Notes under the pieces: model-generated
What the model was told of the DNA's origin: nothing
Seen by the model: the letters and a program-made list of their open reading frames with translations, nothing else
Databases searched by the model: none
Made by a program: the position numbers and the translations under genes
Assembly: GCA_029573725.1 (NCBI GenBank)
Contig: JAKQDQ010000042.1
Span: 64,777 to 128,776 of the forward strand
Length of the DNA stretch: 64,000 nt
Source of the DNA: Verrucomicrobiota bacterium
Lineage (GTDB): Bacteria; Verrucomicrobiota; Verrucomicrobiia; Limisphaerales; JADLHS01
Direction: 5' to 3'
Shown here: piece by piece, positions 1 through 64,000 of the stretch
How positions within the stretch are numbered: position 1 is the stretch's first letter
Layout: each line of letters opens with the position of its first letter

Positions 1-2192
1 TAACCATTGGCGGCGATCCCGTCATCCTCGTGGTAAAAAAGAACGGAAGCGTCCTTCGCAATCTGCTTCGCTGGGTGCTCCACGTTCGGGGCGAGGAAAT
101 TCCTGGCGAGAAGCGCAAAATCATTCGCGGCGTGCCGTTGCTCGTGATTGACGACGAAGCCGACAACGCCTCCATCAATACGAAAGACCGCAAGGGCAAG
201 CAGGCCGACGACGATGATGTTACCGCGATCAATGGCCGCATCCGCGAATTGCTCGACGCCTTTGAAAAGAGCGCCTATGTCGGTTACACGGCGACACCAT
301 TTGCAAACATCTTCATCAATCCCGATGCCGAAACACCGAAGCACGGCGAAGACCTTTTCCCGCGCAGCTTCATACTGAATGTTTCCCCGCCGTCGAACTA
401 CGTCAGTCCATCGCGGGTGTTCGGACTCGACGGCGACGCCGATTCCGGCATCGAGCCGAAACAGGAGTTGCCTCTGTTTCGGCTGGTTGACGACCACGAC
501 GACATTTTTCCCCCGAAGCACAAGAAGGATTTGGGCGTTCACGAATTGCCTGACTCTCTTGTGCGCGCCTTGCATTGCTTCGTGCTGGTTTGCGCTGCCA
601 GACGAGCACGCGGACAGACCGAGGCGCACAATTCCATGCTCGTCCACGTCACCCGATTTGTGGGCGTGCAGCACCAGGTCGCGCAACTCGTCCAGCAGCA
701 GGTGGACTCGATTCGGCGGCGGCTCGCGATCGGTGAAGGCGAACGCCGTCAGACATTGCAGGCGGAATTGGAGAAACTCTGGAAAGAGGAGTTTGAACCC
801 ACGAGCGCACACATCCGCGCAATGTCATTGGATGAAAATCTGCCCGCATTGACGTGGCAGCAGGTCGCCGCCGAATTGTCCGAAGCCGCCGGGCGCATCG
901 AAGTGAAGGAGATCAATGGTCATGCGACTGATGCGCTTGATTACGTGGCGCACCGTCAGGGATTCAATGTCGTAGCCGTGGGCGGAGACAAACTCTCGCG
1001 CGGCCTTACACTCGAAGGGCTTTCCATCAGCTATTTTCTCCGCGCCTCCCAGATGTATGACACCCTCATGCAAATGGGGCGCTGGTTTGGTTATCGGCCT
1101 GGCTATCTCGATCTTTGCCGTCTGTTCACTACGGAAGATTTACGGCGCTGGTATCGGCACATCGCGCTGGCCGAGGTGGAATTGCGGCGCGAATTCGACC
1201 GCATGAAAGCCGCCGGCCTCACTCCACGGCGTTACGGGCTGCGCGTGCGCGAACATCCCGGCGGCCTTTTGGTGACAGCCATGAACAAGATGTCACACGC
1301 CCGGACCCAACGTCTGTCCTATGCGGGCCAGCTTGTGCAGACCTCGCACTTTGCCACCGCCCGGCAAATCGTCCGCGACAACGCCGATTTTGTTAGCCGG
1401 TTTCTCGACGGTATGGGCGGGCGTGTCGCCGCGAAGGAAACGCCGGGAGCGTGGCTTTGGAAGAATGTAAAACCCGCGCAATTGCTTGATGGGTTGCTCC
1501 GGGATTTTTCTGTGGCGTCCGAGGGCTGGCGACTTCAAAAGCCGGAATTGATGGAGTTCATCCGTCGCCAGGCCAGCGCAGGGGAGCTGATAAACTGGAC
1601 TGTCGCCTTGGTGAACACGGACGGAAATGCAGGCAGGTTTCCCTTGTCCGGCTGCAATCCCGGCATGGCCGAACGCAAACCCGAGGACGGCACATGGCCG
1701 ACTACCGGAACGCCCTCACTCTACGCAACTCGCAACGCCAACATTCAAAGCCCGACACATCAGGCGGTTGATCTCGCAGAACTGTTGCTGGACGAAACCA
1801 CGCTCGCAGAATTGATCGCCAAGCGAGCAGTCGAAAACGGTGGCCCGCTTTTCACGCCGCCAGAGGAGGCGTTGTTGCAACAATGTTGCGCCGAGAAAAC
1901 GAACCTCGCCGTGGCTGCCGAGCGTTTGACGAATCTCCGAAAGCCACCAGTCGAAGGTGAGAAGAAACGCGCCAGAATTAACGGTGAGGTCGCCCGCCAG
2001 CTCCGCCCCCGGACACATGGCCTGCTTTTGATTTACCCGGTCGTGCCGACAGAAAATCGCTGGCCGATCAGCGAGCCGCCGTTCATGGGACTCGCGTTCA
2101 GTTTTCCGTCAAGCCACACGGCGCGCTCCGTGGACTACAAGGTGAACAGGGTCTGGCAGGCCACGTTCCAGGATGATGACTATGCAGATTGA
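1..2192 (+). CDS. Z1-domain SF2 helicase-like ATPase, 5' end outside window
   Basis: The reading frame is open to the first base, so the N-terminus and Walker A motif lie upstream. What is visible is the Z1 family: a DEAD-like Walker B (LLVIDDEAD, codons near 135-165), a GYTATPFANI segment like helicase motif III, then GGDKLSRGLTLEGL and QMGRWFGYR, which match SF2 motifs V and VI. The family is known from defence islands, where it is predicted to be an NTP-driven DNA-processing component. It is followed without a gap by a nuclease-fold protein, an AIPR protein, a cytosine methyltransferase and Vsr, which supports a restriction-like role. The substrate and the direction of action are not known. 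Family call confident; function inferred. Confidence 0.88.
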   Translation, partial: TIGGDPVILVVKKNGSVLRNLLRWVLHVRGEEIPGEKRKIIRGVPLLVIDDEADNASINTKDRKGKQADDDDVTAINGRIRELLDAFEKSAYVGYTATPFANIFINPDAETPKHGEDLFPRSFILNVSPPSNYVSPSRVFGLDGDADSGIEPKQELPLFRLVDDHDDIFPPKHKKDLGVHELPDSLVRALHCFVLVCAARRARGQTEAHNSMLVHVTRFVGVQHQVAQLVQQQVDSIRRRLAIGEGERRQTLQAELEKLWKEEFEPTSAHIRAMSLDENLPALTWQQVAAELSEAAGRIEVKEINGHATDALDYVAHRQGFNVVAVGGDKLSRGLTLEGLSISYFLRASQMYDTLMQMGRWFGYRPGYLDLCRLFTTEDLRRWYRHIALAEVELRREFDRMKAAGLTPRRYGLRVREHPGGLLVTAMNKMSHARTQRLSYAGQLVQTSHFATARQIVRDNADFVSRFLDGMGGRVAAKETPGAWLWKNVKPAQLLDGLLRDFSVASEGWRLQKPELMEFIRRQASAGELINWTVALVNTDGNAGRFPLSGCNPGMAERKPEDGTWPTTGTPSLYATRNANIQSPTHQAVDLAELLLDETTLAELIAKRAVENGGPLFTPPEEALLQQCCAEKTNLAVAAERLTNLRKPPVEGEKKRARINGEVARQLRPRTHGLLLIYPVVPTENRWPISEPPFMGLAFSFPSSHTARSVDYKVNRVWQATFQDDDYAD

Positions 2193-3210
2193 CGAACTAT
2201 GGAAGGCACTGGAGGCAGATGCCGTCGCGGGCAACGCTGGCGCGAGTGGCTGGCTTCTACGACTTGCACGCCCGGAGGCGGGATGCCCGTTGTATGTCGG
2301 CTTGGAGCTTGTGTCCCGCCATAGGGCTTTGCTGTTGCGCCTGCCTTCTGCTTCCGTGCCACAGCGACGACACTGGCCGCGTTGCAAGGGGCTTGAACCG
2401 CTCGCCATTACCGTCGGCGGAAGCGCGCACTTTGGGGTTGCCCTGAAGGAAGACCGCTTTACAGATGTTTTCACTGCGCTCGCCGAAGACCTCGTGCGTC
2501 GCGTTGCCGAAGCTGGCGATGCAGCCGCGCAGACCCGCGCCTTTCTCGGCCAGCTTGCACGTTGGCAGAGATTCCTTTCCGCATCGTTTGACGGGTTGAG
2601 TGAAGAATCACAGCGCGGGTTGTGGGGCGAGCTTTACTTTCTTCGCGAACATCTGCTTCCGAAGATTGGCACGTCTGCGGTGCAGGGGTGGAAAGGCGGG
2701 GATCGCGCCCATCAGGATTTTCAATTTGAAGGCAGCGCCGTCGAGGTAAAAACAACTCTCGCGAAGCAACCGCAAGTCGTGCGGATCACGAGCGAGCGCC
2801 AGTTGGACGCCAGCACCTGGAAGGCGTTGTTCTTGAATGTCATTGCGCTCGATGTTCGCGACGGCGGCGGAGAGACATTGCCGGAAATGGTCGCCTCGGT
2901 GCGTTCAAAGCTGACATCGGATGCGGCGGCGGTGGAGCAGTTCGAGGATGAATTGCTGACCATCGGCTACCATGATGTCCACGCCACGCGCTATGCAGAG
3001 CGCGGTTACACCATCCGCACCGTCGGCTTTTTCAAAGTAGGGGCGAAGTTTCCAAGTCTGGTTGAGGCCGACATGCCGGCGGGCGTCGGCGATGCAAACT
3101 ATGCGTTGAGTGTCGCGGCCTGTGAACCTTATCGTGTCCAGCCAGCCGAAATCGAATCGGTTCTCGCGGCCACACCCCGCCCGGATTTCAAGAGGAAGAA
3201 CAATGCCTGA
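2182..3210 (+). CDS. PD-(D/E)XK motif protein, DUF4420-like
   Basis: A protein of about 342 aa. The middle holds a GELYF helix, then HQDF, then VEVKTT. This is the acidic residue / E-x-K pattern of a PD-(D/E)XK nuclease core: Asp about 17 codons after GELYF, and E-V-K nine residues later. The arrangement fits the DUF4420 (PD-(D/E)XK motif protein) family found beside Z1 proteins. AGGA at 2170-2173 sits 8 bases before the ATG at 2182, so I prefer that start over the ATGs at 2173 and 2176. It overlaps the end of the Z1 gene and its stop overlaps the AIPR start, so the three are probably translationally coupled. Predicted DNA cleavage module of the island; not demonstrated. Confidence 0.8.
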   Translation: MQIDELWKALEADAVAGNAGASGWLLRLARPEAGCPLYVGLELVSRHRALLLRLPSASVPQRRHWPRCKGLEPLAITVGGSAHFGVALKEDRFTDVFTALAEDLVRRVAEAGDAAAQTRAFLGQLARWQRFLSASFDGLSEESQRGLWGELYFLREHLLPKIGTSAVQGWKGGDRAHQDFQFEGSAVEVKTTLAKQPQVVRITSERQLDASTWKALFLNVIALDVRDGGGETLPEMVASVRSKLTSDAAAVEQFEDELLTIGYHDVHATRYAERGYTIRTVGFFKVGAKFPSLVEADMPAGVGDANYALSVAACEPYRVQPAEIESVLAATPRPDFKRKNNA

Positions 3211-5236
3211 ATTGGAACAATTCGCCCAGGACTTGCACCAAGAAGTGCTCGTCAAATGTGCTGATGACGCCTCGCCGCAGATGCGCGAGGATGCCCTGAC
3301 TGAATGCATCCTCGAACGTCTCGCCGAGCATAACGAAGCTGACAATGCAGAAATAATCCGCCCCAGCCTGCGATGGGAGTCCCGGGGAAGATTCCCCGCA
3401 GCCAAGATCAACGCATGGGCATTGGCTGGCGACGGCGCGACATTGGATTTATTCGTGACGCTCTATCATGGCACCGGTGAACCAGACATTGTCTCCAAGC
3501 CCGACGTAGCCAAGAATTTTGGCCTTGTCCGCGGATTTCTGCGGCGTGCGATTGATGGCTTCCACACACAGTTGGAGGAATCGCACGACGCATTTGAGGC
3601 GGCGCGGCAAATTCACGAAGCGAAGGAGAATCTTGCCACGGTGCGTTTATTTTTCATCACCGACGGTGTTGTTGGCGCACGCGCGGCGGATGTGGAGGAG
3701 GAGCAGTTGCCGGGGCTGGAATTGCGCTATGTGATGTGGGACTTGGAGAAATTGAGCCGGCTGCAGGTCGGCCAGCGCGAAATCATCGAACTGGATTTTG
3801 AGAAGAGTTATGGCGGTGCAATTTCTTGCATCGCCACAAAAGCCGCAAAGAATGAGTATCGAACCTACCTCGCTTTTTTTTCCGCTCCACTACTGGCGAA
3901 AATATATGGCGAGCATGGACAGCGATTGCTGGAACGCAACGTGCGCGCGTTCCTTCAAGCCAAGGGCAAGGTCAACAAGGGGCTGCAACGGACATTACGC
4001 GAAGAGCCGCATCGTTTTCTCGCATACAACAACGGACTTTGCTGCACCGCCGCCGAGATTGACGTGGAAAGTGGTAAGAACGGTCATGCGACCCTGAAAC
4101 GCGTTAAGGATTTCCAGATCGTGAACGGCGGGCAGACCACGGCCAGCATCTTTCACGCGTGGAAAAAGGAACGCACGGACATTTCCGACGTTGTTGTACA
4201 GGTGAAACTTACAGTCCTGACTGACCCTGCAAAAGTCGCGGACATAGTCCCGCTCATTTCCAGGTACGCAAACAGTCAGAACAAGGTGAACACGGCAGAC
4301 TTTTCCGCAAATGGGAAATTTCATCACCAGCTTGAACAGCTCTCGCGCACTGTCTGGACAATGCCCGTAAGCGGCCTGGAGCGCGGCACACACTGGTATT
4401 ACGAGCGTGCGCGCGGTTCATATCTTGATGACAAGGCTCGCCAGGGCACACCGGCGCGGATACGAGAGTGGGAGCGACAGAATCCGCCCCATCAAAAATT
4501 TACCAAGACTGACCTCGCAAAATTTGAACACTCGTGGAAGGCACTGCCACATCTCGTTTGCAAAGGTGCGGAAAAGAATTTTATTGAGTTCGCCCAAACG
4601 CACGATGAGGACGGCGAACCGGTGGTGGATTTGAACTACTTCCAGCAGGTGATTGCCAAGGCGATTCTATTCCGCACCACAGAAAAACTGGTTTCAGCCC
4701 AGGCATTTGGCGGCTACCGGGCTAACATTGTCGCCTACACGATTGCCTGGCTCGCCGAAAAGTCCGGGCGGCGCATTGATCTCGGAACCATCTGGAGCGA
4801 ACAGAAAATATCACCTGTCCTGTGCGACACGATCACTGAAGTTTGCAAAGCGGCCAGCGAACACCTGCTGGCACAAACTGGCAACGTGGGTGAGGTTTCC
4901 AAGCGAGCGGAGTGTTGGGAAGATTTCAAAAGGAAGGAACTCAAGCTGTCCACGGCCTGGGAAAACGAACTTTCGGCAACGGCCTTTGTCGCCCCCACTT
5001 GTGAGGAGGATGCACTTGCGGCAGAGTGGGACAAAATCAGAAGGAAATTCATCGGCGACGCCCGCACCATTGAAGGCATGGAGGCTTATACTGGCAAGAT
5101 GTGGGTTGCCAGCAAGCGGCGGGACACCGTTGCCAGTTACGCTGCGCTGACCTGGGATCAACTGCGTATGCGTCCCGGTCTTGGTTTGAAGAAGTTGCGC
5201 GCATTGGTCGAGATGTTCGCCGCCGCTTTGGATTAA
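3203..5236 (+). CDS. AIPR family protein (abortive phage infection-type)
   Basis: A protein of about 677 aa starting at ATG 3203, with an AGAGGA ribosome binding site at 3191; its first 8 bases overlap the preceding gene. The central part has the AIPR signature: a YNNGLCCTA segment followed by FQIVNGGQTTASIFHAW, and later SRYANSQNKVN. AIPR proteins are linked to phage resistance and often sit beside restriction or Z1 genes; their biochemical activity is poorly known. Here the gene is the third of a packed operon that continues with a DNA methyltransferase. It is probably the effector or nuclease-like partner of the system, which is inference from context. Confidence 0.85.
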   Translation: MPELEQFAQDLHQEVLVKCADDASPQMREDALTECILERLAEHNEADNAEIIRPSLRWESRGRFPAAKINAWALAGDGATLDLFVTLYHGTGEPDIVSKPDVAKNFGLVRGFLRRAIDGFHTQLEESHDAFEAARQIHEAKENLATVRLFFITDGVVGARAADVEEEQLPGLELRYVMWDLEKLSRLQVGQREIIELDFEKSYGGAISCIATKAAKNEYRTYLAFFSAPLLAKIYGEHGQRLLERNVRAFLQAKGKVNKGLQRTLREEPHRFLAYNNGLCCTAAEIDVESGKNGHATLKRVKDFQIVNGGQTTASIFHAWKKERTDISDVVVQVKLTVLTDPAKVADIVPLISRYANSQNKVNTADFSANGKFHHQLEQLSRTVWTMPVSGLERGTHWYYERARGSYLDDKARQGTPARIREWERQNPPHQKFTKTDLAKFEHSWKALPHLVCKGAEKNFIEFAQTHDEDGEPVVDLNYFQQVIAKAILFRTTEKLVSAQAFGGYRANIVAYTIAWLAEKSGRRIDLGTIWSEQKISPVLCDTITEVCKAASEHLLAQTGNVGEVSKRAECWEDFKRKELKLSTAWENELSATAFVAPTCEEDALAAEWDKIRRKFIGDARTIEGMEAYTGKMWVASKRRDTVASYAALTWDQLRMRPGLGLKKLRALVEMFAAALD

Positions 5237-5254
5237 GGAGTTGCAAAGACCATC

Positions 5255-6793
5255 ATGTCAAACACTCCCATACCGGTCATTGACCTGTTTGCAGGCCCGG
5301 GCGGGCTGGCGGAGGGGTTTTCTCGCTTTCGCATCAAATCGAAGCCCGTCTTCAAAATCAGGCTTTCCATCGAAACCGACCCTCACGCACACCAAACCCT
5401 TGAACTTCGGGCGTTCTATCGTCAATTCCCAGACCGTAAAGCTCCAACCGAATACTACGATTATCTCGCCGGAAGAATTACTCGTGCCGATCTTTTCAAC
5501 GCACACCCGAGCGAAGCTAAAGAAGCACGAAGCGAGGCGTGGAACGCCACCCTTGGCGTAACAGACCCCGAGGAAATCAATGCTCGCATCGTCACCGCCC
5601 TGAATGGACGAAAAGATTGGTTGCTCATCGGCGGCCCGCCTTGTCAGGCATACTCCCTCGTCGGCAGGTCAAAGATCATCGGTGAAAAGGGGCGTGAGAA
5701 ATACGAGGCGGATCACCGGCATTTTCTGTATCGCGAATATCTCCGCATCATCGCAGATCATCGTCCGCGAGTTTTTGTCATGGAGAACGTCAAGGGCTTG
5801 CTTTCCGCCCGCGTGAACAACGAGGGGATGTTCAGCCGAATCCTCGCAGACCTTCAACATCCGCTCGATGCAATTTACGGCCCGCGTCATCGTCGCGGAC
5901 ATCTATCCTACCGGCTCGTTTCTGCAGCCGTCCCACCATCAAACAACTTTGGCGACGTGAACAACGGCGGTTTCATCGTCCATGCCGAAAACTACGGTAT
6001 CCCCCAAGCCCGGCATCGCTTGATCATCATCGGCATTGCTGACGGTGTGAGCGCATCACCCGGCTTGCTCGTTCCCAAGACAAAAGTAAGCGTTGCCGAG
6101 GCCATTGGCGATTTGCCCCCGCTGCGTAGTGGCTTGTCGAAAGAACCAGACTCCGCTGGAAAGTGGTGCGAAGTTGTCCGCGCCATTCGCAATGCCAATT
6201 GGTTGCACGACTCGAAAGTTGACGAGTCTGTGCGGCGCGAAATACGACAGCAGCTTCAATCAGTGACGGCTGACTTGGAACGCGGAGCAGAATGGATGCG
6301 GCCATCGCGTCGCAGCATCCGTTTCGAGAAGGATTGGTTTACAGATGACAGTCTTGAAGGTGTTTGCAATCACGCTACTCGCTCCCATATCCGCGAAGAT
6401 CTCTATCGTTACTTCTTCGTGTCTGCTTTCGCCTGCGTTCATGGCCGGTCGCCATTGCTCGACGATTTTCCAACGGCCCTGCTACCCGACCATGAAAACG
6501 TCGCGGAGGCGTTGAAGGAAACAAAATTCAACGACCGCTTCCGGGTGCAGGTTGCCGGGCGACCGGCCACCACCGTAACGTCGCACATTTCAAAGGATGG
6601 CCATTACTTTATCCACTATGACCCGGCGCAGTGTCGCAGTCTGACAGTGCGCGAGGCGGCGCGGTTGCAGACGTTCCCGGACAACTATTTTTTTGAAGGC
6701 CCGCGCACGCAACAATATCATCAGGTTGGCAATGCAGTTCCACCGCTACTGGCGCATCAGATTGCCGCAGTCGTTGCTGATATTTTTCAATGA
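5255..6793 (+). CDS. DNA (cytosine-5-)-methyltransferase
   Basis: A 512-aa C5-MTase with all main motifs in order: motif I DLFAGPGGLAEGF near residue 10, motif IV GGPPCQAYS (catalytic Cys) near 127, motif VI VFVMENVKGL near 170, motif VIII GIPQARHRLIIIG near 245, motif IX REAARLQTFP and motif X QVGNAVPP at the C-terminus. The region between VIII and IX is long and should hold the target-recognition part. AAGGAG around 5236-5241 precedes the ATG at 5255. As the fourth gene of the island and followed by a Vsr gene, it most likely marks host DNA with 5-methylcytosine so that the neighbouring nuclease-like proteins spare it. The recognition sequence cannot be read from the protein. Confidence 0.95.
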   Translation: MSNTPIPVIDLFAGPGGLAEGFSRFRIKSKPVFKIRLSIETDPHAHQTLELRAFYRQFPDRKAPTEYYDYLAGRITRADLFNAHPSEAKEARSEAWNATLGVTDPEEINARIVTALNGRKDWLLIGGPPCQAYSLVGRSKIIGEKGREKYEADHRHFLYREYLRIIADHRPRVFVMENVKGLLSARVNNEGMFSRILADLQHPLDAIYGPRHRRGHLSYRLVSAAVPPSNNFGDVNNGGFIVHAENYGIPQARHRLIIIGIADGVSASPGLLVPKTKVSVAEAIGDLPPLRSGLSKEPDSAGKWCEVVRAIRNANWLHDSKVDESVRREIRQQLQSVTADLERGAEWMRPSRRSIRFEKDWFTDDSLEGVCNHATRSHIREDLYRYFFVSAFACVHGRSPLLDDFPTALLPDHENVAEALKETKFNDRFRVQVAGRPATTVTSHISKDGHYFIHYDPAQCRSLTVREAARLQTFPDNYFFEGPRTQQYHQVGNAVPPLLAHQIAAVVADIFQ

Positions 6794-6836
6794 TTTCATC
6801 CTGGAGAAACCGAAAGCCCCTGGTAGCCTGGATGCC

Positions 6837-7208
6837 ATGAATAGCGTGATCTACATTCCCAAGTCAGCGAGGGATGCTGGCGCACAACTTCGTTTTGCGC
6901 TCGCGCGTCCGCTGAAGCAATTACCAAAATCAAATTTCGTCGGCGCATGGTCATCTATCGCCTATCTTTTTCCCGGCTTGCATCCCGATGGCTTTGAAGA
7001 CGCCGAAGGCGGCTGGCCGCGCGTCCTGCGACCCTTTGCCGCCGAAGCATGGCGTCGCGCAGAAATGGGTGCTCTCGATGACGACGAACTTTACCCATGC
7101 GACGCGCAATGGTCCGGCCTGTATGACCGGATGCACAGCCACACGACCGAGGAAATCGAGAGACGGCGCGAGCTTGCCGCTCTTTCGTTAGCGTGCGCCA
7201 GTGTCTGA
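6837..7208 (+). CDS. unrecognised 123-aa protein between methyltransferase and Vsr
   Basis: I do not recognise this protein. The likely start is ATG 6837 (MNSVIYIPKSARD); the frame is open further upstream, but that part overlaps the methyltransferase gene. The product is soluble-looking with no signal or membrane segment. It has a central tryptophan- and proline-containing part (FVGAWSSIAYLFPGLHPDGF), an acidic stretch (ALDDDELYP) and a short helical C-terminus (HTTEEIERRRELAALS). Its stop overlaps the GTG start of vsr, so it is translated with it. Position suggests a cofactor, inhibitor or small regulator of the island, but nothing in the sequence identifies an activity. The start codon is uncertain. 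Confidence 0.65.
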   Translation: MNSVIYIPKSARDAGAQLRFALARPLKQLPKSNFVGAWSSIAYLFPGLHPDGFEDAEGGWPRVLRPFAAEAWRRAEMGALDDDELYPCDAQWSGLYDRMHSHTTEEIERRRELAALSLACASV

Positions 7209-7632
7209 CGTCTTTACCAAGGCGAAACGCTCCGAAGTCATGTCCCGGATTCGCGGACATGGCAACAAAGACACCGAGGTTGCCTTGATGAAATTGCTTC
7301 GCATCCATCGCGTCACTGGCTGGCGTCGCAGGCAACCGGTGTTTGGGAAACCGGATTTTGTATTTCACGCGGACCGCGTTGCCATCTTTGTTGACGGATG
7401 CTTCTGGCACGGTTGCCCAAGGCACTGCAACACGCCGTCAAACAATCGTGCCTTCTGGAAAAAGAAACTCGCCGCCAACAAAGCGCGTGACCGTCGCGTA
7501 AGCCGGGAGCTTCGCAAACTCGGCTGGCGCGTCGTGCGGATTTGGGAACACGACCTCGCCAAACGTGGCGCGGCCTGCATCCGCCGGATTAAGACGGCTC
7601 TTTCAGCACAGGTCAGTCGGCGACTTCAATAA
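7201..7632 (+). CDS. vsr: very short patch repair (Vsr) endonuclease
   Basis: A 143-aa protein starting with GTG 7201 inside the end of the preceding gene. It opens with MSDVFTKAKRSEVMSRIRG and shows the Vsr core: KPDFVF (catalytic Asp region), FVDGCFWHGCPRHC (histidine and zinc-type Cys/His residues), then N-RAFWKKKLAANKARDRR and GWRVVRIWEHDL. Vsr enzymes nick next to T:G mismatches that arise by deamination of 5-methylcytosine, and are typically encoded beside their cognate cytosine methyltransferase, as here. In this setting it protects the host from mutations caused by the island's own methylation. The usual length is about 130-150 aa, so it looks complete. Confidence 0.93.
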   Translation: MSDVFTKAKRSEVMSRIRGHGNKDTEVALMKLLRIHRVTGWRRRQPVFGKPDFVFHADRVAIFVDGCFWHGCPRHCNTPSNNRAFWKKKLAANKARDRRVSRELRKLGWRVVRIWEHDLAKRGAACIRRIKTALSAQVSRRLQ

Positions 7633-7819
7633 AATCCATCCACTGCCGGTCGGAAAATCCGATGCGCGTCGTGTCCGCCCGGTCATCGAATTGCACCGTC
7701 ATGCCTTTCTTGTCCACGGCCAGCACCGTCGCCAGCACACCGGAGTGACCGGGTCGCCCGTCATTGTAAACAATGCGTCCGCCCTTCTTAATCTGATCAA
7801 TTGTGCTGTTCAGTTTCAT
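7613..7819 (-). CDS. small hypothetical protein, convergent with vsr
   Basis: A 68-aa frame on the minus strand starting MKLNSTIDQIKKGGRIVYND. It contains alternating hydrophobic stretches (VLATVLAVDKKGMTVQFDDR) that suggest a small SH3-like beta barrel, as in many short nucleic-acid or adaptor proteins. Its 3' end overlaps the vsr 3' end by 20 bases. I do not recognise the family. It lies between vsr and the integrase, both cargo-type genes, so it is probably part of the mobile island. The coding call rests on a plausible fold pattern and position only. Confidence 0.55.
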   Translation of the reverse strand: MKLNSTIDQIKKGGRIVYNDGRPGHSGVLATVLAVDKKGMTVQFDDRADTTRIGFSDRQWMDFIEVAD

Positions 7820-7841
7820 GTTTCAATTATCGGTAACCACT

Positions 7842-9146
7842 TCATGCCGCCATCGCCGCTTTCGTCGTCTCGACGGCTCCTGCCACACTGTCGGGCGTAA
7901 TGCCAAACCACGCCTGTGCGTCTTTGAGCCTCACCAATTCCCGATAGTGTTCAAAGATAATCTGCGGGCTGTTCCCGGCCTCCAGTGCCACTTGCGCCAC
8001 GTCTTGCGTCTCGGCCACGCGGTAGCTGATGAATGAATGGCGCAGCGCGTTCTTTTTCCATTTCACCAGCCGGGTTTTCTCCGGGTCTTTGCCCGCTTCT
8101 TTCGCCGCTGCTTTCAACCCGTCGTTCGTGTCCTCCACGAGCCAGCCGATTTGTTTCGCGATGTTGTCGAATGGCAGGACGCGACCATGTTCTTGCACAT
8201 GCGGCTTGAGCCACTTCGCCAGGTTGTCGCTGATTGGCACGAGACGCCGGCTGGCGGTCTTGGCTTTCGACGCCTTGATCTCGATGAATCGTTCTTTCAG
8301 GTGAACCTCTGTCCAGTCCAGCCGCCCGATCTCGACCGTCCGCAGTCCGGCGAACGCGCCGATGGCGACGAACGGCACGAGTTCCGTCCGGGCGAACCGC
8401 AGGAACTGCGCGACTTCCCACGGCGAGTAAATCGTGATGTCCGTTGGCCGCTCCTTGAACTTTTGCACCATCGAAACGCCTTCATGGTCGCCTGCCAGCC
8501 AGCCGCGTTCCTTGCAGAACGTGAAGAACGCGCCCACCGTCGCGCGGGCGTTGTTTTTGCTCCGGGGCGACACGTCCAGGTCGCGGAAGTAATCCGAAAG
8601 CTGGCCCGTCGTCACGGCGCGCAACTGGCAGTGAAACTTCTCTTTCAGTTGCTTGAGATAGACCTTGAGCACCTTCTGGTAGGCGTCGCTCGTGCCGTCC
8701 GTCTCTTTGATCTTGAGCATTTCATCCACGGCATCCGGCAACATCTTGTCCGGTAATTCGTGCATGTGCCGCCGCTTAAATTCTTTCGCCGCTTCCAGCA
8801 ACGAGGCTTTCCCGCCGAGGGCTTTCCACGCCTCGACGTAATCCTTCACCGCCAGTTCGAGCGGCACGCCGATGGGATCGAGCAGGGCGACGGCGTTGAC
8901 ATAGGCGCGGGCGTCCACGGCGCGCAGGTGCAGCGCGTCCAGTTCGCCACGGGCGAGGGCGTTCGCTTTGGATTTCGCGTCCGCCAGCGCGTCGTCGAAG
9001 CTGGCGAACATCTTGAGATTGCGTTTGCCGTCGGCGTGGTAGGAGACGGTGAAGCTATCGCGGCCCTTGTTCTCGACGCGGTAGATTTTTACGGTGACAG
9101 AACCCTGTTTGACCTCCATCGGGAAATCCATGCGTTTTTTGCTCAT
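7842..9146 (-). CDS. tyrosine-type site-specific integrase
   Basis: A 434-aa phage-type integrase. The N-terminal part (about 1-120) is arm- or core-binding; an SAM-like core-binding domain follows around 150-230 (LKEKFHCQLRAVTTGQLSDYF), and the catalytic domain occupies the C-terminal half. Catalytic box 1 is GLRTVEIGRLDW (Arg). Box 2 reads NALRHSFISY, with Asn where many integrases have the first His. The tyrosine motif is GNSPQIIFEHYREL. The gene starts about 60 bases from the 3' end of a tRNA-Pro gene and reads away from it, the standard arrangement for an element integrated at a tRNA. It probably mobilises the defence genes to its left. Confidence 0.93.
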   Translation of the reverse strand: MSKKRMDFPMEVKQGSVTVKIYRVENKGRDSFTVSYHADGKRNLKMFASFDDALADAKSKANALARGELDALHLRAVDARAYVNAVALLDPIGVPLELAVKDYVEAWKALGGKASLLEAAKEFKRRHMHELPDKMLPDAVDEMLKIKETDGTSDAYQKVLKVYLKQLKEKFHCQLRAVTTGQLSDYFRDLDVSPRSKNNARATVGAFFTFCKERGWLAGDHEGVSMVQKFKERPTDITIYSPWEVAQFLRFARTELVPFVAIGAFAGLRTVEIGRLDWTEVHLKERFIEIKASKAKTASRRLVPISDNLAKWLKPHVQEHGRVLPFDNIAKQIGWLVEDTNDGLKAAAKEAGKDPEKTRLVKWKKNALRHSFISYRVAETQDVAQVALEAGNSPQIIFEHYRELVRLKDAQAWFGITPDSVAGAVETTKAAMAA

Positions 9147-9209
9147 GGCCCGATTCTGTTAGGAATCCGTTAGGAAATCCAGCCAATTCTCGAATTTCCG
9201 AAGAAAAAA

Positions 9210-9287
9210 TGGTCGGGGCGGTGAGATTTGAACTCACGACCTCTTGTACCCGAAACAAGCGCGCTAGCCAGGCTACGCTACGCCCCG
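9210..9287 (-). tRNA. tRNA-Pro (anticodon CGG), CCA encoded
   Basis: On the minus strand a full cloverleaf can be drawn: acceptor CGGGGCG/CGCCCCG, D stem GCGT/GCGC, anticodon stem CTTGT/ACAAG around the loop TTCGGGT (anticodon CGG, proline), and T stem GTGAG/CTCAC around TTCAAAT. A encoded CCA follows discriminator A73 (9210-9212 read in reverse). Its 3' end faces the integrase gene, so it is the likely attachment site of the island; a copy of the 3' half would be expected at the far end, outside the window. Confidence 0.97.
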
Positions 9288-9554
9288 ACGTGGCCCGACA
9301 CTCTATGCGATTCCCACACGGCAACGCAATGTTGATTTTAATCCTTGGGAAATCCGCCGCAGGAAGGGTGCTGGAATCCGTGGTCCCCGCGCTCCCGCAT
9401 CCCCGGGAGGTGGCGGGAAACTGCCGGCCAACGCGGTGGGACCGCCCACTGGTCAACCGGAAAAGCCAGCGGAGATGCCGCACCCCTCCCCGGCATCCCG
9501 CGCTCGCGCGCTCCGGATTGGATTTCGTGCTGGCGGCCAGCGCGTCCAGGAGGG

Positions 9555-10577
9555 TTACCTGCCCCCCGCCGGTCCGATGTATTCGCGGGCAATGACGAGG
9601 TTGTCGAAGCAGACGACATTGGTCACGTTTTTGGTCCAGAGATCGGTGACGTAGGTTTCGAGCGTCAGTGCATTGGCGTGCAAGCTGGCGGATTTGCGCC
9701 AGTTGATGCCGCGCCAGTGGCCGAGGAGCTGGCCTTCGATCCAGAAGGCCTGTTCGCCATCGGGATGATCCGGCGTGTTTTCCCGGAGCATGAATTCGGC
9801 GCAGATCCAACGTCCCCGGGGAATGGGCGGTTGGGCTTCGACCTGAAATGAATTGCCCCAATATTTGCCGTCGGGAGAAATCTCCATTTCATGCCAGTAA
9901 CTGTAAAAGTTCCATTTGCCCGGCGCAGGCCAGCGCCTCCAATTGCCCCACGGTTCGAGGGCGGTGGAGAAGCGTTCGTCCCCGAGCGGCCGATGGCCGG
10001 CACCGCCAAAGCCGCTCCAGCGGTCGCCGCCGCGCCAGCTTTTGTTGGCGCGCAACGTCACGAAATGATGCACGTAATCGCAGTCGGGATCAAAGCGCAC
10101 GTAAAACCGCACGAACACCTGGGGCACAGGTTCATACCATTTGGTCAGACCGTCGCCGGTGTTTTGGCCCAGGATCGCCTCGATACGGAGGCAATGTTCG
10201 CCGCCGACGGGCGACTGGCTCGGCACCAAACGCAAGGCTTGTCCGCCGGTGCGGCCCCGCTCATCCCAGCGCGCGCCCAGTTCGCCCGACTCGAAGTCCT
10301 CCGCAAAAATGACCGCGGCATGCCGGGCGATTCCGGCGTCGGCCTTGAATTGGACCGCAAATCCGTCTCCGTGTGGCAGCCTGCTTGCGGCGGCGAGATT
10401 GGGGAAACGTGGATCGGCCGCGGGGCTGGAGAACCACACGCCCAGGAGGGCGAGGAGGCCGGGCGTCCGCCGGACAAGGCGGAATAAGGGCCAGGGCCGG
10501 ATTGGTCGGGCGAACCTGACCCGGCCAACGACATTCGTCCAGGTCCGGACGTCTGGTCGTTGCGACGGAGCGTGCAT
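9555..10577 (-). CDS. secreted protein, probable carbohydrate-binding or lyase-like beta-sandwich
   Basis: The frame codes for up to 340 aa. A basic region then a hydrophobic segment (LVRRTPGLLALLGVWFSSPA, about residues 33-52) look like a late signal peptide, so the true start may be internal to this frame. The mature part is rich in aromatic residues with repeated strand-like patterns: VFVRFYVRFDPDCDY, WNFYSYWHEMEISPDGKYWG, GRWICAEFMLRENTPD and VVCFDNLVIAREYIGP. That pattern resembles the concanavalin A-like / polysaccharide lyase-like folds common in Verrucomicrobia. I cannot name a substrate. It is divergent from the haem operon and lies just outside the tRNA-bounded island, so it is probably core chromosome. 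Confidence 0.7.
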   Translation of the reverse strand: MHAPSQRPDVRTWTNVVGRVRFARPIRPWPLFRLVRRTPGLLALLGVWFSSPAADPRFPNLAAASRLPHGDGFAVQFKADAGIARHAAVIFAEDFESGELGARWDERGRTGGQALRLVPSQSPVGGEHCLRIEAILGQNTGDGLTKWYEPVPQVFVRFYVRFDPDCDYVHHFVTLRANKSWRGGDRWSGFGGAGHRPLGDERFSTALEPWGNWRRWPAPGKWNFYSYWHEMEISPDGKYWGNSFQVEAQPPIPRGRWICAEFMLRENTPDHPDGEQAFWIEGQLLGHWRGINWRKSASLHANALTLETYVTDLWTKNVTNVVCFDNLVIAREYIGPAGGR

Positions 10578-10761
10578 ACGCGCAGGGTAACCGGACTGCC
10601 TCGCCGCGCAAGCGTCGTCTCATCCGGTTTGTTCCCGGCGCCATTACCGCGGACAAACGCACGATCTGGCGAGGTGAATTGACGACGACTGGCCGGGGCG
10701 GACGGCGGGGCAGACGACTCTGCGCTTGCTCCGGCGGCACCCCTCCACCAGTTTGATCTGG

Positions 10762-12180
10762 ATGCAGACAGTCGCAATCATTGGCGGGGGCATCACCGGA
10801 TTGGTGGCGGCGTTTTATCTCCAACGTCGCGGTCATGACGTGACGGTTTACGAGGCCAGTGATCGCGTGGGTGGAGTCATTCGTTCGTGGCGCGCGGACG
10901 GTTTTTTGGCGGAGTCCGGTCCCAACACGTTGCTGGAGACGTCGCCACAAATCACCCAGCTCGTTCGTGATGCGGGCCTGGCCTCGCGGCGGCTGGACAC
11001 GGACCCCGGGGCGACGGCGCGTTACGTGGTGCGGTATGGCCGGCCCGTGCCGATGCCGTCCGGCCCGGCGGGCTTGCTCACCACAGACCTGTTCACCTGG
11101 CGCGCCAAACTGGCCGTACTGCGGGAGCCCTTCATTTCACGCCGCCGCGACGGTGTGGAGGAAAGCGTTGCGCAATTTGTCGTGCGCCGTTTCAACCAGG
11201 AATTTCTCGATCACGCGGTGGACGCGCTGGTGGCGGGCGTCTATGCGGGCGATCCGGCCAAACTTTCGGTGGTGCATGCGTTTCCGAAGCTCAAGGCGCT
11301 GGAAGACCGCTACGGGTCCATGATCAAAGGCCAGATTTTTGGCGCGCGCGAGCGCCGGCGGCGCGGCGAGGTGGCCAGGGACCGGGCGCCGAAATTTTCG
11401 TTTGATGACGGGTTGCAGGTCCTGCCGGATGCGCTGGCGGCGCAGTTGGGCCGGGCGGTGCGCCGGCAAACTCCGGTGACCCGGCTGGTGCGCGGTGCGG
11501 CCGGTTGGACGGTGCATTTCCGCACGGCGGCGGGTGAAGGCAGCGCGATGCACGATGCGGTGGTGTTTTGCGGGACGGCCGGCGCCCTGGCGGAAGTGGT
11601 CCTGACTGGCACGCCCGGGGCATTGGCGGACAACGCAACGGAGGCGGGCGATTTGCGCGCGTTTGCGGAAATCCGTTATCCGCCCGTGAGCAGTGTGGTG
11701 CTGGGCTTCCGTCGCACGGACGTGGCGCACGCCTGTTCCGGGTTTGGCCTGTTGATCCCGAAGTTGGAAGGGTTCAAAAGCCTCGGCACGATCTTCTCCT
11801 CGTCGCTGTTTCCGAACCGCGCTCCGGCCGGGCATTTGACGCTGACGACCTATGTGGGCGGCGAGCGGCATCCCAAGTTGGCCTCGCTTTCCGATGATGA
11901 GTTGGTGCAGTTGGTTTGCGATGATTTGCGGACGTTGCTGGGAGCGCGTGGCCAGCCGGTGTTTCGTCATGTGGCGCATTATCCGCGGGCCATTCCGCAG
12001 TACAACGTGGGGTACGGTCGGTTCAAGGAGCGGATGCAGCATCTTGAACAACACTGGCCGGGATTTTTCCTCGCCGGCCACTATCGCGACGGCGTGTCTT
12101 TGAGCGACTCGATACTTTCGGGAATTAGAATTTCCGAGCGGGTGGCAGCCTGCGCGGCGTCGTTACATGGATCGATTTAA
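10762..12180 (+). CDS. hemY: protoporphyrinogen (or coproporphyrinogen) oxidase, FAD-dependent
   Basis: A 472-aa flavoprotein starting at ATG 10762 ([18 protein letters not shown]), directly at the FAD-binding GxGxxG motif; [15 protein letters not shown] follows as the second dinucleotide-binding element. The C-terminus has the family's [15 protein letters not shown] flavin-contact segment. Length fits HemY-type oxidases (about 450-480 aa). It catalyses the six-electron oxidation to protoporphyrin IX (or coproporphyrin III). It leads a cluster with ferrochelatase, uroporphyrinogen decarboxylase and a HemN-type enzyme. Since hemN produces protoporphyrinogen, the protoporphyrin-dependent branch is the more likely. 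The frame extends 12 codons upstream, but the ATG at 10762 places the FAD motif correctly. Confidence 0.93.
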
Positions 12181-12295
12181 CGCGGTTGCCGGCCGCCGAC
12201 CCTCGTATCAGTTGCCATTCTATCCGGCATAAGCGCGGCGGAGGGATGTTTTCTAAGATGGCCACCGGGCGGGGTTCGGCTTACTCTTTCCACGC

Positions 12296-13312
12296 ATGAG
12301 CAAAGCCATTTTGCTGGCCAATCTCGGTTCGCCCGACTCGCCGTCTGTTCCGGACGTGCGCCGTTATTTGAACCAGTTCCTGATGGACCGGCGGGTGATT
12401 GATGTGGCGTGGCCGTTGCGGCGCTGGATTGTCGGCATGATTCTTCTCAAACGCCCGGCGGAATCGGCGCACGCGTATCAGCAGATCTGGACGCCCGAAG
12501 GTTCGCCGCTCATCGTCATCAGCCAGCACGTGCAGGCGGCGTTGCAGCAGCGCCTGCCGGTGCCGGTGGAACTGGCGATGCGCTACCAAAATCCCTCCAT
12601 TGAATCCGCTGTGCAAAAGCTGGTCGCGCAGGGCATCCGCGAGGCGTTGCTGATTCCACTGTTTCCACATTACGCGATGGCAAGTTATGAAACGGCGGTG
12701 GTGCGCACCCGCCGGGTGGCGGCCCGGCTGGCGCCCGGCTTGAAGCTGGTGGTGCAGCCGCCATACTACGCCGCGCCGCATTACATCCGGGCGCTGGTGG
12801 CCAGTGCGGCGGAATTTCTCCGGCAAGATTATGATCATTTGCTGTTCAGTTATCATGGCATTCCCGTGCGGCACGTGCACAAGTCCGATCCGACCGGAGG
12901 TCATTGTTTGCGGGTGGAGAATTGCTGTGAAACGGCCAGTCCCGCGCACGCGACCTGTTATCGGGCGCAGTGCCTGGCGACGACCCGCGCCTTTGTGCGG
13001 GAAGCGGGTGTGCCGGCGGAAAAATACTCGGTGGCGTTCCAGTCACGCCTGGGCAAGGCTGCTTGGCTGCAGCCGTACACCGATCAGGAACTGGTGCGGC
13101 TGGCGCGGGCCGGACGGCGCCGTCTGCTGGTGATTTGCCCGGCGTTCGTCGCGGATTGCCTGGAAACCATCGAAGAGATCGGGATGCGCGGTCAGGCGGA
13201 TTTCCGGGCGGCCGGAGGGCGGGAATTTACGCGGATTCCCTGTCTCAACGAACACCCGTTCTGGATTGCCGCGCTGGAACACATGGCCCGGGCCTTTCTC
13301 GAACAACCGTGA
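12296..13312 (+). CDS. hemH: ferrochelatase
   Basis: A 338-aa protein starting MSKAILLANLGSPDSP. It carries the ferrochelatase hallmarks: LLFSYHGIPVRH (metal-binding His), VAFQSRLGKAAWLQPYTD, and CPAFVADCLETIEEIG with the catalytic Glu. It inserts Fe2+ into the porphyrin ring, the last haem step. An extra Cys-containing segment (GGHCLRVENCCETA) follows the His motif; cysteines there could bind an iron-sulfur cluster, as in some bacterial ferrochelatases, but this is only a possibility. The stop codon overlaps the GTG start of hemE. Confidence 0.96.
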   Translation: MSKAILLANLGSPDSPSVPDVRRYLNQFLMDRRVIDVAWPLRRWIVGMILLKRPAESAHAYQQIWTPEGSPLIVISQHVQAALQQRLPVPVELAMRYQNPSIESAVQKLVAQGIREALLIPLFPHYAMASYETAVVRTRRVAARLAPGLKLVVQPPYYAAPHYIRALVASAAEFLRQDYDHLLFSYHGIPVRHVHKSDPTGGHCLRVENCCETASPAHATCYRAQCLATTRAFVREAGVPAEKYSVAFQSRLGKAAWLQPYTDQELVRLARAGRRRLLVICPAFVADCLETIEEIGMRGQADFRAAGGREFTRIPCLNEHPFWIAALEHMARAFLEQP

Positions 13313-14406
13313 ATGTTCCACTCACTGCACGGCAGCGCTTCATCAGGGCGTGCCGGTGTCTGCCCACCGACCGACCGCCGGTGTGGTTGATGCGCCAGGC
13401 GGGGCGGGCGCTGCCGGAATATCGCCGGCTCAAGGCGACGCACACGTTTGTTGAACTGGTGCAAAATCCGGAGCTGGCGGTGGAAGTAACCCTGCAACCC
13501 GTGCGGCGCTTCGGCTTCGATGCGGCCATTGTGTTCAGCGACATTCTGGTGGTTCCGGAAGCGCTCGGGCAGCGGTATTCCTTCAAGGAAACCGGCGGGG
13601 TGCAAATGGATTTTGCCATTTCCAGCCGTGCGGACATTGATCGCCTTTCCGTGGGGGCCGTGTGCGAACGCCTGGGCTACGTGGCGGAGGCGTTGCGGCG
13701 GCTGCGCCGGGAACTGGGCGACCAAACCGCGCTGATCGGGTTCAGCGGTTCGCCCTGGACGCTGGCAACCTTCATGCTGGAGGGCGGCAGTGTGCCCCGG
13801 TACAGCCGCGCCCTGGCGTTGTTTCGCGAGGATCCCCAAACGTATTTCCGGCTGGCGGAAAAACTGACGACCGCCGTCACCGCTTACTTGCAGATGCAGG
13901 CCGCAACAGGCGTGGATGCGTTGCAGCTTTTTGACAGCCATGGCGGACAACTGGCGGCGCACGAATTCCCGGAGGCCAGCGGCCGCTGGATGCGGGAGAT
14001 CATCGCCCGGCTGGCCTCAGCCGGCGGCGGGGAGCGGCCGGCGCGCGGAGCGGAAGCCCGCGCCGCGCCGGCGGTGATCGTGTTTTCGCTGGGCACGCAC
14101 GGCAATTGGCCGGAGTTGATCGGCACCGGGGCGCAGGTGCTGGGCATTGACTGGCAGACCGAGCTGGCGGTTGCGCGCGCTTGCATTCCTGCCCACATTG
14201 GCCTGCAGGGGAATTTGCGGCCGCAGTTGCTGGCGGAGGCGACTCCGGCAGTGGTGCAGTGCGAAACGGAAAGCATTTTGAACACCCTGCGGGGCCGGCC
14301 CGGCCACGTGTTCAATCTCGGGCACGGTTTGACGCCGGGCGCCCGGCTGGAAAACATCCAGGCCCTGGTGGACACCGTAAAACAGTCCGCCGCCGCGACC
14401 TTTTGA
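13309..14406 (+). CDS. hemE: uroporphyrinogen decarboxylase
   Basis: A 365-aa protein. The GTG at 13309 overlaps the hemH stop and gives VNVPLTARQRFIRAC; no ATG in this frame fits better. Motifs are LMRQAGRALPEYR (substrate-binding Arg residues), IVFSDILVVPEALG (catalytic Asp) and the C-terminal FNLGHGLTPGA. It decarboxylates uroporphyrinogen III to coproporphyrinogen III. It lies between hemH and hemN and is tightly coupled to hemH. An Ala/Arg-rich insertion sits near residue 240 (GGGERPARGAEARAAP), probably a surface loop. Confidence 0.96.
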   Translation: MNVPLTARQRFIRACRCLPTDRPPVWLMRQAGRALPEYRRLKATHTFVELVQNPELAVEVTLQPVRRFGFDAAIVFSDILVVPEALGQRYSFKETGGVQMDFAISSRADIDRLSVGAVCERLGYVAEALRRLRRELGDQTALIGFSGSPWTLATFMLEGGSVPRYSRALALFREDPQTYFRLAEKLTTAVTAYLQMQAATGVDALQLFDSHGGQLAAHEFPEASGRWMREIIARLASAGGGERPARGAEARAAPAVIVFSLGTHGNWPELIGTGAQVLGIDWQTELAVARACIPAHIGLQGNLRPQLLAEATPAVVQCETESILNTLRGRPGHVFNLGHGLTPGARLENIQALVDTVKQSAAATF

Positions 14407-14445
14407 GGTCGGCGCGCGGACGGGCGGCGCAGAAGAAACCGATTG

Positions 14446-15822
14446 ATGAACCTGTTGAATGTAGATTTGGATCTGGTGCGAAAGTATAACGTGGCCGGCC
14501 CGCGGTATACCAGCTACCCGCCGGCCACCAAGTTCGTGGACACGATCTCCTGGGATCAGGTGGCGGAAAAGATTGCCGCCAACAATCAGACGCCGCGCGA
14601 TCTCTCCCTCTATTTTCACATTCCCTTTTGTGAAACGCGGTGCTGGTTTTGCGCCTGCACCAAGGTCATCACCCTGAACCACGGCCAGGGAAGGGATTAC
14701 CTGGATTACCTTGACCGGGAAGTGGTGCTGATGAAACCCCGGCTGCATCCCCGGCGGCAGGTGACCCAGCTGCACTTTGGCGGCGGCACCCCCACGTTTT
14801 TGCGTCCGGACGAATTGCGCCGGCTGGGCGAAATCATCCACCGGCACTTCCCCTTCGCGCCGGACATTGAGGCGAGCGTGGAAATTGATCCGCGCCGGCT
14901 GACGCGCGATCATCTGGTGGCGCTGCGGGAGATTGGATTCAACCGCGCCTCGATGGGAGTGCAGGATTTCAATCCCGAGGTGCAAAAGGCGGTGCATCGC
15001 ATTCAACCGCGGGAGATGACGCAACAGGCGCTGGATTGGCTGCGCGAGCTGGGATTCGCCTCCATCAATCTCGATTTGATTTACGGCTTGCCGTTCCAGA
15101 CCCCGGCCTCCTTCAACGCCACCCTCGATATAGTGCTGGACATGCAGCCGGAACGGCTGGCGGTGTTCAGTTATGCGCATGTGCCGTGGATCAAGCCGGC
15201 CCAGAAAATTTTGGAGGATAAAATCCTGCCCTCACCGGAGACGAAGCTGGCCCTCCTGAAACTGGTCATCGAGCGGCTGACCGCCGACCAGCAATACGTT
15301 TATATCGGCATGGACCATTTTGCCCGCCCCACCGATGAACTGGCCGTGGCCCAGCGTCGGAAACAATTGCAGCGCAACTTTCAGGGCTACAGCACCCGCG
15401 CCGGGGCGGATATTTACGCCTTCGGCATGTCGGCGGTCTCCCAGATCCCGGAGGCGTACTGGCAGAATGAGAAGGAATTGCCGCAGTATCAGGAAGGCGT
15501 GGCCTCCGGCCGCGTGCCCTTGCACAAGGCCTACCTGGTCACCGCCGAGGATCAAATCCGCCGCGAAACCATCATGCGCGTCATGTGCGATCTCTCCCTC
15601 GATTTTGCCGCCATGTCCCGGAAACTGGGGATCGACTTTGAACAACACTTTGCCCGGGAACTCGCCGCTCTCGCGCCTTACGCAGCGGACGGGCTGGTGT
15701 CTCGCACCGCAACCGGCGTGGAAGTGACCGACGCCGGGCGGCTGTTCATTCGCAATATCGCCATGTGTTTTGATAATACCCTCGCGCCGGTTGGGGAAAG
15801 GCGGCATTCCAAGACGGTATAG
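14446..15822 (+). CDS. hemN: oxygen-independent coproporphyrinogen III oxidase (radical SAM)
   Basis: A 458-aa protein starting at ATG 14446, about 40 bases after hemE, with an A/G-rich AGAAGAAA upstream. It opens with the HemN-specific YNVAGPRYTSYPPA and has the radical SAM cluster motif PFCETRCWFCAC near residue 60. HFGGGTPTFL and SMGVQDFNPEVQ follow, and the HemN C-terminal domain starts near 365. Length and the extra Cys in the cluster motif match true HemN rather than the shorter HemW. It converts coproporphyrinogen III to protoporphyrinogen IX without oxygen, so this operon can make haem under low oxygen. Confidence 0.95.
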   Translation: MNLLNVDLDLVRKYNVAGPRYTSYPPATKFVDTISWDQVAEKIAANNQTPRDLSLYFHIPFCETRCWFCACTKVITLNHGQGRDYLDYLDREVVLMKPRLHPRRQVTQLHFGGGTPTFLRPDELRRLGEIIHRHFPFAPDIEASVEIDPRRLTRDHLVALREIGFNRASMGVQDFNPEVQKAVHRIQPREMTQQALDWLRELGFASINLDLIYGLPFQTPASFNATLDIVLDMQPERLAVFSYAHVPWIKPAQKILEDKILPSPETKLALLKLVIERLTADQQYVYIGMDHFARPTDELAVAQRRKQLQRNFQGYSTRAGADIYAFGMSAVSQIPEAYWQNEKELPQYQEGVASGRVPLHKAYLVTAEDQIRRETIMRVMCDLSLDFAAMSRKLGIDFEQHFARELAALAPYAADGLVSRTATGVEVTDAGRLFIRNIAMCFDNTLAPVGERRHSKTV

Positions 15823-16188
15823 CGCGACCGCAACGGCGGCACGGCGGGACGGCAGCCTGCACTTCCTTCAGCCCCGGAACCCGCATCCGCAATCCTCATC
15901 CGGACAGCTCCTCAACAAGTCCCGTCAGTCACTGCTGAAGGATGCACCTTGGTGCAATCCGTATTCCTGCAACCGCCGGCCCGGCGCGCGTGAAATTCGC
16001 GCAAAGCGCGTGGAGTTGGCGCAGGGATTTTGGCAGGCGGTTGCAATTCACTCGGTTTTTGCAGTAAAACGGGGTTGGTATCGGCGGTGCTAAAGAAAAT
16101 TTGAAAACAGGTTTGACTGCGGAGGTGAGTTTTATAGAGTGCCTCAACAGTTTGACCTAAAACAAAAAACCAAAACAAACAAACCACA
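15823..16188 (+). other. gap before the pseudopilin gene; A/C-rich leader
   Basis: No gene is supported in these 366 bases. The last ~35 bases before the pseudopilin start consist almost only of A and C and lack a Shine-Dalgarno sequence. A possible promoter lies just upstream (16113-16140). No terminator for hemN is obvious. Confidence 0.5.
16113..16140 (+). promoter_or_regulatory. possible sigma70-type promoter for the pseudopilin gene
   Basis: TTGACT (16113-16118), a 16-base spacer and TAGAGT (16135-16140). An alternative -10, TATAGA, is at 16133. Nothing beyond the consensus match supports it. Confidence 0.35.
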
Positions 16189-17022
16189 ATGAAACAACTT
16201 CGCAAACAATCCCGGGCGTTCACGCTCATTGAGCTGCTCGTCGTGATTGCGATCATCGCAATCCTGGCGGCCATGCTCCTGCCGGCATTGGCCAAGGCCA
16301 AAGCCAAGGCGCAACGCATCTCCTGCACCAACAATTTGAAACAGGTCGGCCTGGCCTTCCGAATTTGGGCGGGAGACAATAATGATCAAAATCCCATGAC
16401 CGTTCCGAAGGCCAGTGGCGGTGCCGCTGAAGCGGTCGGTCTGACCGCGGTAGCCCCGTGGAGATCCGGTCCGCCTCCAGCCGCGAACAACGGCGTCTGG
16501 CTGATGTTTCTGGTGATGTCCAACGAATTGAACACCCCCAAGATTCTGAATTGTCCGTCGGACAATGCTCCTTCGCACAATGCCACGCTGGCCGCACAAG
16601 GAAATCACATGCAGGCGGCTGTGTTCGGTCCAACGCTGACTGGAGCGGGCGCGGCGCAAGGCTTCGAAAACGACCAGTACGCCAGCTATTTCGTGGGCGT
16701 GGACGCGATTGACACCGCGCCGGGCATGTTCCTGACGGGTGATCACAATTTGGGTACCGGAGCCAATCAAAGCGTCAAGACGCCCCAGTTCATTAGTGCG
16801 GGCACGAACAACAACTGGGCTGTGACGACCATCGGCTGGCAGGACAACGGTCATTCCAAGGCGGGTAACGTGGGGCTGGCTGACGGCAGTGTGCAGGGCT
16901 TCAGCACCACGGCTTTCCGTCAGGGATTGAATAACACCAGCGACACTGGCCGTACTCCCGGTGTGTTCGCGTTGGCCGCCGGCTCTCAAGGGCCGGGCGT
17001 GAACCGCTTGCAGTTCCCGTAA
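16189..17022 (+). CDS. type IV pilin-like / type II secretion pseudopilin with H-X9-DG-type C-terminus
   Basis: A 277-aa protein with a class III prepilin signal ([20 protein letters not shown], Phe at +1 and Glu at +5) near residue 11. An alpha-helical spine with [19 protein letters not shown] follows, then a globular domain. The C-terminus has [17 protein letters not shown], the H-X9-DG signature of the large Verrucomicrobiota/Planctomycetes pseudopilin families. It is cleaved by prepilin peptidase and sits in the inner membrane with its domain outside. It stands alone between the haem operon and a strong terminator, so it is an orphan pseudopilin of unknown partner. The A/C-rich leader without Shine-Dalgarno is unusual. 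Confidence 0.93.
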
Positions 17023-17043
17023 TTCAAGGATCAGTCAGTTTGC

Positions 17044-17077
17044 AACCACGGCACTCTGGTGAGTGCCGTGGTTTTTT
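17044..17077 (+). terminator. intrinsic terminator after the pseudopilin gene
   Basis: A perfect 10-bp stem CCACGGCACT/AGTGCCGTGG (12 bp with the flanking AA/TT), a 6-base loop and a T run at 17072-17077. It ends the pseudopilin transcript. Confidence 0.9.
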
Positions 17078-17150
17078 ATGCTCAACTCCCCGCCTGAAAT
17101 ATCACCGGGGGACAGCTGCGTCGGGAGCTGGCCTGCATCGCGGTTTCGTC

Positions 17151-17747
17151 CTACCAGTCCTTCAATGGCTGGCTGCGCTTTTTGGGCTCGCCCCGGGGTT
17201 GGAAGATGAGGATCTGTTCGTCCCCCTTTTGGGCATTGAGTAATTGCCGGGCCTCTTCGGGCGTCATCTGGTGCGCCTCCAGGAGGTTGGGGGATGGCTC
17301 CTGATCCCCGTCGGGCGACGGTTTTTCGGATGGGTTTTGTGGCGACTTCGATTGCGGCGGTGGTTGATCCTTTGACGGGGCCGGTTGTGAGTTCTTTTTG
17401 TCGTCCTGCGGATCCTGATTATTCGACTGGTCTGATTGCTGTTCTGGTTGCGGCTCCTGGTTCTGTTGCTGCTGTTGCTGCTGTTGCTGCTGTTGCTGCT
17501 GTTGCTGCTGTTGCTGCTGAAGCAATTCGTAGAGCTTCTGGAGTTTTTCGTCCGCCGGAAATTGTTGCAGGCCGTTGGTGACGGCTTCCATGGCAGCCGG
17601 GATGTTGTTGGATAAATACCATTGCGCGCCGCCATGGAAAAAGTCGTCGGCCTGCTGTGTCGCCGCCTGCGCGCCGCCTGTGGCGACCAGGCTAAATCCC
17701 AGGAGCAGCAGGGGAAGCGGAGGGGGAAGGAGGATTGGCGATTTCAT
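17151..17747 (-). CDS. BatC-like exported protein with polyglutamine tract
   Basis: A 198-aa protein with an N-terminal signal peptide (LPLLLLGFSLVATGGAQA). A short TPR-like helical part follows (DDFFHGGAQWYLSNNIPAAM), then 19 consecutive glutamines at residues 77-95, then a Gln/Pro/Ser/Asp-rich low-complexity tail. The C-terminus (MTPEEARQLLNAQKGDEQI) resembles the end of Bat-operon TPR proteins. It is the last gene of the moxR/VWA operon, and its first 56 bases overlap the gene before it. The exact role of the family, periplasmic and linked to oxidative-stress fitness or cell-envelope integrity in other bacteria, is not settled. The glutamine tract is encoded by a repeating 9-base unit and may vary in length. 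Confidence 0.72.
   Translation of the reverse strand: MKSPILLPPPLPLLLLGFSLVATGGAQAATQQADDFFHGGAQWYLSNNIPAAMEAVTNGLQQFPADEKLQKLYELLQQQQQQQQQQQQQQQQQQQNQEPQPEQQSDQSNNQDPQDDKKNSQPAPSKDQPPPQSKSPQNPSEKPSPDGDQEPSPNLLEAHQMTPEEARQLLNAQKGDEQILIFQPRGEPKKRSQPLKDW
17463..17519 (-). repeat. microsatellite: 9-bp unit CAGCAACAG-type, encodes 19 glutamines
   Basis: The plus strand repeats CTGTTGCTG about six times without interruption over 57 bases. It stays in frame and gives Q77-Q95 of the exported protein. Repeat number is a multiple of three bases, so slippage would change length without frameshift. Confidence 0.9.
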
Positions 17748-19398
17748 TGATTTGTTTTAACTTTTCGGTGAATTCGGCGAATGGCGGTGCGACCAGCGGG
17801 GCCTGCTGCTGCAGTTGTTCCATGATGTGCAACGCTTCGGCATAATTTCGCTGGCGCGCGGCGGCATCGGCGGCGGCTTTGGCGCGTTGCGCCAGTTCAC
17901 GGAGGGCTGCAATTTGCTGCAGGCGCTTCTCCACCAGGGCGAGATTGAAGGCCGCGTCCGCATCCGTTTTTTCCAAGGCGAGCGCGTGTTGATAATGTTG
18001 AACCGCCTTCTTCCAGGCGGCCTCCAATTTATCCAGGTCCTGCGCCTGCTGCCCGAGACGGTAATGCACATTGCCGAGGTTGTAATAGGCTTTGGCTTGC
18101 AACTGCACGTCCCGCGCAGTCAGCACGGCCTGGAAATGTTGCAGGGCGGCAGTGTAGTTGGTGGCCCGATACGCGGCCGCGCCGGCGTTGAAATCCAGCC
18201 GCGGATCAGCCGGTTTTTGCGCCTGGGTGGCCAGAGCCAACAACCGTTCATATTCGGTCAGGGCATTGGTAAAATGACCACTGCGATAATCCTTGAGGGC
18301 CGCCGCGGGGCTGGCGGATGCCCGCGGCAGGCAGGTCAGCGACACCAGCAAGGCCAGCAGGACCACGGCGGGATTTGCGCCGCTCTGACCGGGCATCTGG
18401 CCGCGCCAGCCGTCGGGCAGCAGCACTTCGATGAGCAGCAGCAGCAGGGCGGCCGCCAGGGGCCAGTGGTAACGATCGCGCATTTCCTTCACCAATTTTT
18501 CCTGGCCCACGGATTTCGGCAGGGGCGCCAGCCCTTTTTCATAAAGGGTGTCAATGGTTTTTGCGCCGCGCAACGGCAGATAGAAACCGCCCGGGGTGGC
18601 CCCGGCGATTTGTTGCAGCAGGGTTTCATTCAACCGGGATTTGACCACGTTACCCTGATCATCGCGGATGTAATCGGTGTTGCCTTTGGCGTCCTTGAAG
18701 CGCAGCAATTCGCCCGCGGTGGTGCCGATGCCAATGGTGAAAATTTTCATCCCGGCTTTGGCGGCCGCCTGGGCCGCTCCCAGCGCATTTTCGTCGTTGT
18801 CCTCGCCGTCCGTGAACAACACGAGCACCTTGAAATGGTCGCCCTCCTTGAATGCGGTGCGGGCGGTCTGGATGGCCGCGGCGAGGGCCGTCCCGCCCTG
18901 TGGGATGATGTCCACATTCAGCGCTTCCACGCTTTGCCGGAACGCATGGTCATCAATGGTCAGCGGGCATTGCAAAAACGCGCTGCCGGCAAACGCCACG
19001 AGCCCCAGCCGATCCGCGCGGGCTTGCTGCATCAGGTCCAGGGCGGCGAGCTTGGCGCGCGCGAGGCGGTTTGGGGCGATATCGGCGGCCAGCATGGATT
19101 TGGACGTGTCAATGGCCACGACGATGTCGAGGCCTTGTTGTCGGGATTCCTGCCAGGTGAATCCCCATTGCGGCCGGGCCAGGGCGACGATGAGCAGCAG
19201 GATCGCGCCAGTGAGCAGCGTGAAACGAAGTTTTTGCCGCGCGGGGGAAACCCCGGAAGTCAGGTCGGACAGCAGGCGTGCCTGGATGAATTGCGTCATC
19301 AAGCGCCGCCGCGCGCGCAAGGCCCACCAGAAGAAAACCGACAGCGCCGGCATGATGATCAGCAACGACCACAGGACCTGTTGGTTGGCGAAGTTCAC
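17692..19398 (-). CDS. BatB-like VWA protein fused to a TPR domain
   Basis: A 568-aa protein. Two membrane helices (LLIIMPALSVFFWWAL near 10 and LLTGAILLLIVALARP near 60) are followed by a VWA domain with the MIDAS DTSKSM near residue 97, LVLFTDGEDNDEN and an intact T-G-D region. A third helix lies near 315 (LAAALLLLLIEVLLP). After another hydrophobic segment a TPR region starts (DFNAGAAAYRATNYTAALQHF, AYYNLGNVHYRLGQQ). It corresponds to BatB joined to BatC-type TPRs in one chain. It overlaps BatA by 4 bases. Inner-membrane protein with metal-dependent protein-binding VWA domain; substrate unknown. Confidence 0.9.
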   Translation of the reverse strand: MNFANQQVLWSLLIIMPALSVFFWWALRARRRLMTQFIQARLLSDLTSGVSPARQKLRFTLLTGAILLLIVALARPQWGFTWQESRQQGLDIVVAIDTSKSMLAADIAPNRLARAKLAALDLMQQARADRLGLVAFAGSAFLQCPLTIDDHAFRQSVEALNVDIIPQGGTALAAAIQTARTAFKEGDHFKVLVLFTDGEDNDENALGAAQAAAKAGMKIFTIGIGTTAGELLRFKDAKGNTDYIRDDQGNVVKSRLNETLLQQIAGATPGGFYLPLRGAKTIDTLYEKGLAPLPKSVGQEKLVKEMRDRYHWPLAAALLLLLIEVLLPDGWRGQMPGQSGANPAVVLLALLVSLTCLPRASASPAAALKDYRSGHFTNALTEYERLLALATQAQKPADPRLDFNAGAAAYRATNYTAALQHFQAVLTARDVQLQAKAYYNLGNVHYRLGQQAQDLDKLEAAWKKAVQHYQHALALEKTDADAAFNLALVEKRLQQIAALRELAQRAKAAADAAARQRNYAEALHIMEQLQQQAPLVAPPFAEFTEKLKQINEIANPPSPSASPAAPGI

Positions 19399-20396
19399 GG
19401 CAACCTCCTCAAAACGGTTTGGCCCAGTGCCAGCTCCGCCCCCAGCGCCACCAGCCCGGCAACGATGAACCAGGGGAACAGTTCCGTGTGGCGCGCAAAT
19501 TTTTTCACGTCCGCCTCCGTCTTCTCCAATTTGTCAATCTCCGCGTAAATGGCGGCGAATTTCGCGGCGTTGTCCGCGCGGTAATAGGTGCCGTCCGTGA
19601 GCTCGGCAATCTGCCGCAGGGTGGCCTCGTCAATGTCCACCGGCACCATCTGGTAAACGCGCCGTCCGAAGAAGTCCGTCGTGGGCATGGGCGCCTGTCC
19701 CTGGGTGCCCACGCCGATGGTGTACACCTTGACGCCGAGCGCCCGGGCCGCCTCCGCCGCGGTGAGCGGGGGGATTTTCCCGGCATTGTTCTGGCCGTCG
19801 GTCATGAGGATGATAATTTTACTTTTGGATTTGAGGTCGCGCAATTGATTGAGCGCGGTGGTCAGGGCCGCCCCGATGGCGGTTTGACTGCCTTCAATGG
19901 TGTTGAGGTCAAGGCGTTCGAGATTCCTGAGCAGAAAATCGTGGTCCAACGTGATCGGTGAGGCCAGGAAAGCCTGCGTGCCAAAGGCGACCAGGCCGAT
20001 GCGGTCGTTGGGGCGTCTGGCGATGAACTTCTCCAAAACCGCGCGGGCCATCTCCACGCGGTTCACGCGCTGGCCGCGCAGTTCGAAATCCTCCGCCGCC
20101 ATGCTCCCGGAAAGATCGAACGCCACCACCATGTCAATGCCGCTGGCGGTCACCCGGGTTGTGTCGAATTGGGTGAGCCGCGGCTGCGCCAGCGCCAGGA
20201 GCAGGAGGGCCAGCGCGAGCCAGCGCAACATGAGCAGCAGGCGGCCCGCCCGGGATTTCGTGAGGCCCTGCATGCCGCGCAACAGTTGGACCGAGGAATA
20301 AATGAACGCCGCCGGCCGGCCGCGCCGTCCTTTCAGCCACGCGGCCAGCGGCAGCAATAACAACAGCAGCAGCAGGTAGGGATGTCCAAAAGTCAT
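19395..20396 (-). CDS. batA: BatA-like membrane VWA protein
   Basis: A 333-aa protein with two N-terminal membrane segments (YLLLLLLLLPLAAWL and LALALLLLALAQP). A VWA domain with intact MIDAS DLSGSM near residue 95 and LMTDGQNNAG follows, and the protein ends in a C-terminal membrane helix (WFIVAGLVALGAELALG). It matches BatA proteins encoded beside moxR. Start and stop overlap both neighbours by 4 bases, which implies translational coupling within the operon. Confidence 0.92.
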   Translation of the reverse strand: MTFGHPYLLLLLLLLPLAAWLKGRRGRPAAFIYSSVQLLRGMQGLTKSRAGRLLLMLRWLALALLLLALAQPRLTQFDTTRVTASGIDMVVAFDLSGSMAAEDFELRGQRVNRVEMARAVLEKFIARRPNDRIGLVAFGTQAFLASPITLDHDFLLRNLERLDLNTIEGSQTAIGAALTTALNQLRDLKSKSKIIILMTDGQNNAGKIPPLTAAEAARALGVKVYTIGVGTQGQAPMPTTDFFGRRVYQMVPVDIDEATLRQIAELTDGTYYRADNAAKFAAIYAEIDKLEKTEADVKKFARHTELFPWFIVAGLVALGAELALGQTVLRRLP

Positions 20397-20935
20397 GAGG
20401 AGGTCACGCTTTCCGGGGCGGCGGGCTGGGTTTCCTCCACAAGTTGCACGGCCGAGGTGTGCAGCGTTCGGAGTTCCGGTTCGCCGGGTTCATATTTGGC
20501 GAACTTGACCAGATCACAGTTCTGGAGGAACTGGCCAAGACTCTCCTTTTGGTCATGCGTCAACCGGTCGGTGCGTTGCAGGTCGTTCAGAAATTCTTCC
20601 GTGGTCCGCTCCGGCGCACGAAACTCGAACCGCTCCTCCAGATAAAGCCGCAGGGTGTCCGAGACGGCGGTGACGAACGGTTTTGGCTCGGCAATCAACG
20701 CCAGCGCGTCCTGCAACTTCTGCTTCGCGCGAACGTGCGCGGGCAGGGGAGGAATCACCGGCCCGAACGTGGCCCGCTGGCGGAGCAACCGCCACAGCAC
20801 GATGCCGGCGATCACCAGCGCCAGAACCGCCAGCGTCCACCACAGCCATTCCCAGCCGCTCGGGATCGCCACCGGGCCAACGATGTCGCGAATGTCTGCG
20901 GCCTGGGCGACGGAAGCTGGTTGATTCGTGGCCAT
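20393..20935 (-). CDS. DUF4381-like membrane protein of the Bat operon
   Basis: A 180-aa protein with one membrane helix near residues 30-50 (LWWTLAVLALVIAGIVLWRL). A cytoplasmic helical domain follows (AEPKPFVTAVSDTLRLYLEERFEF) with DLVKFAKYEPGEPE near the C-terminus. Such a protein commonly lies between DUF58 and batA in moxR operons. No catalytic residues are evident. A role in assembling the VWA proteins is plausible but not shown. Confidence 0.8.
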   Translation of the reverse strand: MATNQPASVAQAADIRDIVGPVAIPSGWEWLWWTLAVLALVIAGIVLWRLLRQRATFGPVIPPLPAHVRAKQKLQDALALIAEPKPFVTAVSDTLRLYLEERFEFRAPERTTEEFLNDLQRTDRLTHDQKESLGQFLQNCDLVKFAKYEPGEPELRTLHTSAVQLVEETQPAAPESVTSS

Positions 20936-20997
20936 GTGTTAACAGTGCGGGGAAGCCGACGTTCCTTGGAGTGCGGCGGCGGGCGCTTGACCCGGAG

Positions 20998-21999
20998 TCA
21001 TCCGCGGCGCCTCCGTTTTTCGCGCGTTTCAAAAAACCTGGCCAGCGCCGCGTCGTAGGGCTGATCGGTGTGCAGGTGGATGGAATCAATTCCCGCCGCC
21101 CGGAACAGCCGCCCGGTCTCCGCCTGCGCCCTGGCTTGGCGCAGGGCAAACGCGTCGCGGCGCTGCGGGTCGCCCGTGTGAATTTCCACGGTTTCGCCCG
21201 TCTCGGCGTCACGGAGCACCAGCCGGCCCAATGCGGGCAGTTCCAACTCGAAGCGGTCGGTGATCTGCACGGCGACGACGTCGTGACGCCGGTTTGCCTG
21301 GCGCAACTTCGTGAACGAGGCTTGTGCCAGCGATTCGAGCAGCGGCATCTGTGGACGCAGCCGGTTGGTGACGCCGCTTCTGCCGTCGCGTCGGAACGCG
21401 GGACTGTTTTGCGGCGAGGTTGTCGCTGCCACCGCCGGCGACCCGATGAAATCCGAGATGATCACCGTGACCGCTTTGCGCGATTGAATCCGCAGCAAGA
21501 ATTCCAACGCGCGATTCAAGTCTGTGCCCCGTCGCTTTGGCTCAAAAAACAAAACTTCGCGAATGACCCGCAGGACGTGACTGCGGCCCTTGCGCGGCGG
21601 AATGAACTTTTCCACCTCGTCGCTGAACAGGATGAGACCGACCTTGTCGTTGTTGCGGATGGCGGAGAACGCGAGCACGGAGGCGATCTCGGCGGCGAGT
21701 TCGCGCTTGGATTGATTTTGGGAGCCGAAGCGGCCGGAGCCGCTCACGTCCACCACGAGCATGAGCGTGAGTTCGCGTTCCTCGACGAACTTCTTGATGA
21801 ACGGATGATGCATCCGCGCAGTGACGTTCCAGTCAATCGCGCGCACGTCGTCGCCGGGCTGATATTCGCGCACCTCGTCGAAATTCATGCCCTGGCCCTT
21901 GAAGACGCTTTGGTACTGGCCGGCCAGGGTTTCGGTGATGATCCGGTTGGTGCGAATCTCGATCTGCCGGATTTTCTTGAGAATCTCGCGGGGAATCAT
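20998..21999 (-). CDS. DUF58 domain protein
   Basis: A 333-aa protein with the DUF58 signature GMNFDEVREYQPGDDVRAIDWNVTAR split over residues 37-62, then a VWA-like core with VVDVSGSGRFG and a Thr-type LNRALEFLLRIQSRKAVTVIISDF. A 70-residue insertion of Ser/Arg/Asn-rich sequence follows (QNSPAFRRDGRSG). DUF58 proteins are partners of MoxR ATPases, probably as substrate-binding or assembly factors. Its ATG overlaps the stop of an HNH endonuclease gene instead of the moxR stop, so the HNH gene has come between the usual partners. Confidence 0.92.
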   Translation of the reverse strand: MIPREILKKIRQIEIRTNRIITETLAGQYQSVFKGQGMNFDEVREYQPGDDVRAIDWNVTARMHHPFIKKFVEERELTLMLVVDVSGSGRFGSQNQSKRELAAEIASVLAFSAIRNNDKVGLILFSDEVEKFIPPRKGRSHVLRVIREVLFFEPKRRGTDLNRALEFLLRIQSRKAVTVIISDFIGSPAVAATTSPQNSPAFRRDGRSGVTNRLRPQMPLLESLAQASFTKLRQANRRHDVVAVQITDRFELELPALGRLVLRDAETGETVEIHTGDPQRRDAFALRQARAQAETGRLFRAAGIDSIHLHTDQPYDAALARFFETREKRRRRG

Positions 22000-22694
22000 G
22001 CCGAAAATTCCGAATGAATCTGTTTGTTGTGATAAGCAATAACATCTGCGGTAAGGTTATGCTTGCATGTCAAATTGTGGCTCGTTTCGCCAATGAAAAT
22101 CATTTCGCTGGGCAAAAAGTGTGGAATTCCAAAGTCGAACATCGCGTGATGATTGGGGCAAAGCACGAGCATGTTCGAATGGTTGTCGAGTCCGCAATGT
22201 TCACCGCCTAAGGGTCTGACGTGATGAACCTCAAAGTAGAAACTGCAAGATGCAGGCTCAATCCGAAGGCCACAAACCTGACACTTGTAATCGTAAAGTG
22301 CCTTTAGTGACTTGGCAGCATTTGTGTCTCGAACAATTCGCTGCACATGAGTCTCGGCGCGATTTGGCGGCGCTTCGATGTCTGATGGTGGCTGAACAAA
22401 TTCCGAAAGAGACGGAGGATTTGGCGAAGCAAGCCGCCAACGGTCACGGCGGTCGCTGACAAGTGCGCCTGACCGTTTCAGATCAAAAAAGCGAAAATCA
22501 ATTTGAGCAAGACCTCGCGACTTAGTGCCAACCGAACCGGACAATTCATCATCATCTTTTGTCCACAAACCCCGCTGTCGAACAGCCTGTTCCGTCGTGT
22601 CCATAAGTTCCCGGCGACGAAATGCTTTTGCCCCAAATCGCTGGTTCGCGACTTCAACCATCAAGTCTGCCAATCTGGATGAGTCAAGTTTCAT
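21996..22694 (-). CDS. HNH endonuclease inserted between moxR and DUF58 genes
   Basis: A 232-aa protein. The C-terminal half has an HNH fold: CQVCG, then FEVHHVRPLGGEH, then NMLVLCPNHHAMFD, which gives the two Cys pairs and the His-Asn-His type residues for metal binding. The N-terminal half is helical and has no recognised domain. The DNA looks more A+T-rich than its neighbours. It is not a normal member of the moxR/VWA operon and lies next to a cluster of palindromic repeats, so it is probably acquired. The 4-base overlap with DUF58 (ATGA) means it is now translated with it. Function may be defence or a selfish endonuclease; DNA target unknown. Confidence 0.87.
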   Translation of the reverse strand: MKLDSSRLADLMVEVANQRFGAKAFRRRELMDTTEQAVRQRGLWTKDDDELSGSVGTKSRGLAQIDFRFFDLKRSGALVSDRRDRWRLASPNPPSLSEFVQPPSDIEAPPNRAETHVQRIVRDTNAAKSLKALYDYKCQVCGLRIEPASCSFYFEVHHVRPLGGEHCGLDNHSNMLVLCPNHHAMFDFGIPHFLPSEMIFIGETSHNLTCKHNLTADVIAYHNKQIHSEFSA

Positions 22695-22749
22695 CGAGCG
22701 CGTGAAGGCCGAACTACATCTCTGGTCATGGTTGCGCGGCCGAACCCAA

Positions 22750-22925
22750 GCGCCGTAGGCGCGACATCTTTGTAGAAATCAAACCCAAACAAATTCAAGC
22801 CCCGTAGGGGCGGCATATTCTGACCGTCAATTTTCATTTGCTCGCAAATTGTTTTATATGTCGCTCCTACGGAGCTAAAATCTTTTGTTGTTCGTGGTTC
22901 TACAAATATGTCGCGCCTACGGCGC
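22750..22925 (+). repeat. cluster of four REP-like palindromic repeats (two inverted pairs)
   Basis: Units at 22750-22777 (forward), 22799-22820 (forward), 22856-22875 (reverse) and 22898-22925 (reverse). The shared core is GCNCC-GTA-GGNGC followed by GACAT and, in the outer two units, TTTGTAGAA. The outer pair differ by one base. The stem base varies (G, C or T) with its partner changed to match (C, G or A). This keeps the hairpin, so the stem rather than the sequence is conserved. It lies between moxR and the HNH gene, six bases after the moxR stop. Looks like a REP/BIME-type element; I saw no such units elsewhere in the window. Confidence 0.85.
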
Positions 22926-22931
22926 TTGTTC

Positions 22932-23921
22932 TCACGGCACGGGCAGTTCATCAAAGATTTTCTGGATGACCGTTTCGCTGGTTTTTTCCTCGGCCTCGGC
23001 TTCGTAGGTGATGGCCACGCGGTGGCGCAACACGTCCATGCCGATGCTCTTCACGTCTTGCGGCGTCACGTAGCCGCGGCCCTTAAGGAACGCATACGCC
23101 TTGGCCGCCAGCGTCAGCGCAATGGTCGCGCGCGGCGACGCGCCGAGCTGGATGAAATCCTTCACCGCGATCTTGTAATGGTCGGGATCGCGCGTGGCGC
23201 ACACGAGGTCCACGATGTAATCCTTCACCTTGTCGTCCACGTAGATGTCGTTGATGATTTCACGCGCCTTCAGCACGTCCTGCGGGTCCACCACCGCGCT
23301 CGCGCTGGGCGTGCCGGAAGTTTTCGCCATCACTTCGAGAATCTGCCGCTCCTCGGTGCGCGTCGGATAGCCGATCTTCAATTTCAACATGAAGCGGTCC
23401 ACCTGCGCCTCGGGGAGCGGATACGTGCCCTCCTGTTCGATGGGATTTTGCGTGGCGAGCACGAGGAACGGTTCGTCGAGCTTGAAGGTCTGGTCGCCGA
23501 TGGTGACCTGACGTTCCTGCATGGCTTCCAGCAACGCGCTCTGCACCTTGGCGGGTGCGCGATTGATTTCGTCGGCGAGCACGAGGTTGGCAAACACCGG
23601 GCCCTTGCGCGTGGTGAAGCCGCCGGATTGCGGATTGTAAATCTGCGTGCCGACGACGTCGGCGGGCAGCATGTCCGGCGTGAATTGCAGCCGCGAAAAC
23701 TTCACGTGCATGGTGTTGGCGAGTGACTTCACCGCGAGCGTCTTGGCCAGACCGGGCACGCCTTCGAGCAGGACGTGACCATTGGCGAGCAGGCCGATGA
23801 CGAGCCGTTCCGTGAGATAATTCTGGCCGACGATGACTTTCCCGAGTTCGGTGAACAGTGGGTGGGTAAAGGCGCTGGCCTGTTTGACGGCTTCGTTGAT
23901 GGCGTTGATTCCTGTGCTCAT
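22932..23921 (-). CDS. MoxR-family AAA+ ATPase
   Basis: A 329-aa protein with Walker A GVPGLAKT near residue 54, Walker B LVLADEINRAP near 110, sensor LVLATQNPIEQEGTYPLPEAQVDRF split over the next region, and the lid domain at the C-terminus (GASPRATIALTLAAKAYAF). MoxR ATPases work with VWA proteins as chaperone-like assembly factors. It is the promoter-proximal gene of the operon that also encodes DUF58, BatA and BatB-like proteins, and is divergent from the S10 gene cluster. Confidence 0.95.
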   Translation of the reverse strand: MSTGINAINEAVKQASAFTHPLFTELGKVIVGQNYLTERLVIGLLANGHVLLEGVPGLAKTLAVKSLANTMHVKFSRLQFTPDMLPADVVGTQIYNPQSGGFTTRKGPVFANLVLADEINRAPAKVQSALLEAMQERQVTIGDQTFKLDEPFLVLATQNPIEQEGTYPLPEAQVDRFMLKLKIGYPTRTEERQILEVMAKTSGTPSASAVVDPQDVLKAREIINDIYVDDKVKDYIVDLVCATRDPDHYKIAVKDFIQLGASPRATIALTLAAKAYAFLKGRGYVTPQDVKSIGMDVLRHRVAITYEAEAEEKTSETVIQKIFDELPVP

Positions 23922-24094
23922 TTTTTTCCGATTCTACGGACTGATGGACAGGAAAACCAGCCGGAGCGTTCAAAGCGGTCAAGGCTTGACCGTCGCCGGG
24001 GCGCGCCCGTCGCCGGGTTGTTCACGGGGTGGTTTGCAGCGCCGGGTTGCAGAGCGGGGCGGGGCGGGGGTTGCAAAATTCATGGAAAATCTTA

Positions 24095-24122
24095 TTGCAG
24101 TCAGCCGCTGGCTTGTTACTAT
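24095..24122 (+). promoter_or_regulatory. possible promoter of the rpsJ-rplC-rplD-rplW operon
   Basis: TTGCAG (24095-24100), a 16-base spacer and TACTAT (24117-24122). A start near 24129 would leave a leader of about 60 bases. This is the best match in the divergent 266-base region. Confidence 0.45.
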
Positions 24123-24187
24123 TTGCGCCCGTTTCCCGCTGGGAAGCGCTGAACAGGAACGAAGATTATTAGACAATTGCTCTTTGT

Positions 24188-24496
24188 ATGGCAGGACAAC
24201 GCATTCGCATTCGGCTCAAGGCCTTTGACTACCGGGTCATTGACCAATCCGCGCGGGAAATCGCCGACACGGTAAAGAGAACCGGCGCCCGCGTGGCCGG
24301 TCCCATTCCGCTTCCCACGCGCGTGGAACGCTATACGGTCAACCGGTCTCCCCACGCGGACAAGAAATCGCAGGAGACGTTTGAACAACGCACCCACAAA
24401 CGGCTGATCGACATCATTGAGCCGACGGCCAAGACGGTGGACGAGTTGAAGAAGCTCAATCTTCCCGCGGGCGTGGACATCACCATCAAGATCTAA
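24188..24496 (+). CDS. rpsJ: 30S ribosomal protein S10
   Basis: A 102-aa protein starting [19 protein letters not shown], with the conserved [19 protein letters not shown] segment and [11 protein letters not shown]. Full family length. S10 is a small-subunit head protein and the NusE partner of NusB. First gene of a four-gene cluster; the usual upstream tuf/fus genes are not present, and moxR is divergent instead. Confidence 0.98.
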
Positions 24497-24514
24497 CCGC
24501 AACCCATTTATCTC

Positions 24515-25222
24515 ATGCCACTCGGACTTATCGGAAAGAAGCTTGGGCACACACGGGTGTATGATGCCGACGGCGTCATGACGCCGGTCACCGTGGTCCT
24601 CGTCGGGCCGAATCGCGTGTTGCAGGTAAAAACGCAGGCCGGCAAGGACGGGTACAACGCCGTACAACTGGGTTTTGACGACCAGAAGGAGCAGCGGGTG
24701 ACCAAGCCGTTGCTTGGGCACATCAAAAAGCACAATGGCGTGGCGGTGAAGCGCATCAAGGAGTTTCGGAATTTCACCAAGGACGTGAAGCCGGGGGAAG
24801 TGGTGGGAGCGGAGTTGTTTGCGGCCGGCGATTTTGTGGATGCCATCGGGGTGACGAAGGGACGTGGTTACGAAGGGGTGGTGGGCCGGCACGGATTCGG
24901 CGGCGGCGATGCAACGCACGGCGCCAAGGGCTGGCATCGCCGCTCCGGCGCCATTGGGCAGCGGTTGTTTCCAGGCACGGTCATGCGGGGCATGCGCATG
25001 CCCGGCCACATGGGGCAGGTGCGCCGAACCGCGCAGAATCTGCAGGTAATCCAGGTACGCGAAGCGGATAATTTGCTGCTGATCAAAGGTTCGTTCCCCG
25101 GGTCGGAAGGAGATTACGTGATCATTCGCGAATCAAAGAAGCGTCCGAAGGGTTGGAAGCCGGCGGTGGCGGCAACGACTACGAAGAAAAAAGGCGCCGT
25201 CAAGGCCGCCGGCAAGAAATAA
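24515..25222 (+). CDS. rplC: 50S ribosomal protein L3
   Basis: A 235-aa protein starting MPLGLIGKKLGHTRVYDADG, with the L3 core GFGGGDATHGAKGWHRRSG and MRMPGHMGQVR. The usual length is 205-215 aa; here a basic Lys/Ala tail of about 25 residues (KKRPKGWKPAV..., KKKGAVKAAGKK) extends it. It binds 23S rRNA near the peptidyl-transferase centre. 18 bases after rpsJ. Confidence 0.98.
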   Translation: MPLGLIGKKLGHTRVYDADGVMTPVTVVLVGPNRVLQVKTQAGKDGYNAVQLGFDDQKEQRVTKPLLGHIKKHNGVAVKRIKEFRNFTKDVKPGEVVGAELFAAGDFVDAIGVTKGRGYEGVVGRHGFGGGDATHGAKGWHRRSGAIGQRLFPGTVMRGMRMPGHMGQVRRTAQNLQVIQVREADNLLLIKGSFPGSEGDYVIIRESKKRPKGWKPAVAATTTKKKGAVKAAGKK

Positions 25223-25231
25223 GGAGCAGCG

Positions 25232-25858
25232 ATGAAGATTTCGGTCAAGAGCATTCGGGGCCAGGCCGCCGGCGAACATGAAGTAAAATTCGCCCTGGTG
25301 GAGGGCGGCCGCGGCACACAGGCCGTGCACGATACGGTGACCGCCTATCGCGCCGCGCAGCGCCGCGGCACCGCCAGCACCAAAACCGCCGGCGAGGTGG
25401 CGGGCACCAACAAGAAACCATGGCGGCAAAAGGGCACAGGCCGCGCCCGGGCCGGCTCATTCCAATCGCCCATCTGGGTGGGAGGAGGAGTGGTCTTCGG
25501 CCCCAAGCCGCGCAGTTACGCGAAAAAGGTGAATGCGCGCACCAAAGAGCTGGCCTTGCGCAAGGCGTTGACTGAACGGCTGCAGGCCGGCGATGTCATC
25601 CTCGTGGATGATTTGCAGTTGAGTTCCGCCAAAACCAAGGAATTTGCGGGAGTGATCAGCTCATTGGGAGTGACGGGAACCGCCCTTGTCGTCTCCACAG
25701 GCGCAAACAAGAATCTTGCCTTGGCGGCGCGCAACCTGGCCAGGGTGGCTTTGACGACCAGCGAGACGCTCAACACGTATGACGTGTTGCGCCCCGGCAA
25801 ACTGATTTTTACGCGCGGTGCCTTTGAAAAGATCGAAGCCCGTTTGAACCAGGAGTGA
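25232..25858 (+). CDS. rplD: 50S ribosomal protein L4
   Basis: A 208-aa protein with the L4 loop [18 protein letters not shown] and [23 protein letters not shown] at 25220-25226 precedes the ATG. In gamma-proteobacteria L4 feeds back on the S10 leader, but no such leader is visible here, and the regulation is unknown. 9 bases after rplC and 1 base before rplW. Confidence 0.98.
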
Positions 25859-25859
25859 C

Positions 25860-26141
25860 ATGAACGCCTTTGACATCATCAAGACCGTCCGGCTGACCGA
25901 AAAGGGAACGCGACAGGGCGAGCAATACAATCAATACACGATCAAGGCGGACCGGCTGGCGAGCAAGCCGCAGATCAAACGGGCCGTCGAGGAACTGTTC
26001 AAGGTGAAGGTACTGCGGGTCAACACCCTCAGCGTGCGCGGCAAATACCGCCGCCAGCGCACTGCCCAGGCGGGCCAGGCCCCGGATTGGAAGAAGGCGA
26101 TCGTGACGCTCAAGGAAGGGGACAAGATCTCCCTGACTTAA
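25860..26141 (+). CDS. rplW: 50S ribosomal protein L23
   Basis: A 93-aa protein with the L23 motif QYTIKADRLASKPQIKRAVEE and FKVKVLRVNTLSVRGKYRR. GGAG ribosome binding site at 25852. It forms the chaperone-docking site at the exit tunnel. In nearly all bacteria rplB follows directly; here transcription stops at a terminator. Confidence 0.98.
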   Translation: MNAFDIIKTVRLTEKGTRQGEQYNQYTIKADRLASKPQIKRAVEELFKVKVLRVNTLSVRGKYRRQRTAQAGQAPDWKKAIVTLKEGDKISLT

Positions 26142-26162
26142 CACGTCGTGCGGATTTCACCG

Positions 26163-26193
26163 GGCGCGAGGTGACCTCACTTCGCGCCTTTTT
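26163..26193 (+). terminator. intrinsic terminator after rplW
   Basis: An 11-bp stem GGCGCGAGGTG/CACTTCGCGCC (one G-T pair), tetraloop ACCT, then five T at 26189-26193. It closes the ribosomal cluster before any rplB. Confidence 0.88.
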
Positions 26194-26486
26194 GGTTGTC
26201 CGGAAGCGCCGCGCTTTTGATTTCGTGTGTCGAACTTCCCGCCCGTGGCAGGCGGGTCCGGGGGGCTTGCCCATGGCTTCCGGAGCGGGATCGAGCAAAA
26301 TCAGCGGTGCGCTTGTCAAAGTCCTACTCTGTGGCAACGGCGGCGATGTCTCAAACGGGGAAAGCGCGGCCGGAGAGATTACGCGCGACAACTGATTGAT
26401 GATGGGCTGCGGCGGGAGCCGTCGGAACAAATGATTTGCGGTCGCTTCGATACCCGTTAGGCTTAATCCGAGGAAAAGCGAGTGAC
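26194..26486 (+). other. gap between rplW terminator and the transporter operon
   Basis: About 290 bases without a supported gene. No strong promoter, repeat or RNA structure stands out. GAGGA near 26470 may be the ribosome binding site of the next gene. Confidence 0.4.
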
Positions 26487-27629
26487 ATGAAGAATTGGTG
26501 GTGGATTTTGATATTGATGGGCTTGCTGGGGGCGGGCTGGTTTTATTTCAAGGACCGGCAGTTGCTGGTGCCCGGTGGTGTGCAGGCCCCCCGCGTCACC
26601 ACTGCCAAGGTGGAGGCGCGCAACATTCAGTTCATCATTAATGCCGCCGGGGAGATCGGCCCGGCGGACCAGGTGTCCGTGCGCCCGGAAATCAACGGTC
26701 GCATCGCCGAACTGCCGGTGGATCTGGGGGATTCGGTGAAACAAGGGGCTTTGCTGTTCCGGTTGGACGATCAAGACCTGCAGATCGAGATTGAATCGAG
26801 AAACACCGATATTGCGCGGGCGCGGCTGCAGCTGGAGCAGGCCGAGCGGAACTATACGCGCAGTCGTGAGCTCTACGAGGCGAAACTGATTTCCAAGGAA
26901 CTGCACGAAGAGACCAAAACGCAGTACGACCTGGCAAAAAACACCTTGTTGCAGGGGGAAAAGGCCCTGGATCTGGTCAAGGACCGGATTCGCAAGACGC
27001 GCATCGTCGCGCCGTTTGATTGCACGGTGCTGACCCGTCCCGTCTCGGTCGGACAGGCGGTGTCCGGCTCGGGCGGTGTGGGTGGCGGCACCGAAGTGCT
27101 GACCATTGCCAATTTGAACGACATGATCATCAACGCGCACATCAACCAGGCGGACGTCGCCTATTTGAAATTGAATGAGATGGTCCGGATTTCCGTGGAG
27201 GCGGTGCCCGGCCTGGAAGTGCAGGGCAAGATCGAACGAATTGCGCCGCAGGCGACCATCAAGAATAACATCAAGGGGTTCGCGACGCGCATTCTGCTTT
27301 CCAACGTGGACAAGCGGGTGCGACCGGGCATGACGGCGAACATCCGGATTCCCGTCGCCTCCGCTGACAATGTCCTGGCGGTGCCGCTCGCCGCCGTGTT
27401 TTCGGAGTTGGATCCGAAAACGCAGCAGTATGAACGGTATGTGTATGTGCAGCAGGGGAGTCGTTTCGAGCGCCGCCCCGTCCAGGTGGGGGTGTCGGAC
27501 TATTTTTATGCGGAAATCAAGAGCGGCCTGCAGAGCGGCGAGACCGTGGCGCTTGAACAGCCGGCGACCGACTCCGCCAAGGCGCCGGACATGGCGGCGC
27601 GCGGTGGCGGCCCGGGGCGGCCGCGATGA
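26487..27629 (+). CDS. periplasmic adaptor (MacA/HlyD family)
   Basis: A 380-aa protein starting at ATG 26487 with a membrane anchor (WWILILMGLLGAGWFYF). A barrel/lipoyl part follows (INAAGEIGPADQVSVRPEIN) with an alpha-hairpin of about 80 residues (DIARARLQLEQAERNYTRSR), then the lipoyl return (TRIVAPFDCTVLTR). A beta-barrel and membrane-proximal domain make up the rest. It matches MacA-type adaptors that link an inner-membrane ABC transporter to an outer-membrane channel. It is 10 bases before the ATPase and two permeases. Export substrate unknown; TolC-like partner not in the window. Confidence 0.93.
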   Translation: MKNWWWILILMGLLGAGWFYFKDRQLLVPGGVQAPRVTTAKVEARNIQFIINAAGEIGPADQVSVRPEINGRIAELPVDLGDSVKQGALLFRLDDQDLQIEIESRNTDIARARLQLEQAERNYTRSRELYEAKLISKELHEETKTQYDLAKNTLLQGEKALDLVKDRIRKTRIVAPFDCTVLTRPVSVGQAVSGSGGVGGGTEVLTIANLNDMIINAHINQADVAYLKLNEMVRISVEAVPGLEVQGKIERIAPQATIKNNIKGFATRILLSNVDKRVRPGMTANIRIPVASADNVLAVPLAAVFSELDPKTQQYERYVYVQQGSRFERRPVQVGVSDYFYAEIKSGLQSGETVALEQPATDSAKAPDMAARGGGPGRPR

Positions 27630-27639
27630 GGTGAAGGTC

Positions 27640-28365
27640 ATGGCCCTGCTTGAACTGCGCAACGTCTCGAAACTGTACCAGCTGGGCGGCGAGGAAATCC
27701 GGGCGCTGGACGATGTTTCCCTGGATATCGAAGGTGGCGAGTTCATTTCCATCATCGGGCCGTCCGGCAGCGGCAAATCCACGTTGATGCACATCCTCGG
27801 CTGTCTGGATTCCCCCACGCGCGGCACGATCCGGCTGGATGGGACCATGATTCATGACGCCACGGCCCGGCAGCTGGCGGCGATCCGCAACCGCAAGATC
27901 GGCTTCGTCTTCCAATTCTTCAACCTGCTGCCGAAACTGAACGTCCTGCAGAACGTCGAACTGCCCATGCTCTACAGCGGCGTGGGGGGCCGCGAGCGGC
28001 GCGAACGGGCACTGACCGCGTTGCAGGCCGTGGGCATGGACAATCGGGCCCGCCATCGTCCGTCACAACTTTCCGGCGGCCAGCAGCAACGCGCGGCCAT
28101 TGCGCGCGCGCTCGTGAACAACCCGAAGATCATTTTTGCCGATGAACCCACCGGCAATCTGGATTCCCACACCGGAACGATGATCCTGAGCCTGTTTCAC
28201 CAGTTGAGCGCCGCGGGGCGCACCATCATTCTGGTGACGCACGATCCGGAAATCGCCGCCGTCACCCCCCGGCGCATCGAAATTCGCGATGGAAAAATCG
28301 CGGCCAAAATTGACGCCAAACTGGCCGGACTGGATCGGGTGAGCCCCGCCGTGCCGCAGGCCTGA
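27640..28365 (+). CDS. MacB/LolD-type ABC transporter ATPase
   Basis: A 241-aa ATPase starting at ATG 27640 (an in-frame GTG at 27631 is also possible). It has Walker [10 protein letters not shown], the [14 protein letters not shown] signature, Walker [10 protein letters not shown] and a switch H (VTHDPE). Sequence is of the MacB/LolD class that works with FtsX-type permeases. Overlaps the first permease gene by 1 base. Confidence 0.95.
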
Positions 28366-29714
28366 TGAATGTCTTCAACACCATTTTGACCGGGTTCAAG
28401 GAAATCTGGGCGTACAAGTTCCGCTCCCTGCTCACCATGTTGGGCATTATCCTGGGAGTCGCGAGCCTGGTGGCCATGTCGGCCCTGGTGAAGGGGATGG
28501 AAGTGGGGGCCACCGAGGCCCTGGTGGCGATCGGCGGGCTGCAAAAATTCCGGATTGAAGCGCAGCCGGTGCCGGCGGAGCAGCGGTATTTGCAGGACCA
28601 GGCGGTCGGTTTGAATTTGCAAGACGTGGAAGCACTGGAGGCCAATGCCACCCTCTACACGAACATTTCCCCCGAAATGTCCATCCCCCGCGTGACCTTG
28701 TCAGCCAATGGCAAGAATAGCCGGCCGTGGAACTGTTCCGGGGCGTGGCCGGTGATTTTGGAGGTTTACGAACATGAGATCGCCCGGGGGCGAATGTTCA
28801 ACGCGTTGGATGATGAAATGGCGCGGAGCGTGTGTGTGATCGGCACGGAAGTGCGGGATAATTTGTTTGGGTCGCCGGAGGAAGTGGGGCGGGAGATCAA
28901 TCCTGTGGGGGAGACCATCAACATCAACGGACAGGCGTTCACGGTGATCGGCCTGTTCAAACATTACGAAAGCGAGCAGGAACGGCGTGAACGCGAAGCC
29001 GCTGCCGCCCAGCCCCGGGGGCCGCAGACCGGCCCGGCGCGCAGCCGGGGCTGGGGAGGGCGGCAGGGGAGTTTTGTTTACCGGTTCAAGAACAACAGTG
29101 TGTACCTGCCGCTGAACACGGCCCGACTCAAACTGGCGGCGGATCCGGCGGGAGGAACGCCGAATCTGACCAGCATTGAGGTGCAACTGGTGGATTTGAG
29201 CCGGATGAATGAGACAATCCAGCAGGTGCAGAATGTCATGTTAAGCACCCACAAGGGCATTCGGGACTTTCAATTCCGCACACAGGAGGAGTGGGCGGAG
29301 CGGATTGACGAATTTATCCGCAACGCGCGCATGAGCGGCGGCACCATTGCCGGGATCAGCCTGCTGGTGGGTGGAATTGGCATCATGAACATCATGTTGG
29401 CGAGCATTTCGGGGCGGATTCGCGAGATTGGCATCCGCAAGGCGGTAGGCGCGACCACCTTTGACGTGTTTCTGCAAATTTTGATCGAGAGCGTGGTGGT
29501 GGCCGTGCTGGGGGGATTGGCCGGACTGCTTTGTGCCTGGGGGCTGGTCAACATCATCGCAGAAATTTCCCCCACAGAAAATGAGCCGATCATTACGCCC
29601 TGGGCACTGGTGGTGGCCTTCGCCTTCAGCGTGGCGGTGGGAATCCTGGCGGGCTTGCTGCCGGCGTTCAAGGCGGCGCGCCTCCATCCGATCGGCGCCT
29701 TGCGATACGATTGA
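28365..29714 (+). CDS. FtsX/MacB-type ABC transporter permease, copy 1
   Basis: A 449-aa permease. The N-terminal membrane helix (FRSLLTMLGIILGVASLVAM) is followed by a large periplasmic MacB-type domain of about 250 residues with an Arg/Gly/Pro-rich loop (QPRGPQTGPARSRGWGGRQ). Three C-terminal membrane helices follow (ISLLVGGIGIMNIMLASISG, LIESVVVAVLGGLAGLLCAWG, LVVAFAFSVAVGILAGLLPAF). It ends with the family's KAARLHPIGALRYD. It couples ATP hydrolysis by the preceding ATPase to movement of the adaptor. Its neighbour is a clear paralogue, so the two probably form a heterodimer. Confidence 0.94.
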   Translation: MNVFNTILTGFKEIWAYKFRSLLTMLGIILGVASLVAMSALVKGMEVGATEALVAIGGLQKFRIEAQPVPAEQRYLQDQAVGLNLQDVEALEANATLYTNISPEMSIPRVTLSANGKNSRPWNCSGAWPVILEVYEHEIARGRMFNALDDEMARSVCVIGTEVRDNLFGSPEEVGREINPVGETININGQAFTVIGLFKHYESEQERREREAAAAQPRGPQTGPARSRGWGGRQGSFVYRFKNNSVYLPLNTARLKLAADPAGGTPNLTSIEVQLVDLSRMNETIQQVQNVMLSTHKGIRDFQFRTQEEWAERIDEFIRNARMSGGTIAGISLLVGGIGIMNIMLASISGRIREIGIRKAVGATTFDVFLQILIESVVVAVLGGLAGLLCAWGLVNIIAEISPTENEPIITPWALVVAFAFSVAVGILAGLLPAFKAARLHPIGALRYD

Positions 29715-29716
29715 CG

Positions 29717-31072
29717 ATGAAATTTTTCAATGCCCTCCTTTCCGGACTGAAAGACGTCTGGGCGCATAAATTGCGTTCCATGCTGACGATGCTCGGCATT
29801 ATTCTGGGCGTGGCCAGTCTCGTGGGCATGGCGGCAATTGTGAAGGGCATGGAAAATGGGATGAAGGAAACCATGGTCACCATGGGCGGGGCGGACAAAG
29901 TGCTGATTCTGGATGCGCAGGTGCCGCCGGAGCAGGAACATCTGGCGGACCAGGCGCCCGGCCGCACGTTGCAGGATGTCTATGCGCTGCGGGACAGCGC
30001 CCCGTTGATTCGACTGGTCTCCCCGGAAATGTCGCTCGGTCGCAGCGTCATTACGCGCGGCCAGAAGCAGGTCAGTCCTTCCGAGTGCGTGGGGGTCTGG
30101 CCGGCGGTGCTGGAGATGAATTTGCATACCGTCGCGCACGGGCGTTTTTTCACCGCACTGGATGAGGAGTATGCCGCCAGCGTGTGTGTCATCGGCACGG
30201 GGATTCGTGATGAGTTGTTTGGCAACCCGGATGAAACCGGCAAGGAAATCATCCCCCTGGGCGAGGTCATCTTCATCAACGAACAGCCGTTCACCATCGT
30301 TGGCATGTTCGAGCGTTACGAAAGTGAACAGGACCGGCGGGAACGCGAACTGGCGAAGCGCCGCCCGGCGGCGCCGGCGAACGGCCCGGCCCGCGCCCGC
30401 GGCTGGGGGCGCGGGAACTGGGCCTTCAACCGGAAAAATCTCACCGTCTATATGCCGCTGAACACCATGTGGCTCAAATTCCGCGCCGGCGGCGACGCCA
30501 CGACGGATGTGCCCGATCCACGGCTCGACGACATTGACATCAAGGTGGCGGATTTCGGGCAGTTGGAGGCGGCGCTCCAGCAGGCGCGAAATGTTTTGAT
30601 GTTCACGCACAAGGGCATTGAAGATTTCAGTTTCCGCACCCAGGAAAACCGGGTGGAAACCATCAATCAACAAATCCGCAACGCCCGGTTGAGCGGCGGG
30701 ATTATTGCCGGAATCAGCCTGCTCGTCGGCGGGATTGGCATCATGAACATCATTCTGGCCAGCATCAACGAGCGCATCCGCGAAATTGGCATCTGCAAGG
30801 CAATTGGGGCGTCCCCGGAAACCGTGTTTCTGCAGATCATCGTGGAGGCGGCGGTCATTGCCCTGCTGGGCGCGGCGATTGGCGTGATGGCATCCTTCGG
30901 GTTGGTGGATCTGCTCGCGCAGATTTCTCCGACGTTGAATCTGCCGGTGATCACCCTCCCTCCGATCTTCGTGGCGGTGCTGTGCAGCATCGCCGTCGGT
31001 CTGCTGGCCGGGGTTTTCCCGGCGCTCAAGGCGGCGCGACTCAACCCGATCGAAGCGCTCCGCTATGAGTGA
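29717..31072 (+). CDS. FtsX/MacB-type ABC transporter permease, copy 2
   Basis: A 451-aa paralogue of the preceding permease with the same layout: an N-terminal helix (LRSMLTMLGIILGVASLVGM), a periplasmic domain with another Arg/Pro-rich loop (RRPAAPANGPARARGWGRG), and three C-terminal helices ending KAARLNPIEALRYE. I choose ATG 29717; an upstream TTG at 29711 overlaps the stop of copy 1. The even sequence match through the whole length indicates tandem duplication and divergence. Confidence 0.94.
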   Translation: MKFFNALLSGLKDVWAHKLRSMLTMLGIILGVASLVGMAAIVKGMENGMKETMVTMGGADKVLILDAQVPPEQEHLADQAPGRTLQDVYALRDSAPLIRLVSPEMSLGRSVITRGQKQVSPSECVGVWPAVLEMNLHTVAHGRFFTALDEEYAASVCVIGTGIRDELFGNPDETGKEIIPLGEVIFINEQPFTIVGMFERYESEQDRRERELAKRRPAAPANGPARARGWGRGNWAFNRKNLTVYMPLNTMWLKFRAGGDATTDVPDPRLDDIDIKVADFGQLEAALQQARNVLMFTHKGIEDFSFRTQENRVETINQQIRNARLSGGIIAGISLLVGGIGIMNIILASINERIREIGICKAIGASPETVFLQIIVEAAVIALLGAAIGVMASFGLVDLLAQISPTLNLPVITLPPIFVAVLCSIAVGLLAGVFPALKAARLNPIEALRYE

Positions 31073-31130
31073 CGGGGTCTGGACAATCCCGCCCGGGGCG
31101 AGGGGATGATGACTGTCCTATTCTGATCCC

Positions 31131-31931
31131 ATGCAATTGCCTCCCGACTATCACCTGCACACGCCCTTGTGCCGGCACGCCCAAGGGGAACCGGTGGACT
31201 ACGCGCGCCGGGCGGCGGAGTTGGGATTCAGCGAAATTGGCTTTTCGGATCATGCGCCGATGGCGCGGGATGATTTCGACGACTGGCGCATGCTCCATTC
31301 GCAATTGGGGGAGTACGTGGAAAAGGTCCGGCAGGCGCAGCGCGAAGTTCCGCAATTAACCATCCGGCTCGCCCTGGAGGTGGATTATCTTCCCGGACAG
31401 GAGGCGTGGATCCAACAACTGGCGACGGAACACGCGTGGGATTACTTGATCGGCTCCGTCCACTATGTGACTGAAGATTGGGCGATCGACAACCCGCACC
31501 AACTCGCCCGCTGGCAGGACCACGAGATCAGTGACGTCTGGTGCGCGTATTTTGACCGGTTGACGCAGGCGGCGGCGAGTGGACTTTTCAACATCATCGG
31601 ACACGCGGATTTGCCCAAAAAATTCGGCCACCGGCCAGCGCAGGATTGTACCCCGCTCTACCGGCGATTGCTGGCGGCGGCCAAATCGCAGGCCTGCGCG
31701 ATCGAGTTGAACACCGCCGGATTGCGGAAAGACTGCCGCGAAATTTACCCCTCGCGTGAACTGCTGGCATTGGCCCAAGCCGCGGGCGTGCCCATCACCT
31801 TCGGGTCGGACGCCCACCGGCCCGAAGAACTGGGGGCGGGGTTTGCCGCGGCGGTGCAACTGGCGCGCGACGTGGGGTATCGTCAAAGCCTGCGGTTTGT
31901 CGGGCGCACGGCCCAACAGCAGCCCCTATAA
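31131..31931 (+). CDS. PHP-domain phosphatase, histidinol-phosphatase HisJ/HisK type
   Basis: A 266-aa PHP protein with the metal-binding motifs in order: YHLHTPLCRH near the N-terminus, GFSDHAPMA, GSVHYVTEDW, NIIGHADLPKKF and GSDAHRPEELG near the C-terminus. This matches HisJ-type histidinol phosphatases (histidine biosynthesis, eighth step). No other his genes are nearby, so the substrate is inferred from the family. Length typical. Confidence 0.88.
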   Translation: MQLPPDYHLHTPLCRHAQGEPVDYARRAAELGFSEIGFSDHAPMARDDFDDWRMLHSQLGEYVEKVRQAQREVPQLTIRLALEVDYLPGQEAWIQQLATEHAWDYLIGSVHYVTEDWAIDNPHQLARWQDHEISDVWCAYFDRLTQAAASGLFNIIGHADLPKKFGHRPAQDCTPLYRRLLAAAKSQACAIELNTAGLRKDCREIYPSRELLALAQAAGVPITFGSDAHRPEELGAGFAAAVQLARDVGYRQSLRFVGRTAQQQPL

Positions 31932-32284
31932 CGAACCGACGACTGCAGCTCGTCGGACCGAATCCGCGCCTTGTTGACCTGCAAACCTCCGACGGGCTGC
32001 GATGCCGGCAGACCGCGGCGGGGCAGACGTCCGTAGAACACGTTTGCGATTGTCCGCAAAAATTCCGAATCCACCAGCCGCCATCCCGGGACGGCCTCCG
32101 GGGCGCGTTCAGGGGTTCGGCGGAATTGAAGGAAATCCGGCAGGAGTTACTCTTCTCTCGCGGTTGGTGTTGCGGTTTTTCTGTTCTTAGCGGAAGCAGA
32201 TGGGCCATCCCGGGAGGGACAATGTGCGAGTCATTGTTCCTCCCGTTCCGTTTTTAAGCCCGCCTCTCCGGATGCCTTGATCCC
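31932..32284 (+). other. gap downstream of the PHP phosphatase
   Basis: 353 bases without a supported gene. The only clear structure is the hairpin described at 32211-32255. The rest shows nothing that I can assign. Confidence 0.4.
32211..32255 (+). terminator. probable intrinsic terminator
   Basis: A 14-bp stem (left arm 32211-32224, right arm 32232-32245, one G-T pair) with a 7-base loop, followed by TTCCGTTTTT. The T-rich side is on the plus strand, so it would stop plus-strand transcription from the PHP gene. The distance (280 bases) weakens the link. Confidence 0.55.
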
Positions 32285-34465
32285 TCACAACGCGGCTTGA
32301 TTCAATGCCTGCAGGATGACCGGTCCGTAAGGGGCGAAGGGGAGCGGCTCGGATAAAACAATGGCCGGCCTGCTGGCATCCCGCGGATACACCAAAACCA
32401 TGGGGACCGCCGAGCGGCCGTGTTTTTCCAATTCCTCGGTGATGGCCGGCGGAAACAGGGTGTAATCGGCCACCAGCGCCACGGCATTCAGCTCCTGCAA
32501 CCGTTGCACGACGGCGGACGATTCAAAGCCGGGTTTTACGTTGATCTTGCAGGTCTGGCACCAGGCCGCGGTGAAGTCCACCACCACGATTTGACCCCGC
32601 GCACGGGCTTGTTCCACTGCTTCCAAGCTCCAGTGTTGCCAGGGATAACCCTTGGGCGCATTGGGGAGGTTGCCGCCGGCCGCCAGGGGATGTGCGGTTT
32701 GCGGGTGCCGCCAATTCAAGCCGGATTCCAAAGCCCAGAGATACCCGGTGACCAGCAGACCCGCCGCGAAGAGCGCTCCCACGATCCGGGCGCGGTGGCT
32801 TCGCTGGTAAAATTCTCCAAACGCCCACGCGGCGGCTCCCAGCATGGCCAGAAAGACGCCGAGCCACCAGGATTGTTCCCCGTAAAAGGGATTCACCAGG
32901 CTCACCAGCCAGATGGCCGTGATCAGCATCGGAAATCCCATGGCGATTTTGAACCGCTCCATCCACGCGCCGGGTTTGGGAAGGAATCGCAGCCAGGCTG
33001 GATGCCAGGACAAGAGCACGTACGGCGCGGCCAGTCCCAGCCCCACCGCCAGCAGGATCAAGAGGATGATGGCCGGAGGTTGCACGAAGGCGAAGCCCAA
33101 CGCCGCGCCGAGAAAGGGGGCGGAGCAGGGGGTGGAAAGAATTGTGGCCAGGACACCGTTGAAGAACGCGCCGGCCGCGCCCTGCTGCGCGGCCAACTGC
33201 CCCGCTGCACCCAGCGTTCGACCGCCCAGGGACACCTCAAACACTCCGAAAAGATTCAAGGCGACCAGCGTGATCAAAGCGGCCATGCCGACGATGACCA
33301 GTGGGTTGCTGAACTGCATGCCCCAGCCCGCCCGGTGCCCGGCGGCCTTGATGACAATGACGGCGATCGCCAGCGCCAAAAACGAGGCCAGAACTCCAGC
33401 GGCAAAAACCAGTCCCAACCACCGCACCCGCGCCGGCGTTTCCCGGGCTTGATTGACGAAACCCAAAATTTTCAGCGCAATGACCGGCAGAACGCAGGGC
33501 ATGATGTTGAGAATCAAGCCGCCGCAGAACGCATAGAACAGCCAGAGCAACAACGGTGTGCTTTCGGGGGGAACTTTCGGCGCCGGCGCGGCACCGGTCG
33601 AGGATGTTCCGCCTTGAATCACCAATTCCGCCGCATAGCCGTCTGTCTGGCCCTGGCGTTTTTGAATCAACACGCCGGCAAGCGTGGTGGGCCAGGATTC
33701 GCGGGAGGTCGCGATCCACTTTCGTATCGTCACTCTTCCGTCATTGGTGGAGACGAGTTCGGTTTGCGGCTGGACTTCAAAGTCGTCGTTGTGTCGGGGA
33801 AAAAAATCCCAATCACTTGTCGCCGGGGCCCATTTCCATGAAATGAGCACGGGGCGGGAATCGCCTCTGCGGGTTTGCCCGTCCCACTCGGCGCGGGGCT
33901 GCAGCGCGGTCGAAGGTTGGGGCAATCGCTGTTTCCAAGCCGCAAAGCTGGCCTCCTGTTGCGGGACCGGGTCGGGGCCGATGTCCAGTGCGGCCGTGAC
34001 GGTCTGCTGGCCCGGGATGCAACTGATCTTGCATTCCAGCCAATGGACGACCGCCTTGATCTCGACCGTGCCGCCCGCCAGCTGCGGAGCGAGGGTCAGT
34101 GGCACCAACAGCACGGCCTCGTCGTGCAGCACATAGGTGGTTTGGTCGAAATCCCGGGTGCCCGGGAGGATTTCTCCGTCCGCGTTTATTTTTTCGGGAA
34201 CAAATTTTTCCGGTGTGGGCCACGCGATGGGGCCCGCCGTGATGCCTTCTGGTAATTGCCATTGGATCTCGGTGGGGATGCCGGACGCCCCGGCATTTTC
34301 CCAGTAGGTATGCCAGTCGGGGGCCATGACGAGCCGCACGGCGGCGGTAATCGTGGTGCCCGGTTTGGCCACGCGCGCCGAGAGCTGCAGGGAGGCTTCT
34401 GTGGCGATCGCCAGCGCGCGGGCCGGCAGGACCAGCGCGCCCAGAATCACCAGCCAGACGGACAT
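32285..34465 (-). CDS. dsbD: thiol:disulfide interchange protein DsbD-like
   Basis: A 726-aa protein starting at ATG 34465 with a signal peptide (SVWLVILGALVLPARALA). The N-terminal periplasmic domain (about 20-300) has a WLECKISCIPGQQ Cys pair. The polytopic domain (about 350-600) has the two family cysteines in NIMPCVLPVIAL and TPCSAPFLGAALG. The C-terminal thioredoxin domain has WCQTC at residues 635-639. This is the three-domain layout of DsbD/ScsB proteins, which pass electrons from cytoplasmic thioredoxin to the periplasm. An upstream in-frame extension is open, but the signal peptide fixes the start. Single-gene unit divergent from the phospholipase D gene. Confidence 0.93.
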   Translation of the reverse strand: MSVWLVILGALVLPARALAIATEASLQLSARVAKPGTTITAAVRLVMAPDWHTYWENAGASGIPTEIQWQLPEGITAGPIAWPTPEKFVPEKINADGEILPGTRDFDQTTYVLHDEAVLLVPLTLAPQLAGGTVEIKAVVHWLECKISCIPGQQTVTAALDIGPDPVPQQEASFAAWKQRLPQPSTALQPRAEWDGQTRRGDSRPVLISWKWAPATSDWDFFPRHNDDFEVQPQTELVSTNDGRVTIRKWIATSRESWPTTLAGVLIQKRQGQTDGYAAELVIQGGTSSTGAAPAPKVPPESTPLLLWLFYAFCGGLILNIMPCVLPVIALKILGFVNQARETPARVRWLGLVFAAGVLASFLALAIAVIVIKAAGHRAGWGMQFSNPLVIVGMAALITLVALNLFGVFEVSLGGRTLGAAGQLAAQQGAAGAFFNGVLATILSTPCSAPFLGAALGFAFVQPPAIILLILLAVGLGLAAPYVLLSWHPAWLRFLPKPGAWMERFKIAMGFPMLITAIWLVSLVNPFYGEQSWWLGVFLAMLGAAAWAFGEFYQRSHRARIVGALFAAGLLVTGYLWALESGLNWRHPQTAHPLAAGGNLPNAPKGYPWQHWSLEAVEQARARGQIVVVDFTAAWCQTCKINVKPGFESSAVVQRLQELNAVALVADYTLFPPAITEELEKHGRSAVPMVLVYPRDASRPAIVLSEPLPFAPYGPVILQALNQAAL

Positions 34466-34691
34466 TCGTTTCACATGAGTATAGATGCCAAAAACAGCGC
34501 CACGTTTGAACTTATATTTTCCACGCCGAAAGCCGCTTCCTCCTGGCGGGCGTTCCTGCGGCCGGTGCATTCCCCCGTTGCCGCCCTGGTGTACCGCTGG
34601 CCGGCGCTCCACGCCGGGGTCGCCGGGGAGAAATTGAAGTCCAACCCCCGGGCGGTTTGCCAATTCCCGGGCGAATCAATAGGCTCAAAGC

Positions 34692-35828
34692 GTGACGTCG
34701 CCTCGAATCACGCGCTGGCAATGGTTGCCGAATGGCCACGCGATCTTTCGCGCCGTGCTGGCCATGATCCATGCCGCGCAGGCGAGCGTGCGTTTGGAGT
34801 TCTACAAGTTTGCGGACGACAGGACGGGACGGAAGATCCGGGAGGCCTTGTTGCAAGCGCGGTATCGCGGGGTGAAAGTCAGCATTTTGGTGGACGGAAT
34901 TGGCTCGTACAGTTTGCCGAAACACTTTTTCGCCCGGCTGACTGAAGCTCACGGCGAATTCCGCGTGTTCAATCCCCTTACCTGGCGCCGCTTTGGCATC
35001 CGCAACCATCGCAAATTACTGGTCTGTGATGACCGAACCGCCTGCCTCGGTGGCTTCAACATCGCCAGGGAGTATGGAGGGGACGGCGTGGCATCCGGCT
35101 GGCGCGACCTGGGGTTCCAGTTCGAGGGAGAGATGGTCAGGGAACTCGGAGTGGCCTTCGATGAAATGTTTGCGTTGGCGGATTTTCGGCACAAACGGCT
35201 GATGCGTCTTTGGCAGGCCAAACGGAAACGCGCGGTCGGCGGGCAGGAGGCGCAACTGTTGCTGGGCGGTCCCGGTTGGGGGACCAATCCCATCCGGCGC
35301 TCGGTGTATCGTGATTTGGCCCGATCGCGGCGCGTGCAGATTGTGGCGGCCTATTTCCTGCCGACCTGGCGGATCCGGCGGGCGTTGATGCGCATTGCGC
35401 GCGGCGGCGGCGAGGTCAAGTTGATTCTCGCGGGGAAGTCGGACGTGCGGTTGTCCCAGCTGGCCGGGCGCAGTTTGTATCGCCGGTTGCTGAAGGCAAA
35501 CGTGCAGATCAGCGAGTATCAGCCGCAAATTCTCCACGCCAAACTGCTCATTCTGGATGAAGCGGTGTATGTCGGCTCGGCCAACCTGGATCCGCGCAGC
35601 TTGAGCATCAATTACGAGCTCATGCTGCGCCTGGAAATCCCGGAGGTGGTCGCGGAGGCGCGGGCGATATTTGCGCAGATCCAAAAGCACGCCCGCCCGA
35701 TCCACCTGGAGCAGTGGCATGGGGCGCGAAGCGTCTGGACCCGCTTGAAGGAACGGCTGGCGTATTTCCTCCTCGTCCAGATTGACCCGCGAATCGCCGG
35801 CCGCCAGTTCAAGGCCCTGCCGGACTGA
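34692..35828 (+). CDS. phospholipase D-family protein, cardiolipin synthase-like
   Basis: A 378-aa protein with two HKD motifs: HRKLLVCDDRTACLGGFN near residue 110 and HAKLLILDEAVYVGSANLD near 285. No membrane helices are at the N-terminus, which shortens it relative to ClsA-type enzymes and is closer to ClsB-type. Likely reaction: phosphatidyl transfer to make cardiolipin at the membrane face. Convergent with the SirB1-like gene with 9 bases between. Confidence 0.88.
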   Translation: MTSPRITRWQWLPNGHAIFRAVLAMIHAAQASVRLEFYKFADDRTGRKIREALLQARYRGVKVSILVDGIGSYSLPKHFFARLTEAHGEFRVFNPLTWRRFGIRNHRKLLVCDDRTACLGGFNIAREYGGDGVASGWRDLGFQFEGEMVRELGVAFDEMFALADFRHKRLMRLWQAKRKRAVGGQEAQLLLGGPGWGTNPIRRSVYRDLARSRRVQIVAAYFLPTWRIRRALMRIARGGGEVKLILAGKSDVRLSQLAGRSLYRRLLKANVQISEYQPQILHAKLLILDEAVYVGSANLDPRSLSINYELMLRLEIPEVVAEARAIFAQIQKHARPIHLEQWHGARSVWTRLKERLAYFLLVQIDPRIAGRQFKALPD

Positions 35829-35837
35829 GGCGGCCAC

Positions 35838-36722
35838 TCAGCGGGTCAACGCGAAGAGGTAGCGTTGGAAACGTCCGGAATCCGCCGTGCGCTTCATTTC
35901 CATGTAAATTTGCTCCAGGTTGCCGCACATGCGCGCCAGAGTCCGGCGCGCGGTCATGGGCTGCAGGTACTCGTCGCGAACTTCATGTCTGCAGCGCTTG
36001 AGGTGCTCGATGCAGTCGTGTCGCGTGAGCAATTTGCCCAGGTTAAATGCGTCAATGTACACCTCTTCGTGTTCATCCTTGTACTGGCACACGGAGTGTC
36101 CCGGCAATCCAATGGGATTAACCGGAAAATCAAGCCGGCGCATCAGGAGGGTGTAGAGCAGGCACATGCCCACCGGGTTGCCGGTGCGCCGGTCCAGCAC
36201 CTGGTTGATGAAGGTGTTTTCCGGGTCGTAATAGTTTTCCATGTTGCCGGTGAAACCCTTTTCATCGAAAAGGAATTGATTCACCCGGGGCAGCAGGCGT
36301 TGCTGGGGATCGGTCGCCGCCAGCCATTCGCGCAGTTCCTGGGCGAGGTGGTCCAGGCTGGCACTGTAGGCGGCCGCGTCCAGGTGGGGATATTCCGTTT
36401 GCGCCAGCAGCAGGGCGCCCTGTTCCAGATCGATCGACTCCGGCTCCTGCAGGCAGTAGGACATGAAACGCGTGTCGGCAACGCTCTGATCGAAATGGCG
36501 GACGATCTCGGTGGCGTGCCGGCGCACCGTGGCGTCGTTGCTGTTTTGGCAGGGTTTGAGCCAGATCCGGGTGTCGCTGCCCAGCGAGATGATTTTTTCG
36601 CGCACCGCGTGGTAAACCAGCGGGTCATCGTCCCCGAGCAGTTTGATCAGCGCCAGGTGCTCTGGTTCCACCACCGGCGCAGCCGGTTCGGCAATTGTGG
36701 TTTTGTATGTTGTCGTGAGCAT
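35838..36722 (-). CDS. SirB1/transglutaminase-like family protein
   Basis: A 294-aa protein starting at ATG 36722. The helical N-terminal domain is rich in leucine. The C-terminal transglutaminase-like part (RRTGNPVGMCLLYTLLMRRL, GLPGHSVCQY) is followed by EEVYIDAFNLGKLLTRHDC. The Cys of NPVGMC/LL and the His-Asp positions resemble the SirB1 family; whether it is an active enzyme is unclear. No partner gene is evident next to it. Confidence 0.82.
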   Translation of the reverse strand: MLTTTYKTTIAEPAAPVVEPEHLALIKLLGDDDPLVYHAVREKIISLGSDTRIWLKPCQNSNDATVRRHATEIVRHFDQSVADTRFMSYCLQEPESIDLEQGALLLAQTEYPHLDAAAYSASLDHLAQELREWLAATDPQQRLLPRVNQFLFDEKGFTGNMENYYDPENTFINQVLDRRTGNPVGMCLLYTLLMRRLDFPVNPIGLPGHSVCQYKDEHEEVYIDAFNLGKLLTRHDCIEHLKRCRHEVRDEYLQPMTARRTLARMCGNLEQIYMEMKRTADSGRFQRYLFALTR

Positions 36723-36836
36723 GAAATTCTCTGCCCTCACTAAACCGCAAAGCGAGGTTGGCAACAATCCAGTTGAGTTCGGATAATTGCCCCGGAATTT
36801 TCCGGGTGGCGCGCGTTGAGCGGACAGCCGGGCGCC

Positions 36837-37124
36837 TCAACGCGGTTTCCGGGGTTCAGGCTTCTCGCGCTCCGCTTCGCGCAGGGTGGTTTCCAGCAGC
36901 GCGCGTTGCTCCGCGCGTCCGCGCGCGCCGATGTGCAGGACTTCGAGCAAAGCGGCGCCGGCGCCCGCCAGCGTCAGGAACAGACAAACCAACCAGTAGA
37001 GCAGCAGTCCAATCCCCCGCAGCGAGGCGGTCAGGAGTGTTTCGCCGGCTCCCAGCATGAGCAGCGCCAGGAGGATGCAGACAAGGCTGCAGGAGCGTCG
37101 CCACCGGGAGGAGGACGGCTTCAT
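36837..37124 (-). CDS. small membrane protein, unrecognised
   Basis: A 95-aa protein with two predicted membrane helices (SLVCILLALLMLGAGETLL and GLLLYWLVCLFLTLAGAGAAL) and a charged, Arg/Glu-rich C-terminal tail. It starts 15 bases after the M20 peptidase stop, so the two are probably co-transcribed. I cannot name a family. Confidence 0.6.
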   Translation of the reverse strand: MKPSSSRWRRSCSLVCILLALLMLGAGETLLTASLRGIGLLLYWLVCLFLTLAGAGAALLEVLHIGARGRAEQRALLETTLREAEREKPEPRKPR

Positions 37125-37139
37125 CTTCGCGGCTTCGGT

Positions 37140-38510
37140 TTATTTGGCCAGCTCGCGCCAGAGCAGGGCGCTGAGCCGCTGTCCTTTGGCAAAAATTCCG
37201 AGATCGAATTTTTCATTGGGCGAATGGGCGTTGTCGTCCGGCAGCGCCAGACCGAGAAGCAGCGTGTCCGCGCCCAGGATCTTCTTGAATTGATTGACAA
37301 TGGGGATGGAGCCGCCCTCCCGGAGCAACACCGGTTCATGCCCGAAGGCCTCGCGCAACGCGCGCAGCGCCGCTTGCGCAGCGGCACTGGTGGGCGAAAC
37401 CGCGTAAGCCTCGGCACCATGCCCCGCCTTGAGTTCCATTCGCACCGTCCCGGGGCAATGCTTCTTAAGGAAGGCCTTGACGGCCCGCACCACTTGGCGC
37501 GGCTGTTGGCCCGGTACCAAGCGCGTGGTGATTTTGGCGCGCGCCCAGGCGGGGACGATGGTCTTGCTGCCGGCGCCCTGATAACCGCTGGTCAGGCCAT
37601 TAATTTCAAAAGTCGGGCGCGCGGACCGTTGTTCCTCCGGGGTGAAACCCGCTTCGCCGTGCAACTGTGGAACGCCCAGAAATTTCCGGTAGGCGCGGCG
37701 GTTGAAAGGCACACGCGCCAGCTGGCGGCGTTCGTATTTCGTCAAGCGCGCAATCCCGTCGTGGAAATGCGGAATCCGGATGCGCCCTTTGTCATCATGG
37801 ACTTTTCCGAGCAAGCGACAGAGCGCCATCGCCGGATTCTCCACGGAGCCGCCAAACATGCCGGAATGCAGGTCGCGGGAAGGACCGTGCAGGGTGAGTT
37901 CAAACGCGGCGATGCCACGCAGGCTGCAGGTGAGCGCCGGGTACTTCGGGCCGGGGATTCCGGTGTCCGAGACGATGACGGCGTCACACTTCAACTCGGC
38001 GCGATGTTGCTGCAAAAATCCTGCGAGACTGCTGCTGCCGACCTCCTCTTCCCCCTCGATGATGCACGTCAGGTCACAGGGCAACTCGGTCTGCGTGCGG
38101 AGGTACGCCTCGATGGCTTTCAAGTGCGCAAAATTCTGTCCCTTGTTGTCACTGGCCCCGCGCCCGAAAAGCGAGGCACCACGCCGCGTGGGTTGAAAGG
38201 GCGGCGTTTTCCATAATTCAAATGGCTCCGGCGGCTGGACGTCGTAGTGCCCATAGATCAGAAAATGACGGCGTTTGCGGCGCGTCGGGAGGCGGGGAGT
38301 TTTGGCGATGACGATGGGGTGGCCGGGTGTTTGGCGCACTTCCGCGGTCAGGCCGATGGAACGGCAGTGCCGCACCAACCACGCGGCGCAGGCTTTCATG
38401 TCACCGGCATGCTGGGGCTGGGCGGAGACGCTGCGGAAGCGGACATAATCACAAAGTTCTTCCACGAAGCGGGCTTGGTGGCGGGCCAGATAATTCAGAA
38501 CCGAATGCAT
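37140..38510 (-). CDS. M20-family dipeptidase / metallopeptidase
   Basis: A 456-aa protein starting at ATG 38510 (MHSVLNYLARHQ). It has IYGHYDVQP (metal-binding His, catalytic Asp), GRGASDNKGQ (bridging Asp), IEGEEEVGSSS (Glu pair) and DTGIPG. A lid/dimerisation domain follows (LTLHGPSRDLHSGMFGG). This is the M20 dipeptidase layout (PepV/CPG2-type): di-zinc cleavage of small peptides in the cytosol. A longer open frame upstream lacks family features. Confidence 0.92.
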   Translation of the reverse strand: MHSVLNYLARHQARFVEELCDYVRFRSVSAQPQHAGDMKACAAWLVRHCRSIGLTAEVRQTPGHPIVIAKTPRLPTRRKRRHFLIYGHYDVQPPEPFELWKTPPFQPTRRGASLFGRGASDNKGQNFAHLKAIEAYLRTQTELPCDLTCIIEGEEEVGSSSLAGFLQQHRAELKCDAVIVSDTGIPGPKYPALTCSLRGIAAFELTLHGPSRDLHSGMFGGSVENPAMALCRLLGKVHDDKGRIRIPHFHDGIARLTKYERRQLARVPFNRRAYRKFLGVPQLHGEAGFTPEEQRSARPTFEINGLTSGYQGAGSKTIVPAWARAKITTRLVPGQQPRQVVRAVKAFLKKHCPGTVRMELKAGHGAEAYAVSPTSAAAQAALRALREAFGHEPVLLREGGSIPIVNQFKKILGADTLLLGLALPDDNAHSPNEKFDLGIFAKGQRLSALLWRELAK

Positions 38511-38559
38511 GGAGGCAGTATTGGGCAAAACGCGTGAAAGCCAAGCGTTTCCGCGGGAT

Positions 38560-39564
38560 TCAGGAGGACTGGTGCTGGCTGAGGATGGCCTGGGCGGCGC
38601 GCTGAACGGATTCCCGCAATTCGCGGGGCTGGACAACCTGCACGTCGCCGCCCCAGCTCAAGATCCAGCGCTCGATTTCGACCAGGCTGGACAGCGTCAA
38701 CCGCAGCTCGAGCCGGCCGTGGGGCAACACCTGCAGTTGTTGTGAGGGGTGCCATTTTTTTTCCCGGATGTAACCGGCAACCCGGGCGTTGAATCGCAGC
38801 ACGATTTCATGCGCCCCCTCGCCCGCATGAACGCCGAAGCTGCCGCGCAAACGCTTTTCGAGGGAAAATTTTTGCGGCCGGGCAAATTGCCGCCCGGTGA
38901 GGATGGCGGCTTGGACGCGCGCGGGAACAAAGGTGCGGATGTCCTTGCGCGTGTGATCGAAGGCGAAGAGATACCATTCCCCGTTGATGTTGGCCAGGTG
39001 GTATGGGTCAATCAATCGCGTTTCATCAATGGCACTGCCCGCCTTGCGGTAGGTCAGGGTCAACTGCCGGCGTTGTGCCGTGGCTTTGGCGAGGGTGTCG
39101 AAGACGCGCAGGTCCAGAATCGGCTCCGCGCGTGTGCGGAAGGAAATGGTCTGCTCAATGTCGGCCAGATTGAGGGAGATGGTTTCCGGCAGCGACTGTT
39201 CAATTTTCCGGATGGCACTGAGCAGGGGCTTTTCGAATTGCGTCCCGCGATACTGTTCCAGCGCCTTCTCCGCGATCACCAGCGCCACCAGTTCGCCCTC
39301 GGTGATGTGCATGGTGGGAAACGAAGTGACCTCGGCCGTGTAATGATAACCGCCGCGTTGCGGTTGATAGGCGATGGGAAGCAGCAGCCGATCGCGCATG
39401 AAGTCCAGATCGCGTTGGATGGATTTGGTGCTGACCTCGAGTTCCGCGGCCAGGTGGGTGGCGTTGGGGAAGCGTCCGGATTGAATGGCTTGGTGAATGC
39501 GCAACATCCGCTCCAACGGCGGGCGGTGCCGCGGCAGGGCGGGGACAACAGGTTTTGATGCCAT
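38560..39564 (-). CDS. WYL-domain transcriptional regulator
   Basis: A 334-aa protein starting at ATG 39564 (MASKPVVPALP). An N-terminal winged HTH (FPNATHLAAELEVSTKSIQR) precedes a WYL domain containing the literal NGEWYLFAFDH and a C-terminal WCX-type part. WYL proteins respond to ligands, often nucleotides or nucleic acids. It stands alone downstream of rho on the same strand. Targets unknown. Confidence 0.92.
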   Translation of the reverse strand: MASKPVVPALPRHRPPLERMLRIHQAIQSGRFPNATHLAAELEVSTKSIQRDLDFMRDRLLLPIAYQPQRGGYHYTAEVTSFPTMHITEGELVALVIAEKALEQYRGTQFEKPLLSAIRKIEQSLPETISLNLADIEQTISFRTRAEPILDLRVFDTLAKATAQRRQLTLTYRKAGSAIDETRLIDPYHLANINGEWYLFAFDHTRKDIRTFVPARVQAAILTGRQFARPQKFSLEKRLRGSFGVHAGEGAHEIVLRFNARVAGYIREKKWHPSQQLQVLPHGRLELRLTLSSLVEIERWILSWGGDVQVVQPRELRESVQRAAQAILSQHQSS

Positions 39565-39631
39565 GACGGGATGGAATAGCGCAGTTCCCGGCAGCGGGCA
39601 ATCCGGGACTGGTGCCGCCGGGCGGCAACAG

Positions 39632-39661
39632 AAAACCCCGACTTGGTGGGACAAGCCGGGG
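39632..39661 (-). terminator. intrinsic terminator after rho
   Basis: On the minus strand a 10-bp stem CCCCGGCTTG/CAAGTCGGGG (one G-T pair), a 6-base loop and TTTT. It lies 18 bases after the rho stop. Confidence 0.82.
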
Positions 39662-39679
39662 TGGAAAGGCCGGGTTCGG

Positions 39680-40858
39680 TTAGACGAGCTTGGCGAGCAA
39701 TTCGTCGTTGGTCTTGTGCTTCTTCAGGGCGGCAACGAGCGTTTCCATGGCCTCGATGGGATTCAAGTCCACCATCATGCGGCGCAGCTTGCGCAGCGAA
39801 TCGATGTTCTTGGCCGGGAACAATTTTTCCTCCTTCCGCGTGCCGCTCTTGGGAATGTCGATTGCCGGAAACAACCGGCGGTCGGACAGCTTGCGGTCCA
39901 GCACCAGTTCCATGTTGCCGGTGCCTTTGAACTCCTGAAAGATCAACTCATCCATGCGCGAGCCGGTGTCAATCAGCGCGGTCGCCAGAATCGTCAATGA
40001 CCCGCCATGTTCGATTTTCCGGGCGGAGGCGAACATTTTGCGCGGAATTTCCAGGGCGCGGGCGTCCACGCCGCCGGTCATGGTCCGACCACTGCCGCCG
40101 TGGACGCTGTTGTAGGCGCGGGCCACACGCGTCAGTGAGTCCAGCAGGACAAACACATCCTTGCCGGCTTCCACCATGCGGCGGCAGCGCTCAATCATGA
40201 AACGGGAGAGGCGGACGTGTGTTTCCAGATCCTGGTCGTTTGAGGAGGCCACGACTTCGGCCTTGACCGACCGTTGGAAATCAGTCACCTCTTCCGGCCG
40301 CTCGTCAATGAGCAGGACCAGCACGTGCACGTCGGGATGGTTGGCCGTGACGGCATTGGCGATCTGCTTGAGCACGGTGGTTTTACCCGTGCGCGGGGGC
40401 GCAACGATCAATCCACGCGTGCCTTTGCCGATGGGGGTGACCAGATCGATCACCCGGGTTTCAATCAGTTCGGGGGCGGTTTCCAGATTGTATTTCTCGA
40501 TGGGGTCAATGCTCGTCAGATTTTCAAAGCGAACGGCCTTGGTGTAATCCTCAAAAGTCAGTCCGTTGACCTTCTCCACCGCACGCAACTGCGGACTGGT
40601 ACCGCGGTGGGGCGGCTGCGTCGGCCCTTCCACAAGGCTGCCTTCGCGCAGGAAATTACGTTTGATGGTGTCCGGCGTGACGAAAATGTCCGTGGGCTTG
40701 GGATGGAAATGCGCCGCCGCAGTTCGCAGAAACCCGAACCCTTTCTCGGCGATTTCCAAATATCCGGCGCCGTAATCACCCGTCGGGGCATTATTTCCGG
40801 AGGGGTGCCCTTGCGGGCGTTCCGAGTTTTGATTGTCGTTTTTATTTTGTTTGCTCAT
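39680..40858 (-). CDS. rho: transcription termination factor Rho
   Basis: A 392-aa protein. The low-complexity N-terminus (SKQNKNDNQNSERPQGHPSG) is followed by an RNA-binding cold-shock-like domain (GYLEIAEKGFGFLR; DIFVTPDTIKRNFLREGS). The RecA-type ATPase core follows, with Walker A APPRTGKT, Walker B VFVLLDSLTR and DARALEIPRKMF. The Q- and R-loop residues are preserved. Helicase that ends transcription at rut sites. Length is close to the 390-420 aa norm, with no long N-terminal insertion. Confidence 0.97.
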   Translation of the reverse strand: MSKQNKNDNQNSERPQGHPSGNNAPTGDYGAGYLEIAEKGFGFLRTAAAHFHPKPTDIFVTPDTIKRNFLREGSLVEGPTQPPHRGTSPQLRAVEKVNGLTFEDYTKAVRFENLTSIDPIEKYNLETAPELIETRVIDLVTPIGKGTRGLIVAPPRTGKTTVLKQIANAVTANHPDVHVLVLLIDERPEEVTDFQRSVKAEVVASSNDQDLETHVRLSRFMIERCRRMVEAGKDVFVLLDSLTRVARAYNSVHGGSGRTMTGGVDARALEIPRKMFASARKIEHGGSLTILATALIDTGSRMDELIFQEFKGTGNMELVLDRKLSDRRLFPAIDIPKSGTRKEEKLFPAKNIDSLRKLRRMMVDLNPIEAMETLVAALKKHKTNDELLAKLV

Positions 40859-41005
40859 ATTCCGTCGCTGTTGATCGAAGGCTGTGAAATGCCCCTGCTA
40901 ACCAATTTTGAACTTTGAATTGTTGGAAGTTGCCAGGCGAGCCGCCATCCACAAACTAAGGGGAGAAACTTCCTCGCGCAGCGATCAAACCCTCGATTCG
41001 CTGCT

Positions 41006-41034
41006 TAAATAGGCGGAATCCTCCGGCAATGCAA
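41006..41034 (-). promoter_or_regulatory. weak candidate rho promoter
   Basis: On the minus strand TTGCAT, a 17-base spacer and TATTTA. It would give a leader of about 140 bases before rho. Matches are weak; a long rho leader would fit autoregulation known in other bacteria. Confidence 0.3.
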
Positions 41035-41075
41035 CTTTTTTTTACGATTTATTTTGTCCATTACCCGGTACAAAG

Positions 41076-41118
41076 GAAAACCGCAAATAACGAAGGCGAC
41101 GGCCCGGTTATTTGCGGT
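41076..41118 (-). terminator. intrinsic terminator after cysK
   Basis: On the minus strand a perfect 12-bp stem ACCGCAAATAAC/GTTATTTGCGGT, a 15-base loop and TTT-C-C-T. It begins 18 bases after the cysK stop. Confidence 0.8.
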
Positions 41119-41135
41119 GCGGTAATGGCCGCGGG

Positions 41136-42119
41136 TCAGCCGCCCACCGCCGCGCGCGCTTCCGCCGCCAGCGCCGTGCTCAGATAGCGTTCCCCGGTTG
41201 ACGGCGCCACTGTCACGATGAGTTTGCCCTTGTTTTCCGGGCGCCTGGCCACGGCGATGGCCGCCGCGACATTCGCTCCGGAGGAAATGCCGCAGAGGAT
41301 GCCCTCCTCCTTGGCCAGCCGGCGGGACATGGCCAGTGCCTCATCGTCCGAGACAATCACACATTCGGAAATCAGCGGCTGCCCCTGGGCGTCTTTCAAA
41401 TGCAGGTTCTTCGGAATGAAACCGGCGCCCAGGCCTTGAATTTTATGGGGGCCGGGCTTGAGCGGTTGCCCCGCCAAAGTCTGGGCAATCACCGGCGAAC
41501 CCTGTGGATCGACCGCGATTGCCGTAAAGCTTGGCTTGCGCGGTTTAATGACCTCTGCGCAGCCGGTCAAAGTTCCACCGGTGCCGACTCCGGCGACAAC
41601 AATGTCCACCTTGCCCTCCGTATCCGCCCAGATTTCTTCGGCGGTGGTTTTTCTGTGGATCTCCACGTTGGCCGGGTTGTCGAATTGCTGCGGCACCCAG
41701 GAATTGGGGGTTTCCTGGGCCAGCTGGTTGGCTTTGGCGATGGCCCCCTTCATGCCTTCGGCACCCGGGGTCAATACCAGCTTGGCGCCGAGCATGGCCA
41801 GCAGCGTCCGACGTTCCTGCGACATGGTTTCAGGCATGGTCAGAATCAGTTTGTATCCCTTGGCCGCGGAGACGAAGGCCAGCGCAATTCCCGTATTGCC
41901 ACTGGTCGGCTCGATGATGGTCGTGTCCTTGTTTATCAGACCGCGCTTCTCCGCGTCTTCAATCATTGCCAGACCAATGCGGTCCTTGACGCTGCTTAAA
42001 GGGTTGAAAAACTCGCACTTGAGCAGAACCGTTGCCTCCAGACCGGCAGTGACCTTGTTCAGTTTTACCAGTGGCGTACGCCCAACGGTTTCGAGAATGT
42101 TATTGTAAATATGGCTCAT
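41136..42119 (-). CDS. cysK: cysteine synthase A (O-acetylserine sulfhydrylase)
   Basis: A 327-aa PLP enzyme with [11 protein letters not shown] (PLP Lys), [12 protein letters not shown] (phosphate loop), the central [13 protein letters not shown] glycine loop and GISSGAN near the C-terminus. It makes cysteine from O-acetylserine and sulfide. Length typical. No cysE or other sulfur genes are adjacent. Confidence 0.96.
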
Positions 42120-42619
42120 AATTTATTGGTGATTACCTTTATCTAGGGGAACAGTCTGGATTAAAAGAATCAGCATTTGCAAGGAGAGTTTGATTTAAAA
42201 TTCGGAATTCCATTCAAAAACTCTAGTGCAAAACTGGATATTTGCTTCTCCGCTCAACGATGGCTTGATGCTGAGACGCGCCGGTTTTCTGATGCGCTCA
42301 AGGACGGTGGCTGCGGGCCGGGTGAAATTGCCCGCGATGATTTGATGCCGGAGGCGGCTTGGAACTTTGCTGTGCGAGCGTCGCGCGGCGGGATTCGTCG
42401 TCTGTGACCCGGACCATGGCTGAATTCCGGGGCGGGGTGGGTGCGGGCAGTTTACGGTGGACATTTGGCTTGTATGATTTGGCAGGAAAGGATTCTCCTT
42501 TTTGAAGACAGGGATATCGCGGGAGCATTAAGGCCAATGGGATCCGCCTCGCCGGAGATGGCCCGATTGGCCGAGGCGGCTTCGATGATCAACTGTAAAA
42601 AGATGGACCAAAATCAAGC
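42120..42619 (+). other. 500-base gap between cysK and the adenosyltransferase gene
   Basis: No gene is supported. Short frames here have no family features. I looked for a cobalamin riboswitch before the adenosyltransferase gene and saw no B12-box-like core. A TAGATA-like -10 could serve cysK on the minus strand (near 42145), but this is weak. Confidence 0.4.
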
Positions 42620-43159
42620 ATGAGTATTGTGACCCGAACCGGGGACAAGGGAACGACCGCCCTGATGTATGGGCGGCGGGTCGGAAAAAACCATCCGCGG
42701 GTGGAAGCCTATGGTTGCGTGGACGAGTTGACCGCCGCGATCGGGCTGGCCCGGGCTCAGGCTGCCGGCCAACCGGTTCAGGAGCATTTGCTCGTGGTGC
42801 AAAGAGATCTGATTGTGCTAATGGGGGAGCTGGCCACGGCGAAGGAGGACCTGCCCCGCTACGTGCAGGATGGCCATCGCCTGGTCACTCCGGAACTGAC
42901 CGGACGGTTGGAAGAACTGGTCCGGCAATTCGAAGCACAGACCACTTTCCCGAAAGACTGGGCAATCCCCGGATCGGGCATGGGTTCGGCCACGTTGGAT
43001 CTGGCGCGCACGATTTGTCGGCGCGCCGAGCGACGCGTGTGCGCGCTGCAGGAGGCTGGACGACCGCAGCATCCGGAGATGGTCATTTATCTGAACCGGT
43101 TGGCGGATTTGCTGTGGTTGCTGGCGCGCTGGGTGGAAAACCAGTCACCGACCGGATGA
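42620..43159 (+). CDS. PduO-type cob(I)alamin adenosyltransferase
   Basis: A 179-aa protein with the ATP-binding start VTRTGDKGTTALMYGRRV, VDELTAAIGLARA near residue 35 and the RTICRRAERRVCAL segment. The usual PGG motif is PGSGMGSA here. It transfers an adenosyl group from ATP to cob(I)alamin. The 3' end overlaps a RibD-like gene on the other strand by 15 bases. Confidence 0.92.
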   Translation: MSIVTRTGDKGTTALMYGRRVGKNHPRVEAYGCVDELTAAIGLARAQAAGQPVQEHLLVVQRDLIVLMGELATAKEDLPRYVQDGHRLVTPELTGRLEELVRQFEAQTTFPKDWAIPGSGMGSATLDLARTICRRAERRVCALQEAGRPQHPEMVIYLNRLADLLWLLARWVENQSPTG

Positions 43160-43981
43160 AACAGCGGCCGGTCGCTCTGGCCGACGGGCGGTTTTGTGCC
43201 GGACGTAAACGAGAAACAATTCGTCACCGTGGCGGCGACGCGAGTGCAGCCGGAGTTTCGTCGCCGCGGCCAGGGTGGGAACACCCGTGCCCTCGGCGAT
43301 CGTTGGCGCGGTTCGTCCCCCGAAAATTTTCGGACACACGGTCAGGTGCAATTCATCCACCAAGCCCGCGCGAAACATGGCGTCATTCAGATGGCCGCCG
43401 CCCTCACAGAGCAGGCGGCGAACGCCCCATTTGCGGGCCAGCCAGCGCATGGCCATGCCCCAGTTGACCTCCCGGACCCCGCAGATTTTCACGTGGGCTG
43501 CCAGCGATCGCAATTGACGCACTTTGGCGGACGGAATCCGCCGGGTCGTGAGGATGATCACCGGCGAGAATCGGTGCTTGAACACTTCGGCGTTGGCTTC
43601 AATCGAGCCGCTCCCGCTGACGATGATGCGCAGAGGATACTCGGTCAGGCCGCGCCGCCGCCGCAGGCGCCGGTACCGCGGGCCGCCCGGGCCCAAGGTG
43701 ATTTTGCCGGAATTGACGGTGCGCGCGCCGCTCATGACCGCATCAGCCGTCGTGCGCAATTTCATTAAATTGTCGTGGTCGCGCCGGCTGCCAAAAGTCG
43801 AAATGGCGCGGTTGGCTGTGGCTATTTTTCCGTCGGCGGTCATGGCCATGTTGATGAGCACAAAAGGGCGGGACGGTTGCGGGAGCGGCGATGATCGCTT
43901 GGCGGACGCAGTCTCCGCTGCGTTTCGCCCGTCAGGCGTGACCATCCGTCTTGACCTGGACACGGCATTGTTCGCGTTCAT
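43145..43981 (-). CDS. RibD C-terminal-like (dihydrofolate reductase fold) reductase
   Basis: A 278-aa protein. After a basic N-terminus comes the RibD reductase domain: VLINMAMTADGKIATANR near residue 40, LRTTADAVMSGARTVNSGK, RLLCEGGGHLNDAMFRAGLVDEL near 190, and LTVCPKIFGGRTAP. It lacks the deaminase domain, so it is a stand-alone pyrimidine reductase-like enzyme (NADPH, 5-amino-6-ribosylaminouracil or a similar substrate). Its ATG overlaps the queA stop by 4 bases (ATGA), which suggests co-expression. Confidence 0.88.
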   Translation of the reverse strand: MNANNAVSRSRRMVTPDGRNAAETASAKRSSPLPQPSRPFVLINMAMTADGKIATANRAISTFGSRRDHDNLMKLRTTADAVMSGARTVNSGKITLGPGGPRYRRLRRRRGLTEYPLRIIVSGSGSIEANAEVFKHRFSPVIILTTRRIPSAKVRQLRSLAAHVKICGVREVNWGMAMRWLARKWGVRRLLCEGGGHLNDAMFRAGLVDELHLTVCPKIFGGRTAPTIAEGTGVPTLAAATKLRLHSRRRHGDELFLVYVRHKTARRPERPAAVSSGR

Positions 43982-45120
43982 AACAGCAACATGGCATCGC
44001 CATAACTGAAAAAGCGATAGCGTTGGCGGATGGCTGTCGCGTAAGCCGCAAGCATTTTTTCCCGCCCCTCCGTTTGTCCGGGCGCGGCGAACGCGCTGAC
44101 CAGCATCAGGAGCGTGGCGCCCGGGAGATGGAAGTTGGTGATGAGTGCATCCACGGTTCTGAAGTCATAGGGTGGATAAATAAAAATTCGCGTGCGATGC
44201 GCGCCCGGCCGGATTTCGAGCGGATGCGATTTCCCATTCCGGCGCGGCGGGGACGGAATGCTGCTTTCCAGCGCGCGGAGACTGGTCGTTCCAACCGCGA
44301 TGATGCGGCGTTGTTCCCGCCTGGCCTGGTTGATTGCCTGCGCGGTGGCTTCCGAAATTTCGTAGCGCTCTTCGTGCATGACATGGGCTTCGACTGTGTC
44401 CGCCTTCACGGGGGCGAAAGTGCCGAGACCGACGTGCAGGGTGACGAAATGGATTTCCACCCCCCGGGCGCGAAGCGCGGCCAGCAGTTCGCCGGTGAAA
44501 TGCAATCCGGCGGTGGGAGCCGCCACAGATCCGGGCACGGAGGCAAACACGGTTTGATAACGCTCGTTGTCCAGGGCGGCCACCGGGTCACAAGACGGGT
44601 GGGACGCTGACGGCGTTCGGGCCAGGACGACCGGGCGCCCGGCGGCATCCACCGGACGGCGGATGTACGGAGGCAATGGAATTTCGCCCAGGTGATCGAG
44701 CTCATGCAGCAAATTTCGCGTGCCGGAGAACTGGAGACGTCGGTGTCCCTCCGGGTTGATGGCGGTAACCGTCGCGCATATTTTTTCGGTGAATTGAATC
44801 ACCGTGCCCATGCGCGCGCGCTTGCCGGGTCTGAGCATGGCCCACCAGTCATTCGACGCATTTTCTTCCAACAACAGAATCTCAAAAGCGCCTCCGGTCC
44901 TGACGTTGACACCCCGCAAGCGGGCGTTGATCACCCGCGAGTTGTTGAAAATCAGCACGTCACCGGGGCGGAGATATTCGGGGACGTCGCCAAAAACACG
45001 ATGCTCCAGGCGGTTGCGGTCCCGATGCATGACCATCAAGCGGGAAGCGTCACGGCGCGGGGTGGGAAACTGCGCGATCAACTCTGACGGCAGATCGAAG
45101 AGGAAGTCAGCAGTTCGCAC
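43978..45120 (-). CDS. queA: S-adenosylmethionine:tRNA ribosyltransferase-isomerase
   Basis: A 380-aa protein. The GTG at 45120 gives VRTADFLFDLPSELIAQFPT, the family's standard N-terminus, so the longer open frame upstream is not used. FNNSRVINARLRG, PTAGLHFTGELLAAL, LHVGLGTFAPVKADTVEAH and TNFHLPGATLLMLVSAF complete the QueA motifs. It adds the epoxycyclopentanediol precursor in queuosine synthesis on tRNA. Divergent from mraZ. Confidence 0.95.
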   Translation of the reverse strand: MRTADFLFDLPSELIAQFPTPRRDASRLMVMHRDRNRLEHRVFGDVPEYLRPGDVLIFNNSRVINARLRGVNVRTGGAFEILLLEENASNDWWAMLRPGKRARMGTVIQFTEKICATVTAINPEGHRRLQFSGTRNLLHELDHLGEIPLPPYIRRPVDAAGRPVVLARTPSASHPSCDPVAALDNERYQTVFASVPGSVAAPTAGLHFTGELLAALRARGVEIHFVTLHVGLGTFAPVKADTVEAHVMHEERYEISEATAQAINQARREQRRIIAVGTTSLRALESSIPSPPRRNGKSHPLEIRPGAHRTRIFIYPPYDFRTVDALITNFHLPGATLLMLVSAFAAPGQTEGREKMLAAYATAIRQRYRFFSYGDAMLLL

Positions 45121-45396
45121 GAATGGAGAGTAGCGAGGGCGCAGCGGATGCCAATCGTGAATTGAGAATCCTCCGACCGGATGTGAAGAACGATCCAGCA
45201 GCTGCCGGCTTTTCGTGATCGCGGAAGGAGGGCAGGCGCGCCTGAACATTCTACGAATGGGGGTTGTACGGCAAACCCCACAACAAATGGTGGTCAAAGC
45301 CTTGATGCGCATGAGTTTTATGACACGCAACCCAGGCCAAAAGCACCGCTGAAAATAACGTGTGAATAACTTCCTAAAAAATATTCGTGTTAAGTG

Positions 45397-45425
45397 TTGA
45401 CTAAAAGTGGAACTCGGTGTTTAAC
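45397..45425 (+). promoter_or_regulatory. mraZ promoter
   Basis: TTGACT (45397-45402), a 17-base spacer and TTTAAC (45420-45425). A start near 45432 gives a leader of about 50 bases. The spacer, -10 and start region are covered by the GTG repeat array, which places MraZ in position to block RNA polymerase. Confidence 0.7.
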
Positions 45426-45466
45426 AATGTCACGAAGTGTAGCAATGTGTGGCAAAGTGTTGCTCA
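45407..45466 (+). promoter_or_regulatory. MraZ-type operator: six repeats at exact 10-bp spacing
   Basis: GTG or a one-base variant begins each unit at 45407, 45417, 45427 (ATG variant), 45437, 45447 and 45457. The later units read GTGTAGCAAT, GTGTGGCAAA and GTGTTGCTCA. In other bacteria MraZ binds tandem GTGG-type repeats with a 10-bp period ahead of its own gene. The position and period match that, with GTGT in place of GTGGG as the favoured start. Confidence 0.85.
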
Positions 45467-45484
45467 GGTGAATCGCTTTGACTG

Positions 45485-45955
45485 ATGCCGGATAAAGCCG
45501 CCAATGCCGATGTGATTTTCAATTCCGAGTTTCGTCACGGCTGTGACGAGAAGCGGCGTATTCAAATCCCGTCGGCCTGGCGCGCGGGAGTGGGGGCGAC
45601 GCAGTTCACGTTGATTTTATGGCCGCAAGGAAAAGAGGGAGCGTGTTTGCGTGGGTTGCCGCCAAAGAAAATGTGGCAATTGATAGCTGAATTGGATGCC
45701 ATTCCGAGCAGCGATCCGAGCAAGCAGGTCTTGAAACGCTTCATTGGCTCCCAGTCGGTCCAGGTGCATTTGGACAAGGCGGGGCGGATTTGCGTGCCGG
45801 AGAACCTGGCAACGGCCGCAAACATCCGGGTGGGGGAGGAAGTGGTGCTGGTGGGTTTGTTGGATCGTTTTGAAATTTGGGCAGCGGATCGGTATGCGCT
45901 GGTCAGAACGGCCGACGCCTTCCATGCGGACGCGGCGATGAAACGAATGGGTTGA
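45485..45955 (+). CDS. mraZ: transcriptional regulator MraZ
   Basis: A 156-aa protein with the two MraZ repeats: CDEKRRIQIPSAWR near residue 20 and VHLDKAGRICVPENL near 95. Each is a half of the AbrB-like DNA-binding fold. First gene of the dcw cluster, which it probably represses through the upstream array. Its stop is 2 bases before the next gene. Confidence 0.95.
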   Translation: MPDKAANADVIFNSEFRHGCDEKRRIQIPSAWRAGVGATQFTLILWPQGKEGACLRGLPPKKMWQLIAELDAIPSSDPSKQVLKRFIGSQSVQVHLDKAGRICVPENLATAANIRVGEEVVLVGLLDRFEIWAADRYALVRTADAFHADAAMKRMG

Positions 45956-45957
45956 AA

Positions 45958-46461
45958 ATGAAGTTTGGAAAATTATTGGCGGTCGGCAGGAGTTGGGTGG
46001 GAGAGCCCGGCAACGGACGCTATCAGATGCGGGAGGGATTCAGTCTGCCCAAGTTTATTTCGCCGAAGAACCCGTTCAAGCGGGAAGGGGAGACCGGGGT
46101 TGTTTCTGCCCGCGAGACCAGTACTGCCACAGCAACTTCCATCGCCGGTGCATCGGATGCGCCCGATGCTGCGGCGGTGTCCGGGCGTCTGGCGGCTCCA
46201 AAAGGCAGGTCCGGGGCGGGACAGAGGTGGCGCCAGCTGGCGAAGAAGGCGGGGGCGGTCGTGGGGCGGACGGTATTGTTTTGTGTGGATCACAATCCGT
46301 TTTCAGCCATCGGGAAGCCCCGGCTTGCTGGAATTCCGCGGCTGGGGAAGCCCGCAGTGCAGGGTGAACTGTCGTTGGACCGGGTCAAGGTGGTGCGGAA
46401 CGATCTGACGCATGCGGATTTGGAAGTGGTCCCGCTGAGGAGCGGGCCCAAACAAGGGTGA
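45958..46461 (+). CDS. unrecognised protein between mraZ and rsmH
   Basis: A 167-aa protein starting at ATG 45958, two bases after mraZ (MKFGKLLAVGRSWVGEPGNG). The first 45 residues are ordered-looking (GRYQMREGFSLPKFISPKNP). A Ser/Thr/Ala-rich linker follows, then a basic Arg/Lys region, then a hydrophobic-polar end (LAGIPRLGKPAVQGELSLDR). No signal peptide, no clear membrane helix and no catalytic motif. It has probably been in the cluster for some time given the tight spacing. A scaffold or regulator for the divisome operon is possible but unsupported. Confidence 0.75.
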   Translation: MKFGKLLAVGRSWVGEPGNGRYQMREGFSLPKFISPKNPFKREGETGVVSARETSTATATSIAGASDAPDAAAVSGRLAAPKGRSGAGQRWRQLAKKAGAVVGRTVLFCVDHNPFSAIGKPRLAGIPRLGKPAVQGELSLDRVKVVRNDLTHADLEVVPLRSGPKQG

Positions 46462-46481
46462 CGCGTTAACCTGCATGAGCA

Positions 46482-47408
46482 GTGACCGGGTTCAGGCACC
46501 AGCCGGTAATGTTGACCGAAGTGTTGCAGGTTTTGCGACCGCAACCGAACGAAGATTATGCGGATGGAACGCTGGGCGGTGGCGGGCATGCGGCGGCAAT
46601 TTTGGCGGCGAATGCCCCGCATGGGCGCCTGTGGGCGTGTGACCGCGACCCGGCGGCGTTGGCGGCCGCGGCACAACGGCTGGCGGGGTTTGCCGGGCGG
46701 TGTGAATTGCGCCGGGGGAATTTTGCAGAGTTGCAGGAATGGGTGGCTCCGGACAGTTGCGCGGGGGTGTTGTTGGATTTGGGGGTGAGCAGCCCGCAAC
46801 TGGACACGGCCGAGCGCGGGTTCAGTTTTCAAAAAGACGGGCCGCTCGACATGCGCATGGATCAGAGTCAGCCCACGACGGCGGCGACCTTGGTGAATGG
46901 ATGGCCCGTCGAGGAGTTGGCGAAGATTTTTTGGGAATACGGGGATGAGGTCCGGGCGCGGACATTTGCGCGCGCCGTGGTGCGGCAGCGGGAGGCGCGC
47001 CCGTTCGCGACTACGCGGGAGCTCGCGGAACTGATTGAGCGGCTGGCGCCGCGCGGCGGACGAAAGGCGCATCCCGCCACGCGTGTGTTTCAGGCGTTGC
47101 GAATTGCGGTGAATGACGAAATCGGAGCATTGGAACGGGGGCTGGACGGGGCGTTGACGATTCTAAAACCCGGCGGGCGGGTGGCCGTGATTACGTTTCA
47201 CAGTTTGGAAGACCGGGTCGTAAAACAGTGGGCGCGCCGGCTGGCCCGCGATTACACGTTTGCCGAGGTGGACGTGCCGGCGTTGCGTCAACCGCAAGTG
47301 CCGGTGGTGAAGTTGATTACCCGCAGAGCCATCCGGCCGGGTCCGGCGGAACAGCGCGCAAATCCGCGGTGCCGGAGCGCGCAGTTGCGGGTGGTGGAGA
47401 AAATTTAG
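46482..47408 (+). CDS. rsmH: 16S rRNA (cytosine1402-N4)-methyltransferase
   Basis: A 308-aa protein. The GTG at 46482 gives VTGFRHQPVMLTEVLQVL, which matches the family start; no in-frame ATG competes. YADGTLGGGGHAAAIL (SAM motif I), VLLDLGVSSPQLD (motif IV), FQALRIAVNDEIGALE and ITFHSLEDRVVKQW are present. Methylates 16S rRNA C1402. Its stop abuts the ftsL start. Confidence 0.96.
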   Translation: MTGFRHQPVMLTEVLQVLRPQPNEDYADGTLGGGGHAAAILAANAPHGRLWACDRDPAALAAAAQRLAGFAGRCELRRGNFAELQEWVAPDSCAGVLLDLGVSSPQLDTAERGFSFQKDGPLDMRMDQSQPTTAATLVNGWPVEELAKIFWEYGDEVRARTFARAVVRQREARPFATTRELAELIERLAPRGGRKAHPATRVFQALRIAVNDEIGALERGLDGALTILKPGGRVAVITFHSLEDRVVKQWARRLARDYTFAEVDVPALRQPQVPVVKLITRRAIRPGPAEQRANPRCRSAQLRVVEKI

Positions 47409-47777
47409 ATGGCAAGAAATCGCAAAAATCAAGCCGTGGCGCTGCGGTTCGGCGCCGCGCTCAAGGCGGTGGCCTTTTGCGCCTTCGCGGGGGCGGCTGC
47501 AGTGGGTTATGTCTGGCAGAAAAACCAGATTGACGTGCTGGGGCGGCAGATCAAACAGCGCGAAATCCGTCTGGCCGAGTTGCGGGATCAGAACAAAAAA
47601 TTGCGCGATCAGCTGGCCATGCTGCAGTCGCCGGGACAACTGGCGCTGAAGCTCCAGCAGCTGAATTTGGGGCTGATCCAGCCGCATCCCGGCGACGTGT
47701 GGAAAGTGACCGAACCCGTGGAAGTGGCCACCGGAGATTATACCGCTGCCACCGGAGCGCAGGTGGCGCAGCATTGA
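47409..47777 (+). CDS. ftsL: cell division protein FtsL-like
   Basis: A 122-aa bitopic protein: a short basic cytoplasmic N-terminus, one membrane helix (ALKAVAFCAFAGAAAVGYVW near residue 17), then a coiled coil of about 35 residues (QIKQREIRLAELRDQNKKLR). It lies exactly between rsmH and ftsI, the normal ftsL position. The sequence of FtsL is poorly conserved, so position and topology carry the call. Confidence 0.85.
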   Translation: MARNRKNQAVALRFGAALKAVAFCAFAGAAAVGYVWQKNQIDVLGRQIKQREIRLAELRDQNKKLRDQLAMLQSPGQLALKLQQLNLGLIQPHPGDVWKVTEPVEVATGDYTAATGAQVAQH

Positions 47778-47928
47778 AATTTTTGCCGCCGCCCGGGCTG
47801 CGGTCGTGAGGAACCGACTGCCCCGGGTGGCGCGCAAAATTCGCCGGCGCAGGATCGCGGCGGTGTCCGGGGCAGTCGTCCGGCCGATGGGCTGCCGGGC
47901 CGCGGCCGGGGGCGGATGGAGATTCGGG

Positions 47929-49845
47929 ATGGAAAAAAAATTGCAACACTATCGGTTCGTTTTGCTGGGGGGGCTGCTGGTCGGCGCGTTTGCCTTGCTG
48001 GCCTTCCGGCTGGTGGACCTGCAGGTGTGGCGGCACGAGGAGCTGCTCGACCTCGCGCAGCACAACACCGTGCGCCGGGTCCGCAACCCCGCGCGCCGTG
48101 GCGACATCCTGGACATCAATGGCACGCTGCTGGCCTCGAGCATCAAGGTCAAAAACATCTGTGCCGATCCTTCGTTACTCGGAAATTTGCAGGCAGCCGT
48201 GGCCCGGGCCATTGCGCCGGTGCTGGGGGTGGATGAAAACCGGCTTTGCGAGAAGTTACTCGCGACAAACCGGACGACCAGGGACGGGAAAGTGGTTCCG
48301 CGTTTGTACGTGCCGGTGGCGCAACAGGTGCCGGTCGAGAAGTGGGAGCAGGTGAAGGAAATCATGGCGAACTTTCCCGTGCCCGAGCTGGAGCGGAAGC
48401 CGCACCTGACGCGGGCGGAAAAGCTCTTCCTGCAGGGATTGCGGCGACGGGCAATTGCCGTGGACGGTCCGGACGATCAAGTGCGGCAATACCCTCAAGG
48501 CACCCTGGCGGCGCACGTGCTCGGTTTCGTCGGACGTAATCCCGACACCAATTCCATTGATTTTGGTCAGTTGATCGGGGTGGAAGGCATTGAACGGACC
48601 TTCAACAAGAAGCTGGCCGGTGCGTCAGGATGGCGGGTGATCGAACGCGATTGTCGCGGCAACGAAATGGTGGCGTGGCGTGATCAGGATGTGCCGGCGC
48701 GCGACGGTTTCAATGTCGTGCTGACCATTGATGCCGTGGTGCAAACCCTCCTGGAAAACGCGCTGCGGGAGGGGCTGAGCAGCTCGAGCGCCGCCAACAT
48801 CACCGGCATCATTCTGCGGCCGCGCACCGGGGAAATCCTGGCCATGGCCAGTCTGCCCGACTTTGATCCCAACCGGGTGCCCCACAATGCGGAATTGCGC
48901 CGGAATCGGGCGATCAGCGACTTTTACGAGCCGGGCTCGACCTTCAAAATCGTCACGGTGGCCGCGGCGTTGCAGGAGGGCGTGGTGGCCTTGAATGACC
49001 GGGTTGATTGCGAGAACGGCGCGTTCAAGTTTGGCGGACGAACACTGCACGACGCGCATGGCGGACATGGAATTCTGTCGGTCAAAAACATCATCACCAA
49101 ATCCTCGAACATCGGGGCCGCCAAAATCGGACTGAAACTTGGGGAGCGGCGGCTGTTCGATTACTTGGGCGAATTTGGCTTTGGATTGCCGACGGGAATT
49201 GCGCTGCCGGCTGAGGCGCGGGGACTGGTGCATCCCATCAAGGAATGGAGCAAGGTCTCCATTGTTCAGATACCGATGGGACACGGGGTGGCCGTCACGC
49301 GGTTGCAGATGACGATGGCGATGGCGGCCCTGGCCAATGAGGGTTGGTTGATGCGGCCGATGCTCGTGAACCGGTTGCAGGATAACTCCGGCAGGTTGAT
49401 TACCCGGTTTGAACCCCAGCGAGTGCGCCAGGTGGTCAGCGCGGACACCGCGCGTGAGATGGTCGAGGCGCTCAAGACCGTGGTGCTTCCCGGTGGCACC
49501 GCGGTGCAGGCGGCCCTGACCAATTACACCGTCGCCGGAAAAACCGGCACCGCACAAAAACCGGGCCCGGGTGGGTACCAAGCCGGCAAATATATCGCCT
49601 CCTTCATCGGGTTTTTCCCCGCCGACAACCCGGAGGTGTGCATTTCCATTGTGTTGGATGAGCCGAAAAACGGCTATTACGGCGGAGTCGTGGCGGCGCC
49701 GATCTTCAAGCAGGTCGGCAGCGCGGTGGCCGGCTACCTGCACATCCCGCCGGACGTTGGTCCGGTCGCCACCAACACGACGCTTTCACACCTGAATCTG
49801 GGATCGGCCCGCACTCCGGGCCGGCTGACGTTAAATGACAACTAA
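47929..49845 (+). CDS. ftsI: penicillin-binding protein 2 / FtsI transpeptidase
   Basis: A 638-aa class B PBP starting at ATG 47929, with a GGATGGAGA Shine-Dalgarno-like sequence just upstream; an earlier GTG at 47806 is in frame but adds a basic tail with no family support. The membrane helix is near residue 10 (FVLLGGLLVGAFALLAFRLV). PBP dimer domain, then transpeptidase motifs S337-T-F-K, S392-S-N394 and K538-T-G. It crosslinks septal peptidoglycan. The gene that normally follows, murE, is missing. Confidence 0.95.
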   Translation: MEKKLQHYRFVLLGGLLVGAFALLAFRLVDLQVWRHEELLDLAQHNTVRRVRNPARRGDILDINGTLLASSIKVKNICADPSLLGNLQAAVARAIAPVLGVDENRLCEKLLATNRTTRDGKVVPRLYVPVAQQVPVEKWEQVKEIMANFPVPELERKPHLTRAEKLFLQGLRRRAIAVDGPDDQVRQYPQGTLAAHVLGFVGRNPDTNSIDFGQLIGVEGIERTFNKKLAGASGWRVIERDCRGNEMVAWRDQDVPARDGFNVVLTIDAVVQTLLENALREGLSSSSAANITGIILRPRTGEILAMASLPDFDPNRVPHNAELRRNRAISDFYEPGSTFKIVTVAAALQEGVVALNDRVDCENGAFKFGGRTLHDAHGGHGILSVKNIITKSSNIGAAKIGLKLGERRLFDYLGEFGFGLPTGIALPAEARGLVHPIKEWSKVSIVQIPMGHGVAVTRLQMTMAMAALANEGWLMRPMLVNRLQDNSGRLITRFEPQRVRQVVSADTAREMVEALKTVVLPGGTAVQAALTNYTVAGKTGTAQKPGPGGYQAGKYIASFIGFFPADNPEVCISIVLDEPKNGYYGGVVAAPIFKQVGSAVAGYLHIPPDVGPVATNTTLSHLNLGSARTPGRLTLNDN

Positions 49846-50122
49846 AACCTCCTAACAAACCATGAATCCCCACTGCATCTCGCATCGGTTGTTCGCCGCC
49901 GCGTTAAGCCAGCTTCCCCCCGGGTCCGGAGCGCCGGCGTTGCGGGAAACGGAGGCAGACCGCCGCAAAACGCGAACCCGCCGGGATGCGCCCGCAGCGG
50001 AAGTGGTGGAGAAAAAAGGCGCCGGCTGGTCCTGGAGTGGCTGGCAGCACACCACGCTTTAAGCAGGGACGTTGGAGGCGGGCGGCGAGCCGGATAACCA
50101 GGATGCGATGTGAACCGTGACA
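49846..50122 (+). other. ftsI-murF gap where murE is expected
   Basis: 277 bases without MurE sequence. A 66-codon frame at 49862-50062 (MNPHCISHRLFAAALSQLPPG) is rich in Pro/Arg/Ala and shows neither the MurE N-terminus nor its GKGHE-type end. I see no remnant long enough to call a pseudogene. Confidence 0.6.
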
Positions 50123-51514
50123 ATGAAAACGGCGCAATTCGTGGCGGCGGCATGTGGCGGCGAATGGGTGCGCGGCTCCCCGACGGCGGAGGTGCGGCGC
50201 ATCAACACGGACTCCCGCAGGACGCAGCCCGGCGACCTGTTTGTCGCGCTGAAAGGAGAACATTTTGACGGACATCATTTCATTGACGAAGTGGTGCAAA
50301 AAGGTGCGGCGGCGGTGCTCGTCGAAAAAGGGCGTTGCCCAGCCCCGCTGCCGGATTGTGTGGTGATCCAGGTCGCGGACACGCGACGGGCTTATGGACA
50401 AATTGGTATGGCGCATCGAAAAACATTTCCGCTCCCGGTCATCGCCGTTGGCGGTTCCAACGGCAAAACGACGACGAAGGAGTTGATTGCGGCCGTTTTG
50501 CGGCAGCGGTTCAACACGCTGTGGAGCGAGGCCAGTTTCAACAATGACATCGGCGTGCCGGCCACATTGCTGCGGCTCGAGGCGGCCCATGAGGTGGCCG
50601 TGGTCGAAGTCGGCACCAATCATCCGGGCGAACTGGCCGGACTGCTGGAACTGGTCCGGCCGCGCTTCGGCGTCATCACCAACATCGGTCGGGAACATTT
50701 GGAGTTTTTTGGCGATGTTGCGGGCGTCGCGCGCGAGGAGGGGGCTCTGGCCGAAGTGTTGCCGCCTGACGGCCGGTTGTTTTTGAACGGGGATGACGAG
50801 TGGAGCGATGCGCTGGCGCGCCGTACGACCGCGGCGGTCACGCGGGTGGGCAGCCGCCGCTCGTGCGATTGGTCCGTCAGCCGGGTGAAATTCGAGGAGG
50901 AGGGAACGAGCTTTACGGTGGTCGCGCCCAATCCGGAGTTGAGCGGCTCGTATCGCATCGGTCTGCTCGGGCGTCATCAGGTGGGCAACGCCCTATTCGC
51001 CATTGCGATCGGCGCCGAATTCGGTTTGCGCCGTGACGAAATTGCCCGGGGGCTGGCGCGTTGTGCGCCGGCCCAAATGCGTCTGCAGCGCTACGTGGCG
51101 GGCGGGGTGCAGGTGCTGGATGATGCCTACAACGCGAATGCCGATTCGATGATTGCCGCCTTGCACGTCCTGCAGGAACTGCCGTGCGCCGGACGCCGGG
51201 TGGCGGTCCTGGGCGACATGGCGGAGTTGGGAGCGCAGCGGGAGAGCGCCCACGCGGAGGTGGGGCGGCGCGCCGCCGAACTCGGTGTGGAGCAGTTGAT
51301 CGCCGTGGGGGAGATGGCCGGGGTGATGGGGCAGGCGGCGCGACACGCCGGGCTTGGCCGCGTGATTGAACTGGCCAGCGTGGAAGCCGCCGCCACCGCC
51401 ATCAAATCCTTTTTGAAGCCGGGCGACACGGTGTTGTTGAAAGCCTCGCGCAGCACACGGCTGGAGCGCATTGCGCAGGCGTTGAAAGCGAGCGACAGCG
51501 CGAAGCAAAACTAG
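50123..51514 (+). CDS. murF: UDP-MurNAc-tripeptide:D-Ala-D-Ala ligase MurF
   Basis: A 463-aa protein starting at ATG 50123 (a GTG two codons earlier is possible). It has DSRRTQPGDLFVALKGEHFDGH, the ATP loop GGSNGKTTTKE near residue 110, VEVGTNHPGELAGL and the central LDDAYNANADSM, typical of MurF. It adds D-Ala-D-Ala to the UDP-MurNAc-tripeptide. It is the only Mur ligase in the cluster. Confidence 0.96.
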   Translation: MKTAQFVAAACGGEWVRGSPTAEVRRINTDSRRTQPGDLFVALKGEHFDGHHFIDEVVQKGAAAVLVEKGRCPAPLPDCVVIQVADTRRAYGQIGMAHRKTFPLPVIAVGGSNGKTTTKELIAAVLRQRFNTLWSEASFNNDIGVPATLLRLEAAHEVAVVEVGTNHPGELAGLLELVRPRFGVITNIGREHLEFFGDVAGVAREEGALAEVLPPDGRLFLNGDDEWSDALARRTTAAVTRVGSRRSCDWSVSRVKFEEEGTSFTVVAPNPELSGSYRIGLLGRHQVGNALFAIAIGAEFGLRRDEIARGLARCAPAQMRLQRYVAGGVQVLDDAYNANADSMIAALHVLQELPCAGRRVAVLGDMAELGAQRESAHAEVGRRAAELGVEQLIAVGEMAGVMGQAARHAGLGRVIELASVEAAATAIKSFLKPGDTVLLKASRSTRLERIAQALKASDSAKQN

Positions 51515-51590
51515 CGGGCCGGTCACGCAATGCGCGTGGACCGGTCAACACCCTGGCCGGAGGGCCACGGAAAACTGGAAACGAATCTGA

Positions 51591-52775
51591 ATGTTGTTTT
51601 ATCTCAGTCAAGCCATCATGACCTGGGCTGAAGGATCGGACCATGCCGCAAGCGTGTCGTTTTTGCGCCTGTTCCGCTACATTACGTTTCGCAGCGCCGG
51701 GGCGGCCGTCACCGCGCTGCTTCTCAGCTGGTGGCTGGGGCCCAAAGTGATCGCCCGACTGAAGCAGCTGAAATTCGGTCAGGAATACAAGGACCTGGCC
51801 GACCAGTCGGGGGCCTTTGAGACGCGGGTGTTGAGCAAAAAGGGAACGCCGACGATGGGGGGCATCCTGATCGTGCTGGTGTTGAACCTGACCGCAATCT
51901 TGTGGGCGCAAATGAATCCGCTGCTGGAATTGACCCTGCTGACCGTGCTGGTGCTGGCGGGACTGGGATTTTATGACGACTACGCAAAAATCCTGAAACA
52001 GCAGGGCGGCGGCGCGCCCCCGCGGGTGAAGTTATGGGTGCAATTTGCCGTGGCGGCTTTCGTGGCGGTGTATTTATGGCAACTGCCGCAGGACAGCTGG
52101 CTGCGTTTTACCGAAACCCAGGCGCCCGAACGTCACAATCTGGTCAGCACCCTGATGCTTCCGTTTTACAAATTTCCCATTCCTTGCGGCGCGGCGGTGG
52201 GGCTGTTGATTGTGACATTGACGATCGTGGGCAGTTCCAATGCGGTTAACTTGACGGACGGACTGGACGGCCTGGCGGTGGGATGCACGATCATTACCGC
52301 GACGGTGTTTCTGGTGCTGACCTATTTGGCGAGCAACTTCAAATATGCGACGTATCTCCAGATCCCCTACGTGGAAGGGGCCGGGGAATTGACGATTTTT
52401 TGCGCGGCACTCATCGGGGCGGGCATGGGGTTTTTATGGTTCAATTGCCATCCTGCCCAGATCTTCATGGGGGACACCGGCTCCCTGGCGCTCGGAGGGG
52501 CGTTGGGCCTGGTGGCGGTTTTGATCCACCAGCCGGTGTTGCTGGTCATCGCGGGTGGCGTGTTTGTCATGGAGGCGGGATCCGTCATTGTGCAAAAAGG
52601 CTGGTTCAAGTTTACCCGGAAATGCCACGGAGTCGGCCAACGGGTGTTTCTCATGGCTCCGATCCACCACCACTTCGAGAAGAAGGGCTGGTATGAGTCG
52701 CAGGTGGTCACGCGGTTTTACATCTTGTGTGTGTTGTTTGCCGTGGTCGCTTTGAGCACCTTGAAAATCCGATGA
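51591..52775 (+). CDS. mraY: phospho-N-acetylmuramoyl-pentapeptide transferase MraY
   Basis: A 394-aa polytopic enzyme with about ten membrane helices. FYDDYAKILKQ (catalytic Asp pair), NLTDGLDGLAVG and the C-terminal PIHHHFEKKGWYESQVV are the MraY motifs. It makes lipid I at the inner membrane. The ATGA at its stop leads into a 63-codon frame of unknown status. Confidence 0.96.
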   Translation: MLFYLSQAIMTWAEGSDHAASVSFLRLFRYITFRSAGAAVTALLLSWWLGPKVIARLKQLKFGQEYKDLADQSGAFETRVLSKKGTPTMGGILIVLVLNLTAILWAQMNPLLELTLLTVLVLAGLGFYDDYAKILKQQGGGAPPRVKLWVQFAVAAFVAVYLWQLPQDSWLRFTETQAPERHNLVSTLMLPFYKFPIPCGAAVGLLIVTLTIVGSSNAVNLTDGLDGLAVGCTIITATVFLVLTYLASNFKYATYLQIPYVEGAGELTIFCAALIGAGMGFLWFNCHPAQIFMGDTGSLALGGALGLVAVLIHQPVLLVIAGGVFVMEAGSVIVQKGWFKFTRKCHGVGQRVFLMAPIHHHFEKKGWYESQVVTRFYILCVLFAVVALSTLKIR

Positions 52776-53185
52776 AACAGACAGCAAATCCGTGGACGCC
52801 GCTGGGCGGGAGGAGAGTTTTTGAATCTGCGCTTTCCTGCTTGCAGAGGCAGACTCGCATTGTTAAAAAACTCGTCGAAACGACGTCGGTTTCCGGGCGC
52901 AGGTGGAAGGAGAGGGTGTGGCGTTCATGGTTTTCCTGCTTCAAGAGTTTTTCGCGATGTTAATTTATTGCGGAAGACCGTGCGAAGCGGGATAAATCAA
53001 TTAGTGGTGGTGCGCCGGAAGCGCTACACAACATGCACGGTAAAATCGGGGGCTGGTCGGAGGGGCCGATCGGCCGGACGGAAACGGCGGAGACGAATTT
53101 GTTGTCGCTCTTGTGAGGCAGGGACGGACAACGGAAAATTAACCAAATCAAACCTCAATGAAAGGACGCGAAACGCGCCAAGCAA
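52776..53185 (+). other. mraY-lysM gap where murD is expected
   Basis: 410 bases without MurD sequence. A 63-codon frame begins at the mraY stop (52772-52963, MKQTANPWTPLGGRRVF). It is basic and Cys-containing, and carries none of the MurD motifs, so I leave it open whether it is translated. Two similar short stretches (TTTCCTGCTT-type at about 52830 and 52933) may be a degenerate repeat. No terminator is obvious. Confidence 0.55.
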
Positions 53186-53914
53186 ATGAATAGTGTCAGC
53201 CCATTGATCCCTCAAGGCTCCCAGCAGGAGCAACAATACAAGGCCCGAGCCAGTCTCAAAACCAAGATTTTCTGCGCTCTGGGCGTGAATGTCGCCGTGC
53301 TGCTCGGGTTGTTGTTGATGCCCGGATGCAAACGTGAAACGCCACCACCGGTGGAGAATCTGGACGATTACTCCACCAGCGGGATTTACCACGAAAGCAA
53401 TCCTCCCATGTCGGAAATGGAAACGAACTGGCAGCCGGAGCTGTTGGGGACCAATAGCCTGGAATCCGTGGGCACACCGGTGCCGGCCACGCCGGTCCCC
53501 GCGCCGGAAACCGCTCCCACCCTTCCGACACCTCTGGTGTCGTCCCCGGCGGCCGGTGTCTCCGAATATGTCGTGCAAAAGGGAGACACCTTTTCCGCCA
53601 TTGCACCGAAATTTCACGTGACGATCAAAGCGTTGCAGGAAGCGAATCCAAACGTGGAACCCACGAAACTGCAGATCAATCAGAAGCTCGTCATCCCGGC
53701 GCCGTCCGCAGTCCCGCCGTCCGCACCCTCCGTCAGCCCAGCCGCATCGGCCGACGGAATGACGATTCACGAAGTTAAATCAGGGGATAATCTGACCACC
53801 CTGGCGAAAAAGTATCATACGACCATCAAAGCCATCCAGGCGGCGAACGGCTTGACCCATTCGAATATCAAAGTGGGGCAGAAATTGAAAATTCCCGCCG
53901 GGAGCTCCCAGTAA
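53186..53914 (+). CDS. LysM-repeat envelope protein in the dcw cluster
   Basis: A 242-aa protein. The N-terminal membrane or lipobox-like segment (LGVNVAVLLGLLLMPGCKRE) is followed by a Pro/Thr-rich linker. LysM 1 (EYVVQKGDTFSAIAPKFHV, near 128) and LysM 2 (IHEVKSGDNLTTLAKKYHT, near 192) follow; each binds peptidoglycan. Cys in LMPGC could be lipidated. It lies where murD normally stands, before ftsW, so a role in septal wall binding is plausible. Confidence 0.92.
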   Translation: MNSVSPLIPQGSQQEQQYKARASLKTKIFCALGVNVAVLLGLLLMPGCKRETPPPVENLDDYSTSGIYHESNPPMSEMETNWQPELLGTNSLESVGTPVPATPVPAPETAPTLPTPLVSSPAAGVSEYVVQKGDTFSAIAPKFHVTIKALQEANPNVEPTKLQINQKLVIPAPSAVPPSAPSVSPAASADGMTIHEVKSGDNLTTLAKKYHTTIKAIQAANGLTHSNIKVGQKLKIPAGSSQ

Positions 53915-53958
53915 GCGCCGATTTTCGGCAGGGACGCTTGCGCCGCCGCCGGCCCGGG

Positions 53959-55119
53959 ATGAAGACCGCTGTCACCACGCTGATGTTTTGCGTTGCCGCC
54001 CTGCTCGTGCTGGGGCTGGTGATGTTGTACAGCTCAACGATGAACGACCCGACCCGCACCACCGGACAGTTCGTTGGCATGCAGCTTCTCATCTCCCAGT
54101 TGATCTGGTGCAGCCTGGGTTTGGGTGCGTGCGTAGTGGCGGCATGGATGGATTATCGGTGGTTGCACAAATACGCCTGGGGCCTGTTTGCAATTGCCGT
54201 GGTCTTGCTGGTGGCGGTCCTGGTGCTGCCGGAACCGTGGGGAAAACCCATCAAAGGCGCGCGGCGGTGGATCAACCTCCCGTTGGGCAATGTCCAGCCC
54301 TCGGAATTCGCCAAGCTGGTGTTGATCATTGTCATGGCCTGGTATTGCGAGCGTTACCAGCGGCGGATGCGTAATTGGACCCGGGGCGTCCTGGTTCCGG
54401 GCGGGATCATGGCCGTAATCCTGGGGCTGATCTTTATCGAGCCGGACCGGGGGACCACCATCTTGTTGGCGGCTGTGGGCGGCATTTTGCTGTTGCTGGC
54501 CGGGGTGCAATGGCGGTTCTTCATTCCGCCTGCCCTGTTGGCACTGGCCGGACTGATTTTTTCCATCTGGCAGGACCCCATGCGCATGAAACGGATTTTC
54601 AGCTGGCTCTATCTGGAGGAAAACCGTGATGGCGTGGGCTATCAAGCCTATCAAGCGATGATTGCCCTGGGGGCGGGGGGGTGGTCAGGTCTGGGACTGG
54701 GCAATGGCCGGCAAAAACGGGGGTTCGTGCCCGAGCATCATACCGATTTCATTTTTTCGATCATCGGCGAGGAACTGGGTTTGATGGCCACCTTGGCGGT
54801 GGTGCTGGCCTTTGTGCTGATTTTTATTTGCGGTCTTTATATTGCATCCCGCGCTCGCGATCCGTTCGGAAAGATGCTCGCGGCGGGGCTCAGTTTTTTG
54901 ATCGGTCTGCAAGCCTTCATCAACATCGGAGTCGTCACCAGCACGCTGCCCAACAAGGGACTGGCGCTGCCGTTCATCAGCTACGGAGGTTCCAGTATGC
55001 TGACGATGTTGACGGGCGTTGGCTTGCTGCTAAGCGTGGCGCGGCAGGCGCGGGCCCCCGAGATCCGGCCGACCAACCCCTTCGCCGCCGCCGAATTTCC
55101 CGAGGCGCAAACCCTATGA
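53959..55119 (+). CDS. ftsW: peptidoglycan polymerase FtsW
   Basis: A 386-aa polytopic SEDS protein, about ten helices. NLPLGNVQPSEFAKL, GVGYQAYQAMIALG, VPEHHTDFIFSIIGEELG and LPFISYGGSSML match FtsW/RodA. I use ATG 53959; a TTG at 53938 is in frame. Septal glycan strand polymerase working with FtsI. The stop overlaps the murG start (ATGA). Confidence 0.95.
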   Translation: MKTAVTTLMFCVAALLVLGLVMLYSSTMNDPTRTTGQFVGMQLLISQLIWCSLGLGACVVAAWMDYRWLHKYAWGLFAIAVVLLVAVLVLPEPWGKPIKGARRWINLPLGNVQPSEFAKLVLIIVMAWYCERYQRRMRNWTRGVLVPGGIMAVILGLIFIEPDRGTTILLAAVGGILLLLAGVQWRFFIPPALLALAGLIFSIWQDPMRMKRIFSWLYLEENRDGVGYQAYQAMIALGAGGWSGLGLGNGRQKRGFVPEHHTDFIFSIIGEELGLMATLAVVLAFVLIFICGLYIASRARDPFGKMLAAGLSFLIGLQAFINIGVVTSTLPNKGLALPFISYGGSSMLTMLTGVGLLLSVARQARAPEIRPTNPFAAAEFPEAQTL

Positions 55120-56312
55120 CGCCGTCCGTGCCCGCTTGCCTGCATGTCGCCATCGCCTGCGGCGGTACGGGCGGACATCTCTTCCCGGGCCTGGCCGTTG
55201 CCGAGCAACTCCGCCGCCACGGAGTCGCGGTCAGCGTCATGATTTCACCGAAGGAAGTGGATCAGCAGGCGGTGCGTTCGGTGACCGGGATGGAGGTGGT
55301 GACCCTGCCGGCCGTTGCCTGGCAACGCGGCAGCCGGCTCGCGTGTCTCCGTGGTTTTTTGCAATCATGGCGATCGGCACGGCGCTGGTGCAGCCACCGA
55401 CGTCCCGCCGCAGTCCTGGCCATGGGCGGGTTTACCGCCGTGGCGCCAGTGCTGGCCGGGCGCGGCCGGGGTGGCAAGACTTTCTTGCACGAATCCAACA
55501 CAGTCCCCGGCAAGGCGAATCGCTGGCTGGCTTCCCGCGCGGACGAGACATTTGTCGGATTCCCGGAGGCTGCGCGACGGCTGAACGCCCGGAGGGTCGC
55601 GGTCACCGGGACGCCCGTGCGTGCGGAACTTCGCTCCGGTGACATGATCACCAGCCGCATGGAGTTGGGGCTTCAGCCGGATCGTCCGGTGGTGTTGGTG
55701 ATGGGCGGAAGCCAGGGAGCGAGCCGCATCAATCATCTGGTGATGGCTGCGTTGCCGCACCTGACCGGGGCGCATCGCGACTGGCAGTGGTTGCATCTGG
55801 CGGGGGCGCGGGATGTTGATATGGTGCGTGCCGCTTACGCGGCGGCGGGGGTGACGGCCGTGGTGCATCCGTTCCTGCACCGCATGAATCTGGCTTTGCA
55901 CGCCGCCACGGTTTGTGTCAGTCGTGCTGGCGCCGCTTCCCTGGCCGAACTGGCCGCGGTGCGCCTGCCGGCAATTTTGATTCCGCTGCCCGAGGCGGCC
56001 GACAACCACCAGTGGCACAATGCCCGCGCGTATGCCGAAAGCGGGGCCGCTCTCCTGCTGGAGCAGCACCTGGCCACGGCTGGAAACCTTCTGCGATTGT
56101 TGCAAGATCTGACCGGCACCGCGGCAACTGTCGGGACCATGCGGGCCGCGCTGGCCAAATGGGATCATCCCGGCGCGGCAGAAAATATTGCAGGGCGGAT
56201 TCTGCGCGCGCTCGGCCAACCGGTCGCCGCCGGCAACCCGCCCGCTGCGGAGCCGGCCACCACGGCGGAGGAATCCGGATGGAGACAAATGGAAGGGCTG
56301 GTTGCGGTATGA
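55116..56312 (+). CDS. murG: UDP-GlcNAc transferase MurG
   Basis: A 398-aa protein. CGGTGGHLFPGLAVAE (donor-binding glycine motif) near residue 15, LHESNTVPGKANRWL, VMGGSQGASRINHL and VSRAGAASLAELAAV are the family's motifs. A C-terminal Ala/Pro-rich tail extends it beyond the usual ~360 aa. It makes lipid II from lipid I. ATGA overlap with both ftsW and murB; murC, normally between, is absent. Confidence 0.96.
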   Translation: MTPSVPACLHVAIACGGTGGHLFPGLAVAEQLRRHGVAVSVMISPKEVDQQAVRSVTGMEVVTLPAVAWQRGSRLACLRGFLQSWRSARRWCSHRRPAAVLAMGGFTAVAPVLAGRGRGGKTFLHESNTVPGKANRWLASRADETFVGFPEAARRLNARRVAVTGTPVRAELRSGDMITSRMELGLQPDRPVVLVMGGSQGASRINHLVMAALPHLTGAHRDWQWLHLAGARDVDMVRAAYAAAGVTAVVHPFLHRMNLALHAATVCVSRAGAASLAELAAVRLPAILIPLPEAADNHQWHNARAYAESGAALLLEQHLATAGNLLRLLQDLTGTAATVGTMRAALAKWDHPGAAENIAGRILRALGQPVAAGNPPAAEPATTAEESGWRQMEGLVAV

Positions 56313-57259
56313 GTGGGTTGCCCGTGAAGCCAGTTGCTGCGGCACAGCCCGGGGATGTCCGGTTGGCCGCATTAAATGCCGCAGTTTCAGCCGCCACACT
56401 GGTGCGGCGGAATGAACCGCTGGCCAAACGCACCACCTTCCGCGTGGGCGGACCGGCGGACTTTTATGTCGAACCGGCCTCCGAAGCGGATCTGGCGGCG
56501 GTGCTGCACTGGAGCGCGGAATTTGCGGTGCCATTTTTTGTCCTGGGGCGCGGCTCGAATTTGCTGGTGCGCGATGGCGGGGTTCGAGGCGTGGTCATCA
56601 GACTGTCCCAGCCCGGTTTTGGCGGCGTGGTGGTGGAGGGCGAACGATTGCGGTGCGGGGCCGGAGCGCGATTGAAGGACGTGGCGGTGACCGCGAAGCG
56701 GTCGGGCCTGGCTGGAGTGGAATTTTTTGAGGGGATTCCGGGCAGCGTGGGCGGCGCCCTGCGGATGAACGCCGGGGCGATGGGTTCTGAGACCTTTGAG
56801 CGGGTGGAATCGGTGCGCCTGATGGATGCCTCCGGGACGGTGCGGAATCTGCCGGTCCGGGAGATGGACTTTGCTTACCGCAGTTGTGCGGTGTTGAAAT
56901 CGCATCTGGCGCTGGGCGCAGTTTTCAAATGCGACGCTTCGTCGCCGGAGGAAGTCGCCCAACGGATGGCCGGGTTCAGCCGGAAACGCTGGCACTCACA
57001 ACCCGCGGCGGCAAGCGCGGGCTGCTGCTTCCAGAATCCGCCGGGGATTGCCGCCGGCAAACTGGTGGAGGAACTGGGTTTAAAGGGCACGCAGGTCGGC
57101 GGGGCAATGGTTTCATGGGAACACGGCAATTTTATCGTCAATGTCAACGCGGCGACGGCGCAGGACATTCTGAATTTGCTGACGTTGATCCAGACCCGGG
57201 CGAGGGCGGTGCGCGGCATTGAGCTGCAGCCGGAGATCCAGATTATCGGCGAAAATTGA
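56309..57259 (+). CDS. murB: UDP-N-acetylenolpyruvoylglucosamine reductase MurB
   Basis: A 316-aa flavoenzyme with FRVGGPADFYVEP, FVLGRGSNLLVRDGG, GIPGSVGGALRMNAG and AYRSC. The catalytic motif is SAGCCFQNPPG: the usual Ser after SAG is Cys. It reduces the enolpyruvyl group to UDP-MurNAc. ATGA start overlap with murG. Whether Cys serves as acid in this variant is inferred. Confidence 0.95.
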   Translation: MSGLPVKPVAAAQPGDVRLAALNAAVSAATLVRRNEPLAKRTTFRVGGPADFYVEPASEADLAAVLHWSAEFAVPFFVLGRGSNLLVRDGGVRGVVIRLSQPGFGGVVVEGERLRCGAGARLKDVAVTAKRSGLAGVEFFEGIPGSVGGALRMNAGAMGSETFERVESVRLMDASGTVRNLPVREMDFAYRSCAVLKSHLALGAVFKCDASSPEEVAQRMAGFSRKRWHSQPAAASAGCCFQNPPGIAAGKLVEELGLKGTQVGGAMVSWEHGNFIVNVNAATAQDILNLLTLIQTRARAVRGIELQPEIQIIGEN

Positions 57260-57270
57260 GGTCAGGGCGG

Positions 57271-58173
57271 ATGGTTGAACCATTGCACATTACGGTGATG
57301 CTCGGCGGGCCCGGCGCGGAACGCGAAGTATCGCTGCGGTCGGGCGCGGCGGTCGCCGCGGCGCTGCGGTCGCTGGGACATTATGTCACCGCGCTTGATC
57401 CGCAACGGCCGGGCTGGCAGCTGCCGCAGGAGACGGAGGTGGTGTTTCTGGCATTGCACGGCACTTACGGAGAAGACGGCACCGTGCAAGCCGAACTGGA
57501 GCAGTTGGGCGTGCCGTACACCGGTTGTGATGCCGCGGCGAGCCGCACCGGGTTTGACAAGGCGTTGACGAAGGAAAAACTGGTGGCCGCCGGAGTGCCG
57601 ACCGCGCGCTTTCTGGTGGTGGATGCGCCGGAAGCTCCCTGGCCGGCGGGCTGGGACGCGCCACTGATCATCAAACCGGTGCGCCAGGGTTCCAGTGTCG
57701 GGCTTCATTTTGTCGATCGGCCGGAAGCCTGGCGGGATGCCCTGACGGAGGCGCTGGACCATGATGCGCGGGTGTTGGTGGAGGAGAAAATTATCGGCCG
57801 GGAGACGACCGTGGGCGTCTTGGATCGGCAACCGCTGCCGGTGGTGGAGGTGCGCCCGAAGTCCGGGGTTTATGACTATGGCAACAAGTATGGGGCTGGG
57901 AGGACTGATTATTTTTGTCCGGCGGACTTTGACGCGGCGACCACGAACCGGGTGCAGGCGGCGGGACTCGCGGCGTTCCACGCCATCGGCGCTCGCGATT
58001 ATGCCCGCGTGGATGTGATGGTGCGCGCCAACGGTGACCCGGTGGTGTTGGAGGTCAATACGCTTCCGGGGATGACCGAAACCAGTCTCTTCCCCAAAGC
58101 GGCCGCGGCGGCGGGAATCAGTTATCCGGAATTATGCCAGCGCATGGTCCAGCTGGCACTGAGGCGCCAATGA
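57271..58173 (+). CDS. ddl: D-alanine--D-alanine ligase
   Basis: A 300-aa ATP-grasp enzyme. VMLGGPGAEREVSLRSG (N-terminal), VFLALHGTYGEDGTVQ, IKPVRQGSSVGLH, YDYGNKYGAGRTDYFCPA and VLEVNTLPGMTETSLFPK are all present. I choose ATG 57271, preceded by GGTCAGGG; a TTG at 57256 overlaps murB. Makes the D-Ala-D-Ala used by MurF. Stop overlaps ftsQ (ATGA). Confidence 0.96.
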   Translation: MVEPLHITVMLGGPGAEREVSLRSGAAVAAALRSLGHYVTALDPQRPGWQLPQETEVVFLALHGTYGEDGTVQAELEQLGVPYTGCDAAASRTGFDKALTKEKLVAAGVPTARFLVVDAPEAPWPAGWDAPLIIKPVRQGSSVGLHFVDRPEAWRDALTEALDHDARVLVEEKIIGRETTVGVLDRQPLPVVEVRPKSGVYDYGNKYGAGRTDYFCPADFDAATTNRVQAAGLAAFHAIGARDYARVDVMVRANGDPVVLEVNTLPGMTETSLFPKAAAAAGISYPELCQRMVQLALRRQ

Positions 58174-59129
58174 GTCTGTTCAAACGCAAACCAAGGAATC
58201 GGCGCACCGGGCGCATTCATGTCCTGGACGTGAAGTTGCGCTCGGACCAACTCCGGCGATCGCGGCTGCGCAAGGCGGGGATGGCGTTGGCCGCCCTGCT
58301 TGGCACACTGGTGGGCGTGTTTGCCTTCTGGCATGTCGGACAGTGGGCGGCGGGCCAGTTGCTCTACCAAAATTCGGCTTTTGCAATCCGCACCATTGAA
58401 GTGCATACCGACGGCACGATTGCGACGGACCAATTGCGCCGGTGGGCGAACGTGCGTCCGGGACAGAATCTGCTGGCGTTGGATCTGGCGCGGGTCCAAC
58501 GCGACTTGCAGTTGTCGCCGGCGCTGGAAACGGTCATGGTGGAGCGGATTCTTCCCCACACTTTGCGGATTCGTGTAGCTGAACGCGAACCCGTGCTGCA
58601 AGTGGGGGTGCCGCTGATGCGGCCGGGGACCGGCTGGGAAACTGCCGTTTTTTTGATTGGAACGGATGGCGTGGTCATGGCGCCGCTAAGTCCCCGGCAA
58701 CGCGTCCGTCCGCAACCGGAAGTCGAGGAGGGCCTGCCACAGTTGACGGGTTTGAATCTCAGCGAAGTGCGCCCCGGCCAGCGGCTGGCGGCCCCGGCTG
58801 TGCAGTCCGCATTGCGCCTGGTCAATGAATTTGCCTATTCCCCGCTGGCGGGATTGGTGGATTTGCGGCGGGTTGACGTCAGCGCCACCGACGTGATTGT
58901 GGTCACCACCGTCCAGGGAAGTGAAGTGACTCTCGGTTTGGAGAACTTGGAACAGCAACTGCGTCGCTGGCGGGAGATCCACGATCTTGGCATCCGGACG
59001 CATCGCCGCATCGCCAGCCTGGATTTATCGGTATCCAATAATGTGCCGGTGCGCTGGTTGGCGCCGGACAGCCCGCCGCCGCCGGCCCGGCAGCCGAAAC
59101 CCATGCGAAGCAGAAAGCGCCATGTTTGA
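58170..59129 (+). CDS. ftsQ: cell division protein FtsQ/DivIB-like
   Basis: A 319-aa bitopic protein: a basic cytoplasmic N-terminus (FKRKPRNRRTGRIH), one membrane helix (AGMALAALLGTLVGVFAFWH near 37), then a POTRA-type domain (FAIRTIEVHTDGTIATDQL, VRPGQNLLALDLARVQRDL) and a beta region. Order ddl-ftsQ-ftsA supports it. The C-terminus is Pro/Arg-rich. It overlaps ftsA by 8 bases. Confidence 0.9.
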   Translation: MSLFKRKPRNRRTGRIHVLDVKLRSDQLRRSRLRKAGMALAALLGTLVGVFAFWHVGQWAAGQLLYQNSAFAIRTIEVHTDGTIATDQLRRWANVRPGQNLLALDLARVQRDLQLSPALETVMVERILPHTLRIRVAEREPVLQVGVPLMRPGTGWETAVFLIGTDGVVMAPLSPRQRVRPQPEVEEGLPQLTGLNLSEVRPGQRLAAPAVQSALRLVNEFAYSPLAGLVDLRRVDVSATDVIVVTTVQGSEVTLGLENLEQQLRRWREIHDLGIRTHRRIASLDLSVSNNVPVRWLAPDSPPPPARQPKPMRSRKRHV

Positions 59130-60342
59130 TTCTTCATCCATCATTGTTGGTCTGGAAATCGGAACGTCCAAGGTTTGCGCCGTGGTGGGCGAGCTCAATG
59201 AAGGGGCCGCGCCCAATATCATAGGCGTGGGACAGGCCGGTTCGCGCGGAGTGCGCAAGGGCGAGATCATTGATCCACGCGTGGTCGAGGAGGATGTCCG
59301 GCATGCGATCGTGGAGGCTGAACAGATGGCAGACGTCGAAATCCGCAGCGTTTATCTGGGAGTCTCGGGCGGGCACATCCGCGGTTTCAATAACCGGGGC
59401 ATGCACCCGGTGGTGTCTGCGGACCGGGAAATCACCCAGGAGGACGTGGCGGATGTGGTCAAGAATGCCAAGGCCATCAATCTGCCCCAGGAACACACCG
59501 TCCTGCACGCCATTCGACAGGACTTTTTTGTCGATGGTCACAAAGGGGTCAAAAGCCCCGTCGGCATGCTGGGAGCGCGGCTGGAGGTGGACGTTCATGT
59601 GGTGCATGGCCATTTGAACCGGCTGCAGAATGCCATTCGCGTGGTGCGCGGCATCCAACTGGAGGTTGAAGAAGTGGTGTTCAATGGCCTGGCGACATCG
59701 CTGGCCGTGTTGACGCCCACACAGAAAACCCTCGGCGCGTTGGTCATTGATCTCGGGGCCGGCACGACGAACTATGCCGTGTATTACCAGGGGGTGATCC
59801 GGCACACCGGCGTCCTGGCCGTCGGCGGCGATCACGTGACGAATGATCTCGCTTATGGTTTGAAAGTGCCGCAGGGACGTGCCGAACAACTCAAGATTGA
59901 CCATGGACACGCCGTAATGACCGCTGCCGACGAGGATCAGAAAATCGAGCTCAAGAGCGGTCATGGGCTTCCGGCCAGCCACGTCAATTTGAGCCATCTG
60001 CGCAGGATCATGTCATTGCGGCTGGAGGAGATTTTTGAATTGATTGCGCAGGACCTCATGCAGCTGGATTTGTTCGAGTGTCTGCGCGCCGGCGTGGTGT
60101 TGACCGGTGGCGGCGCCCGCATTCGGGGCATCACCCAGCTGGCGGAACAGGTTTTGGGACTGCCGGTGGTGGTGGGCAATATTACCGGCGCCAGCAGTCT
60201 GAAATCTTCGATCGACCAGCCTGAATTTGCGACCGGGATCGGCCTGGCCTACTTCGGCTCACTAAAGAGCCGGCGGGAGGCGCCGCGCTTTTCGCTGTTG
60301 GGCGGCATCAAACAGGTCTGGGGGAAATTGCTGCCGCGCTAG
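59122..60342 (+). CDS. ftsA: cell division protein FtsA
   Basis: A 406-aa actin-like ATPase starting at ATG 59122. VGLEIGTSKVCAVVGEL (phosphate 1), VIDLGAGTTNYAVYYQGV (phosphate 2), VLTGGGARIRGI (adenosine) and the membrane-targeting amphipathic C-terminus LLGGIKQVWGKLLPR are intact. It tethers FtsZ to the membrane. 12 bases before the ftsZ-like gene. Confidence 0.96.
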   Translation: MFDSSSIIVGLEIGTSKVCAVVGELNEGAAPNIIGVGQAGSRGVRKGEIIDPRVVEEDVRHAIVEAEQMADVEIRSVYLGVSGGHIRGFNNRGMHPVVSADREITQEDVADVVKNAKAINLPQEHTVLHAIRQDFFVDGHKGVKSPVGMLGARLEVDVHVVHGHLNRLQNAIRVVRGIQLEVEEVVFNGLATSLAVLTPTQKTLGALVIDLGAGTTNYAVYYQGVIRHTGVLAVGGDHVTNDLAYGLKVPQGRAEQLKIDHGHAVMTAADEDQKIELKSGHGLPASHVNLSHLRRIMSLRLEEIFELIAQDLMQLDLFECLRAGVVLTGGGARIRGITQLAEQVLGLPVVVGNITGASSLKSSIDQPEFATGIGLAYFGSLKSRREAPRFSLLGGIKQVWGKLLPR

Positions 60343-60354
60343 GATTGCCACCTT

Positions 60355-61644
60355 ATGGATGCTCAAACTGAAAGGGACGCCGGACAGGTCCGGGTAACCA
60401 TCATCGGTGTCGGCACCGCCGGGGCCACGCTGGCTAAAGCGCTGCCACAGCCGGAGTTCGCCCCGGCCCGCCTGGCCCTGGTGAATACGGATGCCTCGGT
60501 GCCCGGCGGGCCCCAGCCGCAGTTGCTGCTGCAAACACCACCACCGCACGGCTTGGGCACCGGTGGTGATCCCGAGCTCGGCAACCAGCTGGCAGAGGAG
60601 CGTTATGACGATCTGAAAGCCATCTGTGCCAATGCCGAGGTTGTCTTTTTGCTGGCTGGTCTGGGCGGCGGCGCCGGGTCCGGGATCACGCCGGTACTGG
60701 CACGCGCCGCCAAGGCCAGCGGGGCGCTGGTGCTGGCTTTCGTGACGTTGCCGTTTGTCTGCGAAGGGAACCGCCGCCAGGTGCAGGCGCAACAGGCACT
60801 GGCTGACCTCAACCGCGAGTGTGACGCCGTCGTCTGCCTGGCCAATCAAAGGGTGCTGCCATTGCTGGATGAGCGCGCCACGGTGCTGGAAATTTTTCAA
60901 ACGGGGGGGCGGCTCTTGATCGAAGCAGTGCAGGGTGCATGGCGGCTGTTGCAGCGGCCCGGCCTGGTCCGGCTGCACTTCCGGGATCTGCGCGCCGTAT
61001 TGCGCGAAAGCCATGGAGAAAGCTGTTTCGCCACGGTTGAAGCGTCTGGGCCTGAACGCGCTCAGCAAATTATCGCGAAGATCTTGACGCATCCCCTGCT
61101 CGCCGAAGGACAGGTTTTTGCGGAGGCCGGCAGCGTCCTGGTCAGCATGTTGGGCGGACCGGATCTTACGATGCGGGAAGTGGATGAGCTGATGCGGCAA
61201 CTTTCCGAGCGCTGCGTGGGCGTGCGCCTGCTGATGGGGGCGGCGATCGACGCGGCGTGGCAGGACCGGCTGAGCGTCACCGTGTTCGTCGCCCGGACGG
61301 CAAAAACCGATCGTCAGCCGGCGGGGACGCCGGGGAAGGTGTTGGACGCGCCCACCCAGTTGACCGCGGAGCTGTTGCAGGACACGACGAACAGCCGGCC
61401 CGAGTCCCGGTTGGTGCCCCCGCCACCCGTCCTGACTCCGGAGCAACGCTCGGCCATCATCACGCGGCACGTGGGGAAATCGGCCCGCGTACGCCGCCGC
61501 GCGGACGGCCCGCGTATGCGCCAAACGACGCTGCCTTTGGATATTGTGAACAAGGGACGTTTTGATAAAAGCGAACCGACAATCCACAAGGGCGAGGATC
61601 TGGATCTGCCAACCTACGTGCGCCGCGGGATTGCGTTGAACTGA
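60355..61644 (+). CDS. ftsZ: highly divergent FtsZ-like GTPase
   Basis: A 429-aa protein in the ftsZ position. Recognisable FtsZ landmarks: VTIIGVGTAGATLA (N-terminal G1), LALVNTDASV, HGLGTGGDPELGNQLAEE, GLGGGAGSGITPVLARA (residues 102-118) and FVCEGNRR. The GTP signature GGGTGTG reads GGGAGSG. The catalytic T7 loop, usually N-L-D-F-A-D, reads R206-L-H-F-R-D211, so the Asn and first Asp are lost and only the second Asp remains. A variable linker follows, then the C-terminal peptide EDLDLPTYVRRG, well matched to the FtsA-binding tail. FtsA precedes it. Fold clear; strong GTPase activity is doubtful. Confidence 0.87.
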   Translation: MDAQTERDAGQVRVTIIGVGTAGATLAKALPQPEFAPARLALVNTDASVPGGPQPQLLLQTPPPHGLGTGGDPELGNQLAEERYDDLKAICANAEVVFLLAGLGGGAGSGITPVLARAAKASGALVLAFVTLPFVCEGNRRQVQAQQALADLNRECDAVVCLANQRVLPLLDERATVLEIFQTGGRLLIEAVQGAWRLLQRPGLVRLHFRDLRAVLRESHGESCFATVEASGPERAQQIIAKILTHPLLAEGQVFAEAGSVLVSMLGGPDLTMREVDELMRQLSERCVGVRLLMGAAIDAAWQDRLSVTVFVARTAKTDRQPAGTPGKVLDAPTQLTAELLQDTTNSRPESRLVPPPPVLTPEQRSAIITRHVGKSARVRRRADGPRMRQTTLPLDIVNKGRFDKSEPTIHKGEDLDLPTYVRRGIALN

Positions 61645-61682
61645 TTCTTCTGGCGACTGTTTTGTCGCCGTCCTGGCGGCCC

Positions 61683-61706
61683 GGGCGCTGAGGCGCCCCC
61701 TGTCTT
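61683..61706 (+). terminator. weak possible terminator after ftsZ
   Basis: GGGCGC/GCGCCC (6 bp), loop TGAG, then CCTGTCTTTT. The T run is five bases off the stem. Another hairpin (GGCGAC/GTCGCC) is just upstream. Confidence 0.35.
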
Positions 61707-61765
61707 TTCACGGGCCATTTCGGTGCAAATACGGACGCGAAAATCAGTGTTTGCCCTGGTTGCAG

Positions 61766-61786
61766 ATTTTTCCAATTGGGAAAAAT
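61766..61786 (+). promoter_or_regulatory. palindrome just before the PEP-CTERM gene
   Basis: ATTTTTCC and GGAAAAAT, 8-base arms with a 5-base spacer, ending 8 bases before the ATG. This could be an operator or a leader hairpin that affects translation. No match to a named site. Confidence 0.4.
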
Positions 61787-61794
61787 TGTGACCA

Positions 61795-62511
61795 ATGAAA
61801 CGTCCAGTTGTAATTTCTCTGGTTGCGGGGTTGATGATGTCCGCCGGTGTGCGCACCACTTTCGCGGGGCTCTATAACGGGGGCTTCGAATCGTGGGATG
61901 TCGTCGGGTGGTCGGTCAACAATGACACCGGAATCCGCGCTGCGGATTCCTCGGCCCGGCCCGCCGGCGTGATCCGCACGCTGTCCTCCTGGGGAGATAA
62001 TTTTGATCTGAACCCGACGCTGCTCCCCGTGGAAGGACAGCGTTTCCTGTCCCTGAACACACGGGTGGCTGGCGACTTTCTCGGGAACGACACTTACCAC
62101 ACGTATGTGAGCCAGACGGTTGAATGTGCGCTGGGGGACGTTCTGTCCGGCTGGGCCGCCTTTTTCAATGGCGATGAAACCCCGTCCGATTCCGCCTGGG
62201 TACGCATTTTTGACGCGAGTGGGGCTTTGGTGGCCACCCCCTGGCAGGCGACTTCGGGTTCCCTGCCCGTCGCCTTATCCGGGCTTTCCGCGCCGGATTG
62301 GAGTACCTGGCAATGGTCGGCTCCGGCTGCGGGCGCCTATCTTTTGCAACTGGGAATCACAACGGAAGGCGCGAATAACGATGCCAGCTACGGCTTCTTC
62401 GATGGGGTTAACTTCCAGTCCAACCCGGTGCCGGAACCCGGGGCAATGACGTTTGCGCTGCTCGGAGGCCTGGCCTTGGTCGTGTGTCGCCAGCGCCGGG
62501 GACGATGTTGA
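61795..62511 (+). CDS. PEP-CTERM sorting domain protein
   Basis: A 238-aa exported protein. A signal peptide (VVISLVAGLMMSAGVRTTFA), a beta-rich domain (LYNGGFESWDVVGWSVNNDT) and a C-terminal NPVPEPGAMTFALLGGLALV with basic RQRRGR. This is the VPEP motif, helix and Arg anchor used by exosortase. It is probably an extracellular or surface matrix protein; the central part may bind carbohydrate. No exosortase gene is in the window. Confidence 0.93.
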   Translation: MKRPVVISLVAGLMMSAGVRTTFAGLYNGGFESWDVVGWSVNNDTGIRAADSSARPAGVIRTLSSWGDNFDLNPTLLPVEGQRFLSLNTRVAGDFLGNDTYHTYVSQTVECALGDVLSGWAAFFNGDETPSDSAWVRIFDASGALVATPWQATSGSLPVALSGLSAPDWSTWQWSAPAAGAYLLQLGITTEGANNDASYGFFDGVNFQSNPVPEPGAMTFALLGGLALVVCRQRRGRC

Positions 62512-62542
62512 CGGGAACGCAAGGCGGTTCGGTCATGGAACG

Positions 62543-62575
62543 GCGCACCTGGACAAGCAGGTGCGCTTGATTTCT
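62543..62575 (+). terminator. probable terminator after the PEP-CTERM gene
   Basis: GCGCACCTG/CAGGTGCGC (9 bp), loop GACAAG, then TTGATTTCT. The tail is T-rich but interrupted. Confidence 0.6.
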
Positions 62576-62609
62576 GTACCTTGGTTCCGTCCGGAGCCGC
62601 GCAGTCGCG

Positions 62610-63731
62610 CTACAGGGTGAAGGCAGGCAGACGGACGATTTTCCCTCCCTGCAATGCCGATTCGTGCGCGCAAAGTCCGACGCAGGTCCAGTTGGCCGAT
62701 TGCCGGACATTCGGAAACGGATCGCGGTTTTGCGCCAGCGCAGAGGCAAACTCATGCGCCAGATGTGGGTGGCTGCCGCCATGCCCGCTGCCCTGGGTGA
62801 AGCTGAGGTGGGTTTTCTTTGCCGCGTCGTAAACGCCTTGCCTGGTGTATTTGGCGATGCTCCGGGGCAGACGTTTGGCAAAATCCGGGCAGGTGACCCG
62901 TTGAGGGATCCGGGGCTCCGGCTTCTTGGCCGTGTGAACCACCAGCGGTTCGTGCTCAATCAAGGGCCATTCCACCGCCTTCTTCGAGCCGTAAACGTCA
63001 ATGCTCTCGCGATATTGTCGGGCGGTGTCAAACAAACTGCGAATGATGCGCGCGGAAACATCGGTGTCCCTGAATTTGATGTGCGCAGTTTCCACGGCGA
63101 AGGGGGAGCCGTAGCACTTGATCAGTTCCTTCCGGATCGTGCCTGAACCAAAACAGGAGACATACTCGGCCGGCCGGCCGATCAACCCCGCAACCGGTCC
63201 CACGCAATGCGTGGCGTACCACATCGGCGGCAGTCCGGGCCAGTAGTTCGGCCAGCCGTCCATGTCCTGCTGGTGGCTGGATTGGACAAACTGCAATTTC
63301 CCCAGTTCCCCCTGGTCGAGCAGTTCCTTCATGAAGAGGTACTCCCGGGCGTACACCACCGTTTCCATCATCATGTATTTGAGTCCGGTGCGTTTGACGA
63401 GTTCCACGATCTTTTTGCAATCGGCAAGACTGGTCGCCATGGGGACGGTGCAGGCCACATGCTTGCCCGCCTTGAGCGCCGCCAGGCTCATCCAGGCGTG
63501 ATCCGGAATGGGCGAGTTGATATGCACCGCGTCGATGTTCGGATCTTTGAGCATTTGCGCGAAATCCGTATGGCGATTCGCCACACCGAAGTAGTCACCC
63601 ACCGCGTCCAGCTTTTTCCGGTTGCGCTGGCAGATGGCATAACAATCGGTGTGCGGGTGTTTCTGCCACAAGGGAATGAACTCCGCTCCGAATCCCAGTC
63701 CGACGATCGCGATATTGAATTTTTTGCTCAT
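62610..63731 (-). CDS. Gfo/Idh/MocA family oxidoreductase
   Basis: A 373-aa protein starting at ATG 63731 (MSKKFNIAIVGLGFGAEFIP). Rossmann fold at the N-terminus with GxGxxG-type GLGFG, then AVHINSPIPDHAWMSLAALK, GKHVACTVPMA and the C-terminal beta-sheet domain. Shape and length match sugar or inositol dehydrogenases of this family. NAD(P)-dependent; substrate unknown. A DeoR-like regulator is next to it on the same strand, which suits a sugar operon. Confidence 0.93.
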   Translation of the reverse strand: MSKKFNIAIVGLGFGAEFIPLWQKHPHTDCYAICQRNRKKLDAVGDYFGVANRHTDFAQMLKDPNIDAVHINSPIPDHAWMSLAALKAGKHVACTVPMATSLADCKKIVELVKRTGLKYMMMETVVYAREYLFMKELLDQGELGKLQFVQSSHQQDMDGWPNYWPGLPPMWYATHCVGPVAGLIGRPAEYVSCFGSGTIRKELIKCYGSPFAVETAHIKFRDTDVSARIIRSLFDTARQYRESIDVYGSKKAVEWPLIEHEPLVVHTAKKPEPRIPQRVTCPDFAKRLPRSIAKYTRQGVYDAAKKTHLSFTQGSGHGGSHPHLAHEFASALAQNRDPFPNVRQSANWTCVGLCAHESALQGGKIVRLPAFTL

Positions 63732-63874
63732 GATCAATTTGTCCGGTTTGTCTGCTCTGGCACGGGACGGCATGATGGGTTAATCCCCAACGAAGAGCAA
63801 TCCCCAGTTCACCGGGGCGGGAACCTCAACGCGCCGCAGGGGGAGACCGCGCCTTCCCGGAACTCCACCGGCAT

Positions 63875-64000
63875 TCAACCCGCAATGATGACTTCGATGC
63901 CCTGGTCGCGCAATTGCGTGGCCAGATCGGCCGGCGCCTGGCTGTCCGTGACGATGGTGTGGACACGGGCCAGATCGCTGAGCGGTGAAACGGAGCGGCG
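63875..64000 (-). CDS. DeoR-family transcriptional regulator, C-terminal fragment
   Basis: The minus strand at the right edge gives 41 codons and a stop at 63875-63877; the rest lies beyond the window. The residues SDLARVHTIVTDSQAPADL and RDQGIEVIIAG are the end of a DeoR sugar-phosphate-sensing domain. It probably regulates the adjacent Gfo/Idh/MocA gene. Confidence 0.8.
   Translation of the reverse strand, partial: RRSVSPLSDLARVHTIVTDSQAPADLATQLRDQGIEVIIAG

What the first reader, a model, noticed from the sequence alone, without database searches (positions are those of the whole stretch)
60355..61644. FtsZ with a degenerate T7 loop but a good FtsA-binding tail
At the T7 synergy loop (N-L-D-F-A-D in most FtsZ) this protein has R206-L-H-F-R-D211. 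The GTP-binding signature is also weakened (GGGAGSG). The C-terminal EDLDLPTYVRRG is conserved and ftsA is just upstream. It may be a non-hydrolysing or slow filament, or a partner for a second, canonical FtsZ elsewhere.
Basis: partly seen in the sequence, partly recalled or inferred. Interest (0 to 1): 0.8.

Follow-up and report, generated by a model that had tools for sequence, protein, structure and literature searches.

The report
FtsZ with a remodelled catalytic loop
This bacterium's only copy of FtsZ, the ring protein that splits the cell, has lost residues thought indispensable for burning GTP, and many relatives share such losses, so a whole bacterial group seems to divide with a slowed or GTP-independent ring.

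Summary
The window FtsZ (60355-61644) reads GLVRLHFRDL at the T7 loop: N208->R, D210->H, D213 kept (B. subtilis/S. aureus numbering). The T4 loop is only mildly altered (GGGAGSG). It is the genome's only tubulin-superfamily gene found, last in a dcw cluster after an intact ftsA, so the 'partner of a second canonical FtsZ' idea is not supported.

It is not a lone oddity. In its 48-species Limisphaerales clade N208 is 0/48 and D210 0/48, yet an acid at 213, R143 and E139 are each 48/48. Of 256 distinct Verrucomicrobiota FtsZs, 122 lack both N208 and D210; only 5 lack an acid at both 210 and 213. V. spinosum FtsZ (GIVRMGIADLL), published as essential, belongs here. In one Limisphaerales genus the FtsZ beside ftsA has lost the T4 loop, E139 and R143 altogether while keeping the FtsA-binding tail.

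Best reading: a functional, sole FtsZ whose active site is reduced to D/E213-R143 (K+ site and D210 gone), giving slow turnover and a mainly FtsA-tethered scaffold. GTPase activity was not tested. Fast evolution of verrucomicrobial FtsZ was known; I found no description of this residue-level pattern.

The parts
60355..61644 (+). ftsZ, 429 aa, the only tubulin-superfamily gene found in the genome
   Evidence: Pfam Tubulin 3.3e-25 and FtsZ_C 1.4e-11; TIGR00065 205.9 bits, below its 295.2 cut-off; single hit in own genome; AF2 model pLDDT 86, Z 40 to solved FtsZ
60961..60993 (+). T7 loop GLVRLHFRDLR (aa 203-213): N208->R, D210->H, D213 kept
   Evidence: ungapped alignment to solved FtsZs; lineage tallies
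60658..60684 (+). T4 phosphate loop GLGGGAGSG (aa 102-110), glycines intact, T109->A
60763..60777 (+). E137 (E139) to R141 (R143), the arginine-finger-like residue that pairs with D213; both invariant in the clade
   Evidence: role from PMC8936486
60415..60429 (+). T1 loop with guanine contact N25->T and G21->T; D187->G lies further downstream at aa 185
61522..61641 (+). extended C-terminal tail (aa 390-429) QTTLPLDIVNKGRFDKSEPTIHKGEDLDLPTYVRRGIALN, better conserved (0.74) than the GTPase core (0.59)
59122..60342 (+). ftsA, intact, with C-terminal amphipathic stretch GGIKQVWGKLLPR
   Evidence: TIGR01174 5e-110
45485..59129 (+). dcw cluster upstream: mraZ, rsmH, ftsL-like, ftsI, murF, mraY, LysM protein, ftsW, murG, murB, ddl, ftsQ

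Best explanation
This is the real and only divisional FtsZ of a Limisphaerales bacterium (Verrucomicrobiota), not a decayed or accessory copy. Its composite active site has been remodelled as a lineage trait. On the T7 side the K+ ligand N208 and the water-positioning D210 are gone, and on the facing side so are the K+ lock Q48 and the guanine contacts N25 and D187. The phosphate-binding T4 loop, D46, E139, R143 and the T7 acid D/E213 are kept. I infer that it still binds nucleotide and forms filaments, hydrolyses GTP slowly and without K+ through the remaining D/E213-water-R143 half-site, and therefore turns over slowly, acting mainly as a scaffold held to the membrane by FtsA through an unusually conserved 40-residue tail. 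Shown: sole copy, synteny, predicted fold, residue losses and retentions across the clade, purifying selection. Inferred: nucleotide binding, slow hydrolysis, slow turnover, scaffold role.
For: Sole copy in own genome and in 162 of 163 order genomes with a hit. ftsA found beside ftsZ in 258 of 263 sampled loci. In the 48-sequence clade on the ftsA tree: N208 0/48, D210 0/48, acid213 48/48, R143 48/48, E139 48/48, P135 48/48, Q48 3/48, N25 6/48; within it Q48 and N25 rank 301 and 296 of 303 for variability while E139 and R143 are invariant. Phylum-wide, 143 of 148 FtsZs lacking an acid at 210 keep one at 213; on the ftsA tree 14 of 15 losses of the 210 acid fall on branches that keep the 213 acid (p about 0.006, uncorrected). 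The predicted fold is intact FtsZ (Z 40, 2.0 A, 306 residues). V. spinosum FtsZ, identified by its 673 residues and GGGTGSG, has GIVRMGIADLL and is essential in a species dividing by binary fission (PMC12283558). E. coli FtsZ(D212A) hydrolyses much more slowly yet forms rings and supports extra septa alongside wild type, and D212G is reported to function in division (PMC4383033).
Against: In S. aureus FtsZ single changes N208L, D210N or D213N abolish assembly (PMC8936486), so losing two of the three might prevent filaments unless compensated; no compensating residue was shown. The acid-exclusion pattern is not significant by independent pairs (median p 0.125-0.25). N. maritimus FtsZ, which also lacks T7, does not polymerise (PMC3684127). 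In genus g7 even R143 and T4 are lost, so a retained half-site is not needed by every relative. No biochemistry was done.
Confidence: 0.55

Rival explanations
1. GTP hydrolysis is lost altogether in this clade. FtsZ is a nucleotide-stabilised or nucleotide-indifferent filament, and ring turnover comes from FtsA (an actin-like ATPase), from septal wall synthesis or from other factors. Genus g7, with no T4 loop, E139 or R143, is the end point of the same trend.
For: D210 and the K+ site are gone; the FtsZ core evolves faster relative to FtsA where the 210 acid is lost (identity gap 0.184 versus 0.071); g7 FtsZ orthologues beside intact ftsA lack the nucleotide site but keep the tail; the tail is more conserved than the core.
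Against: Acid213, R143, E139 and P135 are each 48/48 in the window clade, which would be odd if hydrolysis were wholly dispensable; T4 glycines are conserved.
Confidence: 0.25
2. Hydrolysis is normal or near normal because the T7 chemistry was replaced, for example H208 acts as base or places the water in lieu of D210.
For: H at this position in 39 of 48 clade members.
Against: Once near-identical sequences are thinned H is 18 of 26 and the column ranks only 177 of 303 for conservation, with R, Q, Y, P, G and T also seen; other clades have G, S or T there. A strict catalytic residue should be better kept.
Confidence: 0.12
3. The protein is a decaying, functionally marginal FtsZ and the cells divide mainly by another route, as FtsZ-less relatives in the PVC superphylum do.
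For: TIGR00065 score under the cut-off; no MinC_C or ZapA found; FtsZ is absent in Planctomycetota and Chlamydiota (PMC5147048).
Against: Intact ORF next to intact ftsA throughout the order, purifying selection, near-invariant tail, 163 of 167 order genomes with a hit, essential ftsZ in V. spinosum (PMC12283558).
Confidence: 0.05
4. The odd FtsZ works with a second, canonical FtsZ elsewhere in the genome.
For: The assembly is 96% complete in 187 contigs, so a gap could hide a gene.
Against: No second PF00091 or Tubulin_2 gene and none in 11 further genomes of the family.
Confidence: 0.02

Closest known systems
Canonical bacterial FtsZ (E. coli, B. subtilis, S. aureus)
   Same: Predicted fold (Z 40), Tubulin and FtsZ_C domains, T4 glycines, E139, R143, D213, FtsA-binding tail, dcw position after ftsA.
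   Different: N208, D210, Q48, N25 and D187 replaced; tail conserved over about 40 residues; score below the TIGR00065 cut-off.
FtsZ of Verrucomicrobium spinosum
   Same: Same phylum and single copy; lacks N208 and D210, keeps D213 and R143 (GIVRMGIADLL). Published as essential (PMC12283558) and, in another paper, as 'canonical' (PMC1845146).
   Different: G rather than H at 210; keeps N25 and D187; much longer linker (673 aa).
Nitrosopumilus maritimus FtsZ (PMC3684127)
   Different: That organism uses Cdv proteins; its FtsZ forms no filaments and its GTP-binding motif is also altered, while the window protein keeps T4 and the FtsA tail.
E. coli FtsZ(D212A/G) and S. aureus D210N, N208L, D213N mutants (PMC4383033, PMC8936486)
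   Same: Changes at the same T7 positions.
   Different: Laboratory single mutants in a canonical background; the natural protein loses N208 and D210 together and keeps D213.
Candidatus Thiosymbion oneisti FtsZ (PMC8953583)
   Same: A natural FtsZ with low GTPase activity.
   Different: Its T7 and catalytic residues are reported as conserved.

Membership tests
FtsZ orthologue (cell division protein) | Tubulin/FtsZ GTPase domain plus FtsZ_C domain | tested here: met
   PF00091 89.9 bits (cut-off 33) and PF12327 45 bits (cut-off 27); AF2 model Z 40 to solved FtsZ
FtsZ orthologue (cell division protein) | dcw location directly after ftsA | tested here: met
   ftsA beside ftsZ in 258 of 263 loci
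FtsZ orthologue (cell division protein) | conserved FtsA-binding C-terminal peptide (D/N-L-D-x-P-T/A-[FY]) | tested here: met
Canonical GTP-hydrolysing FtsZ | T7 triad N208, D210, D213 | tested here: not met
   only D213 kept
Canonical GTP-hydrolysing FtsZ | strict tubulin signature [SAG]GGTG[SAT]G in T4 | tested here: not met
   GGGAGSG; one residue off, all glycines kept
Canonical GTP-hydrolysing FtsZ | TIGR00065 equivalog score of at least 295.2 bits | tested here: not met
   205.9 bits; only 11 of 115 phylum genomes pass against 13 of 14 control genomes
Canonical GTP-hydrolysing FtsZ | arginine R143 and acid 213 half-site | tested here: met
Canonical GTP-hydrolysing FtsZ | GTPase activity and GTP-dependent filaments | not testable with these tools
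   needs purified protein
FtsZ-like Tubulin_2 families (FtsZl) | Tubulin_2 domain PF13809 | tested here: not met
   no PF13809 hit for the protein or in the genome
BtubA/BtubB bacterial tubulins | tubulin-type high-scoring PF00091 paralogue pair | tested here: not met
   single PF00091 gene carrying FtsZ_C; such extra copies seen only in other genomes such as G257, G261, G273

The most novel reading that the evidence does not exclude
Within one bacterial order FtsZ passes from a canonical GTPase, through a form with a half-dismantled active site (the window protein), to a form with no recognisable nucleotide site (genus g7), always as the sole FtsZ beside an intact ftsA. Division there would run on an FtsZ scaffold that needs little or no GTP hydrolysis, with FtsA or septal synthesis supplying the dynamics.
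Probability: 0.28. Interest if true: 0.9.

Novelty: new variant of a known kind. Interest (0 to 1): 0.66.

Why it matters
N208 and D210 are described as conserved in all bacteria with FtsZ (PMC8456036) and as needed for assembly (PMC8936486). Here about half of a phylum's sampled FtsZs lack both, including the essential FtsZ of a species with working genetics (V. spinosum; PMC12283558). That gives a natural series with which to ask whether FtsZ GTP hydrolysis and treadmilling are required for division, and what can replace them.

Tried and rejected
Second canonical FtsZ: not found. Pseudogene or sequencing error: rejected. His210 as strict replacement catalyst: disfavoured by its middling conservation. 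Coupled loss of N208 with Q48 or D46, and of D210 with N25 or D187: directions partly as expected but not significant by independent pairs. Link between T7 loss and loss of Mur ligases: no association. Acid exclusion between 210 and 213: 0 same-direction pairs in most draws but median p 0.125-0.25 by independent pairs; p about 0.006 by an uncorrected parsimony and branch-length count on one FastTree ftsA tree. A wider comparison with other phyla could not be run because the centre of a genome search must be a G handle; the E. coli reference was read directly instead. The Pilhofer 2007 and 2008 papers on verrucomicrobial FtsZ were not held, so earlier notice of T7 changes cannot be excluded. 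T7 alignment in family f48 is unreliable. The AF2 model of the g7 protein is of moderate confidence (pLDDT 69) and its alignment was made of FtsZ rows, so its Z of 18 to FtsZ is biased towards that fold.

Full report
What is there. The window ends a dcw cluster: mraZ, rsmH, an FtsL-like protein, ftsI, murF, mraY, a LysM protein, ftsW, murG, murB, ddl, ftsQ, ftsA and ftsZ. ftsZ (60355-61644, 429 aa) begins 12 bases after ftsA. It has the Tubulin and FtsZ_C domains but scores 205.9 bits against TIGR00065, below the 295.2 cut-off. An AlphaFold2 model built on 91 sequences has pLDDT 86 and aligns to solved FtsZs at Z 40 over 306 residues, rmsd 2.0 A. The predicted fold is plain FtsZ.

The T7 loop. 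Ungapped alignment to solved FtsZs gives N208->R206, D210->H208 and D213 kept as D211; E. coli reads GLMNVDFADVR at this place. In S. aureus filament structures D210 swings to place the catalytic water, N208 coordinates a K+ ion that Q48 of the next subunit locks, and D213 connects through water to R143, which acts like an arginine finger; D46A, N208L, D210N and D213N all abolish assembly (PMC8936486). In the window protein D210, N208 and Q48 are lost and D213, R143, E139, D46 and G72 are kept; the guanine contacts N25 and D187 are also lost.

No second FtsZ. The own genome has one PF00091 gene and no Tubulin_2 gene. Twelve genomes of the family have one each. In the order 163 of 167 near-complete genomes have a PF00091 hit, 162 of them one copy.

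A lineage trait. I gathered FtsZ and ftsA from loci across the phylum, aligned them and used the ftsA tree as a stand-in for the species tree; ftsA was found beside ftsZ in 258 of 263 loci. The window clade on that tree (48 sequences, support 90) has N208 0/48, D210 0/48 (H in 39) and an acid at 213 in 48/48 (39 D, 9 E); R143, E139 and P135 are 48/48 while Q48 is 3/48 and N25 6/48. After thinning to under 70% identity, E139 and R143 are invariant while Q48 and N25 rank 301 and 296 of 303 in variability; column 210 ranks only 177 (H in 18 of 26), so histidine is typical but not strictly held.

Across the phylum, of 256 distinct FtsZs 51 keep the whole triad, 122 lack both N208 and D210, and 5 lack an acid at both 210 and 213. 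At least 14-22 changes of state at 210 are needed on the ftsA tree, against a mean of 83 for shuffled labels. Fourteen of 15 inferred losses of the 210 acid fall on branches that keep the 213 acid (p about 0.006, uncorrected), but independent pairs do not reach significance. I treat 'at least one acid is kept' as suggestive. Pairs of genomes that both lost the 210 acid have FtsZ cores 0.184 less identical than their FtsAs, against 0.071 where both keep it, so the core evolves faster where the loop changed. The tail (aa 390-429) is better conserved than the core (0.74 versus 0.59).

Functional anchor. G293 is a single 8.22-Mb contig whose FtsZ is 673 aa with GGGTGSG, as published for V. spinosum (PMC1845146). 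Its T7 is GIVRMGIADLL: N208 and D210 absent, D213 and R143 present. V. spinosum ftsZ is essential by transposon sequencing and the species divides by binary fission (PMC12283558). So an FtsZ without D210 and N208 can be essential.

End of the series. Two genomes of one Limisphaerales genus (G014, G015) have no PF00091 hit, yet beside ftsA they carry an ORF with the full FtsZ tail (L322, L323). A profile comparison with FtsZ covers the whole length (probability 98.3, E 2e-14), partly driven by the tail. The alignment shows T4 replaced (SLDQVHDEDQG and ALEDPGDGK) and E139, R143 and T7 unrecognisable; Pfam finds no tubulin domain. The sister genus keeps T4 (and row L146). An AF2 model (pLDDT 69) still resembles FtsZ (Z 18), though its input alignment was made of FtsZs. 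This looks like an FtsZ without a nucleotide site, and it needs confirmation.

Mechanism. Shown here: sole copy, synteny, predicted fold, loss and retention of specific residues over a clade, purifying selection (third codon positions differ at 0.52-0.65, second at 0.30-0.33). Inferred: the protein binds nucleotide through T4 and E139, uses the D/E213-water-R143 half-site for slow hydrolysis without K+, turns over slowly, and serves mainly as a scaffold tethered by FtsA. Strongly reduced GTPase is compatible with ring formation: FtsZ(D212A) hydrolyses much more slowly yet builds rings and, with extra FtsA, extra septa that complete division alongside wild type (PMC4383033); in B. subtilis D213A slows treadmilling and leaves rings partly condensed but constricting (PMC8079713).

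Prior knowledge. Verrucomicrobial FtsZ is known to be divergent and fast evolving (PMC2474590; PMC9871819; PMC1845146). I found no account of the T7 losses in the held library; two older papers could not be read. N208 and D210 are described as conserved throughout bacteria with FtsZ (PMC8456036). Hence 'new variant of a known kind'.

Noticed in passing
L322:1501-2769 (-) and L323:571-1866 (+), genomes G015 and G014: FtsZ orthologue beside intact ftsA that has lost the T4 loop, E139, R143 and T7 but keeps the full C-terminal tail: apparently an FtsZ without a nucleotide site.
   Followed up: partly
own genome: window 50117-51514 (MurF), L318:898-2556 (Mpl), L319:666-2123 (FolC): Only three Mur_ligase_M proteins were found; MurC, MurD and MurE were not, while MurF, MraY, MurG, MurB, Ddl, FtsW and FtsI are present. 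In the order the count is bimodal (3 in 78 genomes, 6 in 31). A precursor route using Mpl plus MurF is conceivable.
   Followed up: partly
window 61522-61641 and relatives: The FtsA-binding tail extends about 25 residues upstream of the usual peptide (GRFxKSEPTIHKGEDLDxPT) and recurs across the phylum, even in FtsZs with barely recognisable GTPase domains (L215).
   Followed up: partly
   Followed up: no
L093-L113, family f51: The opposite T7 loss: N208 and D210 kept, D213 replaced by T (NLDFATL).
   Followed up: partly
L210 and L211 (genome G266): Two divergent FtsZs in one genome, one beside ftsA and one elsewhere, a rarity in this phylum.
   Followed up: no
G365, G373, G392: A second weak FtsZ-like match (TIGR00065 positions about 21-121) besides the main FtsZ in three genomes outside the class.
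   Followed up: no
L017: A public MAG labelled Akkermansia muciniphila carries a Limisphaerales-type FtsZ and is the same contig as G007, so the label is probably wrong.
   Followed up: no
G067, G159, G239, G278: Four genomes of 90-99% completeness with no FtsZ found by PF00091 or by profile A1.
   Followed up: partly
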